From positions 25,961,674 through 26,025,673 of the forward strand of contig OX422184.1 of assembly GCA_949130485.1 (NCBI GenBank): 64,000 bases of DNA. The letters are read 5' to 3'. Positions 1 to 64,000 of this stretch are shown piece by piece. Made by a program: the position numbers and the translations under genes. The stretch's first letter is position 1; each line of letters opens with the position of its first letter. The notes under the pieces were generated by a model. That model was given only the letters and a program-made list of their open reading frames with translations. It searched no databases and was not told where the DNA came from. Origin of the DNA: Agelas oroides (taxonomy: Eukaryota > Porifera > Demospongiae > Agelasida > Agelasidae).

Positions 1-168
1 TTTCATCCATTCCTCTTTTATCCACCTCCGCTTCTTCCTTCCTGCATCTCTTTCAGTAGTACTTTTTCCTTTTCTCATAATTCCTTCTCTCTATCCCTGG
101 CAAACCCCAGAAGTCTCTGTATGCCAGACCTGTTGGTGACCCATTCTGTGAGGCTGTACACACGACTG
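1..168. other. Flank of transposon, no gene seen
   Basis: C/T-rich sequence with no supportable exon. Its last nine bases (160-168, acacgactg) are the left target-site duplication of the element that follows. Confidence 0.5.
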
Positions 169-2405
169 TAGCCTCGAACCCAGGCTTTCCGTTCCGGATT
201 TTGTCTCGCAGCTTTGGAGAAAAATCGGGAGGGAAAGCCTGGACGGATTTCTCACGTGATCGGTGGCACCGTCGTCACAGCAGGGCCTTGCAAACGCCAG
301 TAACGTTGTCGGAGTGAATAATGTCCCCCCGTGAATAATGTCCCCCCGGACATTATTCACTAGTGAATATTGTCCCCCCGGACATTATTCACCGGTGAAT
401 AATGTCCCCTCTAGTGAATAATGTCCCCCCTCGTACATGCGCTTTCAAGGTGGTGTGCGGGCAAGGTGTCTGCGATTTTTATTTGCTAAGCTCAGAGCAC
501 TACAACTGGCAGCCGGGAACATGCATGGACCTGACAACAGCAGCGTGACCCACAATCCGAGGTTAAATACAGCTCGCAAAGATACGCTTTGTCTCGCGTG
601 GCCAGATCCAACTGCGAGATTAGCCTCGTAGGCTCGTACCCAGGCCTTCTGGACTTGTGTTTCACGGAAGCTTACCTTTCAGGCTTCTTTCCCTGTGTTG
701 GCACTGCAAGCGACAAATGTCGGGTAAGAATGTCCAGGGTAAGAGTCTAGGAGACATCTGCATAAATCATCCCCAACTCCACTATCTATGCATAAATCGA
801 GTGTGTGCCAAGAACGCCGTACGCATGGCTCCATAATCTTGCAAACCCGGGGGCTGTGTGGTTATTGAGGCCACTCCACTGGAATTACTTGCTTGTTTCA
901 AAATGAACTCATCTTCCCACCTACTAGTGCCTGAATCCTTTCTTCTTCTAGGGGGGACAATATTCACTGAGGGGGGACATTATTCACCGGTGAATAATGT
1001 CCTAGGGGGACAATATTCACTAGTGAATAATGTCCGGGGGGACATTATTCACCAGTGAATAATGTCCGGGGGGACATTTTTGGGGGGGACACTGTACACT
1101 ATGACAACGTCATAACGTGATGGGTGTGGCTTTGTCGCGGAAGCGCTAAGAAGAGTTCTTCCCCAAGAATCCAGCTGCATATGGCCTTGTTAATCTCAAG
1201 AACTGGCGAAGATGGATATAAAACTGTGAGTTGAGATCTTGTACAAAGTAAAGGAAGTAGTATTAAGTGTGTGAATAAGTTGAGCATGAAGAAACTTTGA
1301 TGGGCAGTAATTAGAGCTGTTTTGGAACAATCTCAGACCACTAGATCCAAGGGTTGTGTCTAGTAGCCACACTGCTTTTCTCGCTGTTTAGCTGTTAGGT
1401 ATTCCTGGGCTTGGTAACAGGACATACAAATGTTGACAAAAATAAATTTGCCTGTAGTAATGATGATGTTGGTGCAGTGCTGAAGTTATGTGATCGTCAA
1501 GTCGGTTGAGATGGGAGAGCAAGCTAGGGGCCAGTCATATGACCTCAAAGAGCAATATGAAGAAGTTATCAGTCCTTCAAGAGATATGAATAAATGGATA
1601 TCAACCACAGCATTTCCTATCAACATCAATAGCTTCATGGTCTCTTGAACTGCACTGTCAGACTGATGAACTGGACCCTCTCAAGGTGAAAGAAGTCTGG
1701 CATATATCAGTGTCCTGGACATAAATGACGGACTGAATTGATTGATCGCAAGTCAACGTGGTGTGAGCAATGCTATTACTGCACTCTCTAATTCCAATGA
1801 CAAGAACACTAACAGTCTGTGACTGTGGCTGGAATGTTTGCCTTAGTACCCATGGTACTTCTCCCCAGGATGAGATCAGAAACCTATGTACTTCACGACC
1901 TACTCAAGTTCAGCAGACTCTTATGGACCCTACATGCCTTGGACCCCTTGTACATGTTGTTTCAATCTGCTTTGGCAATGTATTCATTATTAAACATGAT
2001 AAAATCAGTTGTAGCATCACAAAATATATTTCGAGGTAGCCCAGGAGTTCATACGGGAACTATGAATATAGGGCTTTTTCGTGGCGCCCATGCATAAGCT
2101 TCAGTATTTCGGCAAAACTGTGACTACTAAAATATCCAGTCGGCTGCTGTAGCTACGCTTGGTGAACAAAGAGCCCACACGCCAGGTAACTCTATCGCCT
2201 TGGACCTGGTGTTGACTCCCACATCTTCTTTCCCTCAGCAGCCCTCACAACAAGAACATTCCGTGTGACGTGTTGCCTTCGCGGATGGTAGATTGACGTC
2301 ACGGTGCCACCGTATCACGTGAGAAATCCGTCCAGGCTTTCCCTCCCGATTTTTCTCCAAAGCTGCGAGACAAAATCCGGAACGGAAAGCCTGGGTTCGA
2401 GGCTA
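169..2405. mobile_element. Non-autonomous DNA transposon, Mutator-like
   Basis: The ends are inverted repeats of about 100 bp: the left end starts TAGCCTCGAACCCAGGC, and the right end, about 2306-2405, is its reverse complement. Both ends are flanked by the identical 9 bp acacgactg (160-168 and 2406-2414). Long TIRs with a 9 bp target duplication fit the Mutator-like (MULE) superfamily; that class is inferred. No transposase-like ORF lies inside, only ORFs under 100 codons, so the copy depends on a source elsewhere. The interior carries two clusters of the palindromic word GTGAATAATGTCCCCCC (about 316-440 and 950-1085). Shorter relatives with the same TAGCCTCG...CGAGGCTA ends occur throughout the window. 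Confidence 0.85.
316..1085. repeat. Palindromic GTGAATAATGTCCCC clusters
   Basis: Two clusters inside the transposon, about 316-440 and 950-1085. Each holds several head-to-head and tail-to-tail copies of gtgaataatgtcccccc and its complement ggggggacattattcac, often joined as short perfect palindromes. The clusters face each other across roughly 500 bp, so they may be the ends of a nested foldback element. Confidence 0.65.
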
Positions 2406-2414
2406 ACACGACTG

Positions 2415-3520
2415 CACCAAGGTACGTTACTGACTTCCCATCTCATTCTCCATCCATTAACCTCCTTTGTCGCACTCCCTGTCTTCTCCCCTCCCTACCC
2501 TTCTCCTCTCCTTCCTCCCTTCTCTCCCAACCTCAGTATTTTCTCGCCATTAAGCATTTCACTTTGTAGATGATCCATTTTCACTGAGTAGCAAAGTCTT
2601 TTACCATCTTTTTATTGCACCATTCCAATCACACCTCCAATCACACACACACACACACACCTCACAGTTTCTACCATGCTCCTGTGGATTACTTATTTCC
2701 CACCACACCCAGTCAGACACCAAGTTAACCATTTCCTCACAGTCAGATGGTTTGTCTGCCGGTCAGATGGGAGTGGCACCAAGTTAACTGTGTGCTGGAA
2801 CATTTCCACTTCAGTGTAGTTTTGTATTGCTGTTGATGGTACAAGTGAATGTATGGACAGTGTGTTAGCCTCATACCCAGGCTCCTCCCCCTGCTTTAAA
2901 TTGTATTTGTTATTATATTAAATTTTGTTTATGGTGATTTCTGTTTCTCTCAGTTCAATATTGTTGGTTGAGCAAAATTGGGCATAAATTATCGGTAGTT
3001 GGGAAAAGCTGTACATGTTACAGTTCTACTAATCTTGACTACATGACATCAGAGTGGGCGCTAATAGGAACAATTGGGCCCGATTATGAATTCAGATTTG
3101 GAACATTGCATGTATGTCACTGATATTAGATTGGCCGACACTAATTAGAAATAATTATTGCGACTTGATACCAGACTGGCACCAATTGGAAACACTATGA
3201 CTAATATAAATATGAACTGCATAGAAAGGGAATACTAATAAGGAAATACTAATTGTTAACAAAATCAGATACTACACTACAGGATGTGTGAGGAGATGTT
3301 ACACAACAAATACCTTCAGCACAAAACACACTCAAGTACTGCACAGTGATCATGAGAGACATACTGTACAAAATACTGCACACATTATGGTACTTTACAC
3401 TACCACCAATGTATTCTGTGGTCATTGGTTACTAACTTGTACACCTCTGGCAGCCACTACTTTACACTACCTAAAAATACTGCACAGTGAGAGACACATA
3501 ATAGTACTTTGGTTACACTA
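2415..3520. other. 3' flank of NLR-like gene 1
   Basis: No exon was recognised. A (CA)n run lies at about 2643-2662. From about 2733 the sequence matches the downstream flank of NLR-like gene 2 (about 44560 onward): both contain tttgtctgccggtcaga and caccaagttaact, and both later carry actgcacagtga repeats. The paralogy therefore extends beyond the coding exons. Confidence 0.6.
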
Positions 3521-6500
3521 TCACCAGCAACATATTCTGTGGTCACTGCTTTCTGACTTGTACTTCTCTGGCAGCCACAGTGTCCTCAATGTCTGGTTGT
3601 GTTTGAGGCTGTTAATGAGCTGATGAACCCCCTCTTCCCCGACTGAGTCATCACGCAGGCTGAGGACCTCTAGTGATATGTTGTATTGTAACATGTCTGA
3701 CATTGAGGAAGCTCCCTCCACACCAATAGGGTTATAGTCCAGGTCTAGATGTTTCAGAGTTGAGTTCTTGCAGAGTGCAGCCGCCAGTTCCACTGCACCT
3801 TCACTGCTGATGTGGCAGTGTCGCAAGTCCAACTTTGTCAGTGTGCACTTGGAGTGGTCTTTGAGTACTGATGCTAAACTGTCCACATTTGCTATGCTAA
3901 AGTGAGAGTTTGAAATGTTCAGTTTTGTCAGAGAACTGTTGTGACTGAGTCCAGTGATGATGCTGGCTACACTCTCTGAGGACAAGTTGTTCTTTTCAAT
4001 GTGAAGGTATTGAAGTGAGTGACTTGATTTCAGTAGCTCACACAGAGCCTCACAGTCTGGTACCCCAATCCCAGTGTCGTACAGTGACAGTTTTTTTACT
4101 CGACTGCCACAGAGTGCCTTGATCACCTCCACAGCACCACCACTGCCTATTGGGTTGCTACTGAGCCAAAGTTCTTCTAACCTGGACATTGATGGTACTG
4201 CCTTGGCCAGCAGGTCACATGCACTCCCATCCAGTTTGTTGTAACTCAGCTGTAGCTGTCTCATGTCCTGTAGGATGTGTGGGGGGATGTTTACAAATGA
4301 CTGTATGCTTTTAGAGGTGATGTCATTGTGACTGAAGTTAGCATATGAGATGTAGCCCCTGCATCCAGTTCCCCCAGGGGTAGCACATCCCTTGCAAAAC
4401 AGTTCAAAGTTCTCATCATCAAGAACACTGAAGCTCAGTTTCCAGGGGCAGTTGGAATGAGAGACGGCATGGCCCGTCATATAGTAGTCCAGGGGAGTCC
4501 AGGAGTAGTCTGACTGGACAACCACCTCATCTGAACCCAGAGTTCTGGTAGTCATTGAAATGTTCTTCGCTTCAAACAAACAGTGAATATAGTTAAGTTT
4601 AGTATCACCAAACCTAGGAATTCTGCAAGGTATGTTTGCTAACTTTGTACAACCAGCCAAGAATCTCATGGTCATTTTAAAGTGGCCACTGTTAACATGT
4701 TCTTGAAACAGTCTTGCCTGCTCATGTGCAGGAAGTTGTGAGATGTGGATGGCGGCCAAGTATTCCTGAAGGGTCAAGTGAATGAAGTGGTAGGAGGAGG
4801 CTCCACCCTCAGTGTACAGTTGAGGGACCTCCTGCATCAGGCCGAGGGGGGAAAACCCAGTGGGAAGATGGGCTGCAGAGAAAACCAGCTGTTGTCTGTT
4901 CAGTATACCCACATAGGCTATTCTGCACAGCCCCTGGAATTGCTTGTATACATCTGTTGGGAGGTCACTGAAGGTGGTGACCTTCAACTGCTGTTTGTGG
5001 TGCACTGGATGTGTTGAGAGATGGTCTACCAGGATCTTGAGGGTAAAGGCAGTAAGGAGTTCAGTCATAGTTGTGGGAGGGGGTGACTCGGTGTGTTGGC
5101 TCCAGGTGAAAACTTCTGCTGCTGTCTTTGCATTGAAGGTGATATACAATGCTGCTCTGATAGCAGGGGTAGACGAGAGGTAGTCCTTGTACTTGATGGG
5201 GAGGGATGGGTCAGCTTCTACCTCAGTTTTGCTCAGATACTGCTCTGGTGATGGTAACAGTTTAACACGCCATGAGATTTCATCTACACATTTCTCTCTG
5301 ACATACCTCTCAGCTGGTGTGGGCGGGTTAACCCAAAATCCCTTCCTAAGAAAACCAGATCTTGGTATGGTACCACCTAGGTGAGTGTGAGGCTTTGGCA
5401 TTAGTGACAACTCTTCCATTTCATCTAGTGTGGGAGTGTCAAATGAGCTTGGAACTCTGGAGCTGTAGGAGGTAGAATATCCAGAACTGGACCCACTAGA
5501 ATATCCAGAAATGGACCCACTAGAATATCCAGAAATGGACCCACTAGAATATCCAGAACTGGACCCACTAGAATATCCAGAACTGGACCCACTTGTAGCT
5601 GCATACCTAGAACTAGCATAGCTGGAGTAAACAGAACTTGAGCGTCCCCTGGAGCCAAAGGTACTTGTGACTGGGTGGAGTGTTTCAGCTGGGATGGGAG
5701 GGATAACGTTAACTACTGGGACAGAGGATGGCTCTTTCATGGGCCTTGTTCTCGAGGAGGAGTGGCACTCTTGTCCATCAATGGTAATAGTTTCTATATT
5801 TTGTTCTAAGAAGAACTCACTGTTGGTGCTTTCAATGGCTTCCTGTAAGACCTTCACAAATGGTACTGGTATGAGCCAGATGATTGTGATGCAACCTTTT
5901 TTGAGCTCTCTCAGCCGGAGGACAAACTCAGGCAGGAAAAATTTGTGAGTGATGACTCCCTTTAATTTCTCAAGGTCTTCCAGGGTGCAGTTGTCCCAGT
6001 GATGACCCACCTTGGCAACAAACTCTCGGAGCTCTGTCTCGGGAGGAGTTTGTCCCCTCACTGGCCAGCAGCTGATGAAGTCACAGAGCCTGGTAGATTT
6101 TCGGAAGGACTGGAGATCACGCTTATAGGATTTCATCTTGTGCTTGAGGCCTGCACTGCCAAACTTATTAATGATATGTTCCAAAAGGTCAAAGTTCAGG
6201 AAGTCCCAGTAGTTTCCTAGTCTTGCCCAGAGATCAGTGAAGGTCATCTTTTGATGAAAATTCATGAGATGGTTATTAATGAATTCTTGATGTTCATGTT
6301 TTCGAGAAACATCCAGTAATACAAGCCGAGCACGAAGGCGATTCACATCAATGCTTCTGTCTACTAGTAATTCATAAGTGCACTCCGCTAGCTCAAGAAA
6401 ACGATCTTCAAGTTGCCTTACATGTTGCTTGACTGAATGTTTGTCCAGCAAAACTATAGAGGGATATAGAAGAGGGAAGGGAAAATGAAGTCATTGTCAA

Positions 6501-7930
6501 CTTCCATCTTGTTAATCTTTTCTCGGGGCATGTTCTAGCTAAAGTCCCATGCACCCATGAATAATACACTACTTTGGTAAGTAGTGCATTATCCATGGCC
6601 CCGCCGCTATTTGCACATGCCTTCTGCTTGCTGATTTAGCATAACATAACATCAACAGCAAACATAACGGCTAACTTTTGCCAGCATTTATCTCAGGTTA
6701 CAAATAAGCTATGAATCCAAGCTAAATGTCTCCATGTAGCTAAGGCCTCAAGATAAAATATACTAATTCCAGGTTCAAAGTACTATAAGCTGGTGAGTGT
6801 AGTTTCTGTATATCGACAGCACCTGCATTAGCATATATGCTCAAGAGGTACCTGGCTACCAGGACACTCCTGCACTCTATTAAGGAATGTCTATGGTTAG
6901 ATCACTGAACATGCAGACAGCTATCAATGCATTGATACCTATGGCAGTGTAGTAACAGATATGTTACTGATAGCATACCTGTGTGTTCATGTTGTACTGT
7001 GTGGTGAGGGGGTGTGGTCACAGTGACAGGTTGTGTGGTTGCTGGCACCTCTGGACAGTCAAGAGTGAGAGAGGGTGGTAGTACTGAATACTGAGGGGAT
7101 GGGGTTGTGGCAATGGCCAAAGGCTGGGTAGTAGTCCGCTGTGCAGGTACTGATGAGACAGGTTTGGATGAGCAGTACTCGCATTCCAAATCTGCAGCCA
7201 GCTTTGCTTCACCAACTACGTTTAGAGCATCTACAACATTTGTCCATTTATTAGGGGTTGAGGATTTAAGCCATGCTATAAGGGTTTCTCTAAGACAATC
7301 AGAGGGGTCACTGTACTGTTTCTCGGTAGCTTTCAGTGTACCAACACCCACTCCTAGCTGCACACCAATATTGTACCACTTCGCACACACATCGCTTAAC
7401 TCTTTCATTACCACACGCAAGTCAGCAACACTTAGCATAGGTCCTGGGTTTACCTCAATGTCCCCACTCAGCAACAGCAGTAGAGTCAACACTACTCCCA
7501 CCATCTTACTTCCTAGACTAGAGGGGAGATTGAGATGCAGGCTGGGGAAAACATGACAAACACCAGACTGGGATGAGGTGTAGGATGGACGCCCAATGTT
7601 TGACCACACTACTCTGTTCTGGAGGGCCATGGCCGGCAGCACATTGTCGAGGGAAGGCAGCATCAGCACCAGGGGTGTGTGGCTGAAGGTCATGTGACGA
7701 AAGTGAACATTCCACTGGTTGATGGTGGTCATGTGGTCCATGGTTGTTAGCTGCACATGTTCATCCACTAGCCCTAACATTGGTAGCATGAGAACACACA
7801 CAGAAACCAGGAAGCTGAGACCAGGGGTCACATGACCCAGTTGAGAATGGTGGTAGGTGTACTGTCGTGGCCTTTGGTATGCCTTCCTTTTGTTGGTCTG
7901 AACTTTCCGGTGCCCAGTACTGATTGGCAT
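3521..7930 (-). CDS. NLR-like receptor 1: 2A motif, Death domain, LRRs
   Basis: Two coding exons: 7930-6979 and 6453-3521, joined through GTATGC...CTATAG in matching phase, giving about 1,290 residues. Residues 1-163 form a leader with hydrophobic stretches ending in a 2A motif. A Death domain follows (about 165-260), then a Pro/Thr-rich linker. Exon 2 starts with a conserved ~230-residue module (LWARLGNYWDFLNFDLLEH), then a Ser/Gly/Tyr repeat, then a NACHT C-terminal-like region (YHFIHLTLQEYLAA), then six or seven ribonuclease-inhibitor-type LRRs. No GxxxxGK[ST] Walker A is present. By family it is an intracellular danger sensor or signalling adaptor. The ATG immediately follows a polypyrimidine-AG (ccctccctccag), so a 5' UTR intron, an upstream coding exon or trans-splicing is possible. 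The paralogue at 45-55 kb has the same architecture, so the coding call is strong; ligand and pathway are unknown. Confidence 0.85.
5485..5592 (-). repeat. 24 bp in-frame Ser/Gly/Tyr repeat
   Basis: About five copies of a 24 bp unit (actagaatatccagaaatgg plus ccca) lie inside exon 2 of NLR-like gene 1. They encode the octapeptide SSGYSSGS and variants, and the unit length keeps the frame. The paralogue has a different, longer linker at this point. The repeat sits between the conserved N-terminal module and the NACHT-like remnant. Confidence 0.85.
7439..7462 (-). other. 2A ribosome-skipping motif, gene 1
   Basis: The codons read D-I-E-V-N-P-G-P, preceded by S-G and a leucine-rich stretch. This matches the 2A consensus D(V/I)ExNPGP exactly. 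In known 2A elements the nascent chain is released between the last Gly (7442-7444) and the Pro (7439-7441). Here that would free a leader of about 163 residues from a protein beginning with Pro and the Death domain. 2A-like sequences have been described near the N termini of NLR-type proteins in sea urchin and other invertebrates, where they can also act as signal sequences. Activity here is inferred. Confidence 0.8.
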
Positions 7931-8039
7931 CTGGAGGGAGGGAAATGAGGGAAGCTATGTCAGATATAGAAAAAAATTGTCTATGGCAGAAAGAGCTCGC
8001 CGCGCACCAGAAGTGACATGCTGCCAAGGACGCGGGTAC

Positions 8040-8140
8040 ATGTCGTTATTAAAAGCATAGATAATAGACCTACGGAGAATAACTCTCTCCTCCTCCTCTC
8101 TCTCCGTAGAGGTCTACAATCTATGTTAAAAGGAACCTGG
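8040..8140. repeat. Short inverted repeat upstream of gene 1
   Basis: The sequences atagacctacggagaa and ctccgtagaggtctac face each other around a CT-rich loop. No coding exon was recognised between 7931 and 8385, which would hold any 5' UTR exon of NLR-like gene 1. Confidence 0.4.
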
Positions 8141-8385
8141 TGGCTGCTAGTTAGTCTGTAGGTATAACCCACCTTGCAGCAGTAGCGAATTTATTGTGTC
8201 GTACCGTCAGGAACGATAACTAAGAAACAAGAACTTGACTTCACTGACACTGTCACACGAACCGCACCCACAATTTGGCTGCAAAATTCATGGAGTGAAC
8301 ACCTACAACATGAATAAATTATTCATATTCATCATCGATACGCAGTGCCACAACAGCCTGGTGGTTCTGCTGAGTTTACATCTAG

Positions 8386-11300
8386 CTACAAGTCATCCTC
8401 AGTGAGTCCAAACTGAAATACTGGGTTCTCAGTGTCCCCAACAGCAGGTCTCTTCTTGCTCTGTGGCTGTGTGTGTGTGTGTGTATCAGTGAGGAAGAAG
8501 GTAGACTAGCGTCATCTCATCCAGCACAGTACATTTCAGTTTGAGCCATGTTACCTTTGGTGCTTTAGTGACGTGTGTATGTGAGTGTGTAGTGTGTGTG
8601 TCTCCGTTCTGTTGTACAACAGTTGGTCTACTGCCATCACTCTCCTCCTGGGAATCAGACCTGTGTGTGTGAGGGGTGTGTGTGTGAGGTGTGTGTGAGG
8701 GGTGTGTTTGTGAGGTGTGTGAGTGTGTGTGTGTGTGAGGTGTGTGTGTGTGAGGTGTGTGTGTGTGTGTGAGGTGTGTGTGTGTGTGTTTGCTATTGCG
8801 TGTTACTCGGTTTAACATCAGCTAGGTTGAATGCACACCCTACTAACATCCATACCTCTCTGCTGGTGGCTCCTCCCCTCCCAATAGAAGTGGGGCTAGC
8901 CAGTGACTCTCTCCTAGACTCTTCCCCAACACTCCCACCCTCCTCTCCTCCTCCTCCCCCTCCACTGGACTCTCTCGGGGATGAAGGGGGCTGGTAGAAT
9001 GTCACGTGGAGAAGGTTTTGTGGGTGACGCCTGATTGGCTGTGGTATGAGAGGTAAGGGAGTGGAGGGTGAGGGGGTGGAGGGTGAGGGGATGGAGGGTG
9101 AGGAATGGAAGGTGAGGGGGTGAACAGGTAGGAAGGCTACATACACACAATCTTTGCTCTCATGAGAGACACTACAGTGGAACCCCTCTATAGTGGACAC
9201 CATTGGGACCAACAAGTTTGTCCTTTATAGTGAGGTGTCCCTAGCTCAGGGGCTTCTGGTATATTTCCAGTAGGCATGGTATGTTTAATCGGCCCAACTG
9301 TTGAGCACAACGTGGCTTTCCCGTGCTCTACACTGGCAGGGAAGACTAAGCAGAGGCTGGTACTATGAGCAACAGTGCTAACCTAATGTCAAGTTGTTAA
9401 CTCCACTTGCAGCAGTGAACAATCTTGCTGAAAAGGTAGACAAGTGTCCATTAAATCAGGGTCGTTATGTATTGTTTGCAGACAATTGGGAGCCCAAAAG
9501 GTGTCCATTATATGGAGTAGCAGGGTGTCTGCTATTCAGGGGTTTCTAATGTATTGAAGTCTATGGAGAAACGGTTGGGACTTTCAGAATTGTCCGTTAT
9601 ATCGTGAGAGCGAGGAAGATGGTGGCCTTACCAACGACAGTGACCCAGACCAGCTCATCATGAGACTGCTGGAAGTGGAAGGAGACCCAGTGACTGCCCT
9701 CCTGTGAGTGCGAGGGTGTGAGGGTGTGTGAGTGTGAAGGTATGAGGATGTGTGCATGTGTGTGAGAGTGTGAGGAAGGGGGTTCAATAGGTTGGCCCAA
9801 TGACATAGGAGGGGCAGTGCCTGATGAAGACAGGTCCTTCCTTGTAATGCCTTGTATTTTCTTGACCAAGGAGTGGAGGATGGAACAGTTGTAAGGTAGC
9901 AGCTCATTGTTTGGTATATGATCAAATATAAAGTTGGAATTGTGATGGTCGGCACTACCTCTCATGTGTCTACCTTCTGTCTACATGTGACAACATCTTC
10001 CAGGGGGTTTCCCCCTTTGTATTTGCATAATGGCAAATACTGGAGGTGGCAAAGGCCTTGGAAGAATACATATATACAGTGTACCCAGGTCACTGCCAGT
10101 ACCTTGTGTCCGACCTTCCAGCACATCATTCTGTTGATGGGATAGTGAAGACACTTCTTGAGTCCTCCTCCCTCCCCCTCCCTCATGTATATCACCACCT
10201 CCATACGACCTACACGCACACACACTGCAGTGCAGGACAGATACAAAAATTCTGTAGCTCGTGACATATTCATAGCATTCCTGGAACCACTCATAATAAC
10301 ATGTACATTCTTCCTGGCACCTGGGTGGGTGGGCATCTCATGAGGTATGCTATACTCCCATAATGTAATGTGTACCTTCCAGGTCACTGCTGGGGTGGTC
10401 AAAGGTGACTCCGTCCAACTGACGGTAGCCAGCACCTTAGCCGACTCCAGATACTGAGTGCAAAGGTCAAAGGGATAGTATATTTGTAACAGCCTCTCCT
10501 TCCCTTTCTCTTCCCTTCTCTCCTCCTTCCTTCCCTCTCTCTCTCCCTCCCTCCCTCCTTCATCCCTGCCTCACCACTTTTTTCTTCTGCCCTTTCTTCT
10601 GCAGTGAGGTAAGCCCCCCTCTCCTCTCCCTCCCCACCTCCCAGTGACCTCAGCCACAGCTTCAATATACATTAAGTCCTTTGCCACACGGTTGCTCCAC
10701 AACTCTGACACAAGGTTTGGATCCCAGAAACTGAGAGAAACAATGATTTCACAAATAACTGTACAACGTATGAACCATCAACAAACCACATCTATAGCCT
10801 CGTTCCCAGGCTCTTGTGCGTGGATGCACCTGATTCGTTACTGTAAGGCCTCACTCCAATTACAGTGGAATCTCTCTAATACGGACACCCCTTGGGACCA
10901 AATTAAAGCACATGCAGCACACACACACATCTTAACCCAACTCCCTCCCTCCCTTCCTCCCTCCTCCCCTCCCTTCCTCCCTCCTCCCCTCCCTTCCTCC
11001 CTCCTCCACTCCCTCCCCTCCCCTTCCTCCCTCCTTACCTCCAATAGTCCTGGTTCTTCTTTTCTTTGGGAATCTCAAAAAGACGATCAGACGTCTAAAA
11101 ATATGTAATGTAGTCGACCCTCTGCACAAGACAACATAAACAATTCTATGATGTATGAAAACTATAGCCTCGTTCCCAGGCTCTTGTGCATGGATGCACC
11201 TGATTCGTTACCGTAGGCCTCACTCCAATTGGAGCACCCTCCCTCGTGTACGTCACCACCTCCATACGACCCACAAGCACACACACTGCAGTGCAGGACA

Positions 11301-14300
11301 GATACAAAAATTAATGTCCTAAATAGTGGCTCCAAAATTCTGTAGCTTGTGCCACATTCATAGCATTCCTGTAAACTCTTAGTGAATGAACATGTACATT
11401 CATAGCATTCCTGATACGTACCTCATGGGGTATGCTACACTCCCATAACGTAATACATTGGTGTACCTTCCAGGTCACTGCTGGGATGGTCAAAGGTGAG
11501 TCCATCCAACTGACGATAGCCAAATTGAGGCAACACCAGATACTGAGAGTGCAAAGGTCAAAGGGATATTGTATTTGTAAACAACCTCTCCCTCCTCCTC
11601 TCTTCTTCTTCCTTCCTCCATTCTCGTTCCCTCCCTCCCTCCCTCCCTCCCTCCCACTTACTTCTTTCTTCTGCCCTTTCTTCTGCAGTGAGGTAAGCTC
11701 TCCCCTCCTCTCCCTCCCCACCTCCCAGTGACCTCTCTCAATATCTGCCACAGCTTCAATATACATCAAGTTCTTTGCCACACGATCACTCAACAACTCT
11801 GACACAAGGTTCAGATCCCAGAAACTGAGAGAAGCAATGATTTCACATAAGGCAGACTCACATAATTATGCAAAATTTCTCTTTCAAAATGTTAACTGTG
11901 GTAGAATGACTGTGTGTGTCTTGTGGTTCAAAGGTCATGGACTCACTTCCTTCGGAGGGAGGGTGATGAGGTGATTGTTTGTTGGCCATCTCCATGGAAA
12001 CGTAAGGCGCTTCAAAATCCTGGAGGGGCCACTGTTTGTGCGGAGAGGTGTGTGGGGGGGGAGGGTAAGGCATAAGAATGCAAGTGTGCGATTGGTCTGG
12101 GTAGTTCCCTGGTCCCCAACCTACTGTCACCAATGGGGCACAAGACTAGTCAACAAACATGACACTCACATGACCACGCTTACTGGAGTCACATGACACA
12201 TGACCACGCTTACTGGAGTCACATGACACATGACCACGCTTACTGGAGTCACATGACACTCACATGACCACGCTTACTGGAGGCACATGACACATGACCA
12301 CACTTACTGGAGTCACATGACACTCACATGACCACGCTTACTGGAGTCACATGACACATGACCACACTTACTGGACTCACATGACACTCACATGACACAT
12401 GACCACACTTACTGGACTCACATGACACTTACATGACCATGAAAGAGTCCAAAGTAGTCTGCACTTAGCTCAATCTCAGACGCCACTTTCTGTGGGGGAA
12501 ATCATCTGTGAGGAGTGAGTATACACAGGAGGATCATATCTGTTCATGGAAGGTTTGTGTATTATTATTGAGCAGTGATTAAAGTAAAGATAACTTTCCT
12601 TCGAAGAATTACAATTACATGCTGATAAAAGTGGGTAAACAATCTGGAAGCTGGAAGCAATCTGCGCATGGTCAGGCCCACCTCGATGTTGGTGAAGCTG
12701 CTGATAATTTGCGCGGCAAAATTTTGGACCTAGCAGTCAGGAGGCGCTCTCACTTTAGCTTCAAACTGAGAGTTACCAGGTAGGTCTGGAAGTTTAGCCA
12801 TACTGAACATAAGTCTTATGCGTACGTCCCTGCCGGATTTTACTACAGCAATTCAGTCTGGGAACGAGACCACACAAGAGTCAAACGCATAATTATGTCT
12901 CAACTTCAGTTGAGAATGGTCCGGCCATGGCCAGACCAGCCGGACTATGGTAAAGGCCTGGGTACGAGGCTATGCTGTACAAATACTTTAGATTGACATG
13001 CTAAAAAGTGCCTACTAATGTGAAAGCGGTGTGAGTAGTTAATGAGTCCACCCTCCATGATCAGTGAACATTTCAGTAAACATTTCATTCACCAGCCCCT
13101 CCCCTACAGGCTGCAGAGTGGCAAAGTGGGAGGGGCTATGAATGGAACTATCTACACCACTCCCACAGCTGTCTCTCACAAGTCATGCTGTTGACTGGAA
13201 TCAGAAGTGGCAAATGCAAAATACAACTCTCCCTGCCCCTGTTGACACTAGCTAACACCATTACTGGTCCTCCAGTGTACTATACAACTCTCCCTGCCCC
13301 TGTTGACACTAGCTAACACCATTACTGGTCCTCCAGAACAGCTGCTTTGCTTACCTCGAGCACCTGATCACATTGGTCAGATGAGTCGACTGTGACCATT
13401 ACTTTCTTGCTATTAGATACACCCCCAGAGGTGTGGAGGCCTGAGGAGAGGGAGACTGTGTAATAGCGTGACGGTGTGCCACTGGCTACATGATATTTAT
13501 CAGTTGAGCCGCGAGGAAGAACTCCTTGAACAAGTCACTGGTGTTGATGAGCCGGTCCTGGCAGACTGTGGTGTGTGGAACCATGGAGCAGCATGAATAC
13601 ATTCAGTTATACTATAGAGTCATCATGTCTGCATGGCAGGCGCTACTACATGACCAGCACACCACCCTCTCCCTCTCTCCTCCTCCTACCCAGAGGTGTG
13701 CCACTGGCTACATGATATTTATCAGTTGAGCCGCGAGGAAGAAGCAAAAATTAAAGAAAACAGGTAAAAATACACTCAGGTACTAATGCCACAAATGTAT
13801 TCAGGTACTAATGCCAAAAACTCAATACATTTGTGGCATTAGTACCTGAGTGTATTTTTACCTGTTTTCTTTAATTTTTGCTACTTCCTGCATGTTTGCA
13901 GTATTGTATTTAACCTTTTGCTTGTATGGTTTCCTCTCTTGTTTTGTTCTTTGGTGTTGTATGTATATACAGGACTCCCTGGTGGACCAGCCACTGGCTG
14001 AAGGGACATTCCTGTTTGAAATTAAAATTAATCAATCAATCAATCAATCAATCCCCCTTGCCCTCACCAGTATGGAGGTATCTCTCTAGAGTTGTCTCTC
14101 CTGCCACTCACTGAGAGAAAGAAGACGTGTCGTGTCAAAGTGCTGAACAAGTGTAGAAGAGAACACACCTCATTGTTAAATGCCAACAGCTGGCTGTATC
14201 GCAGTGAGCAGTGGTAGCTGCCATTGAAGCTAATGTTGAACACCTTGAAGACATGCTTGCCTTCCACCGCCTCTAATGTGTCTGGGATCCGCACCAGCAT
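8386..14300 (-). CDS. SNX17: Sorting nexin 17 (SNX17-like), PX-FERM
   Basis: SNX17 binds PI3P on endosomes through its PX domain and recycles NPxY-motif cargo through its FERM-like domain. Exons seen: 14300-14169 (start of PX, FNGSYHCSLRYSQLLAFN); 13565-13490 (end of PX, INTSDLFKEFF); 13440-13355 (F1, KKVMVTVDSSDQCDQVLE); 12031-11947 (LQDFEAPYVSME); 11824-11662 (F2, YIEAVADIERGHW); 11542-11467 (FGYRQLDGLTFDHPSSDLE); about 9958-9632 (F3, SFHFQQSHDELVWVTVV); 8460-8386 (tail ending FGLTEDDL and a stop). Each aligns in order with vertebrate SNX17, whose tail also ends in an acidic F-x-x-x-x-x-D-E/D-L motif. The middle PX exon was not found and some boundaries are approximate. A duplicated exon pair lies inside the gene. 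Confidence 0.8.
8464..8800. repeat. GT/GAGGTGTGT microsatellite region
   Basis: Dense (GT)n and gtgtgtgtgagg arrays in the last SNX17 intron. They generate long open frames of His/Thr-Pro repeats that are not genes. Confidence 0.85.
9172..9605. mobile_element. CAGTGGAACCCCTCTATAGTGG-type repeat
   Basis: The block starts acagtggaacccctctatag and contains several imperfect inverted or direct copies of tgtcc(a/g)ttata words, ending near gttatatcgtgag. A second 5' end of the same family is at 10863 (acagtggaatctctctaata). This resembles a short non-autonomous DNA transposon. It lies in a SNX17 intron and its exact ends are not resolved. Confidence 0.5.
10180..11860 (-). repeat. Tandem duplication of two SNX17 exons
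   Basis: The region around 11240-11860 (F2 exon plus the YRQLD exon) has a diverged direct copy at about 10180-10760. The downstream copy is decayed. Its F2 exon lost about 10 bp before the ERGH motif, which shifts the frame. Its YRQLD exon has a net 1 bp shift after QYLE. The 11.5-11.8 kb copy is open. A shared TAGCCTCGTTCCCAGGC block occurs in both units (10797 and 11165). Confidence 0.75.
12160..12445. repeat. Tandem ACATGACCACGCTTACTGG repeat
   Basis: About eight units of roughly 30-41 bp built on acatgaccacgcttactgg and agtcacatgacac, alternating with and without an extra tcacatgacac block. Intronic within SNX17. Confidence 0.85.
13476..13742. repeat. Duplicated SNX17 PX exon end
   Basis: A 46 bp segment at 13476-13522 (gtgccactggctacatgata...), covering the 3' end and splice donor of a PX exon, recurs at 13696-13741, directly before the LINE-like tail. 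Confidence 0.75.
13743..14052 (+). mobile_element. 5'-truncated non-LTR tail with hairpin
   Basis: Bases 13745-13880 form a long hairpin whose arms share tttacctgttttctttaat and its complement. The following sequence ends in attaaaattaatcaatcaat, an (AATC)n tail typical of some LINE/SINE 3' ends. A 5' inversion next to a 3' tail is the hallmark of twin priming. Only the 3' untranslated part is present. It lies in the first SNX17 intron. Confidence 0.6.
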
Positions 14301-14603
14301 GATTACTGTGTGTGTGTGGATGAAGAGGTTGAGGAGGGGAGGGGGGAGTGTGCATGGTGAGAGGTGATGGTGGTGTGTGTGACAGTGTGCAGACTGTTCT
14401 GCCTCTTATGCTTATTTCAATTATGTAGAGTGTCTCATGAGGGAAGGAGGATATCGTGCAAGATATGCAGATGAGTTTAATTTAAACCATCTGTGGCTGG
14501 ATCACCAATCGGATCATACAACGGACTAGTCTCGCAAGCAGGTGGAAACACAAACACGGCTGCCTCGCGAGACTATCGAACAAGGGATTGTAGCACCATC
14601 ATG

Positions 14604-14702
14604 CATAGTCTCGCGTAGCCAGACTCTCGGCGAGACTAGCACCATCATGCATAGTCTCGCGTAGCCAGACTCTCGGCGAGAGAGTCGGGCTACGCGAGAC
14701 TA
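14604..14702. mobile_element. TAGTCTCGCGTAGCC palindromic MITE
   Basis: Two adjacent copies of tagtctcgcgtagccagact. The second pairs with agtcgggctacgcgagacta to form a near-perfect foldback at 14651-14702. A single copy of the same end sits at 40254. This family is distinct from the TAGCCTCGTTCCC family. Confidence 0.7.
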
Positions 14703-15298
14703 CATCATGCACACCTACACTACAGTGTACGGTCTATGCCAGATCTATCACCCTGCAGGTTTGCTGCTGACATACAAAAAGACAAAAAGCCATCCAACTT
14801 ACTTCCTGGGAAGATCAGACCGACTCTGCCAGGCTAGCTTGTTTCAGTAGCCACGCGCTTCCATGCGGTTGCACGTGCTAATTTGGCGAGTTAATTAGTC
14901 GTCCCAATCCATGCGCACCAAAGGCGAAACTTTTTACGACGCAGCTCACCCGAAGCCTTCTCCAGCGCGCGAGGGCGTCTATTGTCTGTAGGACGTCATC
15001 AGAGGGCGTGAGGAAGCGGCCGATGCAGCAGGAGCAGCCATCAGGAGCAGGGGAGCAGAAGAGGGAGGGGGAGGGGCGAGTGAAAGGCATTAGGAGCAGT
15101 AGAGGCTGTTGGGCAAGCGTATCTTAGGTGTGTCTGTTTGCAGCATGTGTGGCTAGCAGTTTATGCAGAAGCTCTTGTGCATGATGCCAGATCGAGACTA
15201 CCTGCAACTTGCATGTTATCTGTGCCTGGAGATCTGGGTCAAACAACGGCTGATCTTCAGTTGTAGCAGTCCTTCTCTTTCCCTCCCCCCCTCAAAAG
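14703..15298. other. Intergenic, SNX17 to CDS exon
   Basis: Probably holds divergent promoters: SNX17 starts at 14300 on the minus strand and the next exon is on the plus strand. An open minus-strand frame at 14880-15090 has no recognisable similarity and is not called. Confidence 0.4.
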
Positions 15299-15402
15299 AC
15301 TCTCGCTGGCGTAACTGGTGGATGAGGGGTGTGTTCACCTTTGTCATGGTTGGAGGGTTCTGCGTGGTCATCTACCTTGGACCGTTCTACCTCTCCCTGC
15401 TG
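15299..15402 (+). pseudogene. Orphan CDP-DAG synthase exon
   Basis: Between a CTCAAAAG acceptor and a GTCAGT donor the frame reads SRWRNWWMRGVFTFVMVGG then IYLGP. This aligns with the first membrane segment of phosphatidate cytidylyltransferases CDS1/CDS2 (RWKNWW(V/I)RGILTL). CDS enzymes make CDP-diacylglycerol from phosphatidic acid and CTP in the ER. No other CDS exon was found: the next recognisable DNA, from about 15960, is a KMT2 fragment. The gene is therefore cut by the duplication or continues outside the window. Confidence 0.75.
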
Positions 15403-15958
15403 GTCAGTTGGTTAGTGCTTACTATCAAGTGTTTGTTAGCAGTTGCACCCCTGACCGAATTTTGCTCAAGATGCCCTGTCCCACAAATAGAGTTTGGACA
15501 GAAAAACTGGAATCTGCAATCATTGAAGTGAAATTACGTTTTACTGCTCATGATGGGGATAATTCGACATAATCCCTCCGTATCACTATGCCTGAGCCCT
15601 AAGAAGAAAGTTACTCTGGTGATGCGGGGCTGTCTGGGTCAGTGGGAAAAGCTGCATTTCCTTCTTCTGAAAGCAATTATGCATCCATTCCTATGTAGTG
15701 TAAAATGTCATCCTCGATGACAGACTTCTTCGCTTTGTTCCGCGTTGCTCGCTTCTGGTTTACACTTCCCGCAGTGGAGATAGTCGTAGATCGTCTGGTA
15801 GTCGATTTCCATGAGTCCCAAAGTTCTGAATGTCCTAGAAGTGTTGAGAAATCGTACATCATCCTGACAGCTAGTGATTTTTCTTGACAGAACACTTGCA
15901 CCAAAGTTGTTTGTTTTCACGGCAAAGGATCGAATCCTCTAGTAAAATTGATTCTGCA
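15403..15958. other. No gene assigned
   Basis: A minus-strand frame at 15920-15708 (EIDYQTIYDYLHCGKC) reads like a protein fragment but has no introns, start or family that can be recognised. It may be a transposon remnant. Confidence 0.3.
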
Positions 15959-16765
15959 AGCAGATCCGATCCACCCGGATCGGATTTCCTGTGACACCGG
16001 CACCAACCACCTGGTCTCCTCCCTCTGTGCAGGTACAGACGTCTACCGTCAGTTTGGCCTCCGTCACCCTCTGGTGGTCCAACTGTTGGAACAGCTGCCC
16101 AGCTCTGAGAAGTGCAGTGGATACCACTTTACATACCACCATCCTGAGAAGCTCTCCAGCTGGCAGGCAACTGTAAGCTCATTCATGACCTGCCCTTCTC
16201 ACTGTGTTTTACTCCATTTTCCTACCCTTCCTGGCCCTCTCATCCTTCCCTCCTCTGCTTCATCCCCCTCCTTCCCACCTCCCCTCTCTTCCTCTCATCC
16301 TTCCCTCCTCTGCTTCATTCCATCCTCCTTCTCCCCTCTTCCTGCTCCTTTCTCCCCTTCAGAGAGCAGCATTCAACCCCAGTGGCAGTGCTAGGACTGA
16401 GCCATTTTGTGGTTAAGTCCCAAGCTTCCCTCTCGTAGCTTCTCTCTCGTAGCTTCTCTCTCATAGCTTCTCTCACATTGCTTGTTGCTTCCCAAGTCAA
16501 GTGCCTCTCCTTAAGTTGAAGATTGGCTGAACAGTCTTGGAGGTAAAATACTTTTTATATTTGTGCTTTTCTTCTCCAGTGTTCGCTCTCCACGGGACAT
16601 GTTTAGGTTCCTGACATCCTCCTTCCGCCCTCTCAAACCTGAGGTAGACACTGCGGCACTAGCGGCTGCAATGGCAGTAGCCGAGAATGCTGGAGTCACC
16701 AAGTGAGTTGTGTACACATAAAAGCAGACAATTCCATATTTTGATCGTGTTACCACATTCAAAGC

Positions 16766-17079
16766 ACTGTAGCATGGAACTGCTAAAAGCTGTGTACACA
16801 CTGCATTCACTTCTACACAGCACATGTAAGCCCTAGCCGCTACACTGTAGCATGGAACTGCTAAAAGCTGTGTACACACTGCATTCACTTCTACACAGCA
16901 CATGTAAGCCCTAGCCGCTACACTGTAGCATGGAACTGCTAAAAGCTGTGTACACACTGCATTCACTTCTACACAGCACATGTAAGCCCTAGCCGCTACA
17001 CTGTAGCATGGAACTGCTAAAAGCTGTGTACACACTGCATTCACTTCTACACAGCACATGTAAGCCCTAGCCGCTACAG
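16766..17079. repeat. 78 bp tandem repeat, copy A
   Basis: Four units of cactgtagcatggaactgct... ending ctagccgcta. 78 bp is 26 codons, hence an antisense open frame repeating MCCVEVNAVCTQLLAVPCYS. It lies in the intron before the first SET exon. The main KMT2 gene has only a remnant (caaagcactgtag at about 37605). Confidence 0.9.
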
Positions 17080-17107
17080 CAGTTTAAATTTGGTAACACT
17101 TACATGT

Positions 17108-17394
17108 AGTCTCGTGCCCAGCCCGCGCGCGCCTCCCAGCGAGAAACGGTCTGGTGAACGAAGTTGAATTTCTTGGGCTTATTCCCCAAAGGTGGTAATG
17201 ACCAATGAGATTGCGAGATCGGTAATTATTACTTAGCACTTCCCTTACAATGGTAAAATTTGTTCATTTCTATTCGAATGTCCGTACGTTGCTAGGTTAC
17301 ATTGTCGCAAAAGTGTGCACTAGCCCAAGAAATTCGACTTGGTTCGCCAGACCGTTTCTCCTTGTGAGAGGGTGCGGTCTGGGGACGAGACTAG
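17108..17394. mobile_element. MITE with TAGTCTCGTGCCCAG ends, copy A
   Basis: Starts tagtctcgtgcccag and ends ctggggacgagacta. Inside, gcgagaaacggtctggtgaac pairs with ttcgccagaccgtttctc. The word ggtaacact precedes it within a few bases and follows it exactly, while the main KMT2 intron (about 37650) has a single ggtaacact and no insertion. Confidence 0.75.
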
Positions 17395-17726
17395 GTAACA
17401 CTATGGAACTACGGAACAGAATAATGTTCCAGGTCCTCTCAGAGCTGCCACAGTGATGTATGTACTTGTGTTGAATCTGTGAGTTGAGTGTCCAATGTGT
17501 TGCTCCACCCAGGATGCAGTCAGCATTGGATCTGCCGATGGCTATGCGCTACCGTAACCTTCAAAAGACGTACAAGCAACATGTGCGTGTGTTCCAGTCG
17601 GGCATCCATGGTCTAGGGCTGTACTGCATTAGGGAGATTGAGCCTGGGGAGATGGTGATTGAATATGCTGGCACCGTCATCCGATCTGTGCTAACTGACA
17701 AGCAGGAAAAACTTTATGAGAGCAAG

Positions 17727-17759
<33 letters not shown>

Positions 17760-17828
17760 TGTGTGTGTGTGTGGATGTGTGTGGATGTGTGTGTGTGTGT
17801 GTGTGGATGTGTGTGTGTGTGTGTGTGG

Positions 17829-17866
<38 letters not shown>

Positions 17867-18224
17867 ATACATGTTCATTGAGAATTCTGTCTGTCCATTT
17901 CTCCCAGGGTATTGGATGTTACATGTTCCGCATCGACTCGGATGAAGTGGTCGATGCGACCATGTCAGGCAACGAGGCTAGATTCATCAACCACGCCTGT
18001 GAGGTGAGCGTGTGAGGGGGAGGCCTGTCCGTCTGTTGCCTGTCAGTCAGTCAGTCAAATAGTGGCCTGTTGTCTGTCTGTCAGTTAGTCTGTTTGTCAA
18101 TCGTGTGAGGGGGAGGCCTGGATGGTCAGTCATCAGCCTGTCTGTCTTAATGTTCCTTGGATATCAGTATATTGGTAGACAAACCAGTCTAAGTGCCGAA
18201 ACAATGGCAGACGAAACTGCGGTA

Positions 18225-18325
18225 GACAAAACAGGAGTAGACGAACCAGGAAGATACCAATGAAACACCACTGACTCTGGCAGGTCTGACAAAATATCAT
18301 ACTCTTCATCCTTGTGGCAGTCCCG
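18225..18325 (-). pseudogene. Antisense remnant of KMT2 PHD3 exon, A
   Basis: On the minus strand this reads [14 protein letters not shown], matching the plus-strand PHD3 exon of the main KMT2 gene (30594-30727, [17 protein letters not shown]). It lies just 3' of the SET fragment in the opposite orientation. In copy B the same piece is amplified five-fold. Confidence 0.75.
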
Positions 18326-18415
18326 AGAACATTATTATGTTCCGTATGTTACCACATTTAACATGCTGTAGCGATACTTTGAAACACCCATGCAGTAGGC
18401 TATAAAAAACAGATA

Positions 18416-18487
18416 TACCATGGCTTCCTCGTTCCGCCCTCAGGCTCGGGCAATAAAACCTGTACAGCCCTCGAAGCCATGGTATAA
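18416..18487. repeat. Foldback with CCATGGCTTC ends
   Basis: taccatggcttc at the left and gaagccatggta at the right frame about 70 bp; an identical copy is at 57844-57912. A MASSFRPQARAIKPVQP frame inside is not supported as a gene. Confidence 0.6.
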
Positions 18488-18617
18488 CTACTACATATAC
18501 AACGGGAAAACAGTGCCACTTGTGCCTGTTGTCCCATCTCCATCCTCACCCCTCATACCCTCATACCCTCACACCCTCATACCCTCACACCCTCATCCCC
18601 TCACTGAAGGCATTGCC

Positions 18618-19045
18618 GTAGCCTCGCAAAAGAGCACCCATGGGCGGAGCACCTTACAAGTCTGGGTGGACGCTCTTTTGAGTGTTTTGCAGTTAACCAT
18701 GAAAGTGCGCCCATGTCACATTTACAGCAACTCAATGTCCTTGAAGCAAATAATTGGACAAACAATAATATACAACGGAACAACCAGCGCCTTCGAAGTC
18801 GAGTCCTGATGGCACACAACACTCTGAACGGCACCATGTCACTGTGAGCATAGTGTGCGTACCACATTAGCTACATCCGTCTACGCAAAGATGGTCTTAC
18901 CTCAGATATGTGCTTGAGGCTGTGCCCTTCTAAAACTCCACACAAAGCTCTCTCCAGGTTGGGTGCTCATTCGAGTAAACTTTGACCCTATACAGGAAAT
19001 CGGGCCAAAAGTAGGGCGTGGGTACTCTTTCACGAGACTACGGTA
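18618..19045. mobile_element. MITE with TAGCCTCGCAAAAGAGCACCC ends
   Basis: The left end tagcctcgcaaaagagcacc is matched by a diverged right end gggtactctttcacgagacta. Copy B has the same element at about 58038-58466. Downstream are (CACACCCT)n arrays. Confidence 0.6.
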
Positions 19046-19479
19046 ATAGCTGTCGTGTGATCTTCACATCTTCACACCCTCACACCCTCACACCCTCACA
19101 CCCATACAGTTTGAGATGCGTGCGAAGCAGACTATGGTAATAGCTGTCATGTGATCTTCACATCCTCACATCCTCACACCCTCACACCCTCACACCCTCA
19201 CACATACAGTTTGAGATGCATGCGAAGCAGACTCGACTCCGAGATCTCACACAAACTGAGAGCCGGCACCTGTCCAACACCATCACCCTCCCCACCCCAC
19301 ACAGCCTCACACCAGCACGTATGCTACCTCCCTGGGTTGACACCATTCCGTCTGGCAATCCTGGGCCACACCTCTTTCCCTTTAACAGGTAACCATAGCA
19401 ACACCATGGTACTGTGAATTCTTTACCAACCATCTGTCTCTCCCTCTGCTTTTGCTCTTTGGTGAATCAAACAACTTTA

Positions 19480-20515
19480 TGTCCCTCCCTCTCTCCTCTT
19501 GCTCCCCTCGCCCTCCCTCTCTCCTCTGGCTCCCCTCGCTCCCTCCTCTTGCTCCCCTTGCCCTCCCTCTCTCCTCTGGCTCCCCTCGCTCTCTCCTCTT
19601 GCTCCCCTCGCCCTCCCTCTCTCCTCTTGCTCCCCTCGCCCTCCCTCTCTCCTCTTGCTCCCCTCGCCCTCCCTCTCTCCTCTTGCTCCCCTCACCCTCC
19701 CTCTCCTCTGGCTCCCCTCGCTCTCCCCTCGCCCTCCCTCTCTCCTCTTGCTCCCCTCGCCCTCCCTCTCTCCTCTTGCTCCCCTCGCCCTCCCTCTATC
19801 CTCTTGCTCCCCTCGCCCTCCTCTCTCCTCTTGCTCCCCTCGCCCTCCCTCTCTCCTCTTGCTCCCCTCGCCCTCCCTCTCTCCTCTTGCTCCCCTCGCC
19901 CTCCCTCACTCCTCTTGCTCCCCTCGCCCTTCCTCTCTCCTCTTGCTCCCCTCGCCCTCGCTCTCTCCTCTGGCTCCCCTCGCTCTCTCCTCTTGCTCCC
20001 CTCGCCCTCCCTCTCTCCTCTTGCTCCCCTCGCCCTCCCTCTCTCCTCTTGCTCCCCTCGCACTCGCTCTCTCCTCTTGCTCCCCTTGCCCTCCCTCTCT
20101 CCTCTTGCTCCCCTAGCCCTCGCTCTCTCCTCTTGCTCCCCTCGCTCTCCCTCTCTCCTCTTGCTCCCCTCGCCCTCCCTCTCTCCTCTTGCTCCCCTCG
20201 CCCTTCCTCTCTCCTCTTGCTCCCCTCGCCCTCGCTCTCTCCTCTGGTTCCCCTCGCTCTCTCCTCTTGCTCCCCTCGCCCTCCCTCTCTCCTCTTGCTC
20301 CCCTCGCCCTCCCTCTCTCCTCTTGCTCCCCTCGCCCTCCCTCTCTCCTCTTGCTCCCCTCGCCCTCGCTCTCTCCTCTGGCTCCCCTCGCTCTCTCCTC
20401 TTGCTCCCCTCGCCCTCCCTCTCTCCTCTTGCTCCCCTCGCCCTCCCTCTCTCCTCTTGCTCCCCTCGCCCTCCCTCTCTCCTCTGGCTCCCCTCGCCCT
20501 CCCTTGCTCTTCCTG
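19480..20515. repeat. 28 bp CT-rich minisatellite, copy A
   Basis: About 35 units of ctctcctcttgctcccctcg plus ccctccct, with variants containing tggctcccc. Intronic in the macrodomain gene. Because the array is pure pyrimidine on one strand, all three plus frames and several minus frames stay open (Leu/Ser/Pro or Arg/Gly/Glu repeats); these are not proteins. Confidence 0.95.
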
Positions 20516-20629
20516 TTCCTCAGAACCTTTGTTCAACTACTCTTCCTTCTCCTGTGTTTTTCTCTTCATCCAATACTTTACACTTTGATAACTCTAGTAA
20601 CATCCTGATCTCAATCTGCTTTTTCCTCC

Positions 20630-20985
20630 ATTTCCTCTCCCTCCCCCTCTCCCTCTCCTCCCTCCCCTTCCCTCTCCTCCCCCACCCCCCCACTCTTCCT
20701 TCCCTTTCCACCTTTTCCCTCCCTCTGTTTTTGCTTCCCTCTCTCTCTCTCCCTCATTCCCCTCCCCTCCCCCTGCCCCCCTCTCCTCTCACCCTCCCCC
20801 TCTACTTTTACCCTCCTCTCTCTCTCCCTCACTCCCTCCCCCTGCCCCCCTCTCTCTCTCTCCCTCACTCCCTCCCCCTGCCCCCCTCTCTCTCTCCCTC
20901 ACTCCCTCCCCCTGCCCCCCTCTCTCTCTCCCTCACTACCTCCCCCTGCCCCCCTACCTTCACCCTCCTCTCCCTCTCCCCACAC
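20630..20985. repeat. Polypyrimidine tract before macro exon
   Basis: Continuous C/T-rich sequence with a ~35 bp repeat (ctccccctgcccccctctct). Repeated almost identically in copy B at about 59453-59808. Confidence 0.9.
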
Positions 20986-21189
20986 AAGGCGGTTCAATAA
21001 CATTGTATCTCTGTACACTGGGAGTGCGAGCCAGCTGTTGAGTAATGCCCTCGTCATCCCTCTTGTCTCCATCAAACCAGATGCTGCTGGGAAGGAGAAC
21101 AGTAAGTGGGGGAGAGGGTGAGGAGGGAAGGTAGATGGGAAAGGGGGGGAAGTAAAGAGGAAAGAAAGAGAGACTGACTGGACTGAAAC

Positions 21190-22850
21190 TGAAGACATCT
21201 CCCTCATACACTCACTCACTCACTCACTCTCACTAATGTCCACTACTCCCTCCCTCCACATGCATCCTCATACACTCACTCACTCACTCTCACTAATGAC
21301 CACTGCTCCCTCCTTCCACATGCATCCTCATACACTCACTCACTCACTCTCACTAATGTCCACTACTCCCTCCCTCCACATGCATCCTCATACACTCACT
21401 CACTCTCACTAATGTCCACTACTCACTCCCTCCACATGCATCCTCATACACTCACTCACTCTCACTAATGTCCACTACTCACTCCCTCCACATGCATCCT
21501 CATACACTCACTCACTCTCACTAATGTCCACTACTCCCTCCCTCCACATGCATCCTCATACACTCACTCACTCTCACTAATGTCCACTACTCCCTCCCTC
21601 CACATGCATCCTCATACACTCGCTCACTAACTCTCACTAATGCTCACTACTCCCTCCCTCCACATGCATCCTCATACACTCACTCACTCTCACTAATGTC
21701 CACTACTCCCTCCCTCCACATGCATCCTCATACACTCACTCACTCACTCTCACTAATGTCCACTACTCCCTCCCTCCACATGCATCCTCATGCACTCACT
21801 CACTCACTCTCACTAATGTCCACTACTCCCTCCCTCCACATGCATCCTCATGCACTCACTCACTCACTCTCACTAATGCCCACTACTCCCTCCCTCCACA
21901 TGCATCCTCACACACTCACTCACTCTCACTAATGTCCACTACTCACTCCCTCCACATGCATCCTCATACACTCACTCACTCTCACTAATGTCCACTACTC
22001 CCTCCCTCCACATGCATCCTCATACACTCACTCACTCTCACTAATGTCCACTACTCCCTCCCTCCACATGCATCCTCATACACTCGCTCACTAACTCTCA
22101 CTAATGCTCACTACTCCCTCCCTCCACATGCATCCTCATACACTCACTCACTCTCACTAATGTCCACTACTCCCTCCCTCCACATGCATCCTGATACACT
22201 CACTCACTCACTCTCACTAATGTCCACTACTCCCTCCCTCCACATGCATCCTCATGCACTCACTCACTCACTCTCACTAATGTCCACTACTCCCTCCCTC
22301 CACATGCATCCTCATACACTCACTCACTCACTCTCACTAATGCCCACTACTCCCTCCCTCCACATGCATCCTCACACACTCACTCACTCACTCTCACTAA
22401 TGTCCACTGCTCCCTCCCTCCACATGCATCCTCATACACTCACTCACTCACTCTCACTAATGTCCACTGCTCCCTCCCACCACATGCATCCTCATACACT
22501 CACTCACTCACTCACTCTCACTAATGTCCACTACTCCCTCCCTCCACATGCATCCTCATGCACTCACTCACTCACTCTCACTAATGTCCACTACTCCCTC
22601 CCTCCACATGCATCCTCATACACTCACTCACTCACTCTCACTAATGCCCACTACTCCCTCCCTCCACATGCATCCTCACACACTCACTCACTCACTCTCA
22701 CTAATGTCCACTGCTCCCTCCCTCCACATGCATCCTCATACACTCACTCACTCACTCTCACTAATGTCCACTGCTCCCTCCCACCACATGCATCCTCATA
22801 CACTCACTCACTCACTCACTCTCACTAATGTCCACTACTCCCTCCCTCCC
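21190..22850. repeat. 60 bp minisatellite, copy A
   Basis: About 28 units of 56-60 bp built on cactaatgtccactactccc, tccctccacatgcatcctca and a variable number of cact. Unit variants (tactcc/tgctcc, catac/catgc) form higher-order blocks: the stretch around 21600-21930 recurs around 22050-22400. Intronic between macro exons. Confidence 0.95.
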
Positions 22851-24976
22851 CTCTCATACCCTTGAACTGACTCTTCTTTCTTTCTCCCCCCTCCCCACCT
22901 TCAACTTAGTACTGTACCAGTTGCTGAAGGCAGGTACGTGGGAGAGAGCTACTGGACGAGCTCTGTCTCTCCAAACAGTGTCGACTGGGAGAAAACGTTG
23001 TCACACATAACCTCCCAACCACACGTATGTTGTGTGTGTGTGTGTGTGTTAATGTTGGGTGATATACTAGTATTTATAGTGATTTGCGGCAGGGTTCTCG
23101 CTAGGCCTTTAGTGGATGGTTTTGCACCATTTGGTTAATTGCAGCACCATTTGGGCCACTTCTGCCCACAGCAGTTACTAACCTGGCTTCCCACTTAACA
23201 TTTCAATAGCAATGTGTACAGAGGGCATTTCGTACCTCCCTATTCTATCATGCACCATTTGGAAGTAGATTTCTAGCGGTAACCCTGAACTTTACAGAAC
23301 CTTGACTTAAACCGGTATAGCTGATTGCTATTCTGATGCTGTACTGGTGTACCGGTTTACAGCGTGTGTGCGCTAAATCACAAAGTTTATAATGCACATG
23401 TGTAGAAGTTCACTCCATGTGAATTCGGTGATAAAGATGGCTGTGATCGCTAGTCCTGCTGGTGCTGAATTGAGAAGTGAAACTGGTAGCGATAGCGATG
23501 GCCTCGTTTCAAAATCAATGGGTGCGAAATCAACAGTTTGGATATATTTTTGGTTTGAGGCAGACAGTGATCTGTCAGTTGTGCAAAAATATCAGTATCA
23601 GTGAAAGGTGTTAATACATCGAACCTGCTCTCACACCTGAAGGTTCATCATTCCCGAGGTAAAGAAGAAGGCAAACAGCAAGCCTAGCAGCAAGGACAAG
23701 GACCACGCAAAAAGGCTTCTTTCAGGCAACCGTCCCTATATTGGTATACCGTGATGTTACTGTGATGTTACTGTCATATCAAATACCAATATTGAATTTC
23801 CCAACATTAATGTGTGTGTGTGTGATGAGGATGATGTGTGAGAACATAAAGTTCAAGCTGATGACAAGTATTCTTCTCCACTTTTCTCCCTCACTCTTCC
23901 TCTTTTTCCTCTTCCTTCCCCTTCTCCTCACTAGGCATTTTCCACTGTGTGTTTGGTGACTTGCAGGAGTCTCTGTTGAGCTGTTGTTGAGGAGCCCTGG
24001 ACACTGCCGCGCAGGAGAAAGACAAAACCATTGTCTTTTGGTTGGACGGCTTTGCAGCTGTTTCTGGTGAGTGGAGAGTGATTATTTTTGAGAAATTTAA
24101 CGGAGGGATGACCATTTTATTGCAATCCTGGTCTTTCTTTGTGACAGTACAGTGTAAAAATCAACTTTTAGCGTAGCATATTTCCATCCTTAGTGGAAGT
24201 TCAGCAATGGAGAACCTTCATTGTGGCAATACGACCAAATACACTATGGTTTCTATATACACTGTGGTTTCTATGCACACACTGTCGCATTAATATTGTA
24301 ATTTCACTGACTAAGGTATTAGTACAGTCATAGAAATCTAGCTGCCTCCTGTAAGTTCTCTTTCCTCTTTAAATGTTTACTGCAGCTCTATACAGACTGC
24401 AAGACTAGTGGTCTGTTTACCTCTCGTTCATTGACCTGGCCCACACATCCCCACCCCCCCCCCCACCCACACACACACACAGTATCTCCACATGTGGTGG
24501 TGGAGACGGTCAGACTGTGGTTGCAAGAAGATCTGAACAGTCGAAAGTTTGACCGTATCGTGTTCTGTACCCCCCATTGCTTGAGGCATCTCTTGAGAAA
24601 TAACCCTCTCCTGCCATTTTGCAACCTGCGTCAGCCCTGAAGGTGTAGAAGGGGAAACCCCTAGTGCTGATGAATTACTGGGGAAAGTCCCTAATGAGAA
24701 TTTGTTGGAGGGAAAAACTGCTAATCAGAGTGAACTAGAAGGGGAAATCCCTAATGAGAAAGTGGAAGAGGAAACCCCTGGTGGTGATGGTGACAAAGAT
24801 GACATTGATGAGGAAAAAGTTGAACTGTCTAGTGATAAAGAAGTAGAGTGGCAAACCCCGGTTGCCAAGGTTGCCCGGTTGGCAAGGTTAGCTCTGGCTG
24901 CCAGGTTGCCAAGGTTAGCTCTGGCTGCCAAGGTTGCACTGGTTGCCAAGGTTGCACTGGTTGCCTGGTTGCCAAG

Positions 24977-25034
24977 GTTAGCACTGGCTGCACCATTGAT
25001 TGCCAAGGCAACCAATGGTGCAGCCAGTGCTAAC
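24977..25034. repeat. 22 bp-arm hairpin in macrodomain-gene tail
   Basis: gttagcactggctgcaccat and its complement atggtgcagccagtgctaac flank a 14 bp loop inside the final exon. Just upstream is a degenerate gttgccaaggttagctctgg repeat encoding Ala/Val/Leu runs. Confidence 0.8.
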
Positions 25035-25283
25035 GAAACATCTGAGACTATTGATCTCATTACACTTGAGCTGGACAATCTACAAAGAGCAGCACAAGAA
25101 AGTCTAGCCGAGCAGACCGTCTCCAAGACAAGCAGAGACCTGGACACCTTGGAGAAAGCAGCGCAAGATAAACTAGCCGGCGGCTCCGAAGCAAAAGAGG
25201 AACCAAACACCCTGGACCAAGTTGTTCAACAACTTATGGCAGAGGCTGCCCGACTGTCTCCAGTGCCCAGTGGACCCACCTAA

Positions 25284-26344
25284 CTGTCTCTTCTGCCGAG
25301 TAAACCCACCAACCGTCTAGTGAACCAAAATATTTTACCACGCTGTCTCTGATGCCACCCTCTTCCACCTCAACAATGGGAATGAGGAGGACTCATTGCT
25401 GCCAAATCCCGAGCGAACTGAATCTGATGTGTGGGGTGTGATTTGTGATTGGCATGTTGTAATGTGTGACTAACAGCTTTTTTGTGGTTTGTATCCATAT
25501 ATATACATACTCTGAAGTATGAAATTTTTGCAAATTTTTTGTATTCCACATCATGCAAGTGAATAATGTGTTTGTTTCTAAAGTTTTGGATCATGGGATA
25601 CCGTTTGCAACACTGCAGGGGGTAGGGAGAAGCCAGACATGAGCTAACCGCGCGCGCATGTGCACAAATTTTACAACTTCTCCAGCGCTTGTGCACGTTT
25701 GAAAACTTGTGCGTCTGGGTGGAAAAGGCTGCTTAACCAAGCTATAGCTATAGTTGTCAGAGTGTAACCTTGGGTACAAAGTGACGAGAAAGGAGACAAG
25801 TATCTACAGTTGCAAGCAGCGTGAAAGAGAATGGGGAAAAAGACTAGTAGACGGAACCAGATACGGCTACAGTTGCAAGCATCGGCGCGAAAGAGAAAGG
25901 GAAATTATAGACTCTGCTACCGTTACAGTGTTGACGTAGAGGGAAGGAAAAGGAGACGGCTTAGCTGCTACAGTTGCAGCGTTCGTGCGAAAAGAGGGAA
26001 AGGAGACAGCTACCGCGCGTTGCAGTGTTGGCGCGCACAGGAGAGAGGGAAAGATGACTACTCACTGTTGCGTTGTTGGCGCGAAAGAGAAAGACGCCGC
26101 GGTTACCGTTGGACCGTTGGCACAAAGAGAGACGGGAAGATAAGGTGAGACAAAGTGAGCTAACTTATTTGTTTAGGGTGAACAAAGCGAGCGCGTCCAC
26201 GAGTGGCCCGCGACCTGGGTGGAATGCGGTGTCAGCGGTTAAAGTTTAACGTACCCTCGCGCCTTCCCGCTTTGTTTAGTTTTTGTGTGTGTTTGTGTCG
26301 AGCGCGTCTCAAGAAGGAAAAGCGCTCTCTTACCCAGCGACAAC
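25284..26344. other. No gene assigned
   Basis: Contains purine-rich repeats (gcgcgaaagagaaaggga-like units at about 25750-26150) with open Arg/Lys/Glu frames. No homology, start context or splice structure supports a gene. Confidence 0.4.
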
Positions 26345-26515
26345 TACCGTATAGCGGGAAACTTTCGAAGGAGAAAATTTTCGCGAAAGTTTTCTCCGCG
26401 TGGCGTCTTTAGGCAGCGACGCTAGCGAGCAATCCGCGAAAGTTTTCTCGCGAAAATCTTATTTTTCGCCAATTCGCGAAAGTTTTCTCCCTCGAAAGTT
26501 TCCCGCTATACGGTA
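26345..26515. mobile_element. 171 bp MITE, TACCGTATAGCGGGAAA ends
   Basis: Perfect terminal inverted repeats of about 24 bp (taccgtatagcgggaaactt at the left, its complement ending cggta at 26515). The interior repeats ttcgcgaaag several times in both orientations. If the outer TA is the target duplication it would fit a Tc1/mariner-type MITE; that is inference. Confidence 0.8.
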
Positions 26516-27092
26516 TGACTGGATTTCACTCCTCTTCGAATAGCGTTGTAGCGTTATCATGAACTGAAGTGAATTGCAATTCAACTCGAACATAGTAGCA
26601 CTCCTCGCGTGTAAGCAGTCATTTCGCCAACGGAATAGTCACGTGAATTTATTTGCACGATTACGTCATTGCAGGGCTTCTTCGTCAGCCATTTCTTGAT
26701 ACACAGCCGGGTGAGAAGTGAGGGCGCTACACGGCCAGCCATGAGCCTTGCTGAGAACTTAAGTGGAACAATACAGAAAGCAAGTGTTGTATTGTCGAAC
26801 CGGACTCCCTAGGATGGAAATAAGTCAACTGCCTTAGTGTCTTTCGAGTTTTTTTTTGCGGCGACTACGATGATGACGGCGGTTACCTGGCAAATGTTTG
26901 CAAATGTAACTCGGTCAAATAAGGTGAGAACAAGTAGATATCGGTATATGTTATCCATTATTTATTGAAGTAAGTATAGTGTGAGTTTCGTTTGAAGATC
27001 ATGTGCAGAAAAAATTTCCGCGTCAGTTTATACATGATGTGTTAACTTTTATACATAAAACACTCAACAGTTTGTTCAAATATATTTGTACT

Positions 27093-29400
27093 TTAGTCAA
27101 AATATTCACTGTTATCTTCCACTTCACTGCTATCTTCCACTTCAATGCTATCTTCCACTTCACTGCTATCCTCATGTTCTTCACATAATGGGTACTCACC
27201 AAAGACATAGTCCATAATTTCATCAACCTCATCATCCAGAAATTGCTCCCTATTTTCCGTAAAGTTTTCTTCAAGACTCAGCTCCATTAAGGTTACGGGA
27301 TACTTAGAATTATGTGACTTCATATATGTATACATTTATGCTACTAAAACAGGCATACTAAAGTCTTAGCACATGAAACTTGGACCACACAAGCATCACA
27401 CATAGCTGTCTTTGTGCAGCAAAAATCATCAGCTACATATAAATAGTTCACAAGTTATGGTGGTTCAAATATTGACCAACTCTCGCACAAGATAACACGC
27501 GGTTAAGTTGCCCAGGAAACTGTAAGAAGCACCCAGTGGCATCTTAAGAATGGTTATTAGCGACTGACGGAAGCTTTTTAAAAAATATTGAAGCAAATCG
27601 CTAATATAGAGCATAATAGCCTGCTCAAAGCCCTGCCCAGGGACTTACCTGGTCATATATTCACTCCAAGTCAAGTAATCATCAAAATCTTCCGTCAATC
27701 CCTCGGGGGAGGAGTCTACAAGCCGTATAACTCCGTAAAAGTTCATTCCAACACTCACAGAAGGCTATTTCTTGTGCAAGAGCAAGCAACTCCGCGTGCC
27801 CGGCAGCCATGGCTAGCTAGTTGAGATAATTACGTTGTTGCGGTTGACAAAGTGCGCATGCGGCTTCACTAGGCGGGAGATTTGTACAGCAGTCAAGTAG
27901 GAAGCCAACATATGCGCGTAACGTACATGCTTTGTGGTGAAATGAATTTTGTCATGCATTATTGATCTTACTAGCACTCTCTACGGTATCCCGTAACCTT
28001 AAGGTATCTTCACTATTGTCAATGGCTGTATGTGTGTTTGACTGTGTGTTGGAACAATTTGTACACTCACATCCTTCTGAACACTCTTTATTCTTCTTCC
28101 TGCAGCCACATCGTGAAGTTGTGCAACCAGTTTTACACTTGCAGCCTTTCAGAAGCTGGATGACGCGTTGCCGGACTGCTTCCATGTTGCTTTCACTGTC
28201 AAAGGTGAGGGACTCATCAGTAACTTTCCATCCAAAGTTAGCATGGGGGTGGAGAACCATGTGGTTGTTATTGGCCTTCTTCCACATGTCTAGCACCCAA
28301 CATGTTCGTCTCCAGTGACGATATAGTGCCCCAGTGCTAGGAATCGTCTCACTCTCAAATTGTATCCTATCCCAAATGGTTTGTCTGATGTCATCAAGCC
28401 AACTACAATGCTGTTGTAATGGATTGGGATCAGTGAATTTATTGAAGTGTCTATCTGGAGTAGTGGAAAAGCCTGAAGAATGTTTTGGGAGTAGACAGTT
28501 CCAACAAGTCGTAAGAATGCTAAGAACCCAGAATTGATTTTATTTCCTTCTATATCAACATCAGTTACCTGGTAGATTGTATTTGCCACTGGAAATAAAC
28601 TCAGCATGCTGATAGAAATATCTCAGGAAGGTGGCTTTACCAATTCCGCTAAAAAACGAGATGTAATCGCAGCCGGTAGCCACAAAGATGGTTTGAAAAA
28701 CTTGAGGTATCAACTGGGGAGGGATGGCTGAGAGGTCGGGGTCATTCCGTAGTACTGTAACAAAAGTTGACAGGTGCAAATACTTTAATTGTTTAGAGTT
28801 GAATGTACTGAGTTGTATAACTATATTCTTTTCACTCCCATGCTGAAGTGGTAAATGTCGGTATCCGGAGATAGGATGAGTATTTTTGAAGCGTTTGTTC
28901 TTTTTACATGCATCCAAAGCCTTGTGTCAGCTTCTTCTGCGTTACTTGTATAGGCTGGGTTGGGTTGGGGCCTGGTGCCATAAGAGACAAACCAATCCGT
29001 ATCTTGTATAGCACCTTGAAATCCACCAGCGACAAGAAAGATATTGTCCTGTCTGAGGTGTCTGGTTATGTTATGGAGGAAATATTGTGTCAAAAAACAT
29101 ACCAAGTTGCGTTTGCATAAGCGACAAATACGTTTATCAGGCCAAATATGGAGGGATTTTGCTATCTGCTATGCTTGTTCATTCCTCCATGTCTGAGGCT
29201 CATATAGCGATGTGTAACAGCCTGAACAAAGTGCACAGTTACTTAGCTCATCCTCTGGTTGCTCCTGTACAGGTGGGAATGAGAGCCTCCGGCGACTTCT
29301 TCCACCAGTATTCACCATCTTTGTATCGGCTGCTGCTCCTGAAGCCTCCTGAGTACAATCATACTTTCTTTGTTATTTGTATAGTCTTTAAAATCATGCA
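27093..29400 (-). pseudogene. CXC-domain repetitive gene, decayed
   Basis: On the minus strand, SNAEEADTRLWMH and LILSPDTDIYHF (29105-28821) are followed by a segment with ATGCDYISFFSGIGK, a 63 bp intron (CAG|GTAACT...TTCTTAG), then WLDDIRQTIWD, CWVLDMWKKANNN and a cysteine-rich CXC/tesmin-like motif (GCKCKTGCTTSRCGCRKK, 28200-28060). The tail, after a transposon, is MELSLEENFTENREQF and EVDEIMDYVFG. Similar multi-copy proteins with the EEADTR...DTD signature occur in cnidarians and sponges; their role is unknown and they may derive from a transposon. At least two 1-2 bp frameshifts (near 28830 and 28500) break the frame, so it is called a pseudogene. The 5' end is not defined. Confidence 0.6.
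27291..27998. mobile_element. 708 bp TTAA-flanked DNA element
   Basis: Perfect 13 bp inverted ends GGTTACGGGATAC / GTATCCCGTAACC, flanked on both sides by TTAA (27287-27290 and 27999-28002). TTAA target duplications are typical of piggyBac and Kolobok elements; the termini are not the usual CCC of piggyBac, so the superfamily is open. No transposase is present. It sits inside the coding tail of the CXC gene; removing the element plus one TTAA leaves ...E-D-T-L-M-E-L-S... in one frame. Confidence 0.85.
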
Positions 29401-29751
29401 TAATTATTTTGTTCATGTTATTATTGATTTGCTTACATTACTTGGACTTCTCAGTACAGAAGTACAGAAAGAAATATAAGTCGATGAATATATAATGAGA
29501 ATTGTTGTACCAGCCGTTTTTAAACAGGAAGCTTAACTTCCGGTGCAAATAAAATTGTATGGACGTCTATTGACTTCCGTTCCGTTGGCGATTCGACTCA
29601 TGTTAGCTAAATTTTGTCACTGCGGATATTTCACGCTTGTTGTTCGGCAACCCTTCGGAGCTATTCTTTCTAGCTCGGATGTTTTTTACGCCCTCATTTC
29701 AAAAGAGTCTAACTCTGTCCTCACCTGCTATTCTTCCCCCTCTCTCTCCAG

Positions 29752-30727
29752 TGTGTGTGTTGTGTGGTGTGTGGGCGTTGGTTCCACCCTGGCTGTCTGA
29801 GTGACCATCAATCTACCACCGTCTGTGGAAGATGGAAATGTGTGGACTGCACCGCATGTCTCAGTTGCAAGTCTTCCTCGCCCGGCAAGGTACACCAGGC
29901 CGGGGCTGCAAGGTTTCATCTGTGTTGATTGACTCCTTCTCCCCTTTTCTTCTCCGTCCCCTTTGGCCTGTTTCATCTGTCGATGGTAACAGATTGCAGG
30001 TACGCAGTGGAGGGATGATTTCACCTACTGTGTAGACTGCCACCAGCTGAAAGAGAGAGGTACACTGGCTAGTCTTGTTCCCACGTGGTGAGGGTAACAA
30101 GGTCTCTCTTGTTCTCCTCCCAGGAAACTACTGTCCTGTGTGCGGAGAGTGCTACTCTGACAGTGACTATGACTCTAAGGTTGGCTTCATTTCGTAACCT
30201 TCCATCGAGGACTTCATTTGGGAGGGAGGGGTTTCGTACTTGCCAGACCTTGCACTTTTTTGTTAGGAAAACACATCTTCTTTCGTACTTGCCAGATCTC
30301 AACACCTCTTGCACTTCAGTTCTTTGTATAATTGATAGCATGGTTTCGAGTGCAATTTGGGATTAATAGCACGAGTGAATGGCTATTAATGAAATTTTGT
30401 TATTTTCCTTCAGTAGCTTGTTTCTTGTTCCTTGTACGTTGCTGAAGGCTAGCCTCGTTCCCAGGCTCATTTCCTCTGAGAAAGAGGCTGGGAACGAGGC
30501 TAGCTAAAGGCTGGCATATTGCTGGTGCAACACTCCTGTTTAAAGACACTATACTGGAGTGACTCTCATTGATCTCCTGTCAATTTTGTGTAGACGAAGA
30601 GTATGAGATTCTGTCAGACCTGCCGGAGTCGGTGGTGTTTCACTGTCGGCTGTGTCGTGGAGCAGAGGGAGGGGAGGCAGGGTGGAGAATGGCTGTCAAT
30701 GAGTATATGCACACATCATTCACTGAG
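29752..30727 (+). CDS. KMT2 PHD2/PHD3 exons
   Basis: Exon 29752-29889 encodes [13 protein letters not shown]...[14 protein letters not shown]; 29993-30059 encodes [19 protein letters not shown]; 30124-30179 encodes [18 protein letters not shown]; 30594-30727 encodes [20 protein letters not shown]. These follow vertebrate MLL PHD2-PHD3 closely. Between the last two, MLL has a segment with C-x-x-C...W-x-H...C that completes PHD3. It is not found here, and the phases of the flanking exons (0 then 1) do not join directly. The donor after 30179 is GTTGGC. PHD3 reads H3K4me3. Confidence 0.85.
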
Positions 30728-33700
30728 GTAAGTATTCCATATTACTGTGTGCATGTTCTGTGATGTTTCCCCTTAACAAAATGGCATGCATTCGTTACAT
30801 GCATCCTGCTAGATGTTTCAGACACTGAAACCATTCATGTTACATACATGTAACATGAAAGTTTCAGGTTAACTACATGCGTGATACATGATACATGCAC
30901 GAACATGTTTTGTGAGTGGTTTTGGGATGTTTTTCAGGTATGCTACATGCATGTTACTGTACATGCATGTTACATGCAGGTATTTATTACTACTCAAACA
31001 TTAAAAATGTAAAAAGATGTAGAGATGGCATGCCAAAAAGTATGCAAACAGGTCATATATGGAACTACTTATACATGGTACAAGCATGTACTGTTTGTGT
31101 TGCATGTACATGCATGTTCAATACGTGGTATGTGCATGGTGAATGCATCGTCTATACATGTGCGTGCTGTTGGACAATCGTTTCAACATTCGTTCACTGA
31201 GCTCTCCAAAACACAAAGTCCAGTCAGACCCTTTGTAGACAAACCGGCTCTTTGCCCTGTGTGCAATCATTGAGTAATGTACACTATACATCTCAGAATT
31301 GTGCTTGCCATGACTGTTGGAAGAGGCTCCGCCTGATGGTCAAATGTGATTGTCACCATTTTAGTGCAGTTGATTAAGGACTGCTGTCTCCTGCACAAGA
31401 TGCCAGTGCTAGAGAAGAGCAAAATGGAGTGCCCATGTGACACTATGAAACATTTCAATTAGATTGGACATCCACTATTGGTCACCATAGTTGCCATGAC
31501 TGTTGGAAGAGGCTCAGCTTGATGGTCAAATTTGATTTATTAAAATTGTAGGGCGGTTGATTGGGGACTGCAGAAAATGCTAGACAAGAGCAAAATGGAG
31601 TGCCCACGTGACGCTATATATGAAGCTAAAAATGTTAATTGGTATCGTGGATTTGACATCCACTATTGCATGTCAGCTGTAGTTTATCATGTGCATATCA
31701 CTATAGTTACATGTACGTATCACTCTACAGATGGTGTCGGCGCTAAATGTTCCTGGCCACGGAGTGCAGCTGGCCGGTCAGCAGTTCTCCACTGTGCCGC
31801 AGTTTGCAAGGGAAGTGGGCATGGCACTGCAAGCCTGTCTGAAGGATCACAAACCAGGGTCATTGGTGTATCGCTCCACCGTCACCATGAGAACCAACTT
31901 TGTCAAGGTACCAACACAGGACAGGACACCTCATATACCTCCACATTCCACGTTCTCAAGTTTTACTGTTTGGTTTGAAGTAGTAGAAGAGAGTGAACGT
32001 CTCCCTCTCTCTCCCTCTCTCCCTCTCCTCTCACTCCCTCCCCCTCCTCTCTCTCCCTCTCTCCCTCCCTCTCCCTCTCCTCCTCCCTCCCTCTGTCTCC
32101 AGCTAATGGCGGAGTACTTCCCATGGTTCCATCTGGATGGGTTTGAGGGAGACACTAACAAAGAGGAGGGAGAGAAGGAAAAACAGAGTGAAGATTACAA
32201 GGGTGAGGAGGGAGGAGTCAGGAGAGAGGACGAGAAGAAGTTGAAGGCACTGGAGCTCAATTGGTAAGACGATTGAACTGGCATTCTCTTGCTTATCCAA
32301 GGACATGTACTTCGCCTCTCCTCCTCTCCCTCCCCCCTTCCCTCCCTCCCTCCCTCTCCCTCCCTCTCCCTTCCTTCCTCCCTCCTCTCTTCCTCCCACC
32401 TTCCCTTCCCCCCTCTCCTCCCTCCCTCTCCTCCCTCCCTCCCTCCCTCCCTCCCTCCCTCCCTCCCTCCCTCCCCCCTCTCCAGGCCCCCACCGCTCGT
32501 GCACGACCACTGCTATGCCTCTGGTGTACAGGTACAGGAAGACATGCCCCAGGACTCACTGGGCAGATGTGAGCCGGAGCAGCACCACACAGAGGATGGT
32601 AGACGGTGTGTACTGTGTTCAGTGGAGGGAGACGCAGAGCCAATGGTGAGCACCACGTCTTGTCCTAAAGGCCACTATTGGCCCCTTCTAGTTTCACCAT
32701 TTCATGATGTCTTGTTGCTGGTCCTGTAGGAGGCTGGGCGGCTCTTGCCCTGTGCAGTGGACGAGTGGGTGCATGTCAACTGTGCCGTGTGGTCGGCAGA
32801 GGTGTATGAGGAGTGCTCTGGGATCCTGTGCTGTGTGCACGCAGCTATCAGCAGGGGTGTGTAACTGGTAGGCTGCTAACTACAGTAATTTTGAGCTCAA
32901 TATATCTCACATATCTGTAGGAGTCTCCCTGTAGACATCAACCCATCATTATTCGAAACACTGTATTTTTTCTCTTTCTTAAAAGCTTATATCAATTTTA
33001 CTACAAATTAATAGCTTCAAGAATTGTTGTTGCCAAGTGCAGCAAAGTTTAGCAAGGCTTGTTGTATCATACCATAAGCTCATATGCACTTAGTAGACAT
33101 CTGGCATAGTGTGACGTCCATGGCGATATCCAGTGCTGAATTTTCAGTTGAGGATGAAGCTCATATGCACTTAGTAGACACGTTTACGCCCTAGCTTCCT
33201 CCTGTTATTTTTGATCGTAGTGTACCACATGCTTTTTTAAATCCAAGCTGTTCTCTTCCCCTCCAGCGTTGTGATGTGTGTCGTGAGGTGGGTGCGACCG
33301 TGGGGTGTTATGCAAGCTGGTGCACAGCCAACTACCACTTTCAGTGTGCCCGCAAGGCCAAGTGTCTCTTCCTCGAAAACAAGGAGGTCTACTGCGAGCA
33401 ACACACCAGCCTCGCAGAGGGCAAGGTACAGCATTTAATGGTCACTATATTCCTTCCCTTCCTTGTTACATCCCTTCCTGAGAGATTGTCGATAGCAATT
33501 GAGTTGTAGCCACTCACGTGACTTCTCCGGATCCATGTACATCATCGTTTTACCCAGTAACAATTAAGTTGCAGCTACCCACAACCTGGCAACATTTCAC
33601 TCTCCCCCTCCACTCCCTCCCTTCTCCCCTTCCTCCCTTCTCCCCTTCCTCCTCTCCCCCCCTCTCCCCCTCCCTTCACCAGGCTGTCTTGGCTGATGCT

Positions 33701-36700
33701 GATATTGCTGTGTTACGGTGTGTGATAGTGGAGGTTCATCCAGACAGAACCAGTCGCAAGATCCCACGCTCCCTTCAACCGGCCAAGACCAGCATTCAGA
33801 TTGGTAAGATCTCGTCTCCTCGTGTGTTTGCTCCAGGGTCACTGCGAGCTTAGCGACCTTGTTCGTCTCCTCGTGTGTTTGTTCCAGGGTCGCTGTGAGC
33901 TCAGCGACCTTGTTCGTCTCCTCGTGTGTTTGTTCCAGGGTCGCTGTGAGCTCAGCGACCTTGTTCGTCTCCTCGTGTGTTTGTTCCAGGGTCGCTGTGA
34001 GCTCAGCGACCTTGTTCGTCCCCTCGTGTGTTTGTTCCAGGGTCGCTGTGAGCTTAGCAACCTTGTTCGTCTCCTCGTGTGTTTGTCCCAGGGTCACTGT
34101 GAGCTTAGCGACCTTGTTCGTCTCCTCGTGTGTTTGTTCCAGGGTCGCTGTGAGCTTAGCGACCTTGTTCGTCTCCTCGTGTGTTTGTTCCAGGGTCGCT
34201 GTGATCTTAGCGACCTTGTTCATCTCCGCGTGTGTTTGTTCCAGGGTCACTGTGAGCTTAGCGACCTTGTTCATCTCCTCATGTGTTTGTTCCAGGGTCA
34301 CTGTGTGTGCAGGGTCTGGGCTCTCTCACGGAACTCTCAGAGATGCCGAACTTGCTGCTGCCAGACCAGTACAGGTACTGCTGTAGCCCTCATGTGTGTG
34401 GGGAGGAGAGAAGAGAATGAAGTTTATACTGTGTGAAGTTTCCTCCTCGTTTCCAGCCCCCCTCCCCGGCTCTTTGGCCACACAGTGTATGATGGGGAAA
34501 AAGAGTGTAGGGGGTACACTTGAAATTTTCACTGTGCTGAAGGGGAAAAGGGTGTAGTTCACTTTTTCTCTCCATCTGTAAGGTGGGGAGAAAGAGTATG
34601 CCCCGGCTTATTTGCCCCATCATAGAGGGAGAGAAAGTTCAAAAGACTGAGAAATATTAAGGCAGATTTTAGTTCAAGGTTCATGATTTGGTTGTGTGCG
34701 ATCTCTGCAGGTGTCGCTGTGACTTCTGGAGTGTGCGTTGTCCCTCTGTCCCGTGTACCTACACTCTCATACTTAGTGCTCCTGAGGAGGAGGACTGGTG
34801 GACAAGCCACGCCCCTTCAATGGAGGGTACCACGGTGGAAGCTCCAGACCTCGGCTGTCCCTGTGTAACAGTCGGGGAGCTGACCACCACCTGGGACACC
34901 CTCCGCCACCGTGAGAGGTAAACATTGACTGTACTAGGGTGCTAAAACAAACTGGACGCTCTAGGAACTTTTGGGTACTAAACTTAGTAATTTTTACGAG
35001 CACATTTTGACAGGGGTGCAGTGTGAGAGACATTGACTAGAGACGTGTACAAGACACGAAAGTGTGACCCCTTGAGTGTTGGTATGCATTATAAGGCAAT
35101 ATTATGTGACAACATTTTGCGATGCAGGTTAAGAACTATGTGTCCACCTTAGAGACTGTTGCAGTGTTTGACAAAACTTCACATTTCAGTCTTGGCATAT
35201 TCTGTCTGTTGTTTATGCAGGAGACTCTCCAGCCCCCCACCACCAGCCGTGAAACCTGCCCTGTCACTGGACGGAATCACTAGTCTAAGATTTGTACCAG
35301 TAGTACAACACTCTCAGCTGGTCCTGTATGGCATCCCCGCCTCCCCCACCTCCCCCCCCACCACTGACGATCACAGGCTATCTCACTTCCCAAACGCAGA
35401 AGCAATCAGAAACTTTCGTATTCCCAAGCGTCGACCACCGCCCTCCTCTCCTTCCTCCGCTCTCCTCCTCTCCTCCCCTCTTCCTTACCAGGACAGCTCA
35501 GATGCTGTACAGCGATCGTGTTGTGTGAGACGGTTCCATGCAGGGCTCCCCTCCAACCCTCACAGCCTCACCTTCACCCTCTCCACCTCCCAAGGGGAGC
35601 AGTGGTCCAGCAACAACCTCGAAGGTCAGAGGTCAATGTGTGTCTTTGTTATATTGTGCAGACAACCGACTACTATGATAGTATTGCAGCATTTTGATTG
35701 GTTGAGTGGAAATACTATTTGTTGTATGATGCGTGGGCGGATCAAAGGCACTGACAGTACCATAATTTCCATACAAGAGAACACAGTGCTATATAAGTCC
35801 TAATTGGAAGTTATTGAACTGTAGGGAAATTATTGAACTTCGAAAAAACCACAAGCCGAAATGTACAATTGCATGTACAAGCCAATCAGCAAAAAACAAA
35901 ACAAAATGAAAATACAGATGTTCAAACTCCGCTATAAAGAAGGCTTCAAATTGTCAGGTCCACCGTCTTTTGAACTTCGAGGACACGTACTTGCATACAA
36001 CCCCAGTGTGTCAGAATCCCACTAGGCACATGATCGGAAGACGTGCACCCTTTTGTTTTGTTCCGCAGCCCAGGCATGGAATGTTCGCAGAGCACAGCTG
36101 CTACACTGCTTCATATTCACTGGTCTACCACTCTCTTTCCAGCCTCACTGTAAGTCTCTTCTGTCACAGGAGAGGCAAATTGTGCCGTTTTTGCAGCGTT
36201 CTTCAACGGCTGGCGATTCTTTTTGAGTCCTGGAAAGTTTTGGCTTCTTTCTAAGTTCTCCAGCTGTCCCAGCAACTTTGGGTCAATAGCAAGATTCTCA
36301 GCTTCGACGGTCGAATCTATCGCTGAATCGTGACAGGGAGCGCTACCACTACAGCTAGCTGAACCACTCAACACAATTCAAATTTAGATTAGCTGTACAA
36401 CAAACCACTGTTTATGCTCGTATACTATGGGAATTATTGCACTCGGGGAGTGGCCTCGACACTAATAAAGCACTCGGCTTCGCCTCATGCTGTATTAGCA
36501 TCTCGGCCACTCCCCTCGTGCAATAATTCCCGTAGTATACTCGCTACAGTACATTAACTAGTACTTGCAGTGTTTTGATTGGTTGAGTGGAAATGTGACT
36601 TTTTTGTCATAAGAGAGTCTAGTATTGTACGTATGGTCTTCTCACCTGCAGAATTGTGGTGTTCAGTGATTGCTGAGCTGCAGCTGCAGAGAGCCAAACT

Positions 36701-37968
36701 AGATCTGCCCTTCGTCCCCTACACTGGTGAGTGCGAGGTGCGTGTAGTGTGCTTGGGTCCGGCACCAACCACCTGGTCTCTTCCCTCTGTGCAGGTACAG
36801 ACGTCTACCGTCAGTTTGGCCTCCGTCATCCTCTGGTGGTCCAACTGTTGGAACAGCTGCCCAACTCTGAGAAGTGCAGTGGCTACCACTTTACCTACCA
36901 TCATCCTGAGAAGCTCTCCAGCTGGCAGGCGACTGTAAGCTCATTCATGACCTGCCCTTCTCACTGTGTTTCACTCCACTTCCTGGCCCTCTCATCCTCC
37001 CCTCACTCCTCTCCTTCGTTCCCCTTCCCACTTCCCCTCTCTTCCTCTCTCCTTCCCCCTCCTTTCTTCCCTTCCTGGCCCTCTCATCTGTCCCCCTTCT
37101 TCCTTCTCCCTCCTCTCCTCCTCCTTCCCCCCTCTTCCTTTCCCCTCCTCCCCTCCTCCTTCCTCCCTCTTCCTTCCCCCTCCTCCCCTCCTCCTTCCCC
37201 CCTCTTCCTGCTCCTTTCTCCCCTTCAGAGAGCAGCATTCAACCCCAGTGGTAGTGCTAGGACTGAGCCATTTTGTGGGTAAGTCCCAAGCTTCTCTCTC
37301 GTAGCTTCTCTCTTGTTGAAACTGTGTCAAGTCCTATTGCTTGTTGCTTCCTCCTTAAGTTGAAGATTGACCTTTGGTCTGAACGGTCTTAGAGGTAAAA
37401 TATTTGTGCTTTTCTTCTCCAGTGTTCGCTCTCCACGGGACATGTTTAGTTTCCTGACGTCCTCCTTCCGCCCTCTCAAACCTGAGGTAGACACTGCGGC
37501 ACTAGAGGCTGCAATGGCAGTAGCCGAGAATGCTGGAGTCACCAAGTGAGTTGTGTACACAAAAAAAATCAAACAATTGCATATTTCAATCGTGTTACCA
37601 CGTTCAAAGCACTGTAGAACTTCTGCAAAGTTCATACAGAACTTTAAACATGGTAACACTATTGCCGTATGGAACAGAATAATGTTCGAGTTGTTCTCAG
37701 CAGTGATGGACTTGTGTACAATCTGTGAGTTGAGTGCCCAATGTGTTGCTCCACCCAGGATGCAGTCAGCATTGGATCTGCCAATGGCTATGCGCTACCG
37801 TAACCTTCAAAAGACGTACAAGCAACATGTGGGTGTGTTCCAGTCAGGCATCCATGGTCTAGGGCTGTACTGCATTAGGGAGATTGAGCCAGGGGAGATG
37901 GTGATTGAATATGCTGGCACCGTCATCCGATCTGTGCTGACTGACAAGCGGGAAAAACTTTGAGAGCA

Positions 37969-38056
<88 letters not shown>

Positions 38057-39587
38057 ATACATGTTCATTAAGAATTCCGTCTGTCCATTTCACCAGGGTA
38101 TTGGATGTTACATGTTCCGCATCGACTCGGATGAAGTGGTGGATGCGACCATGTCAGGCAATGAGGCTAGATTCATCAATCACGCCTGTGAGGTGAGCGT
38201 GTGAGGGGGAGGCCTGGATGGTCAGTCAATCAGCCTGTCTGTCTTACTATGTCAGTCGAAATATTGAATGGTGGCCTAAGGGGCTCTAATCACTGATACA
38301 TGCCAAATCTTTGTATCTTAGCACTTACACATGTATATATACCAGAAAGCAACTAATTTATGTTATGCATTTAGAGTCTTGTTGTGGATGTGTGAGTGGA
38401 GGCCTGCACAGTCACATTGTTTTTAGCCTCAACGAGCGGCCTGGGTAGCCTCGTTCCCAGGCCGCTCCCATTTTTTGCTCTTTGGTTTGCGTTCAGTATA
38501 ATACACAGAAGAACCAAAGAACAAAAAAGGGGGGAGGCCTGGGTATGATGCTTACATTGTGTTATGTTTCTCTCTGCAGCCAAACTGCTACTCAAAGGTC
38601 ATCACTGTCGACGGACAGAAGAAGATTATGATATTTGCCCTCAGAAAGTAAGCAATCCCTCTCCAACCTCTCTTTGTTGAGTGCTAATTCATAGCCATGC
38701 ATAGCACCTGAGCATGCAGATACTGTGGAATAATTGATATGTATACATACAGCTTGGACCTACACAGGAGATAATTCTGTTAGTAAGCATTGCCTGATGA
38801 GGCGTGCTGTAGCGTGGATAGCGTTTTGCCGCAGTTTGGTCGTAAATTTTGGCAAAATCCATTCCATCTCTGTTATCTCTGCTGTAATCCACCTCAGGAA
38901 GGGCAATATCACTTGACCTTTAGGGCACTTCTGAGCTAATTACACTGTATTATCTGTTTGAATGGGATTTGGTAGCCTCGTTTCCAGGCCCCGCCCAGCT
39001 TTCCGTCGCTTGCAGTACGGAAAAGCCATGGAGAGCCTGGTATCTTTTCTCACGTGAGCATTGACGTAATCGGAAAATGGCGAAATTTTGCAGAACTAAC
39101 AGGTTACGTTTCGCGTATTTTAAACCGACTACACGCTCAACGCTTGGTGTGTAAGACATTTGCCTCCCACTAGCTAGATACATGTGGTAAGTTACCTGGT
39201 ACCTTGGCTCTTTTCGCTGTTCTGGGCCCAGTGCGCCCACGCACAATTAAACCCTTTCTTTCTATCCTGACGTCGCTTACGTGAGAAAAGATACCAGGCC
39301 CTCTCCCGCTTTACCGTACTAATAAGCGACGGAAAGCTGGGCAGGGCCTAGGAACGAAGCTAGGATTTGGCACATGGATATCATCAAGGCCTGAATGAAA
39401 TTTAAGATATTTTGTGCACATAAGCTTGTCCCCTCCTGGAACCACCTATAGTGAGTGTTCCTCCTCCCCTCTCCCCCGCAGGATTGTACCGGGAGAAGAG
39501 CTTACGTATGACTACAAGTTCCCCATTGAAGAGGCAAAGATCCCGTGCAACTGTGGCTCCCGGCGATGTCGCAAGACTTTGAACTGA
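29752..39587 (+). CDS. Trithorax/KMT2A-B-type H3K4 methyltransferase, C-terminal part
   Basis: At least 20 plus-strand exons match MLL1/2 in order: PHD2 end and PHD3 (29752-30727), bromodomain-like region (31731-32263), extended PHD (32486-33425), FYRN (33683-34917), linker (35221-35624), FYRC (36652-36934), then short exons (37229-37278, 37423-37545) and SET plus post-SET (37759-37970, 38097-38192, 38580-38647, 39482-39587), ending [13 protein letters not shown] and a stop. KMT2 enzymes methylate histone H3 lysine 4 in COMPASS-like complexes. Neighbouring exon phases agree almost everywhere, so the model is firm. The CXXC and first PHD finger were not found upstream. Two lesions: an exon seems missing between 30179 and 30594, and the first SET exon meets TGA at 37961-37963. 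Either the gene is damaged or these are assembly errors. Confidence 0.9.
30450..30502. mobile_element. 53 bp TAGCCTCGTTCCC foldback MITE
   Basis: tagcctcgttcccaggctc pairs with gagaaagaggctgggaacgaggcta. It is flanked by near-identical 9-mers gctgaaggc (30441-30449) and gctaaaggc (30503-30511). A minimal family member, in the KMT2 intron where a PHD3 exon seems missing. Confidence 0.85.
31302..31617. repeat. Direct repeat of ~130-150 bp in KMT2 intron
   Basis: ttgccatgactgttggaaga at 31302 recurs at 31491, followed in both by caaaatggagtgccca and cacgtgac-type sequence. No coding potential. Confidence 0.75.
31731..33425 (+). CDS. KMT2 bromodomain-like and ePHD exons
   Basis: 31731-31907 ([20 protein letters not shown]) and 32103-32263 ([17 protein letters not shown]) align with the MLL region leading to FPWF. 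32486-32645 ([15 protein letters not shown]), 32730-32858 ([20 protein letters not shown]) and 33267-33425 ([27 protein letters not shown]) form an extended PHD finger with the expected Cys/His ligands. Phases agree at each junction. Introns carry CT-rich tracts. Confidence 0.88.
33683..34917 (+). CDS. KMT2 FYRN exons
   Basis: 33683-33803 ([20 protein letters not shown]), 34296-34374 ([20 protein letters not shown]) and 34711-34917 ([20 protein letters not shown]) correspond to the MLL FYRN segment. The 34296 start uses an acceptor inside the last unit of a 51 bp minisatellite. This choice keeps phase and gives an ungapped match to MLL (I-G-S-x7-L-x3-L-S-D/E), unlike the CAG at 34312. Confidence 0.85.
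33830..34300. repeat. 51 bp minisatellite carrying splice acceptors
   Basis: About nine units of gtcgctgtgagctcagcgac, cttgttcgtctcctcgtgtg, tttgttccagg. Every unit repeats a ttccag|GGTC acceptor; the final one is the apparent acceptor of the FYRN exon. 51 bp is 17 codons, so an antisense frame repeating [17 protein letters not shown] stays open for over 200 codons. Confidence 0.9.
35640..36410. other. KMT2 intron with possible TE remnant
   Basis: A minus-strand frame at 36374-36117 ([19 protein letters not shown]) reads like part of a mobile-element protein but lacks a recognisable domain. The phrase ttttgattggttgagtgg occurs at 35691 and 36574. Confidence 0.35.
36418..36541. mobile_element. 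Foldback MITE, GTATACTATGGGAATTATTG
   Basis: The left arm gtatactatgggaattattg, cactcggggagtggcc is matched by ggccactcccctcgtgcaat, aattcccgtagtatac. The arms are about 40 bp around a 45 bp centre. Lies in the KMT2 intron before FYRC. Confidence 0.8.
36652..39587 (+). CDS. KMT2 FYRC, SET and post-SET exons
   Basis: FYRC: 36652-36726 ([13 protein letters not shown]) and 36795-36934. SET: 37759-37970 ([20 protein letters not shown]), 38097-38192 ([26 protein letters not shown]), 38580-38647 ([20 protein letters not shown]), 39482-39587 ([19 protein letters not shown], post-SET CxCG...CR). The SAM-binding RFINHxC motif and catalytic-region YDY are present. The first SET exon reads ...AAA CTT TGA GAG where copy A reads ...AAA CTT TAT GAG: a 2 bp loss right before a (GT)n run produces a stop. 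Without those 2 bp the phase into GIGCYMF is wrong. Confidence 0.88.
37969..38056. repeat. (GT)n in SET intron, main gene
   Basis: About 42 uninterrupted GT repeats immediately at the splice donor of the first SET exon. Equivalent interrupted or longer arrays are at 17725-17866 (copy A) and 56959-57080 (copy B). Confidence 0.95.
38973..39362. mobile_element. 390 bp MITE, TAGCCTCG family
   Basis: Starts tagcctcgtttccaggcccc and ends ggcctaggaacgaagcta, with inner TIR sequence gcccagctttccgtcgctt / gacggaaagctgggc. It is flanked by identical 8-mers ggatttgg (38965-38972 and 39363-39370). Lies in the last KMT2 intron. Confidence 0.88.
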
Positions 39588-42500
39588 CAGCTCTTGTTTT
39601 GAGTTTTCCATCTTTTATTTTTATCACTTGGCATCACTTTTCTTTTTCTGATTTACATATATTCGTTGGCCTGTAAACAATCTTCAGCACATTGTCTCAT
39701 TAATGATGGGAGGTTTGAGATCCTGCCTGCAAACTGTCACCGTTGGAAGGCACCATTTGTCTCTACATGTCGTCCACAGGTAACATTACTCCAATTGCCA
39801 TGCATGAAATTGATGTAGAGTTTACAACCTTCAGTGGCTTCTCAGTTGGTTTCTGCATAAATGAAGAGAAGGTTATCTGTTACCAACTTGAGCTTGGAAA
39901 ATCTTGCCAACATTTCAACTGAATGCTCCAGTCACTTTCACCCTGATGACGACTGCATGGAGCATTCAGTATCCAGCACGCTGAGGGGAAGGGCGCTGGA
40001 TACTGGAGCATGTGGAGCGATCGGTGCTGAAAGGTCTGGCTTGCGAGACTAGGACTATAGTGGAGCACGCAGTGTGATGGTAGAGCTCTGGCACTGCGAA
40101 GCTATTGAATGAACTACAGTGGCTGTTCAAATTATGATGTGATCGACTCATGAAAACATGAGAGAGTTATGTAGACTTTATTCTTCTGTATCTGCCAAAT
40201 TATGGTGAGTGTGATAGTGTGATAGTCATGACGGCTCCGGCAGCCAGCAGCTAGTCTCGCGTAGCCAGACTCTCGCAGGGAGGTATTGTGTGGTACATAT
40301 ATCAGCTTTGGTGTCTGTTGTCCTGTAGGCCATGTCAATTGCAATAATGGTCTTATACCTAGTCTTGCACAGTAGACCGAGGGAAGCATCGTGCATCAGG
40401 AAGGCTTCCACGATACAGAAAGCTGGAGTTGGTTTGATCTTGCTTGTGAGTGATATATCCCTTTGCCCTAAGGTTGAGGAGTCATCAGGAGTGCAGGAGT
40501 GTGTTCTACTAGGGGCTACACTGACAAGTACGGTGGACAGGTGCAGGTGAGGTCATGTGACCATCATGTGACTGTTGTGTGGTAGTCTCAGAACCAGACT
40601 AAAAATCAAATAGGACAGTCTGGTAAATCGACTTACCAGTGTACCAGTGACTGGGGAGGAAGTGTACACTGCACCGGTATGCAGACACGCTTCTGATTGG
40701 TTTTGATTAGCATTCTTACATGTGTTTATTGGAAATGCAAACTGCACGTGAGCCATCTTCGCAAGTGGTCATATTTTACTTCCTTGTGGAAAGTTCTGAA
40801 GTGTAAAGAGTAGAATGCTTCTGCAAGTGTCTGGTTCTGCTGAAGCTCTACTGGTGCAGCAATTATTAAAAATCCTAACATTCTGCAGTGTACATTTCCA
40901 CTCTAGCCCATTTATCAGACGCTCTTTTCCATTTTGGGGAGACTTTGGGAATGAGACTTCACTAGCTAGAGAAGCTGGCATACCGTAGAATTTCTCTAAT
41001 AATTAGTACACCTCAATATGACAGTTCACATACACGTAAAAATGAAATGATTAGTCTAATATTCGTACAGCAGAAACACAAGCATAGTGTGATGGCATTT
41101 CTGACATCCAGAAAATGTGAACAAATGCTATTTTGTGGCTGTTGGTGTCAATCATATGGTCATGCAGGCACAATGTTGAAATTCACTGGAGTTCCATCCA
41201 TGTTCCCTGCATAGTCTAGTTTTACAAAGCCTCACAAGATTAAAGTCAATGTACAGCTTGCCATAAAGTCACTTATTGGCCTCACAAGATGAAAGTCAAT
41301 GTACAGCTTGCCATAAAGTCACTTATTGGCCTCACAAGATTAAAGTCAATGTACAGCTTGCCATAAAGTCACTTATTGGTGTCAACTGAAGGTATTAGTG
41401 TAACTGATGTAGATGATGTAAAAGTTGTGCAAAACTTGTGATGCCTCAGAAATGTGTGGCTAACTTGGTGTACTGTTGATTTTTTGAACACTGAAGTGGT
41501 GCATTTCACTGACTTCCATAAGTGGATCAGATAGAGTCTTGTAGTTGATTCAATTAACTTCACTTTACGAACTATGAAGAACAAACAAATCTTGTGGTCA
41601 AAGGGAGTTGAAATTAACAGTATGCATACGTAGATAGAAGCTGTTGTACACCTAAGAGTAGATATGTACCTGTACTAAGGTGTCAATTGGCTTCAGATTT
41701 AGCCTGTGTTTCCGAATATAACAAATAGAGGATTTGCACAAAGTGATTACAAGAAAATTTGCATACTCTAATCAATTTGTACTGCTAAAAGGAACCTACA
41801 ATTACTGACATGCTGTAGAATTTTTCATCATTTGTACAAACTTAAATAATTTCATTTTTAACCCCCCTTCCTTCTCCCCCCTTCCCTCCTGACCCCTTCT
41901 TCTCCTCACTCTCTTTCCCCTCCTCCACCCTCCCCCATCACCACAGCATACTGCAGCTCTATCCGGCTTCCTCAGATGAGACCAAAGTAATCTCACTCAC
42001 CATATGACTCCTGCATCACAAAGTTCAACAGGGGTATCAGAAGGAAGTAGAGGAGGCTGTTGCTAGGCAACAGGAGAGAGGGCGTGAACCCAAGGTAATC
42101 TATGACATCTTTGTACAGAAGGTAGTAATTCTCTTCCCCCACTACTAGAGGAGGATGGAACATACGTATCACACGACTTCCCACATGGTACACACAACAT
42201 ACTATAGTCAAAACGAGGCAAATCTGGCCAGTGAAAGTTTTCACCTGAAAAATTCTCAACATGTTACAAGCTATTCAGGAACATACTCTTTGCTCCCTGA
42301 AAGAGAGTGCGAGCGTACTCATAGAGTTTGTCTATGCTCACATGATCCCTATCTTGAGAACTTGCGATGTGTGTCCACAACCGAGCCATGTTTTATGTCC
42401 CACTGTGCTCCACTGACTTGGTTCCCAGGGCCGAGATTTCACTGGTCACCAACCCATGACAATTTTGGTCTGGGGACTACAACGTTCCAAGTGTGCCAGT

Positions 42501-43322
42501 AAATCATGTGACAGCTGCTATGTTCCACCCTCTGTCTCTGCCAGTTGCAATGTATACCCACCACTCTCCCTTGCCACCATCATCCTTCCTCTCTCCTTTT
42601 CTCTTCCTCACACTCTCGCACACCCTCTGTCCTGCCTCATCCTCAGATCCTGCCCAAAAAATATCAGGAATTAGCCTTGTCCTAGGATAGTCATGTGATA
42701 CAGAGCTTTGTGTCTCCTATGATTGGTGTAGATATATCATGGCGTACGGCCATATGCAGGGATGACTCCCACTGGTCAGAGAGGCAGTGTTTGACCTACA
42801 GGTGGGTCATGTGACAGTCATGTGATACAGCGCCTTATAACTCCATTAGTGGTCTACTTGTTTGTGTACTTGTCTTGTATACTGGACATTACGTAACTAA
42901 CCAGCAAGCACTATTGCAGTGAAGACCTATTGTATGATTGGTATTGATATGTATGTTATACATGTAATGAGTATACTGCATGAGTAAACTGTATCCAGGC
43001 CCTCCCTCCTCTCTTCCTTCCAACCTCCCTTTGTCTGTTCTCCCTCTTTATTATTTCATCTTTTCCCCTCCTCTCTCTCTCCTCCCACTCTGTTCCTTCT
43101 CCCTCCCTTCTCTTCCCCTCTCCTTTCCTCCTCACTCCCATCTTCTTTCTCAGTATTAATTCAAATTCTTATTATCTTGCTTTCTCTTTTTCCCATTATC
43201 CATTTATGATATTGTCCCTTCCTTCTCTCCCTAACTTCCCTCTCTCCCCAACTTCCTCCCATTCCTTCCTCCCTCCCCCATTCCTCCCACCCCTCCCATC
43301 CCGCGACCTCCCTCCTTCTCAG
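39588..43322. other. Poorly resolved intergenic/exonic region
   Basis: No firm gene. Bases 40331-40446 look like an exon on either strand (plus: after tgtcctgtag, MSIAIMVLYLVLHSRPREA; minus: PTPAFCIVEAFLMHDASLG). A minus-strand frame at 42262-41997 with three hydrophobic stretches (LVVGEENYYLLYKDVIDYLG) ends at a GTGAGT donor and may be a small membrane protein. A 50 bp unit (cctcacaagattaaagtcaa...) is repeated three times at about 41230-41379. TAGTCTCGCG MITE end at 40254. Confidence 0.4.
41997..42262 (-). CDS. Possible small membrane-protein exon
   Basis: An open frame of about 89 codons with hydrophobic segments ICLVLTIVCCVYHV and SLLYFLLIPLLNFVM, separated by a polar loop with DYLGFTPSLLLPSN. 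It ends at GGTGAGTGAG, a good donor. No family is recognised and the continuation was not located, so this may be one exon of a minus-strand gene. The opposite strand is partly open too. Confidence 0.3.
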
Positions 43323-43323
43323 C

Positions 43324-44201
43324 ATTGACCACACCCTCAAGATGTACATTGGTAGGTGGGACCTGAACTGTCAGTACTCACTCACCATCAACACACTGCA
43401 CTGCATGACCAAACAGACCAAACCACTCAAGGTAGGATGGCCACATGACTGTCATGTGATGTCATGTGACCTGCAAGTGCACTGGGAACTCAGGCAATCA
43501 CCCGCAAGCATGCACGCCTGCACACACACACACGCATGCACACATGCACACATGCACACACGCACACACGAACGCACACACACACACGCAGCACACGCTC
43601 ACGCACACAATGTGTGTGTGTGCATAGTTGCATTCACACACACATGCACTCGTTCCTAGGCTTGGGTACAAGGCTAGTGCATGCACACATGCACACATAC
43701 ATGCATATACATATATACTGGTTAAGTGAACCATTTCCTTACTACATGTATAATCCCTCCCCTCTAGCCGCATTTCTCTTCCATTTGACCTCTTTTTATT
43801 TGTTTTTAACTCCCTCCCTTGATTTGTTGTCTCTCCTTTCTCCACCTCCATTTCTTCCTCAATTTAATCTCCATCTTCTGCGCCTCCCTTTCTTCCTGCC
43901 TTTTGTCCATCCTTCCTTCTTTTTTCCACTTCTAAATCTCCTGCCTTTCTTCTGTGTACACCTTTTTCAGTATAAAGCATCTACTTTCTCGAGGTGTTCT
44001 CAGCTACTTTCGTATAATCCTTTTCTCTATTTCTCTCTCCTCTCAGACACCCTCAAGAAGTACATTGGTGAGTCCCAGAAGCATCCATATCCCCTCTACC
44101 CAAGACTCGTTGGTGACTCACCAACCGTGGGCCATATGTCCGAGGGTAACATGAAGAACATTTGCAAGGCAGTGGAGGCTGTACACAGGGTTGCACCAGG
44201 G
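43324..44201 (+). CDS. Two exons of an unrecognised gene
   Basis: 43324-43430 (after ccttctcag; IDHTLKMYIGRWDLNCQYSL, then GTAGGA) and 44047-44201 (after cctctcag; DTLKKYIGESQKHPYPLYPR, GDSPTVGHMSEGNMKNICKA, then GTAAGC). Both have good acceptors and donors and share a D/H-TLKxYIG start. The second has a composition typical of real coding sequence. No family was recognised, and no further exons follow before NLR-like gene 2. Confidence 0.45.
43510..43640. repeat. CA-rich microsatellite
   Basis: (CA)n mixed with gcacacatgcacaca, giving His/Thr and Cys/Val open frames on the two strands. Intronic to the unrecognised gene if the two exons belong together. Confidence 0.9.
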
Positions 44202-44329
44202 TAAGCTACTGACTGGTTATGGAATGGTTGGGTGGTGCCTCTCAGTCTGTAAGGGAGGAGGTGTGGTCACATACCTTTGGCTCTAGAATTCCTACCTTGT
44301 CTGTAGTCATGAGAACCCTCGGCATGTAG

Positions 44330-44565
44330 CATTCCCTCCTACCCAAGGTACCCTCCAATCATACTGACACACGTACACACACACACCATTCCCTCATACC
44401 CAGGATACCCTCCAATCATACTGACACACGTACACACACACACCATTCCCTCATACCCAGGGTACCCTCCAATCACACTGACACACATACACACACACCA
44501 TTCCCTCATACCCAGGGTACCCTCCAATCATACTGACACACGTACACACACACCATTTCCTCACA
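44330..44565. repeat. ~57 bp tandem repeat
   Basis: Four units of ccattccctcatacccaggg, taccctccaatcatactgac, acacgtacacacacaca. Confidence 0.88.
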
Positions 44566-45317
44566 GTTTGTCTGCCGGTCAGACGGGGTGGCACCAAGTT
44601 AACTGCGTGCTGGAACATTTCCACTGCAGTGTAGTTTTGTATTGCTGTTGATGGTACAAGTGGATGTAGGGACATTCCCACTACTATATACTGTACATGT
44701 GTTTGTATCTGTTCTTGATAGTTTTGAATTTGTTCTGATTTCTGTTTCCCTCCAGGCAGTTAGTGTAATGAAGCGGTGGTTCATTAATATTGTTGTCGGT
44801 TAGTTGGAGACATTTTGAGATTTACTAATCTTGACTTCATGACAACAGAGTGGGCACTAATAGGAAATAATGGGACTGATACCGGATTGGGCGCTAATTA
44901 GAAATATTGGGATTCATGTTAAATTAGATGCTATATGACCTGTTACCTAGGCAACATCACTGTAGAAGAGATCTAGAGATATGAGCAACATTCTTATATA
45001 TCAGTCGGTAGATGGGCACTAATTAGAAATATTGGGATTCATGGAAACAGTACGTGTGACTAATATAAATATAAACTACAGTTATTACAATTATAATTAT
45101 CCACAATCAATACAGGATGTGTAAGGAGATGTTAAACAACAATAACTTCAGCACAAAACAAAGTACTGCACAGTGATCATGAGAGACATACTGTACAAAA
45201 TACTGCACACATTATGGTACTTTACACTACCTAAAAATACTGCAAACATTATGTTACTTTACACTACCTAAAAATACTGCACAGTGAGAGACACACAATA
45301 GTACTTTGGTTACACTA

Positions 45318-48300
45318 TCACCACCATTGTATTCTGTCGTCACTGGTTTCTGACTTGTACTTCACTGGCAGCCACAGTCTCTTCAATGTGTGGTTGTGTT
45401 TGAGGCTGTTAATGAGCTGGTGAACCCCCTCTTCCCCGACTGAGTCATCACGCAGGGTGAGGGCCTCCAGTGATGTGTTGTGTTGTAACATGTCTGACAG
45501 TGAGGAGGCTCCCTCAACACCAATAGGGTTATGATCCAGGTACAGATGTTTCAGAGTTGAGTTCTTGCAGAGTGCAACTGCCAGTTCCACTGCACCTTCA
45601 CTGCTGATGTGGCAGTCTCGTAAGTTCAACCATGTCAGTGTTTTGTTCTCTACTAACATTTTGACTACTGCAGTTGTTCCCTCCACATGCTCTCCAATGG
45701 GGTTATGATCCAGGTCCAGATGTTTCAGAGTTGAGTTCTTGCAGAGTGCAGCTGCCAGTTCCACTGCACCTTCACTGCTGATGTGGCAGTCTTGCAAATC
45801 CAACTCTGTCAGTGTACACTTGGAGTGGTCTCTGAGTACTGATGCTAAACTGTCCACATTTGCCATGCTAAAGTGAGAGTTTGAAACGTCCAGGTATGTC
45901 AGAGAACTGTTGTGACTGAGTCCAGTGATGATGCTGGTTACACTCTCTGAGGACAAGTTGTTCTGTGGAATGTAAAGGTGTTGAAGTGAGTGACTTGATT
46001 TCAGTAGTTCACACAGTGCCCGACAGTCTGGCACCCCAATCCCAGTGTTGTGCAGTAACAGTTCTTTCACTCCACCGCCACAGAGTGCCTTGATCACCTC
46101 CACAGCACCACCACTGCCTATCGGGTTGTCACTAAGCCAAAGCTCCTCTAACCTGGACATTGATGGTACTGTCTTGGCCAGCAGGTCACAAGCACTCCCA
46201 TCCAGTTGGTTGTAACTCAGGTGTAGCTCTCTCATGTCCTGTAGGATGTGTAGGGAGATGTTTACAAATGACTGTATGCTTTTGGAGGTGAGGCCATTGT
46301 GACTGAAGTAACCATATGAGATGTAGCCCCTGCACTCAGTTCCCCCAGGGGCAGCACATCCCTGGCAAAACAGTTCAAACTTCTCATCATCAATGGAAGA
46401 AACACTGAAGTTCAGTCTCCAGGGGCAGTTGGAATGGGAGATGGCATGGCCTGTCACATAGTAGTCCAGGGGAGTCCAGGAGTAGTGTGATCTGACAACC
46501 ATCTTATTTGAACCCAGAGTTCTGGTAGTCATTGAAATGTCTTTTGCTTCAAACAAAAAGTGGAAATAGTTCAGTTTGGTATCCATCGTAATGTCAGGAG
46601 GTATGTTTGCTAACTTTGTACAACCAGTGATGAATCTCATGGTCATTTTGAAGTGGCCACTCTTAACATGTTCTTGAAACAGTCTTGTCTGCTCATGTGC
46701 AGGGAGTTGTGAGATGTGGACGGCAGCTAAGTATTCTTGTAGTGTCAAGTGGATGAAGTAGTAGGAGGAGGCTCTGCCCTCAGTGTGCAGTTGAGGGACC
46801 TCCTGCATCAGGCCGAGGGGAGTAAACCCAGTGGGAAGGTGGGCTGCAGAGAAAACCAGTTGTTGCCTGTTCAGTATACCCTCATAGGCCATTCTGCACA
46901 GCCCCTGGAATTGCTTGTACACATCTGTGGGGAGGTCACTGAAGGTGGTGACCTTCAACTGCTGTTTGTGGTGCACTGGGTGTGTTGAGAGATGGTCTAC
47001 CAGGGTCTTGAGGGTAAAGGCAGTAAAGAGTTCAGTCATTGTGGTGGGAGGGGGTGACTCGGTGTGTTGGCTCCAGGTGAACACTTCTGCTGCCATCTTT
47101 GCTGTGACGGGTGTGTACATGGCTGCCCTGATGACAGGGATAGAAGAGAGGTAGTCCTCGTACTTGGTAAGCAGGGATGGGTCTGCTTCTACCTCAGTGT
47201 TGCTCAGATACTGCTCTGGTGATGGTAACAGTTTAACATGTCGTGAGATTTCATCTACACATTTCTCTCTGACATACATCTCAGCTGGTGTGGGAAGGTC
47301 GACCCAAAATCCCCTCCAGATATCCTTCTCAGGTGATGTGGAAGTTTCAAACCAATATTCTGAACTGAAGCTATGATAACCAAATCTTGGCACGGTACCA
47401 CCTAAGTGAGTATGAGACTTTGGCAACTCTTCCGAGAGAGCCTCCATTTCATCTGGTGTGGGAGTGTCAAACATAACTGTCCCAGAGGTGCGTCGCATTT
47501 TACTCAAGGGCTTAGATGGCACTTGTGGGCGTATGCTAAACTTTTGCTTGCGTTTACTCAGGAAACTGGGTGTTGATTTTTCCCCATGGACATCACCTGG
47601 GTGTGTGCTAAGCTGGACCTCTTCAGAGGGAACCATACTTGTAGACTCACCAGAGAGGATCTCTTCTTCAAGTCTCATCCTGTGTGTTTCTTTTGGGAAT
47701 GGTTGTTCCTCACTTGATTCGAAGGACTGAAGCTTTTCAGGAAGAACGCCCAATGGAGATTTCTCTCTTTGCGCTTCTCCCATGCTATGAGAGGTGAACT
47801 GTTCTTTCGGGTAATCAACATGTTTCCTGGAAGGAGAGGGGTGACAGATTTTTCCATCAATTGTAATTGTTTCAATTTTATGTTCCATGAAGAAATCACT
47901 GCTGGTAGTTTCAACAGCTTCCTGTAAACAATTTATAAATTGTTTTGGTACAAGCCAAGTGATGGCAATACAGCCTTTTTTTATTTCTCCAGGCTGAAGG
48001 GCATACTCAGGCAGGAGAAATTTGCGGATAAAGACTCTCTTTTTTGTCTCAATGTCTTCCAGGGTGCAGTTTTCCCAGTCAAGTTTAATCTTGGTAACAA
48101 ACTCTCGGAATTCAGTCTCGGGGGGCATTTCACCATTCAGTGGCCAGCAGTTTACAAAAACACACAGCCTGGTGGCCTTTCGAAAGGACTGGAGCTCATC
48201 TTTGTAGGATTCCATCTTGTGTTTGAGGTTTTCAATCCTAAACTTGTTGATGACATGCTCCAAAAGGTCAAAGTTCAGGAAGTTCCAATAGAAAGCCAGC

Positions 48301-51300
48301 TTCGTCCAGAGGTCATCAAATGTTGTTTCTTCATCAATTTTCAGGTTGTCCTGAATGAATTTTTGGTGTAAATATTTTCGAGAAACATTAAGTGACAGAA
48401 AAATGGAGCGAAAGGAATGCACATCCTTGTTAACCCTTCCCTCTAAGAGTGCTTTGTAGGCCTGATCAACAAGATCACTGAAACTTTCTTCTAGCTCCTT
48501 CATTCTTTGTTCAACTGATTGCTCGTCAAGTAAAACTGCAAGGAATAGAGGCATAAAGAAACAAAGTCAACAGCCACACTCTATGTAAGTGAACCTAATG
48601 GTTTAAGTACATCCAACGACACACCACAGTCTCTACATGACCTCAGTTCCCACAGTGATCATTTTTTAGGAGAACTGGTGGAGGGTCACCCTCCAACCCA
48701 AATTCAAACTCAGTAACTTCTCCCGTTTCCTCCAGACCGTCAGCCAGTAGGTCCTTTTCTGTTATGTATTTTAATTGTAGAAGTTTACTCCCCAAAATTG
48801 ACGAGCTTGCTGCTCTCTGTTCTACGAACATGCCAGATGTTGTTTGTTTAGTTGAAACCTGGCTCTGTATGGATATCTTGGATACGGAGATATCTATTCC
48901 TAACTATTCTGTTGTCAGGCTTGACAGAAATAGGCATGGTGGTGGAGTTGCTATGTACATTAGAAATAGTGTATCATATAATGTAGTTTTGTATGGCTCC
49001 ACTGGTCTGGAAGTCATTGTTGTATCATTGTCTAAATGTAATTTTAAATTGTGTTTGTGTGTATTCTATAGACCCCCCTCTTCACCACCTGCTATTTTTG
49101 ATAATTTGTGTGACGTTTTACTCTCTGTTCAGCAGTCATGTTTTTCTAATTTTGTACTACTTGGTGACTTTAATGTTAATTTTTTGGATTCTTCTCACAG
49201 TTTTTATCCTTACCTTTGTGACCTCATGACTAGTTTTTCACTTTCTCAAGTTGTTGACACTCCAACTCATTTTTCTCCCAATGGACGATCTACTCTCATT
49301 GACTTGGTTTTTGTATCTAATTTGCATTCTTTTTCCAACTGCTCTGCGATTCCCCAGTTATCCAACTCGGACCACGTTGGATTGATGGTAACTCTGAAAC
49401 ATCAACATGTGGACTCTATCTCTATTCCACGACGCAGAGTCTGGAGGTACAAGCACGCTGATTTTGACAGGGCCAACGACCTGCTATGTGATATGGACCT
49501 GGACAATATTCTGAACCCTTATGACATACAGATGAGCTGGAAGCATTTCAAATCTGCTTTCCTGGATGTGATGGAGCAGTGCATACCAAGGTCTGTGCTC
49601 CCGGCGAGAAATAACCTACCTTGGCTAACCAAAGAGATTATACAGTTGATCAGGAAGAGAAATCATCATTTCAGGAAAGCTAATCGCAGCGGTGACAGAG
49701 ATGATTACTTGAAGTTCAGGCAAATCAGAAATAGAGTTGTGACAGAACTCAGACTTGCAAAAAGGAGATATTTCGCTAACCTACACCCCCACAAAAAACG
49801 GGAATTCTGGAAAATAGTGAAATCTTTGACACCGAAAGAGAACTCCATTCCAACTCTGTCTAGTGGAAACATTGTTGCAAGTACTAATCCAGAAAAGGCT
49901 TCCCTTCTGAATGTCACATTTACGAACTGCCTCAATTACTCACTTCCTGGATTAAGTGTGGTCGATCTCCCTAAAGCTGTTCCCCATGAATGTCCTGACA
50001 ACCTTTTGTGCACTGAAGATGAAGTTTATGAGCTCTTATGCTCACTTGATCCATCCAAAGCTAATGGTCATGACGACATATCCGCTCGAACGCTAAAGGA
50101 GACTGCTTTGAGCATCACCCCTGCTGTGACTCAACTATTTAATATCTCTATACGACTTGGGGAACTACCAGAAGAGTGGAAAACTGCTCGTGTTACACCT
50201 ATTCCCAAGTCACGTGATCACTCCACTCCTGAAAATTATCGCCCGATATCGTTACTCTCAGTGCTGAGCAAACTCCTCGAAATGCACATTCGAAACCTAC
50301 TAATTGACCATCTTGAGAAGTACTACCCTCTCTCTGCTCATCAGTGGGGATTTACTCAAGGCAAGTCCACAACTGGTGCCCTGCTAGATGCAACTGATCA
50401 ATGGCACAGACAGCTTGACTTGGGCCTAGATATCTGCTGTGTGTTCTTTGACTACAGCAAAGCTTTTGATTCAGTTCCCCACAGACCCCTGTTGCAAAAG
50501 CTGAAAAACACCAATGTTCATCCACATATCCTCAGATGGATCACACACTACCTCAGTAACAGGAGCCAGTATGTGTGTGTGAATGGTTCATCTTCAGATG
50601 TATTACCAGTAATTTCTGGAGTTCCACAAGGGTCAGTTCTCGGGCCACTTCTGTTTATTTTCTACATTAATGACATCACAGTGGTTCCATTGTCAGACAA
50701 CACTATGTCACTCTATGCTGATGACTTAATGCTTTATCGCCCTATTTACTCAGCAACTGATTACCATCTGTTACAAATGGACATTGACAACCTCTGTGTA
50801 TGGTCTGACAATAACCTTCTGAAGTTTAATGGTAGAAAATGTAAATATATGATCATCTCCAGAAGAAAGCAACCCTCCCTCCCCGTTACACCTCTCAAGA
50901 TTAAACAAACATGTATGGAGATGGTGCACTCCTACAAGTACCTTGGAGTCTGGCTTACTTCCACCCTGAATTGGTCTATGCAAGTCAGCGAAATATGCAA
51001 AAAAGCACGACAACAAGTGGGTATACTATACCGAAAGTTCTATCCCTCAGCAAATACGTCATCACTCTTGCAACTGTACCTGGCTTACATCCGTCCACAT
51101 TTGGAGTATGCAGCGCCTGTATGGGACCCCCACCAACAGGGACTTATCAACTCTCTGGAGAGAGTGCAGAAGTTTGCACTTAAGGTGTGCACCAAAAACT
51201 GGAGTTCTGGGTATGAGTCTTTGCTTCAGTCATGCAACCTGCCCACCCTTGCCAGCAGAAGACACTATCTGAAACTGTGCCTCCTCTATCAAGTTATCAA

Positions 51301-51641
51301 TGGACATCTGAATTTCCCTACGGCACCCATTGTACCACGAAACCTGTCCAGATCGCTCAGAAACACCAGTACACTAGCCCTTGAAAGGCCAGTAACACGC
51401 ACGAATGCCCATCAGTCATCATTTTTCCCACATACAATCGCCCTATGGAACAGCTTACCTCCACCTGCACAGAACTGCCAGTCTTTGCATTCTTTTAAAC
51501 AGACTGTATTACGTCATACACTTAATACCTCACCTAATACTTAATACTTAATACTTAGTTATTTAGTTTTCTTTCTGGGTGCATTATTATATTAGCAATT
51601 TGCTATTTATGTACCCTTGCACTATTGCAAAATTGTTATAG

Positions 51642-51685
<44 letters not shown>

Positions 51686-54600
51686 ATCAGAACAATTCGG
51701 TTTATACCTGTGTTTTCCTGTGCTGAATTATGAGGGGGTGTGGTCACAGTGGCAAGTTGTGTGGTTGATGGCATCTCTGGATCTGGAGAAGGAGTGGGGT
51801 GGTCAGAGATAAGGGAGGAGGGAGGATGTTGCTCTGCGTATTGAGGGGATGAGGTCATAGCAGTGGCCAAAGGTGATGGATGCTGAGGACCTGTTTCTGA
51901 TGGAAGATCTAGAGGAACAGGTGTGGATGGGGTAGGGCCAGGTGTGAGTTGAGGTGGTTGTGAGCATGCTTGATGGGTGGTAGGAGGTGTGGCAGTGCCA
52001 GCTGCTTTGGTTGAGGACATAATGCATAATGGTGTGGATATTAGGTTGCTGGTTAGTGAAAGATCACTAATGTTTTGACAGTACTTCTGTTCCAAGTCTG
52101 CAGCTAGCTTTGTTTCACTAATAACACTGCTTCATATTGACTGAAATCATTAATTTTACAGTGATGCTACTGATTTGTGAAAGCAGAATAAGTCCATGCA
52201 TGTTAATTACGCAGCTGCTTAACTTGCACACTCAAACCTGGGCGAGAGAGTTTTTGATCGCTTGCAGTATAAAAACGGTTTGCAAGCGATCAAAAACTGG
52301 AGGCAGGAACGGCCTGGGAACGAGGCTATAAAAATGGAGGGGGAAGGCGTGGGCGAAAGAGTCACGTGCGTGATGTCTGGTAGATGTGAGGGTAGACATG
52401 AGGGGGGGCGGTGCCCGACGAAGAATCTCGAGGTCCTTCTTATAATATCTTGTCCAAGAACTTGTAACTGTAACATTCGAAAGCGTCAGTACAGCTTGTT
52501 GTTTGGTAGACTGACCAATGCAAACTTTGTGAGTTACAACAATCAGGCACCGCCCCCTCACATCTACCCTCATGTCTACCTGACGTCACGCATGTGACTC
52601 CTTCTCCCAGGCCTCGTTTTTGAATACTGCAAGCGATCAAAAACTGGAGGCGGGAACAGCCTGGGAACAATGCTAAGTCATCACCGTCTTCTTTGTTCTG
52701 TGAGCTGCTTTTATCCATGCATAGTTCCGTATTTTAGTAAGTGGAACGGGGCGGAATGTTCCACAATCATTCCAGCCTGTTTTGGGTTTTAGTGATGACC
52801 AATTACTAGCTTCCAACCTCCTCTGAAATGGATATACTACATGAGCTCAGATATGGTCTTCTGTCCCTAAACATCACCTTTTGCTACAGGTGGCATACCT
52901 GTGTATTGTGGTGTGGGAGGGGGCGTGGTCAATGGATGTGAGTTAGGCGATGTTTCAAGAGGACTGGAGTCACCGATGAGAGGGAAAGTACCTGGAGAAA
53001 TGGAAAATTCATGTACCTTAAAATTTTGAACTGTGTGTTTAGCAAGGTGCCCTAGTTTCACCTACCTTCCTGTGTGTCCACCATTAATGGTTGTGGGGTG
53101 GGTAGCACCTGCTCAGGTACTGTAGAAGGAGGAGGAACAGGACTCTCAGGCTGGCTGTCAGATGTACCATTGTCCACTACAATTTCCTCCATCACACAGT
53201 GCTTTCTTTCCAGAACACTGGCCAACTGAGTTGCTCCCACACTTCGGCTCCTGAGAGCATCTGTAAGCGTCTTCCAGCTGGTGTTGTCACTGGTAATCAA
53301 CCAAGTCTTGAGCATCTCCAGGAGCTGATCTCTGGGGTCAGTGAACTGTGTTCTGATCCTGTCTAATGTCCCAATCCTCACTTTGAGCTGCAGCCCAAGG
53401 TGGTACCATTGTGCAGACACATCCAGAACCTCCTCCATCACTTGACCAAGATCATCCAAGGTCAATTTGCTTCCTGAAATGTCAAGAAAAGATATGTGTC
53501 TTTAATCTCGTTCAGCTGCGAAAGGAACAGCAATGCCATGCGCAGCTGCTGGGCAAACTTCCGTGATTCTACGTTCCCAGGTTTGGTGATCTGGAACGAG
53601 ACTATGCACGCCAAGAAAACGTGGAGTATAGCCTCGTTCCCAGGCTCCCCCGGAACGTGAATTGTATATGCATGGAGAGCCTGGTATCTTTTCTCACATG
53701 ATCATGACATAATTGAAATAGGACCAGAGTTTTTAGAACCGAAAGGCAATGTTTTGAGAAGAGAAAGGTATCATTTAAGATGTTGTTCAACCAACTATTC
53801 AACACTTGGTGTGTATAATATTCACCCCCTGATATCTAGATACATGTAGTAAGTTGCCCGCTATCTTCGTTCTTTTTCCTGTTCTGAGTCTCAGGTGAAC
53901 CCACATGCAATTAAAGTCTTCTACCTCTGTTCTACCTTTGACGGTGCTCATGTGAGAAAAAATACCAGGCTATCTCCGCTGCACAACTTAATGTTCACAT
54001 TCCGGAGCGGAGGAGCCTGGGAACGAGGCTATGTGGAGTACGAACAGTTTACCACGTTCGTGGCTATCATGCAGCTGTTGGCGAACTACTCACATGTGAA
54101 AACAGAACCGAAGAATGCTGTAGGCACGTACTGTAGCAGTAAAGACAGATGGTTTATCGGACACTGAGCGGAAAGTTGTCACACGTTTGCCATTGAGTCA
54201 CCAAGTCGCCGTCTCGCACGAAATAACTAGCTAGCTGTGCTGTGAAACTGTGTGTACAAAAATGTGCTGACCATATAGTGATTATCTGTTGCAAACTATA
54301 TTTCGTTTTTTTTTTGTTTTCGTGGTTTACGCAAACCATGAAAATATTTTAGACAATGACAATTTCCAGATCTACGGTACATTAGAATAACCACTCACCA
54401 ACAGGCCCTGGGTTTAGTACATTAAAATAACCACTTATACATTAAGGAACTACACTCACCAACAGGTCCCGGGTTCGTCTCTATGTCCCCACTCATCAGT
54501 AGCAGTAGAAGCACCACAACCCCCACCACCCTCCTCCCCAGACCAGTGGGAACAGTGAGAGCTGGGCTGAGGGAAACATGACGGACACTGGAGATATACG

Positions 54601-54925
54601 ACAAACATTTGATATTCCCTCTGTTCTGGAGGACCATGGCTGGTAGCACATTGTTGAGGGATGGTAGTACAAGAGGGGTGTGGCTGCAGTTCATGCGAGA
54701 TAGGGGACCTTGGTTGATGGGGTTCATACGGCAGGTGGTTGTTAGCTGCGCATGTTCGGTTGCTAGCTCCAACATGGGTAGCATGAGAAGACACACGCCC
54801 CAAATAAGCGCGTGGGCGGAGGTCACATGACACGGCTGGCAGTGGCGGTAGTTGTACTGCCGTTGCTTTAGGTATGCCTTCATGGCGTTGGTCTGAAATT
54901 TTCGGTTCTCAGTACCGCTCGGCAT
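45318..54925 (-). CDS. NLR-like receptor 2: 2A motif, Death domain, LRRs
   Basis: Exons: 54925-54460 (leader ending in a 2A motif), 53473-53066 (Death domain, LDVSAQWYHLGLQLKVRIGT), 52991-52899 (Pro/Thr linker), about 52120-51708 (tail of a second Death domain, SETKLAADLEQKYC, plus linker), 48535-45318 (conserved module FYWNFLNFDLLEHVINKF; NACHT C-terminal-like YYFIHLTLQEYLAAVHISQL; LRRs). Junction phases match those of gene 1. The linker differs and there is an extra LRR pair (near 45600-45750). No Walker A is seen. The 5' part of the ~52.1 kb exon has a stop in frame, and skipping it (52899 to 48535) keeps phase, so it may be a relic. The leader is conserved with gene 1 at protein level (GVCLLMLPMLELATEHAQLT versus VCVLMLPMLGLVDEHVQLT). 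Start again lies directly after CTCCAG. Confidence 0.85.
48700..51683 (+). mobile_element. Non-LTR retrotransposon (CR1/Jockey-like)
   Basis: An almost complete LINE with one long ORF (48764-51544, 926 codons) and a poly(A) tail of about 42 A (51642-51683). The 5' end is uncertain, probably truncated: no ORF1 and no clear target duplication was found. It is inserted in the intron of NLR-like gene 2 between the ~51.7 kb and 48.5 kb exons, antisense to that gene; gene 1 lacks it at the same intron, so it arrived after the two genes separated. Confidence 0.9.
48764..51544 (+). CDS. LINE ORF2: AP endonuclease and reverse transcriptase
   Basis: The N-terminal ~230 residues are an apurinic endonuclease-like domain (FNCRSLLPKIDELAALCST, CLVETWL, LLGDFNVNF, SNSDHVG). 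A reverse transcriptase follows with PKSRDHSTPENYRPISLLSV, FDYSKAFDSVPH, GVPQGSVLGPLLFIFYINDI and the catalytic YADDLMLY, then a C-terminal region (AYIRPHLEYAAPVWDPH). No RNase H domain was seen. The frame is uninterrupted, which suggests a young insertion. The endonuclease would nick the target and the RT copy the RNA by target-primed reverse transcription. Clade is inferred from architecture; the poly(A) tail is unlike typical CR1. Confidence 0.92.
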   Translation: MYFNCRSLLPKIDELAALCSTNMPDVVCLVETWLCMDILDTEISIPNYSVVRLDRNRHGGGVAMYIRNSVSYNVVLYGSTGLEVIVVSLSKCNFKLCLCVFYRPPSSPPAIFDNLCDVLLSVQQSCFSNFVLLGDFNVNFLDSSHSFYPYLCDLMTSFSLSQVVDTPTHFSPNGRSTLIDLVFVSNLHSFSNCSAIPQLSNSDHVGLMVTLKHQHVDSISIPRRRVWRYKHADFDRANDLLCDMDLDNILNPYDIQMSWKHFKSAFLDVMEQCIPRSVLPARNNLPWLTKEIIQLIRKRNHHFRKANRSGDRDDYLKFRQIRNRVVTELRLAKRRYFANLHPHKKREFWKIVKSLTPKENSIPTLSSGNIVASTNPEKASLLNVTFTNCLNYSLPGLSVVDLPKAVPHECPDNLLCTEDEVYELLCSLDPSKANGHDDISARTLKETALSITPAVTQLFNISIRLGELPEEWKTARVTPIPKSRDHSTPENYRPISLLSVLSKLLEMHIRNLLIDHLEKYYPLSAHQWGFTQGKSTTGALLDATDQWHRQLDLGLDICCVFFDYSKAFDSVPHRPLLQKLKNTNVHPHILRWITHYLSNRSQYVCVNGSSSDVLPVISGVPQGSVLGPLLFIFYINDITVVPLSDNTMSLYADDLMLYRPIYSATDYHLLQMDIDNLCVWSDNNLLKFNGRKCKYMIISRRKQPSLPVTPLKIKQTCMEMVHSYKYLGVWLTSTLNWSMQVSEICKKARQQVGILYRKFYPSANTSSLLQLYLAYIRPHLEYAAPVWDPHQQGLINSLERVQKFALKVCTKNWSSGYESLLQSCNLPTLASRRHYLKLCLLYQVINGHLNFPTAPIVPRNLSRSLRNTSTLALERPVTRTNAHQSSFFPHTIALWNSLPPPAQNCQSLHSFKQTVLRHTLNTSPNT
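52220..52680. mobile_element. Nested TAGCCTCG-family foldback
   Basis: Two inverted layers. gtttttgatcgcttgcagta / gcaagcgatcaaaaactgga occurs at 52250-52300 and again near 52630. A longer arm at 52330-52420 (agatgtgagggtagacatga, ggcggtgcc) pairs with 52540-52600 (ggcaccgcc, tcacatctaccctcatgtct). Ends read ggcctgggaacgaggcta and gcctgggaacaatgcta. Intron of NLR-like gene 2. Confidence 0.65.
53629..54032. mobile_element. 404 bp MITE, TAGCCTCG family
   Basis: Starts tagcctcgttcccaggctcc and ends ggagcctgggaacgaggcta. Flanks are cgtggagta (53620-53628) and tgtggagta (54033-54041), a 9 bp target duplication with one change. Inserted in the intron between the 2A exon and the Death-domain exon of NLR-like gene 2. 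Confidence 0.88.
54393..54482 (-). repeat. Duplicated NPGP-donor segment
   Basis: actcaccaacaggccctggg (54393-54412) repeats the exon end at 54454-54473 (actcaccaacaggtcccggg) with two differences. On the minus strand both copies encode N-P-G-P-V-G followed by GTGAGTG. The second copy lies in the intron about 60 bp downstream. Confidence 0.8.
54464..54487 (-). other. 2A ribosome-skipping motif, gene 2
   Basis: Codons D-I-E-T-N-P-G-P after a run of hydrophobic residues (VVGVVVLLLLLMSG). It fits the 2A consensus. The exon ends two codons later (GTT G|GTGAGT at 54460), so skipping would occur at the exon boundary and the released chain starts with Pro-Val-Gly and the Death domain of the next exon. 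Confidence 0.8.
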
Positions 54926-54959
54926 CTGGAGGGAGACAAAGGGAACAGCCATAATGAAC

Positions 54960-55406
54960 TAAACTGATCTGAACTAATCTATAAGTAAGGACGCGCGTAC
55001 TGGAGTTAAGCTAGCCTGGTCTTCGAGTCGTTATCTTCTCCGGGATTTGCGCACTAACCTCCTCTGAGGGAACGAGGCTGACTGCTAGTGGTGAGCAAAT
55101 GTGGGCGTAACTGTCCCAATGTTTACTCTGTGTGGGCGTAACCGTCCCAATGTTTGCTCTGTGTGGGCGTGGCTTGTACTTTAGTCTCTAACCTAACCCC
55201 ACCCAGGCAGAATCTAGCTATTTGTACGGTGGCCGAGAAGGGTTCCTGCTTCTTACGACTGTTCCAGACGACTTTACAGAACTGTCTAAGGTCTGCAAAA
55301 TGGTACCAACAGTTGAGTAGCTGGACAAAACTGGTGATCAGGTCACAACCAGGAGAGATATTACAGTGGGCACGAGACTGAGAGAGGTCCTTTCAGAGAC
55401 TCGGCA
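54960..55406. other. Upstream of NLR-like gene 2
   Basis: Contains a short tandem tgtgggcgtaacYgtcccaatgt (55099-55170) and the first copy of an 85 bp block (gtaccaacagttgagtagct...) repeated at 55455-55540. No exon recognised; a promoter or 5' UTR exon of the gene may lie here. Confidence 0.4.
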
Positions 55407-55947
55407 GCATTCAACTTCAGTGGCAGTACTAGGACTGAGCCATTTTGTGGGTATGTGGGTACCAACAGTTGAGTAGCTTGACAAAACTGGTGATCAGGTC
55501 ACAACCAGGAGAGATATTACACGAGACTAGACTGAGAAAGGTGGGGTCCCTCCAGAGAGCAGCATTCAACCCCAGTGGCAGTGCTAGGACTGAGCCATTT
55601 TGTGGGAATGTCCCCATAGGTTCTCTCCTTTGACTTTGGTTGAAACAGTTTGATTTCCACTTGCTTGTTGCTTCCCAAGTGCCTCTCCTTACGTGGAAGA
55701 TTGACCTTTGGTCTAAACGGTCTTGGAGGTAAAATACTTTTTATATTGGTGCTTTTCATCTCCAGTGTTCGCTCTCCACGGGACATGCTTAGTTTCCTGA
55801 CGTCCTCCTTCCGCCCTCTCAAACCTGAGGTAGACACTGTGGCACTAGAGGCTGCAATGGCAGTAGCCGAGAATGCTGGAGTCACCAAGTGAGTTGTGTA
55901 CACATAAAAGCAGACAATTCCATATTTTGATCGTTACCACATTCAAA

Positions 55948-56262
55948 GCACTGTAGCATGGAACTGCTAAAAGCTGTGTACACACTGCATTCACTTCTGC
56001 ACAGCACATGTAAGCCCTAGCCACTACACTGTAGCATGGAACTGCTAAAAGCTGTGTACACACTGCATTCACTTCTGCACAGCACATGTAAGCCCTAGCC
56101 GCTACACTGTAGCATGGAACTGCTAAAAGCTGTGTACACACTGCATTCACTTCTGCACAGCACATGTAAGCCCTAGCCGCTACACTGTAGCATGGAAATG
56201 CTAAAAGCTGTGTACACACTGCATTCACTTCTACACAGCACATGTAAGCCCTAGCCGCTACA
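55948..56262. repeat. 78 bp tandem repeat, copy B
   Basis: Four units equivalent to those at 16766-17079, with cttctgcacag in place of cttctacacag in three units. Confidence 0.9.
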
Positions 56263-56285
56263 GCAGTTTGGTAACACTTACACTT

Positions 56286-56601
56286 AGTCTCGTGCCCACG
56301 CGCGCCTCCCAGCGAGAAACGGTCTGGTGAACGAAGTTGAATTTCTTGGGCTTATTCCCCAAAGGTGGTAATGACCAATGAGATTGCGAGATCGGTAATT
56401 ATTACTTAGCACTTCCCTTACAACGGTAAAATTTGTTCATTTCTATTCGAATGTCCGTACCTTTTTTGAGCAGGTTGGCAGCAAAAGTTTTGAACGTTGC
56501 TAGGTTACATTGTTACAAAAGTGTGCGCTAGCCCAAGAAATTCGACTTGGTTCACCAGACCGTTTCTCCTTGTGAGAGGGTGCAGTCTGGGGACGAGACT
56601 A
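56286..56601. mobile_element. MITE with TAGTCTCGTGCCCA ends, copy B
   Basis: Same insertion as 17108-17394, so it predates the A/B duplication. Copy B has an extra ~35 bp (ttttttgagcaggttggcag...) and is followed by about 40 bp that repeats main-gene intron sequence (cgtatggaacagaataatgt). Confidence 0.75.
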
Positions 56602-56959
56602 GGTAACACTATGGAACTACGGAACAGAATAATGTTCCAGGTCCTCTCAGAGCTGCCGTATGGAACAGAATAATGTTCGAGTTGTTCTCAGCAGTGATGG
56701 ACTTGTGTTGAATCTGTGAGTTGAGTGTCCAATGTGTTGCTCCACCCAGGATGCAGTCAGCATTGGATCTGCCGATGGCTATGCGCTACCGTAACCTTCA
56801 AAAGACGTACAAGCAACATGTGGGTGTGTTCCAGTCGGGCATTCATGGTCTAGGGCTGTACTGCATTAGGGAGATTGAGCCTGGAGAGATGGTGATTGAA
56901 TATGCTGGCACTGTCATCCGATCTGTGCTAACTGACAAGCGGGGAAAACTTTGAGAGCA

Positions 56960-57066
<107 letters not shown>

Positions 57067-57420
57067 TGTGTGTGGATGTGTGTATGTGTGGGTGGATACA
57101 TGTCAGTTGAGAATTCTGTCTGTCCATTTCTCCAGGGTATTGGATGTTACATGTTCCACATCAACTCAGATGAAGTGGTGGACGCAACCATGTCAGGCAA
57201 CGAGGCTAGATTCATCAACCACGCCTGTGAGGTGAGCGTGGGGAGGGCCTGGATGGTCAGTCATCAGCCTGTCTGTCTTAACATATCAGTATATTGGTAG
57301 ACAAACCAGTCCAAGTGCACATTTGCCATTTATGAGTATGACAACAAACTTGGAATTTCCAGTATTTGTGCAGTAGATGAAAAACCGGTAGACAAAATTG
57401 GATTAGACGAAACAGCGGTA

Positions 57421-57740
57421 GACAAAACAGGAGTAGACGAACCAGGAAGATACCAATGAAACACCACTGACTCTGGCAGGTCTGACAGGAGTAGACGAAC
57501 CAGGAAGATACCAATGAAACACCACTGACTCTGGCTGGTCTGACAGGAGTATACGAACCAGGAAGATACCAATGAAACACCACTGACTCCGGCAGGTCTG
57601 ACAGGAGTAGACGAACCAGGAAGATGCCAATGAAACACCACCGACTCCGGCAGGTCTGACAGGAGTAGACGAACCAGGAAGATACCAATGAAACACCACC
57701 GACTCTGGCAGGTCTGACAAAATCTCATCCTCTTCATCCT
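57421..57740 (-). repeat. 58 bp minisatellite made from a PHD3 exon
   Basis: Five units of gacaggagtagacgaaccag, gaagataccaatgaaacacc, actgactctggcaggtct. On the minus strand each unit reads [20 protein letters not shown]. About 32 bp of the unit (57631-57662) is the exact reverse complement of the main KMT2 PHD3 exon (30611-30642). Copy A has one unit. Confidence 0.9.
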
Positions 57741-58543
57741 TGTGGCAGTCCCGAGAACATTATTATGTTTCGTATGTTACCACATTTAACATGCTGTAGC
57801 GGTACTTTGAAACACCCATGCAGTAGGCTATAAAAAACAGTTATACCATGGCTTCCTCGTTCCGCCCTCAGGCTCGGGCAATAAAACCTGTACAGCCCTC
57901 GAAGCCATGGTATAACTACCACATATACAACGGGAAAACAGTGCCACTTGTGCCTGTTGTCCCATCTCCATCCTCACACCCTCATACCCTCACACCCTCA
58001 TACCCTCACACCCTCATACCCTCACTGAAGGCATTGCCGTAGCCTCGCAAAAGAGCACCCATGGGCAGAGCACCTTACAAGTCTGGGTGGACGCTCTTTT
58101 GAGTGTTTTGCAGGTAACCATGAAAGTGCGCCCATGTCACATTTACAGCAACTCAATGTCCTTGAAGCAAATAATTGAACAAACACAATATACAACGGAA
58201 CAACCAGCGCCTTCGAAGTCGAGTCCTGATGGCACACAACACTCTGAACGGCACCATGTCACTGTGAGCATAGTGTGCATACCACATTAGCTACATCCGT
58301 CTACGCAAAGATGGTCTTACCTCAGATATGTGCTTGAGGCTGTGCCCTTCTCAAACTCCACACAAAGCTCGCTCCAGGTTGGGTGCTCATTCGAGTAAAC
58401 TTTGACCCTATACAGGAAATCGGGCCAAAAGTAGGGCGTGGGTGCTCTTTCATGAGACTATGGTAATAGCTGTCATGTGATCTTCACATCCTCACATCCT
58501 CACACCCTCACACCCTCACACCCTCACACCCTCACACATACAG

Positions 58544-61500
58544 TTTCAGATGCATGCGAAGCAGACTCGACTCCGAGATCTCACACAAACTGAGAGCCGG
58601 CACCTGTCCAACACCATCACCCTCCCCACCCCACACAGCCTCACACCAGCACGTATGCTACCTCCCTGGGTTGACACCATTCCGTCTGGCAATCCTGGGC
58701 CACACCTCTTTCCCTTTAACAGGTAACCATAGCAACACCATGGTACTGTGAATTCTTTACCAACCATCTGTCTCTCCCTCTGCTTTTGCTCTTTGGTGAA
58801 TCAAACAACTTTATGTCCCTCCCTCTCTCCTCTTGCTCCCCTCGCCCTCCCTCTCTCCTCTGGCTCCCCTCGCTCCCTCCTCTTGCTCCCCTCGCCCTCC
58901 CTCTCTCCTCTGGCTCCCCTCGCTCTCTCCTCTTGCTCCCCTCGCCCTCCCTCTCCTCTTGCTCCCCTCGCCCTCACTCTCTCCTCTTGCTCCCCTCGCC
59001 CTCCCTCTCTCCTCTTGCTTCCCTCGCCCTCCCTCTCTCCTCTTGCTCCCCTCGCCCTCCCTCTCTCCTCTTGCTCCCCTCGCCCTCCCTCTCTCCTCTT
59101 GCTCCCCTCGCCCTCCCTCTCTCCTCTTGCTCCCCTCGCCCTCCCTCTCTCCTCTTGCTCCCCTCGCCCTCCCTCTCTCCTCTTGCTCCCCTCGCCCTCC
59201 CTCTCTCCTCTTGCTCCCCTCGCTCTCTCCTCTTGCTCCCCTCGCCCTCCCTCTCTCCTCTTGCTCCCCTCGCCCTCCCTCTCTCCTCTTGCTCCCCTCG
59301 CTCTCTCCTCTTGCTCCCCTCGCCCTCCCTTGCTCTTCCTGTTCCTCAGAACCTTTGTTCAACTACTCTTCCTTCTCCTGTGTTTGTCTCTTCGTCCAAT
59401 ACTTTACACTTTAAATCTTGCAACATCCTGAACTCAATCTGCTTTTTCCTCCGTTTCCTCTCCCTCCCCCTCTCCCTCTCCTCCCTCCCCTTCCCTCTCC
59501 TCCCCCACCCCCCCACTCTTCCTTCCCTTTCCACCTTTTCCCTCCCTCTGTTTTTGCTTCCCTCTCTCTCTCTCCCTCATTCCCCTCCCCTCCCCCTGCC
59601 CCCCTCTCCTCTCACCCTCCCCCTCTGCTTTTACCCTCCTCTCTCTCTCCCTCACTCCCTCCCCCTGCCCCCCTCTCTCTCTCTCCCTCACTCCCTCCCC
59701 CTGCCCCCCTCTCTCTCTCCCTCACTCCCTCCCCCTGCCCCCCTCTCTCTCTCCCTCACTACCTCCCCCTGCCCCCCTACCTTCACCCTCCTCTCCCTCT
59801 CCCCACACAAGGCGGTTCAATAACATTGCATCTCTGTACACTGGGAGTGCGAGCCAGCTGTTGAGTAATGCCCTCATCATCCCTCTTGTCTCCATCAAAC
59901 CAGATGCTGCTGGGAAGGAGAACAGTAAGTGGGGGAGAGGGTGAGGAGGGAAGGGAGATGGGAAAGGGGGGGAAGTAAAGAGGAAAGAAAGAGAGACTGA
60001 CTGGACTGAAACTGAAGACATCTCCCTCATACACTCACTCACTCACTCACTCTCACTAATGACCACTGCTCCCTCCCTCCACATGCATCCTCATTCACTC
60101 ACTCACTCTCACTAATGTCCACTACTCCCTCCCACCACATGCATCCTCATACACTCACTCTGACTAATGTCCACTACTCCCTCCCTCCACATGCATCCTC
60201 GTACACTCCCTCACTCACTCTGACTAATGTCCACTGCTCCCTCCCTCCACATGCATCCTCATACACTCACTCACTCACTCTCACTAATGTCCACTACTCC
60301 CTCCCTCCACATGCATCCTCATACACTCACTCACTGTCACTAATGTCCACTGCTCCCTCCCTCCACATGCATCCTCATTCACTCACTCACTCACTCTCAC
60401 TAATGTCCACTACTCCCTCCCACCACATGCATCCTCATACACTCACTCACTCACTCTGACTAATGTCCACTACTCCCTCCCACCACATGCATCCTCATAC
60501 ACTCACTCACTCACTCTCACTAATGACCACTGCTCCCTCCCTCCACATGCATCCTCATACACTCCCTCACTCACTCTCACTAATGTCCACTACTCCCTCC
60601 CTCCACATGCATCCTCGTACACTCCCTCACTCACTCTGACTAATGTCCACTGCTCCCTCCCTCCACATACATCCTCGTACACTCCCTCACTCACTCTGAC
60701 TAATGTCCACTACTCCCTCCCTCCACATGCATCCTCGTACACTCCCTCACTCACTCTGACTAATGTCCACTACTCCCCTCCCTCCACATGCATCCTCATA
60801 CACTCACTCACTCACTCTCACTAATGTCCACTACTCCCTCCCTCCACATGCATCCTCATACACTCACTCACTCACTCTCACTAATGTCCACTACTCCCTC
60901 CCACCACATGCATCCTCATACACTCACTCTCACTAATGTCCACTGCTCCCTCCCTCCACATACATCCTCATACACTCACTCACTCACTCTGACTAATGTC
61001 CACTACTCCCTCCCACCACATGCATCCTCATACACTCACTCTCACTAATGTCCACTGCTCCCTCCCTCCACATACATCCTCATACACTCACTCACTCACT
61101 CTGACTAATGTCCACTACTCCCTCCCACCACATGCATCCTCATACACTCACTCACTCACTCTCACTAATGTCCACTGCTCCCTCCCTCCACATGCATCCT
61201 CATACACTCACTCACTCACTCTCACTAATGTCCACTACTCCCTCCCACCACATGCATCCTCATACACTCACTCTCACTAATGTCCACTGCTCCCTCCCTC
61301 CACATACATCCTCATACACTCACTCACTCACTCTGACTAATGTCCACTACTCCCTCCCACCACATGCATCCTCATACACTCACTCACTCACTCTCACTAA
61401 TGTCCACTACTCCCTCCCTCCACATGCATCCTCATACACTCACTCACTCACTCACTCTCATATCCTCAACCACACGTATGTTGTGTGTGTGTGTGTGTGT

Positions 61501-64000
61501 TAATGTTGGGTGATATACCATATTTTTAGTGATTTGCGGCAGGGTTCTCGCTAGGCCTTTAGTGGATGGTTTTGCACCATTTGGTCAATTGCAGCACCAT
61601 TTGGATGTGGTATATAAATTTAAGCAAGAGCACCATTTGGGCCACTTCTGCCCACAGCAGTTACTAACCTGGCTTCCCACTTAACATTTCAATAACAATG
61701 TGTACAGAGTGCGTTTTGTACCTCCCTATTCTATCATGCACCATTTGGAAGTAGATTTCTAGCAGTAACCCTGAACTTTACGAGAACCTTGACTTAAACC
61801 GGTATAGCTGATTGCTATTCTGATGCTGTACTGGTGTACCGGTTTACAGCGTGTGTGCGCTAAATCACAAAGTTTATAATGCGCATGCGTAGAAGTTCAC
61901 TCCATGTGAATTCGGTGATAAAGATGGCTGTGAACGCTAGTCCTGCTGGTGCTGAATTGAGAAGTGAAACTGGTAGCGATAGCGATGGCCTCGTTTCAAA
62001 ATCAAGGGGTGCGAAATCAACAGTTTGGATATATTTTTGGTTTGAGGCAGACAAGGAAGACCGAAGGTCCAGTATGCTGTGATCTGTCAGTTGTGCAAAA
62101 AAATCAGTATCAGTGAAAGGTGTTAATACATCGAACCTGCTGTCACACCTGAAGGTTCATCATTCCCGAGGTGAAGAAGAAGGCAAACAGCAAGCCTAAC
62201 AGCAAGGACAAGGACCACGCAACAAGGCTTCTTTCAGGCAATCATCCCTATACTGGTATACCGTGATGTTACTGTCATATCAAATACCAATATTGAATTC
62301 CCATACCACCCAACATTTATGTGTGTGTGTGTGTGTGTGTGTGTGAGATGAGGTATTTCCCATACCACCCAACATTAATGTAGCCTCGTTCCCAGGCCCT
62401 GCGGGTTCATTGCTTGCAGTACGAAATTCGCGCAGAGGGCCTGGGCTCGTTCATCATGTGATGCGTACCACAGGACACGTTTTTACGTCACACCAGATAT
62501 GGCCGCGCCGTGTTGCAGCATTGGTTGTACCCAGATAACCACAAATGGAGTTGGAAGAACCTGAAACAGGTCACGCGCTTACGATAGACTACAATAGTAA
62601 ACTCGAGGTGAAGAAGACGAGGAGCCGAAATCCAGGGTCGACCTAGTAACACGATGTGGCAAGGTATCTGAATATATACGTCTACTATCCAGCTAAGCAT
62701 GGCAGCTTGTGCTCTTCCGCTGCCGAGACTTTTAACACTTAGGTAAGTTCGCACACGAACCATTACTGTGATCTCGGGGGGCCTCTTTCAACGGTAAACA
62801 AGGCGCTAGCTCATCTATGACATCATTGATTCTAGTAGAAGGGTCGTGACGTAAGCTGCGGCACGCATCACGTGATGAACGAGCCCAGGCCCTCTGCGCG
62901 AATTTCGTACTGCAAGCGACGAACGCGCAGGGCCTGGGAACGAGGCTAACATTAATGTGTGTGTGTGTGATGAGGATGATGTGTGAGGAAGTAAAGTTTA
63001 AGCTGATGACAGGTATTCTTCTCCGCTTCCACTCTTCCTCTTTCCCTCTTCCTCTCGCCCCCTTCTCCTCACTAGGCATCTTCCACTGTGTGTTTGGAGA
63101 CTTGCAGGAGTCACTGTTGAGCTATTGTCGAGGAGCCCTGGACACTGCTGCGCAGAGGAAAGACAAAACCATTGTCTTTTGGTTGGACAGCTTTGCAGCT
63201 GTTTCCAGTGAGTGGAGAGTGATGATATTGTAATTATGACGGAGGGATGACCATTTTAGTGCAATCCTGGTCTTTCTTTGTGACATTATAGTGTAAATCA
63301 ACTTTTACGTAAAGGGTTTATGAACCATGTCCTTAGTGGAAGTCCAGCGATGGAGAACCTTCATTGTGGCAATACGACCGAATACCTTATGATTTCTATA
63401 TACGCTGTGGTTTCTATGCACACACTGTCACATTAATTTTGTAATTTCACTGACTAGGGTATTAGTACAGTCATAGAAATCTAGCTGCCTCCTGCAAGTT
63501 CTCTTTCCTGTTTAAATATTTACTGCAGCTCTATACTAGTAGTCTGTTTACCTCTCGTTCATTGACCTGGCCCCCTTTTCCCCTCCCCACTCACACACAC
63601 ATGCCCACACCTCCCCACATCCCCCCCACCCACACACACACACACAGTATCTCCACATGTGGTGGTGGAGACGGTCAGACTGTGGTTGCGAGAAGATCTG
63701 AACAGTCGAAAGTTTGACCGTATCGTGTTCTGTACCCCCCATTGCTTGAGGCATCTCTTGAAAAATATTTGCCTCTCCTGCCATTTTGCAACCTGCATCA
63801 GCCCTGAAGGTGTAGAAGGGGAAACCCCTAGTGCTGATGAATTACTGGGGGAAGTCCCTAATGAGAACTTGTTGGAGGGAAAAACTGCTAATCAGAGTGA
63901 ACTGGAAGGGGAAATCCCTAATGAGAAAGTGGAAGGGGAACCCCTGGTGTTGATGGTGACAAAGATGGGGAAGTCCCTGATGACATTGATGAGGAGAAAG
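58544..64000 (+). CDS. GDAP2-like macrodomain gene, copy B (partial)
   Basis: Exons: 58544-58722 (MLPPWVDTIPSGNPG), 59812-59924 (FNNIASLYTGSASQLLSNAL), 63076-63207 (IFHCVFGDLQESLLSYCRGA) and 63648 to beyond the window end (VVVETVRLWLREDL, FDRIVFCTPHC, then acidic tail EGETPSADELLGE). It keeps the open codons where copy A has a stop and a frameshift. But the exon corresponding to 22908-23024 is gone: the 60 bp array runs directly into caaccacacgtatg at about 61465. The tail has a 1 bp loss near 63940 (gaacccct versus gaaacccct) that shifts the acidic frame. Macrodomain function would be ADP-ribose binding; whether this copy is expressed is doubtful. Confidence 0.55.
58800..59335. repeat. 28 bp CT-rich minisatellite, copy B
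   Basis: About 18 units of the same ctctcctcttgctcccctcg unit as at 19480, roughly half the length of the copy A array. Confidence 0.95.
60020..61465. repeat. 60 bp minisatellite, copy B
   Basis: About 24 units of the cactaatgtccactactccc repeat. Variants ctgacta and tacactccctca occur here and not in copy A, so the array has been homogenised separately. Confidence 0.95.
62381..62948. mobile_element. 568 bp MITE, TAGCCTCG family, recent
   Basis: Ends tagcctcgttcccaggccct and agggcctgggaacgaggcta. Flanked by identical acattaatg (62372-62380 and 62949-62957). The matching position in copy A (about 23802) has the uninterrupted site cccaacattaatgtgtg, so the insertion postdates the duplication. 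Inner TIRs gcgcagagggcctgggctcg / cgagcccaggccctctgcgc extend the homology. Confidence 0.92.

Follow-up and report, generated by a model that had tools for sequence, protein, structure and literature searches.

Some non-LTR retrotransposons, including L1Tc and APE-type elements, carry 2A sequences near the start of their long frame. For receptor genes the closest described system is that of the NLRs of the sea urchin Strongylocentrotus purpuratus (SpNLR2A; Roulston et al. 2016, PMC4981915). The 14 signals in Table 1 of that study have 26 residues each; the product of skipping stays in the cytosol, and the chains that escape skipping are the targeted ones. NLRs are also listed among the cellular carriers of 2A (PMC11512398), and the use of StopGo in cellular genes is called rare in PMC12846837. 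The same source describes a viral L-rich class (motifs 2 and 6) with an LLLLSG-like sequence, of which the tested motif 6 example was active. The terms "2A-like" and "ribosome" are absent from the main text of a report on the NLRs of the sponge Dysidea avara (PMC12909245). A search of titles and abstract beginnings, taken mostly from the best entries of longer lists and covering literature other than Rao et al. 2025 (10.1016/j.celrep.2025.115822) and Odon et al. 2013, found no long leader-2A exon in NLRs of sponges or other organisms.

Here we describe such an exon in a window of 64,000 nucleotides from the sponge Agelas oroides. It resembles SpNLR2A in that a 2A-like sequence stands near the N-terminus of a receptor gene with a Death domain, and in its predicted link to the exocytic pathway. 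It differs from SpNLR2A in that the leader is mostly 142-179 residues long and has a hydrophobic segment of its own, set apart from the skip site by about 100 residues. The echinoderm arrangement of a 2A followed by a receptor Death domain is found, but not the short 26-residue signal that is itself the 2A. Within the literature covered, the predicted long targeting leader ahead of the 2A is what is new; a 2A before a receptor Death domain was already known from the sea urchin.

The leader and 2A of gene 1 occupy positions 7439..7930 of the minus strand. From the ATG at 7930 an open frame runs through 163 residues to the skip Gly and then to Pro. These 164 codons (7930..7439) read MPISTG...LLLLLSGDIEVNPGP without a stop, and the same frame continues into the Death domain; the reverse-complement translation of the leader, MPISTGHRK...MVGVVLTLLLLLSGDIEVNPGP, is likewise free of stops. 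A plus-strand reading of the segment was rejected, because its frame 1 is full of stops. The 2A core GDIEVNPG|P lies at 7439..7465 (minus), with the predicted skip between the Gly codon at 7444-7442 and the Pro codon at 7441-7439. The original prediction had proposed that this core fits the 2A consensus, and the fit was confirmed. Both cores in the window, GDIEVNPGP in gene 1 and GDIETNPGP in gene 2, follow the StopGo/2A core (D/G/C/N)(V/I)ExNPGP, and the L-rich sequences upstream of them, LLLLLSG and LLLLMSG, fit the recognised motif context when compared by eye with the tested StopGo motifs in PMC12846837. The likeness to viral motifs 2 and 6 extends to the LLLLSG-like hexapeptide, the D at position 12 and the core D(V/I)ExNPGP. 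In contrast to viral StopGo, the sequences here are exon-encoded in a cellular multigene family, and 4 nt separate the skip codon from a splice donor.

The DNA pattern used to search for the 2A, which allows Met too at the V/I position, has two exact matches in the window, at 7440-7465 and 54465-54490 (both minus), and none in 100 dinucleotide shuffles. The assembly (259 Mb in 141 contigs) contains 283 matches to this pattern and none to the pattern read backwards. A chance origin of the motif was therefore rejected.

The leader contains two hydrophobic segments. Segment 1, residues 37-55 (7766..7822, minus), is a predicted signal-anchor with a 19-residue hydropathy of 2.35, an N-flank of +7 and a C-flank of -3. 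Segment 2, MVGVVLTLLLLLS, covers residues 143-155 (7466..7504, minus) and adjoins the 2A core. The AF2 model of the leader has a mean pLDDT of 51.5 and no confident fold; its two low-confidence helices, 36-77 and 139-154, overlap segments 1 and 2 respectively. Searches for a known domain in the leader gave sub-threshold matches only in Pfam and none in the PDB at E up to 1. A cleavable signal peptide was considered as well and, on inspection by eye, rejected for the window genes: a VVAA-EH site looks plausible in C9 copies of the leader but not in genes 1 or 2. The splice-acceptor-like sequence CCTCCAG stands immediately 5' of the gene 1 ATG, and the gene 2 ATG also directly follows an acceptor-like sequence. 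The expectation of a coding leader with hydrophobic segments before a Death domain is thus borne out by the open frame, the two segments and the direct in-frame fusion. With 163 residues, against 26 in the sea-urchin signals, the leader is also, as had been claimed, far longer than a bare signal. Transcripts that never join this exon to the Death domain, which would have spoken against the prediction, are unlikely for gene 1, since both lie in one open frame and no intron is needed.

The Death domain of gene 1 and a low-complexity linker follow in frame at 6979..7438 (minus), up to a donor, CACAG|GTATGC, placed by eye after 6979. Taken alone this domain scored 17.5 and 21.1 bits in two Pfam runs, below the cut-off of 22.6 bits. 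The Death model was matched by all 10 family Death domains tested (10 of the 21 found), and a profile of the family Death domains matches solved FADD death domains with an E of 3.3e-8. On this similarity to the superfamily, the residues after the gene 1 2A are classed as a Death domain. The large receptor exon of gene 1 (3521..6453, minus; start by eye) contains LRRs and a sub-threshold HD2 match. In gene 2 the leader and 2A (54464..54925, minus) end in GDIETNPGP, followed by GTTG and the splice donor GTGAGT. A phase-1 splice to a candidate acceptor would give NPGP-VGSKLTLDDL and open the Death-domain frame at 53058..53473 (minus), which Pfam matches with 33.3 bits. The large receptor frame of gene 2 (45318..48566, minus) has LRRs and sub-threshold matches to NOD2_WH and NLRC4_HD2.

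No NACHT domain was matched by Pfam in the receptor frames of the window (3521-6490 and 45318-48566, minus). The label "NLR" given to these genes before is consequently upheld only in part: the LRRs and the sub-threshold HD2 and WH matches favor it, and the lack of a NACHT match in both genes speaks against it. On these matches the window genes are classed as NLR-like, with no detectable ATPase domain, rather than as bona fide NLRs with NACHT and LRRs. Elsewhere in the leader family, a C9 gene that was read further has a NACHT match with a GPPGCGKT P-loop. The family is similar to the NLRs of D. avara in its large expansion, its Death-NLR class and some transmembrane predictions (PMC12909245); the window genes differ from them in lacking a NACHT match.

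Some further frames were seen around these genes. An antisense LINE frame of 961 residues (endonuclease/reverse-transcriptase; 48659-51544, plus) lies between the Death and receptor frames of gene 2. At 51622-52131 (minus) an open frame, read by eye, starts with residues (ETKLAADLEQKYC) like those at the end of the Death domain in gene 1-type copies, after which comes a linker rich in proline and threonine; it may be a second, truncated Death domain of gene 2. Similar frames, including SET-like ones and low-complexity SPLAPLALPLSSCSPRPPS repeats, recur by eye in the ORF list at 15888-22865, 36731-37963 and 55517-61503, which suggests repeated segmental copies.

Conservation of the leader between two paralogues, as originally claimed, turned out to be an understatement. 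With the gene 1 leader as a query we obtained 70 matches; two of these are parts of one split match, which leaves 69 places in the genome. We read 62 exons of this family A (60 fetched places and the two window copies) and analyzed 61 of them, leaving out the frameshifted L068. Seven short or weak places stand outside the set; outside the 61, L069 and L072, which belong to these seven, and L070 have shortened leaders, and L071 has little beyond the 2A tail. As a rule of thumb, each of the 61 copies was taken to start at the earliest Met among the initial 45 residues of its open stretch. Counted from this Met, the exon product has 142-179 residues in 55 copies and 110-139 in the rest. The leader is free of stops in 60 of 61; L063 carries one stop, and in L058 a stop lies upstream of the Met used. 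D(V/I)ExNPGP is kept in 59 copies, the exceptions being GDLETNPGP (L048) and GDIKTNPGP (L050), and neither alignment A1 (24 rows) nor A2 (83 rows) shows any variation in the core residues G, D, E, N, P, G and P. The layout consists of a basic N-terminus, hydrophobic segment 1, a conserved LPSLNNVLPAM motif, hydrophobic segment 2 and the 2A in the last ~25 residues. The hydropathy exceeds 1.6 for segment 1 in 58/61 and for segment 2 in 53/61 copies. The N-flank of segment 1 is more positive than its C-flank in 60/61, with medians of +5 (basic) and -1 (slightly acidic), and from the end of the segment to the skip Gly there are 101 residues (median of 61 copies).

The leader exon is coding and under purifying selection, with the 2A conserved. 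Across the whole exon the pooled Nei-Gojobori dN/dS comes to 0.45, against 0.33 in the 2A region; when the final 30 residues are set aside it is 0.48, so that the dN/dS check proposed for aligned leaders confirms the leader as truly coding. The pool consists of 1574 of 1770 pairs with dS 0.1-1, L063 dropped; the pairs are non-independent and gene conversion is outside the model. By part, dN/dS is 0.36 in segment 1, 0.50 in the loop after it and 0.38 in the LPSLNNVLPAM core. The values of 0.60 for the N-terminus and 0.59 for the variable stretch indicate fairly fast evolution, and hence a function of the peptide of its own, as suggested before, is no more than possible. Gaps inside the exon were multiples of three in 106 of 106 cases (60 random pairs with 5-20% DNA difference), compared with 14 of the 29 gaps downstream of the exon in the 13 of these pairs whose flank there aligned with >60% identity. 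The share of changes that fall on third positions amounts to 0.39 for the leader and 0.52 for the 2A region (309 pairs); the first value means that the leader is constrained only moderately. Within the exon, constraint is strongest in the 2A region. Purifying selection and codon-length gaps led us to reject the leader as untranslated sequence.

These data bear on the idea that only the last ~25 residues matter, as a bare 2A signal of the sea-urchin type started from an internal Met, the rest being 5' UTR or decoration. Gene 1 has indeed a Met 22 residues before the end of the exon product (MVGVVLTLLLLL...), as do 5/61 copies; 19/61 have one at 23, and in 37/61 at least one Met falls 15-30 residues from the end. 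But at least 37 of the 61, gene 2 included, lack a Met at 22 or 23, and the upstream part is open in 60/61 copies, with the selection and codon-length indels just described. In 13 of the 16 C9 copies, moreover, an in-frame stop lies between the acceptor, chosen by pyrimidine score, and the first Met, at the leader start, which means that the leader is the N-terminus there. We consider a start at the internal Met very unlikely.

The exon boundary is equally regular. In 57/61 copies the skip Pro codon is followed, at a distance of 4 nt, by a GTRAG donor; among the others gene 1, L009 and L010 run straight into the Death domain, and L062 has GC for GT. We examined 22 genes, three of them genomic fusions. 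An in-frame phase-1 splice to NPGP-(V/L)-(G/C)-x-Death was found in 18 of the 19 intron-type genes, a number to be read with the test in mind, an uncontrolled one that accepted any in-frame AG over some 120 nt. For L024 no Death domain was present in the 1.5 kb searched. A same-strand Death domain lies downstream, no more than 15 kb away and ahead of the next leader, at 63 of the 69 places (none at six in the matches used), and a window-type receptor exon within 40 kb at 36 of 69; both are lower bounds without a random-placement control, drawn from 96/150 Death-domain and 47/150 receptor matches among the best candidates scored.

Pairwise identities of leaders and Death domains are uncorrelated (Spearman 0.10, p 0.15; 21 genes, 210 non-independent pairs), as is expected if the exon is shuffled. 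In 16 pairs the leaders are ≥80% alike with Death domains ≤55% alike, and in 10 pairs leaders ≤65% alike go with Death domains ≥80% alike. The leader is a discrete 5' coding exon, apparently shuffled among receptor genes.

A second leader family, B (MGID...WRARIG...), has 86 matches in the genome, part of them fragments, with clusters at G000 C1 1.5-7.3 Mb and C3 0.3-0.8 Mb. Death domains were seen close to several of its copies, and its leader has no match in the PDB at E up to 1. A profile comparison with hhalign aligns families A and B only over the last 23 columns, which are the 2A tail; common ancestry of the two leader families was for this reason rejected. The genome has 283 2A motifs; among the 100 that were listed, family B accounts for 52 by overlap, family A for 22 and LINE-type PHD frames for 19, and seven overlap none of these, with two intervals widened by hand. 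The 74 motifs in leader families contrast with the rarity ascribed to StopGo in cellular genes (PMC12846837).

The 19 overlaps raise the question of whether the exon is a functionless retrotransposon remnant caught by receptor genes. As in non-LTR retrotransposons, the 2A stands near the start of a frame, and in this genome LINE-type PHD frames also follow 2A sequences, some with a hydrophobic leader. Both window genes are unlike such elements, however, in that Death and LRR frames rather than an endonuclease/RT frame follow the 2A. Purifying selection on the leader and the fixed splice frame before Death domains make a functionless remnant highly improbable. It is possible that the 2A tail itself originated in a LINE. 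Upstream of one LINE-like PHD frame (L087, G000 C2:6188806-6189831) stand a 2A and an open leader, ~110 residues long and hydrophobic at its start; more such frames exist in the genome.

We favor a reading, with a probability of about 0.6, in which a targeting segment docks the ribosome at the ER, a small membrane peptide is set free at the 2A and a receptor chain beginning with Pro is then made separately, in a family of Death-domain NLR-like genes. Skipping, topology, localization and peptide function are here predicted from sequence. Translation would start at the leader Met, and segment 1 would emerge from the ribosome some 100 residues ahead of the skip site, early enough for SRP to bring the ribosome to the ER. 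The exit tunnel holds 30-40 residues and the ribosome-translocon complex 65-70 (PMC2978324); with a median of 101 residues, segment 1 should be exposed well before the skip. Its flank charges are as in signal-anchors with a cytosolic N-terminus. The peptide bond would then be skipped at NPG|P and the leader released as a predicted ER-membrane peptide. The ribosome would continue with a separate receptor chain, starting Pro-(Val-Gly)-Death domain, which should stay cytosolic; non-skipped chains would remain membrane-tethered. The order of events would be reversed relative to the sea-urchin signals, with targeting before the skip.

The fusion might dominate over the skipped products, because inhibition of skipping is described for certain ER-translocated sequences placed directly before a 2A (PMC2978324). 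Taken further, the 2A could be weak or inactive here, and the product a single membrane-anchored receptor with the leader as an ordinary signal-anchor; transmembrane predictions reported for sponge NLRs (PMC12909245) would agree with this. A plain anchor does not need a 2A, though, and yet constraint on the exon peaks in the 2A region and NPGP is kept in two leader families alignable over the 2A tail alone. We regard such a single-chain product as unlikely.

If targeting followed by skipping is correct, an immune-type gene family would use ribosome skipping as a routine design, with modular swapping of N-terminal peptides between receptors. Tentatively, about a hundred receptor genes may carry interchangeable leaders from at least two unrelated families, and the peptide, made 1:1 with an ER-made receptor, might serve as its partner or localization device; we hold this architecture as a whole to be rather less than an even bet. 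The leader-2A exon would offer a simple test of the interplay between skipping and ER targeting when targeting comes first.

Relatives of both leaders occur in databases. Family A is matched by 737 proteins at E 1e-3. Among the 120 relatives listed the core is kept in 119, with one NPGH; eight are identical over the aligned part to copies of this genome, and 111 are <90% identical to any of the 61. Relatives are apparently present in other public assemblies, and presumably in other species. For family B, 867 database matches were found among 7995 candidates scored.
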